IMG/VR virus record: IMGVR_UViG_3300035184_000406
Span: 1 to 29,194 of that record
Length of the DNA: 29,194 bases
Direction: 5' to 3' (one strand)
From: a virus
Shown piece by piece: positions 1 through 29,194 of the stretch. The notes beneath the pieces are model-generated. The model did not search any database, was not told the DNA's origin, and was given only the letters and a program-made list of their open reading frames with translations. Made by a program: the position numbers and the translations under genes. Each line of letters starts with the position of its first letter. Position 1 is the first letter of the stretch.

Positions 1-230
1 AATTTTAGTTTGCTATTTGCTGTGTCAAACCAAAGTTGCCCTGTAATTGCCCTAGGTGGCTGTGTTGTACCTGCAAAGTTTTCTAGTAAAAATACCATAT
101 TTTCATTTTGTATTTCACCGTAACCTGCATAGTTTTTACCGACTAGCTTGATATCAGTTGTTTGATCTAACGTACCATCTTGTACGATAGTTAACTGATT
201 AGTATTGTATTTGTTAATTGTATACGCCAT
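1..230 (-). CDS. Tail fibre-like protein, N-terminal part only (third fibre paralogue; runs off the window)
   Basis: This open frame starts at ATG 228-230 and runs off the left edge after 76 codons, so it is partial. The translation begins MAYTINKYNTNQLTIVQDG and contains LVGKNYAGYGE, LLENFAGTTQPPR and GQLWFD. These match, block for block, the N-terminal ends of the two fibre genes just upstream (LVGRNYQGFGE, IMENFAATSAP, GQLWYD at 268-2172; LPGRNSTGYGA, LLENFAAPTEP, GQLWYN at 2172-4277). The shared domain presumably attaches the fibre to the baseplate or promotes trimerisation; that role is inference. It has its own putative late promoter (248-264) and a ribosome site reading AAGGGA about 12 bases before the ATG. 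The C-terminal, receptor-facing part is not in the window. Confidence 0.85.
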   Translation of the reverse strand, partial: MAYTINKYNTNQLTIVQDGTLDQTTDIKLVGKNYAGYGEIQNENMVFLLENFAGTTQPPRAITGQLWFDTANSKLK

Positions 231-247
231 ATTTAAATAATCCCTTG

Positions 248-264
248 CTGTTAGTATTTATCGC
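248..264 (-). promoter_or_regulatory. Putative T4-type late promoter for the third fibre gene
   Basis: Read on the minus strand this is GCGATAAATACTAACAG, which contains ATAAATA, close to the T4 late -10 element TATAAATA. The same 17 bases occur exactly at 4920-4936. It lies in the 37-base gap between the stop of the second fibre and the ATG of the third. A start about 10 bases downstream would leave a leader of roughly 20 bases that still holds the AAGGGA ribosome site. The function is inferred from position, exact recurrence and similarity to the T4 element. Confidence 0.7.
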
Positions 265-267
265 AAC

Positions 268-2172
268 TTACGGATAGACGACTGTACTAGTAAATGTCCA
301 GGTCGATCCTGTAATTGTGAATGTCATTGTGTAGCGAGTTGGAACTAACGACACTGTGCCTGATGCTGTATTAGCTGCTACAACATCTGCTATAACTGTT
401 TCATTTTGTGTTCCAGCACTATCGACTGCAATACTTGATTTTTGTAGAACTCCGCTGGAATCAGTTGATACACTAATTCCAATTCCTGTTACTGTTGCCC
501 CTGCATAACTTGTGCAGTGAATTTTTGCTACAGTGCCATTTCTTGCTGCACTAGCAGGACTAATATTTTCTAATATTGCTTGAACATCAGTAGATGGCCC
601 GTTGCCAGTTCCAGCAGGGTTTGGCGTAGTTAATCCAGTAATGTCTAGTGCTAATGCAACCGGCACTGTTTGTCCGGCACTATCAACATAAGCCTTTGTA
701 GCAGCATCACTATTCGACGTTGGTGTTGCTAGTCCTGTAATTTTTTGACTGTTAATAGTAATGTCACCTACAGATGTAATATTAATAGCTGCGGATGACG
801 AAATACTACCTAGTGATACATTTCCAGTTACACTTAAACTACTTAATGTACCAATACTAGTTAGTCCATTTGCAGCAGAAACAGTGTCACCTAACTTTGT
901 TTTAGATAACACTTGTACATTTTCAATTCTATATTCTTTTCCAGCAAGTAAGTCAACATTTTGATTAAACGTCCAGTTACCAGTTGACTGTACCCAGCTA
1001 ATATCCTTACTACCGTTACTTGAACGCAGTGTTATACCGCCGCCGTCGGCGTTAGTATCATCACCTTCGGTACTATCATCTAATAACCCTAATTCAATAT
1101 TAGGATCTTGTACTGTCATTCTTTCAGTGTTAAGATATGTAGCCGTTCCTTGAACTGTAATGTCGCCTCCGACTGTTAAGTTACCACTAAATTTACCGTC
1201 ACCAGTAACATCTAATGTAGCTGTCGGTGTTGCAGTGTATAATCCAAATCGCTGAGTGCTTGTGTCTAAAGAAAGAGCTTCAATATAGTTATTTCCTGAT
1301 GGAACTCTAATAGCAAAGTCATAATTTAGTTGACTAAGTTCAATTGCAGTAGTAGTACCGCTATCAATTGTTTTAAACGAAGCATACTGGCTATCTCCGT
1401 AGCCTACACCAATTCCATTATCGCCTTTAACAAACAATGCGCCTTCCATAGACTGGTCAACTATTGCATTTTGTGCATCGCGTTCGTTAGTTCTTATAAA
1501 GTCAATTGAACTAAATGAATTACCTTCATCATCTACTAGGGACTCGGCGCTAGATGCAGTTCCGTGGAATTTAAATGTATCTACAGATACTGGATTAAAT
1601 CCAACTTTAATTATTCTTCCAGCTGCATACGGCGGTATTACATAATTAATTCCAGGAGTGAATTCAAATCTACTATAAAACCCTGTAAGCACTCCGCCTA
1701 TATACATAGCTAACACAACTCGTGTTTGTGTTGAAGTATCGACCATAGTAACTGCTTCAACACCTGTTTTACCTTGAGCTGACGTATATTCTGGCCCTAC
1801 TAATGTCCAATCTGTACCGTCATACATATAAAAACGTTTTTCATTATTATCAATCCACAAATCTCCAGCAATTGGATTAGCTGGTTGTGTTGCACTAACT
1901 GTAGGCGAACCTGCTGTTTTAAAAAGAGAACCGTTATAAATTTTTAATCGTGCTTCGCTAGTATCATACCATAACTGTCCTTCTAAAGGATTGCTAGGTG
2001 CGCTAGTTGCTGCAAAATTTTCCATAATTTTAACAAAGTTTTCGTTAAATGCTTCGCCAAATCCTTGATAGTTTCTTCCTACAAGTGTAATATCTGTAGA
2101 TACTGTGTCAATAACACCATCTGTGAGTTCTATTAATAAGGCACCGTTTGTCTTGTTTATTTTATAACTCAT
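268..2172 (-). CDS. Tail fibre protein without collar domain (second fibre paralogue)
   Basis: This 634-residue protein is probably a virion fibre that contacts the host or joins fibre to baseplate. Residues 1 to about 75 carry the domain shared with the two neighbouring fibres. A duplicated motif follows: GQLWYD...LKIYNG, then GDLWIDNNEKRFYMYDGTDW (about 63-128). The middle has LDVTGDGKFSGNLTVGGDI, a motif common in trimeric fibre stalks, and a beta-rich stretch with the fibre-type segment SDAATKAYVDSAG near 490. The C-terminus (TGSTWTFTSTVVYP) has neither a collar nor a recognisable chaperone domain. The start shares one base with the upstream stop (TAATG), with AGGAG about 9 bases before it, so translation is probably coupled. 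Its tip specificity is unknown. Confidence 0.85.
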   Translation of the reverse strand: MSYKINKTNGALLIELTDGVIDTVSTDITLVGRNYQGFGEAFNENFVKIMENFAATSAPSNPLEGQLWYDTSEARLKIYNGSLFKTAGSPTVSATQPANPIAGDLWIDNNEKRFYMYDGTDWTLVGPEYTSAQGKTGVEAVTMVDTSTQTRVVLAMYIGGVLTGFYSRFEFTPGINYVIPPYAAGRIIKVGFNPVSVDTFKFHGTASSAESLVDDEGNSFSSIDFIRTNERDAQNAIVDQSMEGALFVKGDNGIGVGYGDSQYASFKTIDSGTTTAIELSQLNYDFAIRVPSGNNYIEALSLDTSTQRFGLYTATPTATLDVTGDGKFSGNLTVGGDITVQGTATYLNTERMTVQDPNIELGLLDDSTEGDDTNADGGGITLRSSNGSKDISWVQSTGNWTFNQNVDLLAGKEYRIENVQVLSKTKLGDTVSAANGLTSIGTLSSLSVTGNVSLGSISSSAAINITSVGDITINSQKITGLATPTSNSDAATKAYVDSAGQTVPVALALDITGLTTPNPAGTGNGPSTDVQAILENISPASAARNGTVAKIHCTSYAGATVTGIGISVSTDSSGVLQKSSIAVDSAGTQNETVIADVVAANTASGTVSLVPTRYTMTFTITGSTWTFTSTVVYP

Positions 2173-4277
2173 TAGATGACTCCTGTGTAAATGATGTAGT
2201 TAATTGTTTGATACGGGTTAGTAATAGGCAACGCAGCACCAACTTCGCTAAATCCGCTACCAGCCGGTATTGAAACATCACCACTAGTGTTAAATCTCTG
2301 TGATAAGTTTTCTGCTCCAGTTTGTAAGTTAGAAGGTTGCGCACCATCTGGAATGACACCGCGCCCGTCTTCTTCTCTATGAATAAAGAATTGCTGGCCA
2401 CCTGGTGACTTTAAATCATGCTGGTGTTCAGGGAGATTATCAACGCCGATTGTAGCGCCTGGGCTACCATCTACTGCGCCAAGTACTTGTGAATTAGCAG
2501 TGTTAACTCGAGTAGTATCACTTGCTTCAACTGCTGTGCCGCCCATTACTACACTGCCTAATGGAAATCTACCTCTCAAATCAGGAGTAGCAAATGTTCC
2601 AGCTGATACTTCTGCTGAAGATTTATAATTATATCCAATTAGTTGGAACAACTGACTAAATGTACCTGTACTTAATTCTTGACTGTTACAAAATTTCCAA
2701 CCTGACGGTTCAACATTGCCCGCAAACGGCATAATACTACCAATCGGAGTTAACCCTGCAATAGAATTAAATAATGTCTGTCGTGTTATTCGTTTAAGTC
2801 CAGTACTGTTGCCTGACGTTCGATCAATTAATAGTTCATCGTTAGACAAACTGTTGTTAACTAATTCTTTACCACTAATAATTGTGTTTTTTATAGTTAA
2901 TGAAAACTCTTTGATGCCGCCGCCTGTTTGTCCATCGAAACTGTTTTCTACTGTTTCAACATCACCAGTTAGTCTAAATGTTGTAGCTGATGTAAGTTTG
3001 TCAGCACTGCCTGCTTTACCACTAACATTACCACTTACTTGGCCTTCTAATGCTCCAATAAATGTAGTTGCATGAACTTTACGCCACTTTTTAGTAGCAC
3101 TACCGATATTTCTAGCATTATTAAGATCTGGCATAATCAATTCACTTGCTGCGGTATCAACAACTAAGTCATTATTACCAAGTGTAATGCCTTTTTGTAC
3201 AGCAATCGAATCACCGACATTTAGCGTTTTTGCAATTCCTGCGCCACCTTTTACAATAAGTGCGCCATTGCCAATAGTTGTACTTTGTGTTATATTATCA
3301 GTTTGTATAGTACCACTAGAAAGAATATTTCCAGTTACGTCTAATGCTTCGTCAGGAGCTTCGTTATTAATGCCAACACGTAATGAAGAATCTACACGTA
3401 AAACTGTATTACTGTTTCCGCCATTTCTAACTCTAAAGTCAATGTTTGATCCTTCAATATTATGCTGTATAACACCTGCACTGCCTTCAATGCCTATGTT
3501 AAGTTCACTGTTAATACCGTATGCGATTCCAGTGTTATTTTGAATGTTTAATGGAAACGTAGTAGTTGATTCTGCATCACTTCTTAAGAAATTTCCTGCC
3601 GGAATAGCAAGATTGTTAACTATAAGACTTTCTGCTTTCTCTGCAATACCATAAAATTTTACATTGTTAATGCCATCGCCGTCAGTATCTCTACTTGCTA
3701 AGTTTATGCCAGGTCTAATAGGTGAACCAGTAAATCCTGTAATAGTAGCCTTTGGTGTAAACTCGTTAAAAGCAATTATAGCAACAATATTTGCTGCTAC
3801 TTGTATTTCTATTACTGTGTAATCGTTGTTATCTTGCCCAACGATAGTAGTAGGTATTGCTCCAGTAGTTAATCCATCACTAAATTGCGGACCTACTAAT
3901 ATCCAACCACTGCCGCTATATAGGTATAATTGCTGATTGTCAGTGTCAACCCACAAATCACCAGTTAACGAATTAACAGCATCAGGCTGGGCAGTACTCT
4001 TTTTAAGTCCGCCTGAAGGAACCCAAATAGTTCCATCATAAACTAAAAGTTGCTCAGTATTATTATTGTACCATAATTGCCCTTCAACTGGACGATCTGG
4101 CTCAGTCGGTGCTGCAAAGTTTTCTAATAAATGTACCAAGTCGGATGCAATAGCTGCGCCGTAACCAGTACTGTTACGACCCGGTAATTGTATACTTGTA
4201 TCATTATTGATTGTTTTATCTTCGACAGTAATCGGAGTCTTTTCAGCACTGTCTGTAAACTGTATTGTGTATGACAT
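2172..4277 (-). CDS. Tail fibre with phage tail collar domain (gp12-like short fibre candidate)
   Basis: This 701-residue protein carries the shared N-terminal fibre domain (LPGRNSTGYGA, LLENFAAPTEPDRP) and the duplicated GQLWYN / GDLWVD motif (about 60-130). A beta-rich shaft follows, with LRVGINNEAPDEALDVTG near 310. A phage tail collar domain starts near residue 510 (GSIMPFAGNVEPSGWKFCN) and runs through the typical TPDLRGRFPLGS (about 560-570). His618-Gln619-His620 forms an HxH pair like the zinc-binding histidines of T4 gp12. The protein ends NPYQTINYIIYTGVI, a usual ending for collar fibres. A role as a short tail fibre for irreversible adsorption is inferred. The start lies 4 bases after the upstream stop, with AAGGG about 9 bases before it. 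The gene ends in TAATG overlap with the next fibre. Confidence 0.88.
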   Translation of the reverse strand: MSYTIQFTDSAEKTPITVEDKTINNDTSIQLPGRNSTGYGAAIASDLVHLLENFAAPTEPDRPVEGQLWYNNNTEQLLVYDGTIWVPSGGLKKSTAQPDAVNSLTGDLWVDTDNQQLYLYSGSGWILVGPQFSDGLTTGAIPTTIVGQDNNDYTVIEIQVAANIVAIIAFNEFTPKATITGFTGSPIRPGINLASRDTDGDGINNVKFYGIAEKAESLIVNNLAIPAGNFLRSDAESTTTFPLNIQNNTGIAYGINSELNIGIEGSAGVIQHNIEGSNIDFRVRNGGNSNTVLRVDSSLRVGINNEAPDEALDVTGNILSSGTIQTDNITQSTTIGNGALIVKGGAGIAKTLNVGDSIAVQKGITLGNNDLVVDTAASELIMPDLNNARNIGSATKKWRKVHATTFIGALEGQVSGNVSGKAGSADKLTSATTFRLTGDVETVENSFDGQTGGGIKEFSLTIKNTIISGKELVNNSLSNDELLIDRTSGNSTGLKRITRQTLFNSIAGLTPIGSIMPFAGNVEPSGWKFCNSQELSTGTFSQLFQLIGYNYKSSAEVSAGTFATPDLRGRFPLGSVVMGGTAVEASDTTRVNTANSQVLGAVDGSPGATIGVDNLPEHQHDLKSPGGQQFFIHREEDGRGVIPDGAQPSNLQTGAENLSQRFNTSGDVSIPAGSGFSEVGAALPITNPYQTINYIIYTGVI

Positions 4278-4281
4278 CTAA

Positions 4282-4896
4282 TTACCCTTCGTTAAATCCA
4301 GTTAAACTTTGTATTCTAACTGTATAATCAATCTGCACTAATCTATTTAAACTCTTTTGCACTGGATGAAATACTACATGAGTTAGTAATCTTCCAGTAC
4401 CGTCTGCACTATAAGCCTTTAATCCAAGCTCGTCAAATACGTATAAACTATCTGTATTTGTAGCTGTATCAAATGCATCTTGCCCTTCAGGCTCGCCGTA
4501 ATCTAGCAAACACGTTACTAATATATCAGTATAATTAGTACCACTTACATGGCGTGTTTCAACTTTATTGCGAGCTGGGTCTAGATTATTTACACTTCGA
4601 TCGTCTACTACTTTAGTAAATGTTTCGTTGTACAAACTAGCATTAGTTCCAGTACTGTTTGGAGTTAAATACGTAATGATGCCTGTAGGATCAACGCTAG
4701 TGCCGCCGTTTCCAAAGCCCATTTGGTAAATCCAACCTGTGCCGGCATTGCCTAAACTTTCTGCAAGGCTAATACTCATATTTTCATAATGAATAGCATT
4801 ACGCTTGTCTACAATAACTTCTCCAGATTCTGGGTCATGTATTTTAATGTGTCCTTGTAGCAGCACACCGCTTTTTTCATTTAATTTGTCTGTCAT
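4282..4896 (-). CDS. Conserved virion protein of unknown function, 204 residues
   Basis: I do not recognise a named domain. The protein begins MTDKLNEKSGVLLQGHIKI and has a Gly/Thr-rich stretch (MGFGNGGTSVDPTG) and an acidic middle (FDELGLKAYSADGTG). It has no signal peptide or membrane segment and looks like a compact beta-rich structural protein. It lies between the giant baseplate-associated gene and two fibres, as the first gene after a putative late promoter, which suggests a connector, fibre-base or baseplate accessory role (T4 has gp8-gp11 in the comparable position). No motif settles which, if any, of these it matches. The only ribosome-site candidate is the weak AGG of GATAGGTAT, about 11 bases before the ATG. 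Confidence 0.8.
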   Translation of the reverse strand: MTDKLNEKSGVLLQGHIKIHDPESGEVIVDKRNAIHYENMSISLAESLGNAGTGWIYQMGFGNGGTSVDPTGIITYLTPNSTGTNASLYNETFTKVVDDRSVNNLDPARNKVETRHVSGTNYTDILVTCLLDYGEPEGQDAFDTATNTDSLYVFDELGLKAYSADGTGRLLTHVVFHPVQKSLNRLVQIDYTVRIQSLTGFNEG

Positions 4897-4919
4897 AGTT
4901 TTATATACCTATCATCTTA

Positions 4920-4936
4920 CTGTTAGTATTTATCGC
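4920..4936 (-). promoter_or_regulatory. Putative T4-type late promoter for the 204-residue gene and fibre operon
   Basis: The minus strand reads GCGATAAATACTAACAG, identical over 17 bases to the element at 248-264. The core ATAAATA contains the TAA stop codon (4930-4932) of the giant gene, so the last two codons and stop of that gene overlap the promoter. A start about 10 bases downstream would leave a leader of about 20 bases before the ATG at 4896. Exact recurrence in front of two separate fibre-region genes supports a regulatory role. Confidence 0.72.
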
Positions 4937-7900
4937 GGCAAGCTAACTGTTGACGCACGTAAGAATCTAGCAATGTCAGATTCTGATTCACCTAGTGGTG
5001 TTCCAGGACTTGTCCATTCTATTCCTTGTCGTCTAACAACAGTAACCTTAACGTTTTCGGGCGGTGTTTCTAATAATGTTAGTGTATCGCCGTCTACACT
5101 AAATTCTGCTGGTAATGTAACATCACCTTCTGGGCTATCTTGAGCTACAAGGTTAGTAAAGTCATAACTGCTAATTGTATTTTTGCGCAAACGCTTTCCT
5201 GCTACAAACACTTCAAATTCGTTTACACTAGTTGATGTAAAGTCTAATGTATAAACACTTGATGTACCGTCTGCTGTAAATACCGTCGTTAATGTTTCAT
5301 CTTTGTACGGCATAGTCGAAGTTGCGCCTTGATTATAAACATTTTCACCTTCTAAGTAAATTGATTTAACTCCAGTTCCTAATGTACCTCTACGTAGCTG
5401 ACTTAATACATTGCCATTCCTAACAAAATATTCAATACGCTCGCCGTTAATAAAGATAATACCCGGTGAACGACTTGTTGCTTCCGGAGCAGGTAAAGTC
5501 GATCCATCACTAACTGTAATACTTTGATCATACCAAGTTAGGTCTTTTACTAGTAAGATATTATTAGTATCATCTAAACGCTTGTAGTGAGTTCTGTTAA
5601 GTATATCCTTAAACTGTCTCCAACCGTATTTGTCAACAGTTACTGGATCTGCAAAGTGCAGCAATTCTACTGTGTCATTTGGTTCAATGTCAACGTTAAG
5701 CTTAACATACTTTTTATTATCTGTCACGCTATAATGCACACTTGGAATTAAAAGATTGTTGTTTAGTGTTACCCATACATATTCTGCATCCAGTGCAGGG
5801 CGGTCAAGCTCAATTAATCCACTAGTTAAGTGGTTGTACTTGTACCAATCGTCTGTTCCAACAGTTAAGGATACTCTATCAACAACATCATATTGCTTTC
5901 TATCAAATCCTTGCGAATCATGATTACTAAATTGATAAACTGTTATAGTATCACCCGAAGTATACGCACTATCTAAATATAGCTGTCCAGGAGTAGAAAC
6001 AAATTCGTTTGCATCATTAAAGTAACCATATCTATATTCGCCATCTGATATTACATATACTTTCAATATATCGCCATCTTGTTGTTTTACCGCAGCTTTT
6101 AATCTAATAATACTGCTATTACCGCTACTAGCTGCTCCAGTAAATGTCCATTCAGCTCTATAAGTTAATTCTACATTATTAAGATAAACTTTAATTTGTT
6201 TGTTATCAACACTACCAGGTGGTATTTGGAAATTATCTAGCTGGTATTGTCTAGACGCTGCTGTTGTAACAAATCGCTGAGTAAATCCTGCATTTAATAT
6301 AGCATCGTTAACTTTAACAATACTAAACCATGAACTTGGTTCAAAGTTAAACGGAGTTTGGTTTAACGTAAACGATGTTGTTGTTCCGTCTGATGTAAAT
6401 GTATCAACTGATACTTCACTAAAGTTTTGCTCAGTTCCTTCAAAGAACGCATAGTTAATTACATCGCCAGCTGCTGGAGGTACTGCTAACCTAATAATAA
6501 CATTATTTGGTACTTCGTCAGTGTTGTCACTTTGTACAATTACATTTTCTAACTTTACTCCATTTAAAGTAATAATAGACTGTAAGTTTTCTGACCATCT
6601 TACACTTGTTAAGAATCTTGAAGTACTGCCGTCTGCTGTGACATTATCAATATCTAAAATGTTAGTACCCGAAACACCTAGTGTTGCTAAGTGTATTCTA
6701 CTACTAATAGCAGGCGCTGTTGCAAATGTTATTGTTTTTGCTGCATAATCAATTGTGTAGTTAGTTACAATTGCATAGCCAACTTTTACAAATAAGTCAT
6801 TAGCCTTTAGTGGTACAGTGCCTATTGAATATGTTGTAGTTATACCATCACCAATGTAGTTTCTCGAAACTATTTGACTACTGCCTGATTGTGGTTTTTC
6901 ATATACTTTGATATCAACTGTGTCAAGTAGTTGACCAGGTACAAGTTCTTCTGGACCTTTGCTAGTTGTTTCTGTTACAAATCCGTCGCCATCAATAGTA
7001 ATATCTGCTGCATTTAAGCCAGTAGCAGTCGAATATGCTAGGCCACCGCCTTGTATTAAAGTGTCGTAACTATTTTCATCTGGAAGGAAAGTTCCGTCAC
7101 TAGTTGACTTTCTAATTATAATAGTATCATTTGCAACAGTTGTAATATTTAGGCCGTCGTTATCCAAGAATACAGTTTGTGTTGTTCCGTCACCTGTTAA
7201 ACTTTGACATATTGCATTAGTATTAGTAGGACTGCTAGGATAATTTGGATCATCAATTCTTACATTGTTTAGATAAACGTGATATTGCACTCCGTTTGCT
7301 AATGGCGCAGTAAGATCAAGACTAATAGTAGATCCGTCTAATTCAAAAACTTCATCTTGGTAAGTTGTGTCATAGCTATCCCAAGTATCATCATACCAAG
7401 TGTCCGAATCCCAACCTTGGCCTGCACCAAAATCAAAGCTCTTAACTTGTACGCCGCCGTAATCTAAGCCAGTCATAAGTTGATTCAAGTCTGTAATGTA
7501 CTCACCAGTTTTTGGAATTACATTATTAATTCTATCTTGAGCTTGCATTATATTAATTGACTTATTATACGAAACTACAACCGAGTCATTAACAGCCGGA
7601 GCTGATGTAAACTCAATTTGTCCATAATATCTATCATAACCTTTAGTTACGTCTAATACATTTTTATAAGTGTATTCACTATCTAGTGATTCAATATTGT
7701 TAACTGTAACAGATACGTTAGATTTTAATAAGTCCATTGGCCACATTAGATCAAATTCAAATATGTTGCCGCTTGCTACAAATGTCTCAGTTTCATTAAT
7801 ATTTGTATAAACGTAAGTTCCTGTAGTTCTATCAAACTTAACTGCTGTTGTGATTCCTCTTACTGGATTGTCACCAATCGTTACACTATAAGTTGCACTT

Positions 7901-10900
7901 TTGCCAGTATCATTGATATTTTCTACTGCTGTAATAACAGGAGCACTGTAATAACCGTTACCTGGAGTCAATACATCAACTTTAGTTACTTTTCCGTTTG
8001 CTCCGATATATGTTTTAAGTGTTGCGCCAGTGCCGCCGCCGCCGGACAATGTTAACACAGGAGCAACATTATAGCCGTGTCCTGGATCTACAATACTAAC
8101 ACTTACAACTTTGTAACTGCTGTTATCTAGCCAGTTTTTGTTTGGATAAGTTTCAAGATCAGCATTTACACCTACTAAGGTGTCTTGCTGCACTTTAACA
8201 GTCTGTGGAATAATCTTGCCTTCAGTGGCACTGTACGCCGGTGGAAGATCAAAATCAGTAACAACACTACGTGTGTTATCTAATCCTTCATAAGCACTAA
8301 TATATTCTCTAATCTTTGTACCAAACGGTTTAACTTCTTTAATGTATGATTCGTAACTTGGTAAGTTGTCATTATTAAACGTAATGTCTTCTCTTAATGT
8401 ACCAGCATTGTGCTTTGCTTTAATAAAGCTAGTTTTAAATGCCCAATCAATATAAGTTTGTTCACTAAATGCATAACGTAAACTTGCAAAGAATAAATCA
8501 TTAAATCTAATTTGTAAATCATCAATAAACAAGTTATCTTTAATTACATTTAATATAATTCTTAGTTCAGTAGTAGGTTCGTTATCATATATTTTTGTAT
8601 CAAAACTAATTGTGTCAAACCCAGTAAACGCTGCTATTGTGTCGTACAGCGTTGACTTAATTTGCAACGTACCGTTTTCTCTACCAATAGTTTTATAGTT
8701 TACTGTGTAATCTTCAGTATCTTCGTTTGCAATTTTTTCTAATAGCAGCCAACCACCTGAGCCAATTGTAGATATTTTTACAATATTTCCAATTTCATCG
8801 GCTAAGCTAGTTAACTCATAACTGTTATCAATTAAATAATCAATATTTGAAGTTGCATTATACCCAGTTGCATACCAGTCGATGTAATTCCAATATAAGT
8901 TAACATTCCACCCTTGACTTTGTATTCTGTTCCATGTACGAGAATCACTTAGACGCTCATATATTGCCCACTTACCTTGAATTCCACTATCCGAAGTTAC
9001 TAATACTGTGAATTTTCTAGTAACTAATGTAGTGTTAGCTGAGTAATTTTCACCAGCAGCAACTACTGTTGCTCCTATTACTTTACCAATACTATCAATA
9101 GTAGTTGTTACTACAGCGCCAGTGCCATTGCCGTATACCTTAACAGTTGGTGCCACTCGGTAGCCTCTGCCTGGTGTTGTGATATTAACATTAATAACTT
9201 TTCCGTTTTCAATCACCGGAGTTAATACTGCTTGCGCTGCCTTTGCTACGCCGACAAATTGTAAATCATCTACTGAATCAACTGTTGTATCATATTCGTT
9301 CAACGCTGCAACCGGTGCATTGTCTTGACTTAACAAATCTGTAAAGGTTTTGTCATCAACAATTAAATTATCTTTAAGAATTAAGTTAGTTCTTTCAATA
9401 AACTGTTTTAGTGCTTCAAAGCGGTTAACAAACCAACTTTGTCTTGGCCTATTCAATGCTCCATATTTTTGTTTTGCACTTAGTGACGGATCTGGAACAA
9501 TACGTTTTTGCTCGTCGTATCCTACTAAACTATCAAACCATTTTCTAATAATATCTTTGTTAGGCTGACTTGTTTCTAATCCTTCTGTAACAAGCTGATA
9601 CTGATTATGAATGTTTTGTGTTTGATTTTCTATAGTCCAAAATTGTGTGCTCAATGCCACATCAGTACCTTTAATGTATTTTTCGACATTATACAGTACA
9701 AAACTATTTGAACTTATTAATCCAGCAAATTCATAACCCTTAGCAACAGGATCGCTAATGTAATCAGTAACATCACTAATACTTAAATTTCTAAATTCTG
9801 CATTAGGTATTGTCTTTTTATTACTAACCCAGAAGAAGTAGTTTGTAGTGAATATTTTTGCAACATCGTCATAAACACGCTTGGTACTATAAGCAGTGTC
9901 ACCGTATAAACTAGTTCCGCTATACCCTTTTACAAACCCAGTTGCTGTATCAGCTTTGCTATCCCATACACTTGGTATTACATCTGATTGCACCCATTCG
10001 TAAACATCAATAGAGTTACCTTGGAAAACTTTGGACCAATTTTGTGTACTATAAATTACGTCACCTTGGTAAGGATTATAAAATTTAGCATTAGTTAAAT
10101 TCCACCATACTTCGCCGACACGTTCTGATCCCCAGCTGTTAGTTTCATCAATTATTGCTGTACTTGTTGTAGATATATCATATAATGCAGGATCGTAATA
10201 CGTTTTATATGTTAATTCTTGCTCTGCTACTCCGGCAACTTTGCCCTGAATAGGATCGATATAATCTAAGTGTGTTAGTAGTAAATTTTCCTTAGTATTG
10301 TAAAGGAACATTTTTTTAATTTTATTAATATCAACTGTTGCTTTAACTGCTCTGTGAGTGGTCCACATCGGAGCACCAGCAGTATTACTAAAGTTAACAA
10401 CCTGACCAGTTGTTAGGTTTGAAACTTTAGATGGTAATCCAATATATAGATTATTATCCTTAGCAAGCATATTTCTACCAAAGTAGTTTACATCAGTATC
10501 CGGTATTTGCACAGTTTGTGCTAACAACATTTGCGCTTCGATCTTTTCATACACATAAACTACACCAGCATCGTCATTAGTGCGTTTAAAGTTTGTAAAA
10601 TCATTATCAAATATAGTTGCGCCAGCATCAATTGTTGTGCCAGTTTGTGCATCAGCATTTTTAGCAGATATATGAAGTTTGTTCCCGTCAAACTGTAATT
10701 TCCAACCAAACATTTCTGCACGTTCGTTATTTAAGCTACTAAGGGTTTGTGTTAATTCAAAAACTCCAGCAGCTTGTGCATAGATATAAACAACACCTTG
10801 ATCATCTTTATAGCTGTCGTTAAATGGCGCACTAATAGCAATCATTGTTCCGTCATCGGAGATTGCAATAGAATGCCCAAAGCCTGATGTTTTATCAGGA

Positions 10901-13900
10901 GCAGTAAGTTCCTGAGATCTTTCAAAATGTCCTTGGTTGCTTCTATACACAACTACTTGATTAGCTTTTGCTGCATCGTACAATGCATTAGTAACTAACA
11001 CTTCTCCCGAAGTAGCAACGTCAAATTCTGAACCAAATTCTAATAACAATTCTTGATCAAGAACTGTAATTGCATCAGTGCTATCATTAAATACAGTTAA
11101 CCCAGTATTATTCGGAATAAATCCAACATAATCTACTAAATCGTCAGTTGACGTCCAATCAGCAACGTTAAACGACCCAGGTGCTAGGTTAGTCTTTGCT
11201 ACATACAATATACCTTGTACTTGGTCTACATATACAATATCATCTGTAAAGTAATTTAAGCTTTCGTTAAATGTGCCTTTGAATTTTTTATTCTTAGCAT
11301 AATCCCAATTGTAAGTTAATCCATTTTCTTCGCCGTTTTTAAGAAAGTACAATCTACCAGGACTATTTTCAATTTGTTCATCTTGAGCATGTATAAATGC
11401 TCTGTAAAGATCATTGTTTTTTGTAACCTTAATTTTACTACCTAGTTTAAAGTTTGCTTGTCTTTCAGGAACAGTGTAACTCGAAACTAGATCATATCGA
11501 CCTAATGCTGCACGGGTATATATTGCATATACACCTTCATTACTCAGTGTACTTCCTGTTCCAGTACTATCTGTAGGTATTTGATAAACTTGCGTCCATT
11601 CGTTATTAATAGCAGATGGCTCATTAGCAAGTCGAGGTATACCCGATACGTTACCTTGGGTATATAACCAGTATTCTGCATCTAGTAAATTAGCAGTTGC
11701 AGGAAGTGCAATGTCTGCAGAACTTTGGAATACAAACATTTTGCCAATATTTTCACTTTCTAAACCTAAGTTTACATATTGTATTTGCCCTATTGTTCTA
11801 TCTGCTTGATATGTTGGACTTGGATCGCCGGGTATTAACTTAAATCCTATTTCAGCATTTTGGCCATAATCATTACCATTTGACCAAGTACCAGTAACAC
11901 CCTTAACATATATTGTTACAGTAAGTCCGTCTCTCTGATAGTAAGTAACTACAGCAGTTGCGCCAGTTGATAAGTCTTCAACAGTTTGTCCAATTTTAGG
12001 TTCAAAAGGATTACCAGCTGAATCAAATTTTGTATAATCAAAATGTATATAGCCGTCCCAAATATCATATATTGTGTGTTGTTTGTTAGTAATAACAGTC
12101 GACAAACTAATATTTGCAAGATCTTTAACAGGGCCAGCGCCGTATTGCGGTAGCTGGTTAACATATAAGTTTACAGTGTTGCCTTGTACTAGATTATTAA
12201 TTCTGTATTCACTAGGCGCCCTTACTACAAATAAGTCACTTAAAATTTCACCGTTATTGCCGTATGCTCCAGGAAGTCCTTGAGAACTTAGTACGCCTAT
12301 ATAACTGTTATATGTATTTTGACTGCTAATAGTATCAGTATCATAATCAAGAGCATTATGGAAGAATCTTGCACTGCCGCTGCTATCAGTAACAACATCA
12401 TAAAATACTAATCCGCGTCCTTGATCTTTATTTGTTGTTGCTGTTGTAGGCGTATAAGGAGTAGTGTCGACATACCAATAGCCGCCAAGCTGCGTTGAAG
12501 CATCTACGGAATCAACAGGGCCTTGCTTAACATAGCCTCCAATAAAGTCTCCATCGCTACGGAATAAACTGTCTTCTGTATTGAAATTACCATTAACATC
12601 CTTTAAGTAGATTACTGTTTCTGAACCGTCGACATAAACATAATCTACTACACCCGATCCAGTTTCTGTTTGTAGTATATCTCCTACCACAGTTAAATTA
12701 GTTGCAGCATTAATATATAATATAACATCAACTTTCTTTTGTATAGTAAGATCTGTTTCTAAAAATGCATCAGTAATTTGAGCAAACTGGCCACCAAATG
12801 GTGCTCGAACAGTTAATGGTGCTAAATTTTGATTAGCATATGTAATACTATTCCAAGCTAAGTTTATACTATCATTAACTCCGCTGCCTTCGTATAATGC
12901 TTTAGGAGCTCTAATTAATAAGTGGTTAGTAGCTTGGCCGCTAAATGCATACAAATTAGTAATACTATTAATTGCATAGTTACCAACTAATAGCATTGGA
13001 ATATCAACTGTAGGTACTTCTGCTACACCTAATGCATCAATAATTCCTGCTGTTGAATTAAAGCTATTAAATATAATAGCATCTAATTCTCCGGGTACAT
13101 CAACTAGTGATTTCCATAGTTGTTGATCTTTAAGAACTATTGAGTTTTTACCGTAATTAGAAGCTTGCTGATAGTTGCCTTTAAACTTAGTTTTAACATT
13201 AGAAGCATTAGGCGAACCTACTATTAAAAATTGTGCATCAGGACTTAATGCAACTGTTGCACCAAATCTTTCGCCAGCGTCACCTACTATTAGTGGATCA
13301 ATTATTTGAGTCTGTAAATAATTAATACTAGAAGTAGCACGACTGTAAATGTAAACCTTGCCATCACCTTGATCAGGAGCGCCAACTGCAAGAACTGTGT
13401 TCCTATCGTCAACTGATAATGCAGTACCAAAAGATTCATCAGCTGATAACGACGACTTTGATATTCTTAATGTTTCATCAAATACGTTATCATTTTTAAG
13501 CACAGCCCACTGATTAGGTTCTTTAAGACTATCAATCCACACATAATCATTAAGCGCAAGGCTCTTTTGAACAATACTGTTTGCGGCTTCTATATTTGTA
13601 GCTCTTACATTACTAAATCGTGTAATAGATCCAATACATTTTTCTACTGCTGTTACAGCAGTATTAGTAGCAAGAGTAATTACATTTTTAGCAACACTAA
13701 TTACTGTGAAGAATCCTTTAAGATCAACAACCAATCCTGGGCCTGGCGTTGGAGTGTCTGCTATAAATTCACTTAGCCCATGTAGCCCTATTATATCATT
13801 AGCTACAATGTCTGTTACGTTTAAATTAAGCGTAATTGTAAATTGTGTTGCACCTGCTGAAACTTCTTGAACTGTATAATCAGTATCAACATGCTTGTAT

Positions 13901-16900
13901 ACATTCCAGTCACGGTTGTCATTGCCGACCCAGATATAGGCACCACTGTCTATATCGTCAAAGTTAAAGTCTGCAATATTACTATAATTTGTTGCTACAC
14001 CTCTAACATCTGCTTGATTAACATAACCTGCATCTCGTACATACGGATCCGAAACGTATTTTTCAGGAAACGGTTTATGATTATAATTAGGAGTTTTTTG
14101 ATAAACTTCATAAGGAAGAATTCTATAAACTAAATCAGTTTCAAGTCCTGTAGTAGATGTTACAAGATCAATTGGTTGCGGAGTTAATCTAAACTTACTC
14201 TCATCAAGTAATAATTCGTATTCAGTAAATCCGTCACTTGCTCCGTACTGCCCATCTTTGATCGCCCACTCTTCGTAGAACTCTAAACTGTCTTTGTTAG
14301 AACTACTTAATACATCAAATAATTTTGTTAATGCATTTTTAGTACCCTTATCTTGGATCATACCTTGATAAAATTTATACTGACTTACATCATCATTAAT
14401 AATGTTTTCAAGATATTGACGTTTCTGATATCCAATTAAATGCTGTGCTACTTTTTGCTGCTCAGTGTCAAAGTTATCTGAGTCTAAGTCATAGAAGTCT
14501 GCAAACTGATTAGTTTTATATTCAAAGTTTGCATATAGCCCTGATTCAGGTTTTTCGTCTAATCTATTCCAGTCGCTTGCATTAAATGTTTCAACACCTG
14601 ATAATTTATTTGCTGCACTGTAGTAAAATTCTTTGTACTTTACTAATGAACCAATTGCATAATCAGTCCAAGATTCCCAGATTGTTACTTTAGCATCATC
14701 GTATATGAATCCGGGAACATTCAAACTGCCGTCCCAGTCTTGTGTCAAGTATCCTAATACTTTAATTCTTTCTTGTCTGTATCCAGGTTGAGTATCATAT
14801 ATAATATCACCAAATACTGTTTTGTTATCAATAATTAATACATGTTCTTTTTGTACCAAAGGTAACTTAACAGCAAAAATGCCATCTGCTGTGTTTCTTG
14901 GACGTAGAACAAATTCGTTTGGCTGTCTGCCTAATAATGCAAATTCTTCAACTAGTTTATTACCATCCGACTTTAGTAAAGTATATCCGTAAAACCCATC
15001 AAAGATGTTATCTACCATAGAATATTCTGTTTTAAATTTAAGTTGTGCAGCAGCAGGACTTAGTGTAATAACACTTCCTTCGCCCCAGTTTTGCGTTGTC
15101 CAGAATAAGAATTCATTCACACTATGACGCCAGTTTAATACAACTTTTTCATTTCCATCGAAATAATCAAATACAAATCCTTGATCTTCTAAGTAGGCAC
15201 CATATCCTAATAAAAAGTCAACAACGTCTTGTATAGTAATAAACAATTTACCGTAATCTGCTTCAAGAACAATATTCTTATTAAATTGTTTTCTAACAAA
15301 TGCATCTCTGCCGCCAATTAATGGCAATGCCGGTAATTTAGAAAATTTAGTTTCATCAAAACTTGATGTACTTGTATGATTAGTGTTTACTCTATAGTAA
15401 GAACCTTGATATTCAACATTAGACCCTTGTACATATAATTTATTACCAGTCCAAACAAGGAACGACTCGCTTATGCCACCAATGTTAATACTAGGATCAC
15501 GTTGAGTTGCAATTGCAGCATAATATTTAAAGTTTGCTATTTCTTGGTCATACCCTTTTACAACATATCCATCAGTTCTGCGTTCAATTATTACACCACT
15601 ATAACTAATTGTTTTAATCGGTGTACTAGAATTTAAAAATACGCTATAGTTTTCATCTGGTACAAATACGTTACCTTTGTTAAGAGGGGTTCTTGAATCT
15701 AATATTAACTTAAATTTATCTACATCAGTAAAGCCGGCTAATTTGTAGCCTAATTGGTTATCAATTGTTTTAATATTAGATTTATAAGTATTATATGATT
15801 TCAATATATCTGCTGTCATATAACTAGCAATATAGTTTACTAGTCCACTAGTATATACTTGTACTGAATCTTCAGCAGTATTTGGAAATATTATATCTTC
15901 TAATTTAATTCTTGTATTAGTTGACTTATAAACTAACTCTCCAGAAACATTTCGAACTTGGTTGATTCTATCAAATCCTGATGCAAATAACATCTGAGGT
16001 TTATTAATTGCAAATGCAGTAATAACACTAAACGGAAATTCTGAACTACTACGCCACGCTGCTTCTACAGGAGCGCCGTCACCAAACACAAAGCTTTGGT
16101 CAATGTTTTGCGGATTAAAGAAATTAATGTATCCTGAATCCAAAGGAGATAATAAATTACCTTCGCTATCAGTTGGAATATGATTTGTTAATGTAGGACG
16201 TTTGTAATTGTTTAATACTTTATATTTTACGCCAGGCTGTCTTAAAATGCCTGCTTCAAGATCTTGCCATAGTAATGAATTTTCTTTAGTATAAGGAGCA
16301 GGACCGTATTGCGCTTCCCACCATGTAGGCATAACACTAAGACCTAGCATTTCCCAAGGATGTGTATGAGGACGATCAGTATCAAACGCTTGTTTATATA
16401 TTTCTCTCCAATAACCAGGCACTGCTGTATCTAATGCATTAGTACTAGAAGTATAGTTAAATGTAAATCTATTAGTTCTTTCAAAGAAATTATGTAATGT
16501 ATAATCTTGATCAATTAGTTTTGACCATTGAATAAAGTCAGGTAACATTACTTTATCTATTTGCGCTTTAGAAACTTTAGTATTTCTATAGTCGGCGCCA
16601 ACAAGATTGTGAATGTCTAAAAAGTTTACATCATACTGAACTTTAATATTGTTATATATTCTGCGCTCAAGTTCTAATAACAAGTCATCTCTATAATCAC
16701 CAAATGCAGCAACTTTACTTCCGTCGTGGCCTTGAATAACACTTCTAGGAATAATAAAGGTATTGTCAACATATATTACTGGTTCAAAGGAAGGATACAA
16801 TCCTAACTTAGTTGGCGTTGGCGGAATATAACTACCGTTAGTAGTTTCGTATTCGTAAATTTCTATAATATCGTCTTGTTGTTTAGTAACTGTAATTAAT

Positions 16901-19776
16901 GCATAACCTTCACTATTGAAAGTATAGTCTGTTCCATGTATTAATTGTACGCCGTTTTTATAAACTTGCACAGCTTGTCGAGATGCAGTTGTTAAAGTAA
17001 AAGGCTTCGATAAAGGAAAAAATAGTTCATCTGGGTCTTCAATTAGCGAAGTAATTATACGAGTTGCGCCAGCCGGAACCATATCACTAAAGAAAAACGG
17101 TTGTGTTTTAGTTTTGTTTTTATTAATTGATTCTAGTATAACATCAACATGTGTTTTAATCGAGCCTTGATATTCTAAATCTTCTGCTGCTTGTAAAAAT
17201 AAACGCTTAAATGTTCCGTACTGCTTACGTGCAAATTTTAAACTCTTAACAACGTTAGCATCGTTATCTAACATGTGATACAACGGTAAGTTCATAGGTG
17301 AACTGTGCTGTAAGAATCTACGACCTAGTCCTGTTACATTACCGATATCTCTGAGATTGCTCGTTCCCGGGTATACGCCAGTAAAGGTGTCACTCTGCTC
17401 TACAATAGTAGCGACATGATCATTAACTTCGCCTAACGTGAATTGGCTAAGGTTTTCATTTTTAGGATTTCTTTCTAAAGAAGCTGGTATTTCGTAATAT
17501 CCATTATCATTCTTTGTCGCAGCTGATCTTGTTTTAATTAGAATAACATCGTTAATAGTAAGATCGTTAATAAAGTTAATTATAGCATTATTATTAACAT
17601 CGCTGTCAAGTGTGTAATCAACATCTTTAAATTGTAATTTATTGTTTAAATATACTCGTGTCCATAGATCTGTTAACAATGCACTATTGTCATATACATC
17701 TATCATAAATCCGGAAGTAGTGTTATCAAATACATATTGATTAATTACTAATTGCTCACTAAGTGTTTCTACTTTTTTCCAACCAGATAATGTATCAAAC
17801 GTATCTAATGTTGAATACTTTCTTAGAAATCCAGTATCTGTATTTTTAGCAAACTCGTTATTGTCAAGAGTATATGTCATCTTATCTTGTAACAAGTTAA
17901 AATCAAATACAATGTCACCAGTGTTTGCAATATTTCTATAAGAAATAGGAATACCTATCTCTGTATCAACTGCTCCAGTTCCCGTTTTGTAACTAAAAAG
18001 TTTATTTCCAGTAAAGGTCGATGACTGGTATGTAGCAGTATCAGCATACGAATTCCCATTAACATCAAATACATCAAATAATGGTGGTTGGTTTGGTAAT
18101 AGCTTATCTTGTGATAACTGCCAAGTTGTTCCTGTATAATGTAATAGCTTTCCTCTAAATGTAGTACCGCTTGCTACTAATACTACTTCGTTTGTTTGCG
18201 GCAATGTATCTAATTCTGGAACTAAGGTTATTTGTCTGTTAGTTGCAGATCCTGTAGAAAAATTAATAAAATTAACTTTATAAATTCTACCTGATACTAA
18301 AATGTCAGTATCTGCTGTAAACAAAATACGCATGCCGTCGGCAAGATCAACTCCGTCTACGTTATATCCTGGCGAACCTTCAATTGTCGAAAATGCATCT
18401 TTTGTAAAATTATCTACTACATCAACATCAGTTTTAGCAGTAGTGCCAAAGTTAAATAATTTAATATTTGCTTCAAATTCGATTATTGGTCTTTTTGCTC
18501 GCTGTAGTTGATCTACTGCAACAGGCTGATTGTTAGCTGCTGCCGATGCTTCAATTACACTTTTATGGAACCATCTGTTGTATCTACTCCATAAGTTGCC
18601 GTCAAGACTTGCGCGGTTAATAACAAAATAATCTTTATTTTCAGGGTAACCAATTGCTTTACTATACGGCAGGCGATCAAAGCCTTGTGCATCAAATGCT
18701 ACATCAATATCGGATGTAAACGAAGTAGGAACATTTAGTGTTTTCTCGGAAATTAGTCTAATACTATCTCCTACACCTTCTATGTAAAATGAACCAGTTG
18801 CATAAGTTGCCGGAATAACTTCTCCAGTAAATTCTACTTTCATTCCATTTGACAACTTAACGCCGTTACTGTCTTGATAAGATTTTTTGCCAATAATTTC
18901 TTTGTTAATATCAATAAAAGTAGCTTCACTAATATCTTTAATAATAATAGTACCACTAGCTTCGATGTCATTAGCTGCTACATAATACAATACGTCAGGT
19001 GCATCTGCTCCTAATTGGATTGTACTAATACCTTTTTCTAGACCTTGTATGCTAACACCTTCAAGAACAAGTATACTCGAACTATCTAATTCAAAACCTT
19101 CTTCTAAAGTTTTCTTTGTTTTAATTGTAAAAGGTAAGTTTGGAGTATCAATGTCGAAGTTATAAGTAATACCTCTATAAAGAGTAATTGTAGGATTCTG
19201 TGTTTTGCCATCTGGAGAAAATACGTAAGTTTGATTATCAACATTATCTCCAATACGAACAGTGTATGTACTTTCAACATCAACTGTATTGCCGGATATT
19301 CCAATTATTTGTGGACCAGTAGGCAACCAATAGTATTCACGGAAGTTACTAAACTTATCCCAGTCGATGCTAGGGTTCCAAGCGTAATATTCTTGTTCGT
19401 TAACTGTGCTGTGATTGTTATTTGACTTATTAAAGTTGTTTAATTGATTTGTAAAATCGTTATAATCTTTATAAAAATTAACATTACCTAATTGGTCTTT
19501 AATTACTGCTGACGGTTCTAGTTGATAATTAAATCTGTCAGTACTAACGTCACCAATATAATTGTCAGTAGGATTAAATGCCTTTGCTGTTTGTCTGCCA
19601 ATATAACCATTTAATTTTTCTACAACACCTGGTTGTATTAATTGATCTAGAGTACTATTTAAAAATTTCTTGTTAGCAGTAGTTCTAAAAAACTTAGGAA
19701 GAAACGTTTCACTTTTACGGTTTGATTTTCCGTCTGCCGGCAGTGCTTGCTCGTTTTGATCATTATCGTAAGACAT
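4930..19776 (-). CDS. Giant multidomain virion protein, 4948 residues, in the gp7 position of the baseplate cluster
   Basis: A single uninterrupted frame encodes about 540 kDa, against about 1030 residues for T4 gp7, which follows gp6 in T4. The N-terminus (FLPKFFRTTANKKFLNSTL, about 24-45) and a block near 1135 (HPWEMLGLSVMPTWWEAQYG) look to me like large structural proteins of marine T4-like phages, from memory. Visible modules include Trp/Tyr-rich carbohydrate-binding-like stretches near 1450, 1700 and 2840 (for example YAIGSLVKYKEFYYSA). FG-GAP-like beta-propeller repeats lie near 2115, 2165, 2965, 3020 and 3100 (SFGTALSVDDRNTVLAVGAP, GFGHSIAISDDGTMIAISAP). Glycine-rich GY..AP repeats lie near 3535 and 3895, and DGT-type beta repeats near 4195, 4305, 4380, 4460 and 4830. 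The start shares one base with the gp6 stop (TAATG), preceded by GGAGG. A wedge-periphery and fibre-like role is inferred. It could instead be a fusion of several gp7-gp10 functions. Confidence 0.85.
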   Translation of the reverse strand: MSYDNDQNEQALPADGKSNRKSETFLPKFFRTTANKKFLNSTLDQLIQPGVVEKLNGYIGRQTAKAFNPTDNYIGDVSTDRFNYQLEPSAVIKDQLGNVNFYKDYNDFTNQLNNFNKSNNNHSTVNEQEYYAWNPSIDWDKFSNFREYYWLPTGPQIIGISGNTVDVESTYTVRIGDNVDNQTYVFSPDGKTQNPTITLYRGITYNFDIDTPNLPFTIKTKKTLEEGFELDSSSILVLEGVSIQGLEKGISTIQLGADAPDVLYYVAANDIEASGTIIIKDISEATFIDINKEIIGKKSYQDSNGVKLSNGMKVEFTGEVIPATYATGSFYIEGVGDSIRLISEKTLNVPTSFTSDIDVAFDAQGFDRLPYSKAIGYPENKDYFVINRASLDGNLWSRYNRWFHKSVIEASAAANNQPVAVDQLQRAKRPIIEFEANIKLFNFGTTAKTDVDVVDNFTKDAFSTIEGSPGYNVDGVDLADGMRILFTADTDILVSGRIYKVNFINFSTGSATNRQITLVPELDTLPQTNEVVLVASGTTFRGKLLHYTGTTWQLSQDKLLPNQPPLFDVFDVNGNSYADTATYQSSTFTGNKLFSYKTGTGAVDTEIGIPISYRNIANTGDIVFDFNLLQDKMTYTLDNNEFAKNTDTGFLRKYSTLDTFDTLSGWKKVETLSEQLVINQYVFDNTTSGFMIDVYDNSALLTDLWTRVYLNNKLQFKDVDYTLDSDVNNNAIINFINDLTINDVILIKTRSAATKNDNGYYEIPASLERNPKNENLSQFTLGEVNDHVATIVEQSDTFTGVYPGTSNLRDIGNVTGLGRRFLQHSSPMNLPLYHMLDNDANVVKSLKFARKQYGTFKRLFLQAAEDLEYQGSIKTHVDVILESINKNKTKTQPFFFSDMVPAGATRIITSLIEDPDELFFPLSKPFTLTTASRQAVQVYKNGVQLIHGTDYTFNSEGYALITVTKQQDDIIEIYEYETTNGSYIPPTPTKLGLYPSFEPVIYVDNTFIIPRSVIQGHDGSKVAAFGDYRDDLLLELERRIYNNIKVQYDVNFLDIHNLVGADYRNTKVSKAQIDKVMLPDFIQWSKLIDQDYTLHNFFERTNRFTFNYTSSTNALDTAVPGYWREIYKQAFDTDRPHTHPWEMLGLSVMPTWWEAQYGPAPYTKENSLLWQDLEAGILRQPGVKYKVLNNYKRPTLTNHIPTDSEGNLLSPLDSGYINFFNPQNIDQSFVFGDGAPVEAAWRSSSEFPFSVITAFAINKPQMLFASGFDRINQVRNVSGELVYKSTNTRIKLEDIIFPNTAEDSVQVYTSGLVNYIASYMTADILKSYNTYKSNIKTIDNQLGYKLAGFTDVDKFKLILDSRTPLNKGNVFVPDENYSVFLNSSTPIKTISYSGVIIERRTDGYVVKGYDQEIANFKYYAAIATQRDPSINIGGISESFLVWTGNKLYVQGSNVEYQGSYYRVNTNHTSTSSFDETKFSKLPALPLIGGRDAFVRKQFNKNIVLEADYGKLFITIQDVVDFLLGYGAYLEDQGFVFDYFDGNEKVVLNWRHSVNEFLFWTTQNWGEGSVITLSPAAAQLKFKTEYSMVDNIFDGFYGYTLLKSDGNKLVEEFALLGRQPNEFVLRPRNTADGIFAVKLPLVQKEHVLIIDNKTVFGDIIYDTQPGYRQERIKVLGYLTQDWDGSLNVPGFIYDDAKVTIWESWTDYAIGSLVKYKEFYYSAANKLSGVETFNASDWNRLDEKPESGLYANFEYKTNQFADFYDLDSDNFDTEQQKVAQHLIGYQKRQYLENIINDDVSQYKFYQGMIQDKGTKNALTKLFDVLSSSNKDSLEFYEEWAIKDGQYGASDGFTEYELLLDESKFRLTPQPIDLVTSTTGLETDLVYRILPYEVYQKTPNYNHKPFPEKYVSDPYVRDAGYVNQADVRGVATNYSNIADFNFDDIDSGAYIWVGNDNRDWNVYKHVDTDYTVQEVSAGATQFTITLNLNVTDIVANDIIGLHGLSEFIADTPTPGPGLVVDLKGFFTVISVAKNVITLATNTAVTAVEKCIGSITRFSNVRATNIEAANSIVQKSLALNDYVWIDSLKEPNQWAVLKNDNVFDETLRISKSSLSADESFGTALSVDDRNTVLAVGAPDQGDGKVYIYSRATSSINYLQTQIIDPLIVGDAGERFGATVALSPDAQFLIVGSPNASNVKTKFKGNYQQASNYGKNSIVLKDQQLWKSLVDVPGELDAIIFNSFNSTAGIIDALGVAEVPTVDIPMLLVGNYAINSITNLYAFSGQATNHLLIRAPKALYEGSGVNDSINLAWNSITYANQNLAPLTVRAPFGGQFAQITDAFLETDLTIQKKVDVILYINAATNLTVVGDILQTETGSGVVDYVYVDGSETVIYLKDVNGNFNTEDSLFRSDGDFIGGYVKQGPVDSVDASTQLGGYWYVDTTPYTPTTATTNKDQGRGLVFYDVVTDSSGSARFFHNALDYDTDTISSQNTYNSYIGVLSSQGLPGAYGNNGEILSDLFVVRAPSEYRINNLVQGNTVNLYVNQLPQYGAGPVKDLANISLSTVITNKQHTIYDIWDGYIHFDYTKFDSAGNPFEPKIGQTVEDLSTGATAVVTYYQRDGLTVTIYVKGVTGTWSNGNDYGQNAEIGFKLIPGDPSPTYQADRTIGQIQYVNLGLESENIGKMFVFQSSADIALPATANLLDAEYWLYTQGNVSGIPRLANEPSAINNEWTQVYQIPTDSTGTGSTLSNEGVYAIYTRAALGRYDLVSSYTVPERQANFKLGSKIKVTKNNDLYRAFIHAQDEQIENSPGRLYFLKNGEENGLTYNWDYAKNKKFKGTFNESLNYFTDDIVYVDQVQGILYVAKTNLAPGSFNVADWTSTDDLVDYVGFIPNNTGLTVFNDSTDAITVLDQELLLEFGSEFDVATSGEVLVTNALYDAAKANQVVVYRSNQGHFERSQELTAPDKTSGFGHSIAISDDGTMIAISAPFNDSYKDDQGVVYIYAQAAGVFELTQTLSSLNNERAEMFGWKLQFDGNKLHISAKNADAQTGTTIDAGATIFDNDFTNFKRTNDDAGVVYVYEKIEAQMLLAQTVQIPDTDVNYFGRNMLAKDNNLYIGLPSKVSNLTTGQVVNFSNTAGAPMWTTHRAVKATVDINKIKKMFLYNTKENLLLTHLDYIDPIQGKVAGVAEQELTYKTYYDPALYDISTTSTAIIDETNSWGSERVGEVWWNLTNAKFYNPYQGDVIYSTQNWSKVFQGNSIDVYEWVQSDVIPSVWDSKADTATGFVKGYSGTSLYGDTAYSTKRVYDDVAKIFTTNYFFWVSNKKTIPNAEFRNLSISDVTDYISDPVAKGYEFAGLISSNSFVLYNVEKYIKGTDVALSTQFWTIENQTQNIHNQYQLVTEGLETSQPNKDIIRKWFDSLVGYDEQKRIVPDPSLSAKQKYGALNRPRQSWFVNRFEALKQFIERTNLILKDNLIVDDKTFTDLLSQDNAPVAALNEYDTTVDSVDDLQFVGVAKAAQAVLTPVIENGKVINVNITTPGRGYRVAPTVKVYGNGTGAVVTTTIDSIGKVIGATVVAAGENYSANTTLVTRKFTVLVTSDSGIQGKWAIYERLSDSRTWNRIQSQGWNVNLYWNYIDWYATGYNATSNIDYLIDNSYELTSLADEIGNIVKISTIGSGGWLLLEKIANEDTEDYTVNYKTIGRENGTLQIKSTLYDTIAAFTGFDTISFDTKIYDNEPTTELRIILNVIKDNLFIDDLQIRFNDLFFASLRYAFSEQTYIDWAFKTSFIKAKHNAGTLREDITFNNDNLPSYESYIKEVKPFGTKIREYISAYEGLDNTRSVVTDFDLPPAYSATEGKIIPQTVKVQQDTLVGVNADLETYPNKNWLDNSSYKVVSVSIVDPGHGYNVAPVLTLSGGGGTGATLKTYIGANGKVTKVDVLTPGNGYYSAPVITAVENINDTGKSATYSVTIGDNPVRGITTAVKFDRTTGTYVYTNINETETFVASGNIFEFDLMWPMDLLKSNVSVTVNNIESLDSEYTYKNVLDVTKGYDRYYGQIEFTSAPAVNDSVVVSYNKSINIMQAQDRINNVIPKTGEYITDLNQLMTGLDYGGVQVKSFDFGAGQGWDSDTWYDDTWDSYDTTYQDEVFELDGSTISLDLTAPLANGVQYHVYLNNVRIDDPNYPSSPTNTNAICQSLTGDGTTQTVFLDNDGLNITTVANDTIIIRKSTSDGTFLPDENSYDTLIQGGGLAYSTATGLNAADITIDGDGFVTETTSKGPEELVPGQLLDTVDIKVYEKPQSGSSQIVSRNYIGDGITTTYSIGTVPLKANDLFVKVGYAIVTNYTIDYAAKTITFATAPAISSRIHLATLGVSGTNILDIDNVTADGSTSRFLTSVRWSENLQSIITLNGVKLENVIVQSDNTDEVPNNVIIRLAVPPAAGDVINYAFFEGTEQNFSEVSVDTFTSDGTTTSFTLNQTPFNFEPSSWFSIVKVNDAILNAGFTQRFVTTAASRQYQLDNFQIPPGSVDNKQIKVYLNNVELTYRAEWTFTGAASSGNSSIIRLKAAVKQQDGDILKVYVISDGEYRYGYFNDANEFVSTPGQLYLDSAYTSGDTITVYQFSNHDSQGFDRKQYDVVDRVSLTVGTDDWYKYNHLTSGLIELDRPALDAEYVWVTLNNNLLIPSVHYSVTDNKKYVKLNVDIEPNDTVELLHFADPVTVDKYGWRQFKDILNRTHYKRLDDTNNILLVKDLTWYDQSITVSDGSTLPAPEATSRSPGIIFINGERIEYFVRNGNVLSQLRRGTLGTGVKSIYLEGENVYNQGATSTMPYKDETLTTVFTADGTSSVYTLDFTSTSVNEFEVFVAGKRLRKNTISSYDFTNLVAQDSPEGDVTLPAEFSVDGDTLTLLETPPENVKVTVVRRQGIEWTSPGTPLGESESDIARFLRASTVSLPR

Positions 19777-22700
19777 TAGTAAGTAGTTCCTCCACTTTGG
19801 ATACCAGTATTAGCTGTAGTTGCTGAAGTAACAATTGATCCTTCAGCACTTAATCTTGTTGCTGTAACACTGTCAATTAATTCAACATCTGTTACAGTTG
19901 CAGAACTGATAAAGATTTCATCAGCTTCTGACTTTATTTCAAATAAACTTCCAAACGTAGATGTTACTTGACTAGGTACAACTACAAACGTCACTAAGCT
20001 TGGAGTTAGTTGTTGCATTACATATGTACTCAGTTCTGTAAAGTAAAAAGATTCACCAAACTCCCAGTTTTCGAGTGCAAAGAATTCGTTAATTGCTGCA
20101 ATTACTCTAGTTTTAATTTCGTTATCGTTAATAACAACTTCAGGATTTTTTACAATCTTAAATGTTGCTTGTAAATCTGCAGGAGCTTTTTCTCCAAACA
20201 GTATCTTATACTTAACAGGATGATATATAATTTCGTCACTAATTGACTTTATATTATTCAGTTTTTGACCATAACTTAAAAACAACTGATCGCTGCTAGG
20301 AGCAAGCGGTTTAACTGTTGTTGTGCCATCTAAATATAGTCTAAAGTCGTTATCATAAGACTTTGTTAGCATATAGGTATCAATAATATTACTTACACTA
20401 GGATCAATGCGTGTACTTTCGTCAGCTGCGTGAACATAATGAAACTTTAAGTTATTGCGTCCTATTTTGGCTCTATAAAGTTGCGATGTATTAAGATTGC
20501 CTGTTAACTTTTCTAATACTTGAAATACTTGTTCTTTAATAAAGTAAAATATTTGACCATCGGCATATATTGATGTACTTCCTAGAAGATCTTTACTAGC
20601 TAATACTTGTATACTGCCTGTGCCGTCTGTAAAATTATACAAGCCAGCCGGTGTAGGTATAACTGTAGGCAAGTAACTAAATTCTTCAACGCCGTCAATT
20701 GTGGTGGATTTTAAATCAAAAACGTACTTTGTTAAAGAATTAACATCTTCATTTACAATCTCATCAAATAGTTGAGGATTATCAACAACTCCGTCGTCGT
20801 CTTCATCAAAGAAACTAACTTGCAATTTACTACTATCTACGTATCCTTCGGCATCTCTGTATTCTTCAACAATTTCCCAATCAAAATCAGTTGTGAAAGG
20901 TGTAACACTATCTGGCTTTTGGTTAATATTTAATACAGATATTTTATCTTTAATAATCTTGCCAGTTCTATTATTATAAATCTTATCTGAACTGTCAAAA
21001 TAGAATCTAATTTCGTCTGCACTTTCAAATACGTATCTACTGCCTCTATAGGTAACTGTGTAAGTCGACCCGTTTGTTTCAAACAATATTAACCAACTAG
21101 CATCTAATTGTTGATTAGTTGCATCGCCAGTTTTGCCAATACTAAACGGACTATTAATATTTAGATTATTAGTAGTTACTAAACGCCATTGGCCTAATGT
21201 TACATCAAATCTTAAACCAAAGCTATTATACGCAAAAGCTTGATCAATTAATTGTGTTTGTACAGAATCAGTTAACTCAGTTGCAAGTCTCGGAATAACT
21301 TGTGTTAGCTTCGACCCTGATGGAATGTTATCATTTAACATAACTGGTCCAGTACCGTCTGCATTAGTTACAGTTCCGTTACCTACAACACTTATTACTT
21401 TAGTCCATTTATAGGTAATAGCGTTTGCATGATCTGCTGGGCCATCCATCAAAGCATTATTATTTTTACTCATAAAATGCTTGCCAGCCGGCGCTTCAAA
21501 CTTTACTAATGTTCCGGATTTTAATAACTTGAGAGTACTAGCTGTAAATGTGCTTAGTTCAGATCGTATTCCGGATGTGTTAGTAAAGTAACCTGTATTT
21601 TGATTAGTTAACACAGTTTCACTATTCCAAACTACTCCTAAGTCTCCTACTAAAACTTTAGGAAAACTATTATAATAATAATTCTTAACAGTTGTGTTCT
21701 TTAAGATAGGTTCTATTACATTTGCAATAGCACCCTCAATATCTGTTTTTGTAGTAAAACTAAATCTAACTTTAGGCGTTAAAAACTCTTTAGTTAATAT
21801 ACCGTCAATACCGAATAAATTAGTTTTAGAATATTTTCCAGTTGCATCAACTAAGTCTAAATAACGACTAATGCCACTTGCTGTTCTATTAACACTTTTT
21901 ACTTTAATAATCTCTTGACTAATTGATAACGGAGCAACTTGATAATCTTCAGCTGTAATCATTCTATTTTGTGTATAATATGTTGCCGGAGCATTGCGTT
22001 TAATACTTGCACTTGATTCGCTTGTACTTGCATTGTCAACTGTATACTTCAGTGAAAATACCATTGTCAACTGTTCTGATTTACCTGTTCTACTAACATA
22101 CGGTATATTAATACTAACGCCGCGCATGTCACTAGGCTCAATTACAATTCTTTGATTCTTACTTGCTCTGTAATAAGTTCTAAATGATCCCTGAGGTAAG
22201 TTACCAAAGGTGCCATCTGAAAATATTAAACTAATTCTATCATTTGCTCGTGTTAATACACTATAAATATTTCTAATGCTTTTACTCAAACTATTGTAAA
22301 TTACATTATTACCTTCAACTGCGTCAACTTTTGACCATAATTCTTCTTCAAGTCCATAGTCATCAACTTTGTAAAGCCATACATCTGAATTGTTAACATT
22401 CGTTGCATCAATTGCAACTACTTGGTTAGTACTCGGTGACGTAACACTAAACGTTCCTTGATCAAGTGTGCCTTGTCTAAAATGGCAAAAATAACCAGTG
22501 TTAGAACTAGCCGGTCCTTTGCCGTCATTTCTATATAAAAATGCAAAGTTATTACCCGGAAAAGGTGCTTCTTCTTTAATTTCACTATTATCTATATCAG
22601 TTGAAACTATTTCAAATCTGCTTGTACTGCCGCTAATAGTCTTAGTAAAACCAAAGACCGGAACGTCGGAATTAGTACTGTTTAAACGATATTGTTCTGT

Positions 22701-23249
22701 TGGAATACTACCAACAGTTTCTTTCTTAGCAGGGCGGCCAATATTATTGTTTACTGGGAGAGCTCCGTTTAATAATTTTGTAAACTGTTCTTGCCAATCA
22801 GGATTACTTGGATCATTCCAAATAATTGTTTGATTAGATAAATTTAAATTATTTGAATCTCTAATAGATTCAGTTGTTTTTAAACTTTCAATTTTAAGTA
22901 AACCGTTAGATGCTTGATTACGCTTTGGGTTATAAGACAAGGTACGAGCAAGGCGGAGAACTGATTCTCTACGTTCTGCAAGTTCTAAAAAGTTTTCTCT
23001 AGCGTTCAAATCAGTACGGAATGCAATGTTTTGTCCTAGGAAAGCAATTAGGTCTATAAGTGCAAGGTACTCTGAACTTTCAATGTAGTCATTGAAATCT
23101 TCTGGATAATTTTGTCGAATATAATTGATCATTGTTCGACGTAAATTGTCGAAATCGTATGATTTAAAATCAGCGTTTCTATAACTCTGATAGATACGCT
23201 TCCAGTCTTCTGCTACTAGCAGTCTATTTTGTCTGTCTGTACTTGACAT
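19776..23249 (-). CDS. 6: Baseplate wedge protein gp6 (Baseplate J family), enlarged
   Basis: gp6 forms the continuous inner ring of the myovirus baseplate and joins neighbouring wedges. The N-terminal 120 residues fit the family: YDFDNLRRTMINYIRQNYPE, SSEYLALIDLIAFLGQNIAF, then LAERRESVLRLARTLSYNPK. The C-terminal 130 residues also fit: IAAINEFFALENWEFGESFY, FTELSTYVMQQLTPSLVTFV and FGSLFEIKSEADEIFISSAT. At 1157 residues it is well above T4 gp6 (about 660). The excess sits in the middle, roughly residues 560-900, as beta-rich sequence without recognised domains. AAGAGGAAAG lies upstream of the ATG, and a putative late promoter lies in the 58-base gap to gp25. The stop overlaps the giant gene as TAATG. 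In P2 terms it occupies the J position, right after gp25/W. Confidence 0.92.
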   Translation of the reverse strand: MSSTDRQNRLLVAEDWKRIYQSYRNADFKSYDFDNLRRTMINYIRQNYPEDFNDYIESSEYLALIDLIAFLGQNIAFRTDLNARENFLELAERRESVLRLARTLSYNPKRNQASNGLLKIESLKTTESIRDSNNLNLSNQTIIWNDPSNPDWQEQFTKLLNGALPVNNNIGRPAKKETVGSIPTEQYRLNSTNSDVPVFGFTKTISGSTSRFEIVSTDIDNSEIKEEAPFPGNNFAFLYRNDGKGPASSNTGYFCHFRQGTLDQGTFSVTSPSTNQVVAIDATNVNNSDVWLYKVDDYGLEEELWSKVDAVEGNNVIYNSLSKSIRNIYSVLTRANDRISLIFSDGTFGNLPQGSFRTYYRASKNQRIVIEPSDMRGVSINIPYVSRTGKSEQLTMVFSLKYTVDNASTSESSASIKRNAPATYYTQNRMITAEDYQVAPLSISQEIIKVKSVNRTASGISRYLDLVDATGKYSKTNLFGIDGILTKEFLTPKVRFSFTTKTDIEGAIANVIEPILKNTTVKNYYYNSFPKVLVGDLGVVWNSETVLTNQNTGYFTNTSGIRSELSTFTASTLKLLKSGTLVKFEAPAGKHFMSKNNNALMDGPADHANAITYKWTKVISVVGNGTVTNADGTGPVMLNDNIPSGSKLTQVIPRLATELTDSVQTQLIDQAFAYNSFGLRFDVTLGQWRLVTTNNLNINSPFSIGKTGDATNQQLDASWLILFETNGSTYTVTYRGSRYVFESADEIRFYFDSSDKIYNNRTGKIIKDKISVLNINQKPDSVTPFTTDFDWEIVEEYRDAEGYVDSSKLQVSFFDEDDDGVVDNPQLFDEIVNEDVNSLTKYVFDLKSTTIDGVEEFSYLPTVIPTPAGLYNFTDGTGSIQVLASKDLLGSTSIYADGQIFYFIKEQVFQVLEKLTGNLNTSQLYRAKIGRNNLKFHYVHAADESTRIDPSVSNIIDTYMLTKSYDNDFRLYLDGTTTVKPLAPSSDQLFLSYGQKLNNIKSISDEIIYHPVKYKILFGEKAPADLQATFKIVKNPEVVINDNEIKTRVIAAINEFFALENWEFGESFYFTELSTYVMQQLTPSLVTFVVVPSQVTSTFGSLFEIKSEADEIFISSATVTDVELIDSVTATRLSAEGSIVTSATTANTGIQSGGTTY

Positions 23250-23272
23250 CAGTTGCTTTCCTCTTAACTATA

Positions 23273-23284
23273 CAGTATTTATTC
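23273..23284 (-). promoter_or_regulatory. Putative late promoter upstream of gp6
   Basis: The minus strand reads GAATAAATACTG, with the same ATAAATACT core as the elements at 248-264 and 4920-4936. It lies in the 58-base gap between the gp25 stop and the gp6 ATG. A start about 10 bases downstream would leave about 20 bases of leader holding AAGAGGAAAG. It overlaps the inverted repeat at 23278-23295, which may be chance in AT-rich DNA. Confidence 0.55.
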
Positions 23285-23295
23285 AAATGAATAAA
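23278..23295. repeat. Short AT-rich inverted repeat between gp25 and gp6
   Basis: TTTATTCA and TGAATAAA are perfect 8-base arms separated by AA. With 7-base arms the loop would be AAAT. There is no GC stem and no U-run of the usual kind, so it is not a convincing terminator. The right half on the minus strand forms part of the putative late promoter before gp6. Confidence 0.4.
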
Positions 23296-23307
23296 CTGCG
23301 TATATAA

Positions 23308-23757
23308 TTATCCGGCTAACAAACCGTTATTCTGATCGAAGGTTAATTGCATGTTTTCTGCAATATTATATGGTAAAAACACGAGAGTACAATCAATTTG
23401 TAGGCCACTTTCATACTGATCAACTGTTACGCTTGTAACAGTAACTCTAGGATCGTAATTAATGATATTTCCTACATTTTCTGTAATCACTTGTTTTAAA
23501 TTTTCAGTTAACGGCTCATAAAGTATATCCCAAATAATTGTACCAAAATTAGGATTGCTAAGAAGCTCTCCTTGTCTAATATGAAAGTGATTAATTATAT
23601 CTTGTTTTACGAGCTGTATATCGTATAACTGAAATCCGGTAGTGTCCGGATTTACTGTTGAAAAGCCTTTATAAGTTTTTTCACCTATGCCATAATCAGG
23701 GCGTGTATTACCTTTTACAGTAATTTCTTTATAAAGTTTCTTCTCTAATGTGCTCAT
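23308..23757 (-). CDS. 25: Baseplate wedge / sheath-initiator protein gp25 (GPW_gp25 family)
   Basis: The 149-residue length is typical of the family (T4 gp25 132, P2 gpW about 115). gp25 binds gp6 in the inner baseplate and provides the first handshake for sheath polymerisation; TssE is the type VI secretion relative. The signature runs NPNFGTIIWDILYEPLTENL (about 68-87), then YDPRVTV with Asp102-Pro103-Arg104 at the place of the family's conserved E-P-R motif (Glu replaced by Asp), then beta strands (SGLQIDCTLVF). Older databases call the family lysozyme-like; no catalytic pair is seen. The start lies 14 bases after the spike gene stop, with GAGGT about 10 bases before the ATG. Its place between spike and gp6 matches P2 V-W-J. 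Confidence 0.93.
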   Translation of the reverse strand: MSTLEKKLYKEITVKGNTRPDYGIGEKTYKGFSTVNPDTTGFQLYDIQLVKQDIINHFHIRQGELLSNPNFGTIIWDILYEPLTENLKQVITENVGNIINYDPRVTVTSVTVDQYESGLQIDCTLVFLPYNIAENMQLTFDQNNGLLAG

Positions 23758-23771
23758 ACTGTATTTACCTC

Positions 23772-25421
23772 TTATCGTGCGCCGCTATTTGGCGTTGTTA
23801 AAGTTGCTGTTCCGCCAGTTCCTACTGATGATCCTGGTCCTGAATATGCCGGTGCAGTATTTGTGCTTGTGTCTGTTCCGCCAGTTCCTACTGATGATCC
23901 TGGTCCTGAATATGCCGGAGCAGTATTTGTGCTTGTTAACGTAGCATCGGTGTTAGTCGCTGCTGGTGCTTCTGTAGCTACCGGTTCATCACTTACGCAT
24001 TTTCCAAATGTGTCTGAACTTGTTTCATCAGCTGCTGTTGCTTCAGTGGCGTTTGCTGTTCCTGCTGCAACAGCAGCTGGATCATTGTTAGTTTTAGCCG
24101 ATGTATGTTCTGCAGGATTTTTGTTTTCGGCACCGGTGTACGGAGCTGCTAACGGCACTCTAGTAGGAACTTGTGCAGCATCAGCAGCGGCAGCGGCTGC
24201 GCCACCGCTATTCATATTAATAGTTCCTGCTGTTTCTCTGTGCCCAGAACTTACAATGTTACTTGTTCCACTACACGTTAATTTTCCGTCAGCGCCGCAT
24301 AGAACATTCCAATTTGCGCCAGTCTGTGTTGACATTGTATTTGCAGCTTTCATGTTAATGTTGCCGCCAGCTTCAAAGTTTATATTTCGATCTGCTTTAA
24401 AGTTAAAGTCTGCTCCGGTATGCATACTAATACTATCTTCTGCATAAATGTCAATTTTACCATTTGCAGTCATTTCAATCCAACTTTTGCCGCTGCCGTG
24501 AGCAATATAAATTAAATCTTCACTGTTGTGTAAAAGTATTTGATGGCCAGTTCTAGTTCTAATTCTAAAAAGTTCACTTGCCGGAATTGTTGGATCACCG
24601 CCGTCTGCTAATGTTGCATACTTGCTGGGAGTTTCGCTTGCTTTTCCTACTCTAAATAAACTAGCGTCACCGTCGTCCATTACTATAGACGAACCTGTTA
24701 ATCTAGATGCAGGCATTTCAATTTGACTGCCTGTCGCGCCAGTAGAAACTTTTGGTGCGCCGGGTCGTCTATCTAGTGGCCCTGGGCTGCTCCACCCAAA
24801 TACCATACTAGGCACTTCTCGCCTAGCACTTGATGAAGTTGTTCCGCGAATTTGATCAGTTAGTAAACCATTAGTAGTTAGTACGTTTACTGCATCAGTA
24901 TTAACTGGTTTTATAAACTGTGTAGGATTATTTCCTACAGCTTCTTCTGTACGTTTATTATATTCTCCAACAGGTACTATCTTAGACTGGTCTTCATTAT
25001 TATACGAAGTACTGGCATTACCCGGTACCATAAAGTTCATATATTGATCTTGTATGCAGCCTATCCAATAACCGTTTCCTTTATTACCTTCGGCGAATAT
25101 TACAAGAACCTTAGTTCCAATATCCGGAGGAACTGCCCAAAAGCCATAACTTTTTTGTGTGTAAGCAAATGTATCGTTTTCTCCTGTGCCAGCATACGGT
25201 GTAACTCCATAAAACGGACTTAGATAACTAACCGGAACTACTTCTCCGGCTGCATTTGGAATATTACCTTCTGTTGTGGTTTTTAGAAGTTCAACTTCAA
25301 TTCTTCCCATGTACTCGGTATCTAAGTGATTCCGCACAATTGCCACATACGGGCCCGGACCGTCAAAGCTACTAACTTTTGCTTGTTCTTCGCTACCTCT
25401 TGAACCTGTGTTAGCTGTCAT
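23772..25421 (-). CDS. 5: Baseplate spike protein gp5-like, without lysozyme domain
   Basis: This 549-residue protein would form the membrane-piercing needle under the hub. Residues about 20-135 form the OB-fold (PYVAIVRNHLDTEYMGRIEV, YGFWAVPPDIGTKVLVIFAE, GYWIGCIQDQYMNFMVPG). Residues about 290-320 (RIRTRTGHQILLHNSEDLIY) lead into a triple-stranded beta-helix, seen as short strand repeats from about 322 (GKIDIYAED, FNFKADRN, INFEAGGN, INMKAANT). T4 gp5 has a lysozyme domain (about residues 174-342) between OB-fold and helix; the segment here (about 140-290) shows no lysozyme pattern. The C-terminal 150 residues are Ala/Thr/Pro-rich, with an AAAAAADAA run and two copies of a 22-residue repeat. 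The start shares one base with the 853-residue gene (TAATG). No separate PAAR tip protein is visible in the window. Confidence 0.88.
   Translation of the reverse strand: MTANTGSRGSEEQAKVSSFDGPGPYVAIVRNHLDTEYMGRIEVELLKTTTEGNIPNAAGEVVPVSYLSPFYGVTPYAGTGENDTFAYTQKSYGFWAVPPDIGTKVLVIFAEGNKGNGYWIGCIQDQYMNFMVPGNASTSYNNEDQSKIVPVGEYNKRTEEAVGNNPTQFIKPVNTDAVNVLTTNGLLTDQIRGTTSSSARREVPSMVFGWSSPGPLDRRPGAPKVSTGATGSQIEMPASRLTGSSIVMDDGDASLFRVGKASETPSKYATLADGGDPTIPASELFRIRTRTGHQILLHNSEDLIYIAHGSGKSWIEMTANGKIDIYAEDSISMHTGADFNFKADRNINFEAGGNINMKAANTMSTQTGANWNVLCGADGKLTCSGTSNIVSSGHRETAGTINMNSGGAAAAAADAAQVPTRVPLAAPYTGAENKNPAEHTSAKTNNDPAAVAAGTANATEATAADETSSDTFGKCVSDEPVATEAPAATNTDATLTSTNTAPAYSGPGSSVGTGGTDTSTNTAPAYSGPGSSVGTGGTATLTTPNSGAR
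23809..23940 (-). repeat. Tandem 66-base direct repeat, two copies, in the spike gene C-terminus
   Basis: Copies lie at 23809-23874 and 23875-23940, are in frame, and differ at about 5 of 66 bases. Each codes for a 22-residue unit containing NTAPAYSGPGSSVGTGGT (about residues 495-538). The near identity points to a recent tandem duplication or slippage that lengthened the Gly/Ser/Thr/Pro-rich tail after the beta-helix. Confidence 0.95.
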
Positions 25422-27982
25422 TATGATACATTCCCTTTAGGTTTAAAATTACTTGCTAGCCGACTAGTTGCTTGTCCGACAATATCACCGACTTTTTCGC
25501 CAGCAGCTTCTTTAGCAGCCCCTAAAGGATCAGATACTATTCCGGCAATATTACCAATAGACTGTACTAGCTGATTAGGATCACCATTTATTATATTATT
25601 AAAAGTTCCTGCAAGTTGCGCTGCTGGATTCTCTAAGTTTAACGCTCCGAGACTAATCGAACCAGGTCCTGATGTTTCTTGTTTAGGACGACGCATTGTT
25701 TGTAAAATTTGTGTAAACTGGCCACCACTAAATTTATTACTAACAAATAGTACTTGGTACAATCCACTAAATTGCGCTACAGGAGCAGTTCCGCCTGACG
25801 GAAATTCCATCCAAGTCTGACCGTAGTCTAACGGCGTTCTAAAGTTTAACTCAATATCAACTTCTCCGTTTAAGTATTCCATTGTGCCATCTGAATTAAT
25901 ATTTAATGTGCCAGGCACAGTAAGTGCATTATAATTGCCCATGCCGCTGTCGGCAATATAGTACGGATCGCCTAGGATTTCTAAATCAACTGCAATTAAA
26001 TCAACCGGACTATTCATTAGTGCTTCATTAAAGTCTTTTGCTATTTGTGATTCAGGAGAAATTGCAAGGCCGCCGACGTCTGTTCTATTTGCAGTTGGAA
26101 CTTTAGATTGTACTTTTGATAGTGTGCCAGCTGCTGTGTTAGGTTCTGATTTGCCTGGCACTCCACTAGTATTACCGCTTGTTATATCTCCAGTTACTGC
26201 TGATAACGAGTCTTTTGATAGTTGGCCATTATCTCCGTTAATCGACGCAAAGAAAGCTGCATCAAATTTTATATCAAAGTTAAGAATATCTTTATTTTCT
26301 CCAGTATAGATATAATTATATTCTTTTATTGCTTGATATGTTAATTGACGTATTCCAGTTGTTTGATCAGTACTGCCTTGGAAATGACTTTTATGTACTA
26401 GATACGGTACTACTCTGTATACAAACACTCTAGCAGGAGAACCAGTGCGGCCGTTACTTTCTATAGAATCGTCTGAATTAAACACTTGCGTTTGAATTCT
26501 AAACCATTCTATCATTCCGTTACCATCTTCTGGTTTAGTTGCAACATCTCGCCCATAGCCGCTTCTAATAATAATTTCTTCAATTACGTTTTGTATTTTT
26601 TTACCGGACGAAACTGTACTAGATCTAACATCAGCAGATCTATTAATACGGCAAACATCAATTTCTCCAGCAGTATTTTCACTTTCAGAGTTTGCAGCCT
26701 GAGCCATTGGCTGTGTTCCTGCATCTAATTGGCTTTTAACAATTAGAGATTTACCAATTTTATTAGTAAACTCTAACTTTTCAGCATATTCTCTAATATC
26801 TTCCCCTAGACTGGACCTTTTTAAAGAAATACCATCAGCATTTTTAAGTCGTTCTGCATAGTCAGTAGGAACTTTGCCAGTTGCGTCCCCTGTTTCGCTA
26901 ACATAGTATGCCGTAACTTCTTCTTCAGTAAATTCTCTAGTGGTTGCACTATCGTCTTCTTGTTCTGGTTGACCTTGCATAAACTGTTGAGATTCAGCAG
27001 CTGACGAATCAGCAGTAGGAAACATAATTATGTACTGATCTGCTTTACCTACTTGACCCGCTTCTTCTTGTGCTAGCTGTCTTTCGTTTAAAAACCGCGT
27101 AAAACTATTTGCGCCAGTTTGTAACATTTCAGTAACAGTTGCACCTGAGAATGTTATGTCACTATGCGTAGATTGCGTTTCATCTGTGAGAGCAATCTCT
27201 TGGTAAGGTATTGCTTGTACAGCATATTGGCTTCCGCCTTCAGTTACTTCAAATTGTATGTCAACAAGCTTTAATGGAAACATTCTACGCAAGTTACTTG
27301 CATGAACATAATTTCCAGCATCGTCATAACCTTTAAATTCAACAGTTAATAAATACGGTGCTTCAATGTAGTTAGAAGACGGGCCTCTTGCGTTTTTTGC
27401 TGCAACTTGTAAGGATTGTAAAAATAATCCCATACTATAAGGTTCAGTAACAGTAAAATCTATACTAGTAGCATTAGTTGAGCGTGATTTTGGATTAGGT
27501 GCAATTATTGTTTCAATATTAACATCGTCAATAAAGTATTCAGTCTTGCCGCCACGATCGTACAATGTTGACGCACCGTTAGTTTGACCTCCACCACTAC
27601 GTAAAATAACTACTCCAGGATCTTTTCGTCTATAAGTTAAATCTGGAAAACTTAATTCGTAATCACTTAGACATCCTAATGTAAATATATAATTGAAACT
27701 AGCATACTGTTCTAATGGATTTGGTAATTTGCCAGATCCAGATGTTCCGAAACCGTTGCCAAATGCTGCTCCTAAAAAGCCTCCTAAGCCGCCTTTAAGA
27801 TTGTCGACCAAACTAGCACCTATACCATTTGCAATATTGCCAACAATACTCTCTCCGGCTGATGGTCCTGTAATTCCGTTGAGGCTGGCTGCTAGATCAA
27901 CAGTTGCACCTAACTTTTCTTGTGTAGATCCTATTATACTATCAAACGTGTCGCCTACTGATATGTTAGCACTGTTACCCAT
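25421..27982 (-). CDS. Large baseplate hub protein, probable gp27-role structural protein, 853 residues
   Basis: The protein precedes the gp5-like spike with TAATG coupling, where a hub partner such as T4 gp27 would be expected. Residues 1-90 are Gly-rich and amphipathic (SLVDNLKGGLGGFLGAAFG). A block near 91-200 (YASFNYIFTLGCLSDYELSF, YRRKDPGVVILRSGG) begins the conserved part. Residues about 300-355 are an acidic, Gln-rich linker (QPEQEDDSATTREFTEEEV). A second globular part spans about 480-600 (VVPYLVHKSHFQG, KDILNFDIKFDAAFFASING). The C-terminal domain, about 640-770, ends with FSGLYQVLFVSNKFSGGQFT and QILQTMRRP. The tail is amphipathic again. T4 gp27 is 391 residues, so this is over twice as long. 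The hub role is inferred from context; I recognise no single family with certainty. The start follows the gp53 stop with no gap. Confidence 0.75.
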   Translation of the reverse strand: MGNSANISVGDTFDSIIGSTQEKLGATVDLAASLNGITGPSAGESIVGNIANGIGASLVDNLKGGLGGFLGAAFGNGFGTSGSGKLPNPLEQYASFNYIFTLGCLSDYELSFPDLTYRRKDPGVVILRSGGGQTNGASTLYDRGGKTEYFIDDVNIETIIAPNPKSRSTNATSIDFTVTEPYSMGLFLQSLQVAAKNARGPSSNYIEAPYLLTVEFKGYDDAGNYVHASNLRRMFPLKLVDIQFEVTEGGSQYAVQAIPYQEIALTDETQSTHSDITFSGATVTEMLQTGANSFTRFLNERQLAQEEAGQVGKADQYIIMFPTADSSAAESQQFMQGQPEQEDDSATTREFTEEEVTAYYVSETGDATGKVPTDYAERLKNADGISLKRSSLGEDIREYAEKLEFTNKIGKSLIVKSQLDAGTQPMAQAANSESENTAGEIDVCRINRSADVRSSTVSSGKKIQNVIEEIIIRSGYGRDVATKPEDGNGMIEWFRIQTQVFNSDDSIESNGRTGSPARVFVYRVVPYLVHKSHFQGSTDQTTGIRQLTYQAIKEYNYIYTGENKDILNFDIKFDAAFFASINGDNGQLSKDSLSAVTGDITSGNTSGVPGKSEPNTAAGTLSKVQSKVPTANRTDVGGLAISPESQIAKDFNEALMNSPVDLIAVDLEILGDPYYIADSGMGNYNALTVPGTLNINSDGTMEYLNGEVDIELNFRTPLDYGQTWMEFPSGGTAPVAQFSGLYQVLFVSNKFSGGQFTQILQTMRRPKQETSGPGSISLGALNLENPAAQLAGTFNNIINGDPNQLVQSIGNIAGIVSDPLGAAKEAAGEKVGDIVGQATSRLASNFKPKGNVS

Positions 27983-28285
27983 TTATATTCCTAATACTCT
28001 AGTTAATGCTGCGCCTTTTGGCACGTATATTTGAATGCCTGCTTCTAAATCAAATATAGGATCTTTAATAATTTCCATATTGCGCTGAGCAAATACCCAC
28101 CATAAGTTTTTGTCGCCGTACAAATCAAATGCTAATAAGTCGGGCCTATGTGTATATTGCACTTGAACTGTGTACAGTACATCGTCTGTTTCTGCAGGTA
28201 TAGGACGAATTTTTAATACGTCTAAATATTGGCCGTTATTAATTTGTGTGTTAAACCAAGGACTTGTTCCGATATAATTTGCCAT
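27983..28285 (-). CDS. 53: Baseplate wedge protein gp53, short form with LysM-like domain
   Basis: gp53 clamps neighbouring wedges in the T4 baseplate. The 100-residue protein has the family block PDLLAFDLYGDKNLWWVFAQ (about 48-67), followed by DPIFDLEAGIQIYVP, a LysM-like arrangement that makes up most of the protein. The N-terminus (MANYIGTSPWFNTQINNGQY) is the short lead-in. T4 gp53 is about 196 residues, so this is near half length and lacks the extra region. It overlaps the upstream junction gene by one base (TAATG) and abuts the hub gene directly. Confidence 0.85.
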   Translation of the reverse strand: MANYIGTSPWFNTQINNGQYLDVLKIRPIPAETDDVLYTVQVQYTHRPDLLAFDLYGDKNLWWVFAQRNMEIIKDPIFDLEAGIQIYVPKGAALTRVLGI

Positions 28286-29154
28286 TAAATAAATCCTGGT
28301 CCGTTGCCTTTGGCATAATCGCCGCTGACAAACTTATCTAAGCTAAATGACTGCACAGCCCGTCTGCTGTAAGTAGGCATTAGCTGAACTGAAACTGTTG
28401 ATCTCGTAGGAGCCCAAGTATTAAGTTCTCCCGGAATATGAATATAATCAACATCCATAGGTAAGTCTACTGTGAAGTTAACTACTACACATGGTACATT
28501 TTTAAATACAAAATCACCATAACCGTTAAGTTGTATTACTGGAGGCGGAGATCCTTGATTACTTGTACTTCCATATGCCATTTTTGTAACTGATCTTAAA
28601 TAATGAATTACTGCAACCCAATATGCTCCTTCAGCTTCGTTTTCGATTATAAAGTCTCCAATAATATTAATGTTATCTGGTTGACTGTTTTGATATGCCG
28701 GAAATGGATAGTTACTATGGGTAGGTTTTATAGAACTATAGTTAGCACTATGCGACATAACAATCTGCGGAGTGTAAGGAAATACTAAGCCGTTTGTTTT
28801 ACCTAATAAGCCTGACAATGTTTTAGATAGGCCAAGTGTCGGAGGAAGCGAAAGTTTAACACGCCAATCATCGTCGTCTGCACCTTTCCACGATACGTCT
28901 GCAAAGCCGCTGCCGCCAGGCATACCAAATGACGGTAGTCCTCCTCCACGTAGTAAGCTCATAAAATTGTCAGCAGTAAATATATCTTCAGCAATTCCAC
29001 TAATACCGTTGCCAATTGCCCCTGCTGCACTTTCAACAAACCTTCCGGCCCCTTGTAGTAAATTACTAACTGCACTCTGACCTGGAGCTTTTGAATTTCG
29101 AGCTTGGGATTGGCTCGATGTACCAATGTCGCCGCCCGGATTGTAATTTGGCAT
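28285..29154 (-). CDS. Tail-tube/baseplate junction protein (gp48/gp54 type)
   Basis: This 289-residue protein probably sits between the hub and the first tube ring. Residues 1-85 are Gly/Ala-rich and amphipathic (FVESAAGAIGNGISGIAEDI). The conserved core starts near 90 (DDDWRVKLSLPPTLGLSK), then LVFPYTPQIVMSHSANYSSI (about 123-142), YWVAVIHYLRSVTKMAYG (about 177-194) and PTRSTVSVQLMPTYS near the C-terminus. These resemble T4 gp54/gp48 and marine relatives, from memory. Which of the two it matches is not settled; both derive from tail-tube-like folds. The ATG at 29152-29154 has AGGAGA about 10 bases before it and follows a putative late promoter. It is the first gene of the coupled run to gp25. 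Confidence 0.72.
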   Translation of the reverse strand: MPNYNPGGDIGTSSQSQARNSKAPGQSAVSNLLQGAGRFVESAAGAIGNGISGIAEDIFTADNFMSLLRGGGLPSFGMPGGSGFADVSWKGADDDDWRVKLSLPPTLGLSKTLSGLLGKTNGLVFPYTPQIVMSHSANYSSIKPTHSNYPFPAYQNSQPDNINIIGDFIIENEAEGAYWVAVIHYLRSVTKMAYGSTSNQGSPPPVIQLNGYGDFVFKNVPCVVVNFTVDLPMDVDYIHIPGELNTWAPTRSTVSVQLMPTYSRRAVQSFSLDKFVSGDYAKGNGPGFI

Positions 29155-29174
29155 ATTATTTGTCTCCTATATAC

Positions 29175-29183
29175 ATTATTTAG
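29175..29183 (-). promoter_or_regulatory. Putative late promoter upstream of the junction gene
   Basis: The minus strand reads CTAAATAAT, with TAAATA in common with the other putative late elements of the window but C instead of A in the first position of ATAAATA. It lies about 20 bases before the ATG, with AGGAGA between. It is near the window edge, so upstream context is missing. Confidence 0.45.
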
Positions 29184-29194
29184 TTGACTTTTTA

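Follow-up and report, generated by a model that had tools for sequence, protein, structure and literature searches.

A giant virion protein in the gp7 position of a phage baseplate cluster: conserved core blocks and variable binding-type modules

The 29,194-base virus record analysed here (the window, probably a fragment) encodes a 4,948-residue protein, hereafter the giant, directly after a gp6-like baseplate wedge gene. The best reading of this protein is a wedge scaffold in the gp7 position that has grown by the insertion of binding modules, and a probability of roughly 0.68 is assigned to the giant being a wedge subunit in the place of T4 gp7 in the contractile-tail baseplate of a jumbo-type phage. 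The assignment draws on synteny, the same locus in seven jumbo phages, mass spectrometry (MS) of virions, cyanophage giants carrying a gp7 module, a match to the short KGT motif of gp7, and the predicted binding modules. Proteins of giant size occupy the gp7 slot widely among marine, freshwater and jumbo phages, under the sole database name 'virion structural protein'; new here are the map of the giant's modules, the link to gp7 suggested by KGT and the naturally split genes described below.

The baseplate locus

The genes of the window are given below in their order along the minus strand.

28285-29154, minus strand: phrog_12050 protein
27983-28285, minus strand: gp53-like wedge gene
25421-27982, minus strand: phrog_11190 protein
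23772-25421, minus strand: hub/spike gene with an injector OB domain
23308-23757, minus strand: gp25-like wedge gene (PF04965, E=1.4e-8)
19776-23249, minus strand: gp6-like wedge gene directly upstream of the giant (phrog_10646, phrog_219)
4930-19776, minus strand: giant ORF, gp7-position virion protein of 4,948 aa (PHROG 10938; phrog_10938, E=0)
4282-4896, minus strand: downstream 204-aa protein (phrog_11259), adjoining the giant in most relatives checked
2172-4277, minus strand: fibre with a tail-collar domain
268-2172, minus strand: another fibre-like protein

With the order gp53 - hub/spike - gp25 - gp6 - giant, the window is a baseplate wedge/hub cluster, and the giant occupies the slot held by T4 gp7 after gp6, as the original prediction had proposed. 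The start codon of the giant and the end of the gp6-like gene overlap by 1 base, and gp6 lies immediately upstream of the giant in 211 of the 216 testable relatives, such a 1-base overlap being the most frequent arrangement. The 204-aa gene is found downstream of the giant in 68 of 76 relatives, a few of these at a distance. Two side observations concern the hub/spike gene (23772-25421): beside the injector OB domain Pfam detects no lysozyme domain in its product, unlike T4 gp5, and near its 3' end (23807-23936) a 66-base (22-codon) unit is tandemly duplicated with a 98% match.

Integrity of the giant reading frame

The giant ORF begins with ATG and extends over 14,847 bases (4,948 codons plus the stop), corresponding to 51% of the window and 4.8 times the length of T4 gp7 (1,032 aa), in line with the expectation of a gene filling half of the window and about five times the size of gp7. 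Its coordinates, length and freedom from internal stops had been given exactly; the strand, left unstated at the time, is minus, the plus strand over 4930-19776 carrying stops throughout and the remaining two minus-strand frames being open for at most 73 codons. The chance of an open frame this long is ~10^-174 under random expectation at this base composition. Comparison of the giant with four relatives, whose 500-residue segments are 50-85% identical to it, showed the most change at third codon positions in every segment, which indicates that the whole frame is under coding constraint. Close relatives diverge most at residues 2001-2500 (57-59% vs 73-85% for much of the rest), and this divergence, located inside the inserted section, fits what is expected of a surface-contact region. 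Inside the ORF, no in-frame start codon accompanied by a Shine-Dalgarno-like sequence could be found; such a sequence is also missing at the start of the giant itself, which is what translational coupling to gp6 would predict.

Relatives and detection in virions

Eighty close relatives were found in IMG/VR, 43 of them with both ends, and in 42 of these 43 the protein measures 4,944-5,250 aa. With distant relatives included, the conserved core is covered by a single ORF, counted as one that reaches from the equivalents of residues <200 to >3,700, in 167 of the 236 related virus contigs. Three related contigs (L196, L198 and L200) have open frames longer than that of the window, of at least 5,467-5,525 aa, running off the fetched stretch. 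In five others (L036, L244, L272, L326 and L336) the giant ORF is broken at scattered places; the gap lengths match the missing residues, and these split ORFs were therefore set aside as probable frameshifts.

Orthologues occupy the same locus after gp6 in seven jumbo phages, namely PA5oct (3,857 aa), Phosso (4,555), Atu_ph07 (4,449), SCTP-2 (3,807), RaK2 (3,326), 121Q (3,323) and Vibrio phage 2.275.O (3,771). Both jumbo phages and cyanophages commonly carry a giant ORF after gp6, those of cyanophages measuring 3,400-6,800 aa, so that the size of the giant has precedents and the rarity implied by the original prediction does not hold. The phrog_10938 profile matches the giant with E=0 in five stretches (profile positions 19-2470 of 3324), and this match, together with the location directly after a gp6-like gene, places the giant in PHROG 10938, 'virion structural protein'. 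It adds a new member to a family that is known but functionally unstudied, literature searches having returned no functional study of PHROG 10938. The isolate members at this locus (RaK2 gp465, 121Q gp582, PA5oct gp355, Atu_ph07 gp180, Phosso and SCTP-2 gp140), some of them MS-detected, share homologous blocks with the giant at ~20-45% identity per 100 residues, whereas the window protein is longer; its additional CBM5/12 insert (1690-1740), its propeller module and its C-terminal repeats are missing from the isolates or replaced there. Neither 'head and packaging' (10938) nor 'head closure Hc2' (460, 3465) was accepted as a function, since these PHROG labels are carried by a baseplate-locus protein and by the GxGY repeat, respectively.

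The description of the giant as a virion protein is borne out by MS detection of its orthologues in PA5oct and phAPEC6, which speaks to virion presence only. PA5oct gp355 is annotated with ESI-MS/MS evidence, and the phAPEC6 virion proteome includes gp245 (predicted 381.88 kDa, 17 unique peptides), which adjoins gp244 'baseplate wedge' (PMC7247149). In Pectobacterium phage CBB, 21 peptides with a coverage of 7.7% identified CBB_236, the neighbour of the gp6 homologue CBB_237 (PMC5259590); its position and low coverage suggest that CBB_236 is the giant of that phage.

Core blocks, inserts and structural models

The anatomy of the giant was mapped by aligning the seven isolates onto the window protein, and repeat and module copies were located by iterated searches of the window protein. 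AlphaFold2 models of residues 1-720 (mean pLDDT 81.6) and 1000-1960 (mean pLDDT 83.7) were both compared with the PDB using Foldseek, the latter also with predicted viral proteins.

19327-19776, minus strand: conserved N-terminal block, residues 1-150, LPxxFRT..N.KFL.ST.DQL..PG...GYIGR (conservation, alignment, AlphaFold model)
18922-19218, minus strand: cupredoxin-like domain, ~residues 187-285 (Foldseek; absent in the RaK2/121Q type)
17977-18639, minus strand: conserved core block, residues 380-600 (pLDDT >90 over most)
14167-16779, minus strand: conserved core block, residues 1000-1870 (within the 961-residue model, mean pLDDT 84)
15340-15471, minus strand: predicted CBM5/12 (chitin-binding type 3)-like module, residues 1436-1479 (1442-1479 in the iterated search; also Pfam, PDB profile, Foldseek)
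14566-14685, minus strand: predicted CBM5/12-like module, residues 1698-1737 (insertion, absent here from the aligned isolate phages)
14296-14388, minus strand: putative KGT helix-turn-helix, residues 1797-1827 (best gp7-module profile match in the protein)
13189-13446, minus strand: predicted FG-GAP-type blades 1-2, residues 2111-2196 (2111-2144, 2166-2196; iterated search)
13090-13173, minus strand: predicted partial CBM5/12-like module, residues 2202-2229 (iterated search)
11152-11274, minus strand: predicted CBM5/12-like module, residues 2835-2875 (iterated search)
10549-11040, minus strand: predicted FG-GAP-type blades 3-5, residues 2913-3076 (2913-2944, 2955-2999, 3010-3076; PF14312, E=7e-11)
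9487-10479, minus strand: conserved core block II, residues 3100-3430
9043-9198, minus strand: GxGY repeat, residues 3527-3578 (common to HTVC008M gp055)
8167-9009, minus strand: conserved core block III, residues 3590-3870 (a gene of its own in L195 and L202)
7849-8109, minus strand: GxGY repeats, residues 3890-3976 (3890-3942, 3930-3976; phrog_460)
6304-7395, minus strand: fibre-type beta repeats, residues 4128-4491 (iterated search)
5317-5526, minus strand: C-terminal conserved module, residues 4751-4820, ERIEY..GN.LSQ.RRGTLGTG

Blocks common to all seven isolates lie at residues 1-150, 340-600, 1000-1200, 1480-1870, 3200-3500 and 3600-3800, and the conserved core of the giant consists of blocks 1-600, 1000-1870, 3100-3430 and 3590-3870. 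The section 1930-3150 varies in size, from 160 residues in RaK2/121Q to ~1,220 in the window protein and ~1,480 in Atu_ph07/Phosso. The several kinds of repeat anticipated for the giant were recovered as FG-GAP-type, CBM5/12-type, GxGY-type and fibre-type beta repeats, a further beta repeat lying near residue 4830. Separable propeller and binding modules had also been foreseen, and are found by Pfam for FG-GAP and by Pfam, PDB profile and Foldseek for CBM5/12, binding itself being predicted.

A CBM5/12-type module in the giant is supported by both sequence profile and modelled fold. Pfam detects it in all 11 members scanned (best E 5e-14), the window protein itself falling below the curated cutoff; the profile matches PDB chitinase and chitin-deacetylase modules with E 3.5e-5, and Foldseek of the model gave local matches with prob 1.0 (1ed7, TMt 0.73). 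The CBM5/12 modules stand at differing places across relatives, and in the N-terminal region of L259 and L274 one appears to interrupt the cupredoxin-like domain, which together suggest that these modules are traded as inserts. The FG-GAP beta-propeller repeats, recognised by the PF14312 match (E=7e-11) and present in five copies in total, are themselves interrupted, with ~700 residues between blades 2 and 3.

For residues 1000-1960, the chitin-binding fold was the only confident one among the listed Foldseek matches in the PDB; among predicted viral proteins the model matched uncultured phage proteins, two of them named 'YHYH domain', at up to 45% identity, and also the Atu_ph07 structural protein. 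In the model of residues 1-720, Foldseek identified a cupredoxin-like domain (rusticyanin, laccases) with prob 1.0 and 225 matches at E<=0.001; its range of ~187-285 was estimated from the strand pattern of the model and the sequence, as the Foldseek output carries no query residues. No conserved His/Cys/Met set that could serve as copper ligands is present in residues 181-290. Searches of the PDB with the giant chain (phmmer) and with an N-terminal profile returned nothing.

Natural splits of the chain

In a few relatives the chain is divided between genes. L227 has two, the first of which stops at a position equivalent to residue 2001 while the second begins at 3096, so that the break lies within the variable section. 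The first gene of L195 and of L202 reaches to ~3430, and the block from 3590 onward is encoded by a gene of its own; in L201, too, a gene stops at 3433. A tree of residues 1000-1960 puts the split loci at two distinct positions among relatives with a single ORF, L227 being beside the unsplit SCTP-2, which indicates at least two splitting (or fusion) events, each of them between conserved blocks. As the splits fall between these blocks, the blocks seem able to work as separate chains. Unrelated ORFs lie between the split halves, of 937 and 250 aa in L195 (13510-17083) and of 1,416 aa in L202 (10691-14941).

Relationship to gp7 and other wedge proteins

T4-type gp7 profiles built from eight diverse sequences gave no match along the giant, including in 400-residue windows, nor did PHROG 964 or the Pfam Gp7 domains (Gp7_helical, Gp7_5th, Gp7_6th). 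The helical module of gp7 is recognizable more widely: PHROGs 2885, 17744 and 26741 within it are common to T4 gp7 and to pelagiphage HTVC008M gp055, which occupies the gp7 slot, and the module is also found in cyanophage giants, including S-RIM8 'gp7' (6,395 aa), ACG-2014d (6,817), ACG-2014a (6,064), MED4-213 (4,458), S-RSM4 (3,515) and S-RIM32 (3,411), with lengths taken from CDS coordinates and an adjacent gp6 seen for S-RIM8, MED4-213 and S-RIM32. These proteins contain a KG[TI] motif, exemplified by FYSTKGIEASYKFLFKVLY in T4 and FYSTKGTTFSIEYLFKLLY in S-RIM8.

A gp7-module profile that included T4 gp7 was slid along the PHROG 10938 alignment with reversed decoys as control, and its best place in the 4,948-residue chain was 1806-1827 (MIQDKGTKNALTKLFDVL), scoring 28.1 against 17.3 for the next place and <=16.3 for the decoys. 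Of 75 relatives, 74 retain K1810 and G1811. The hhalign probability of this match is only 4-14%, over ~20-35 aligned residues, about the same as the 12-14% obtained for HTVC008M gp055 vs T4 gp7. At the sequence level, the KGT motif is suggestive of gp7 homology, not of membership. The expectation of gp7-like content is therefore upheld weakly, by a short KGT helix motif that ranks first when the whole chain is scanned, and not by any overall profile or fold match to gp7; nor does this element lie at one end, as had been proposed, being situated about a third of the way into the chain. Among the matches listed, Foldseek of models 1-720 and 1000-1960 gave no confident one to gp7 or another wedge protein, the KGT region having a pLDDT of ~45-65 over much of 1760-1850.

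The suggested gp10-like content was not recovered, the best hhalign score of a single-sequence T4 gp10 query being 22.7 vs a decoy maximum of 21.4. More generally, hhalign with 400-residue windows for T4 gp8, gp9, gp10, gp11, gp12 and VrlC gave nothing clearly beyond reversed decoys, and the giant shows no profile likeness to HTVC008M VrlC. A match of T4 gp6 to residues 1007-1033 (28.5 vs a decoy maximum of 22.6), involving one sequence and 27 columns, was set aside.

The cyanophage giants (S-RIM8, ACG-2014d, MED4-213; PHROGs 2885, 17744, 26741) resemble the window giant in following gp25-gp6, in size, and in their GxGY repeats and KGT motif, but only these repeats, the short motif and a cupredoxin-type stretch (MED4-213) are common in sequence, and the PHROG 10938 conserved blocks are not detectable in them. 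T4 gp7 (PHROG 964) likewise follows gp6, precedes peripheral and fibre genes and has the KG[TI] helix motif to which the KGT element of the giant may correspond, whereas it is 1032 aa long, has no significant overall similarity to the giant and has Pfam domains that are not found there.

Proposed role and alternative readings

From the observed locus, family membership, modules and occurrence of orthologues in virions, we infer the following arrangement of the wedge. By analogy with T4 and with A-1(L), where the wedge stoichiometry is (gp31)2-gp32 (PMC10966104), each wedge would contain one copy of the giant (six per virion) and two copies of the adjacent gp6-like protein. Around residue 1810, the KGT helix together with the conserved sequence that flanks it would belong to the wedge core, which blocks 3100-3870 may extend outward, and the size-variable inserts (cupredoxin-like, CBM5/12-type, FG-GAP propeller and C-terminal beta repeats) would be placed at the periphery or rim. 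There they may bind envelope glycans and/or dock the separate fibre proteins encoded just downstream, such that surface contact would be passed to the sheath through one covalent chain. A bolder version of this model is tentative, with the odds against it: T4's outer baseplate (gp7 plus gp8-gp11) might here be a single covalent chain, with glycan-binding, cupredoxin-like and propeller modules plugged into a fixed core, and in some lineages might have been cut back into genes at module boundaries.

It is unlikely, though it deserves the most weight among the alternatives, that the giant only neighbours gp6, as a peripheral baseplate or fibre-anchoring virion protein, with the true gp7 counterpart absent or elsewhere. 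The lack of significant gp7 similarity in profile or fold fits such a protein, as do the adhesion-type character of most recognisable domains and the T4-homologue list in excerpts of the CBB report, which has gp6, gp25 and gp53 and no gp7 (PMC5259590); against this, gp6 adjacency is strict across very divergent phages, the KGT element is the top match of the gp7-module profile, and the same slot is held in cyanophages by gp7-module giants.

Production of the giant as a precursor, its chain being cut or several products arising from internal starts, is a poorer prospect still. Relatives L227, L195 and L202 carry the same blocks as separate genes split at module boundaries, as this reading would have it, but internal in-frame starts with a Shine-Dalgarno-like sequence were not found, the single-ORF state is kept in 167 relatives, and the published MS tables give one product, without intact size (PMC7247149, PMC5259590). 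An assembly or sequencing error joining separate genes, which the original prediction had named as one refuting circumstance, could be entertained for a metagenomic contig fragment with five related contigs that look frame-shifted at scattered places; it is so improbable that it is treated as ruled out, the same long ORF recurring in dozens of independent assemblies and several sequenced isolates and the coding signal being uniform along the whole chain. The core/insert map and the natural splits divide this unknown protein of 5,000 residues into named pieces for expression, glycan-binding tests and baseplate-map fitting, which would help to explain how tail tips change host binding as the contraction machinery stays fixed.

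The gp7 slot in pelagi- and cyanomyophages

T4 gp7 has been reported to be missing from pelagi- and cyanomyophages, VrlC being named as its apparent substitute (PMC7029224). The PHROG comparisons above suggest instead that the protein directly after gp6 in these phages carries the gp7 module. HTVC008M gp055 (1016 aa, PF23786 Baseplate_wedge) shares with the giant the gp7 slot between gp6 and gp8, the KGT motif and the GxGY repeats, but is five times smaller and does not have the conserved blocks in common. It is labelled 'head closure Hc2' (L105, 8436-11486), yet it is encoded between gp6 and gp8 and contains the gp7 helical module and the Baseplate_wedge Pfam domain; it seems to have been misannotated through the GxGY repeat, by which the label would have been passed on (PHROGs 460, 3465).
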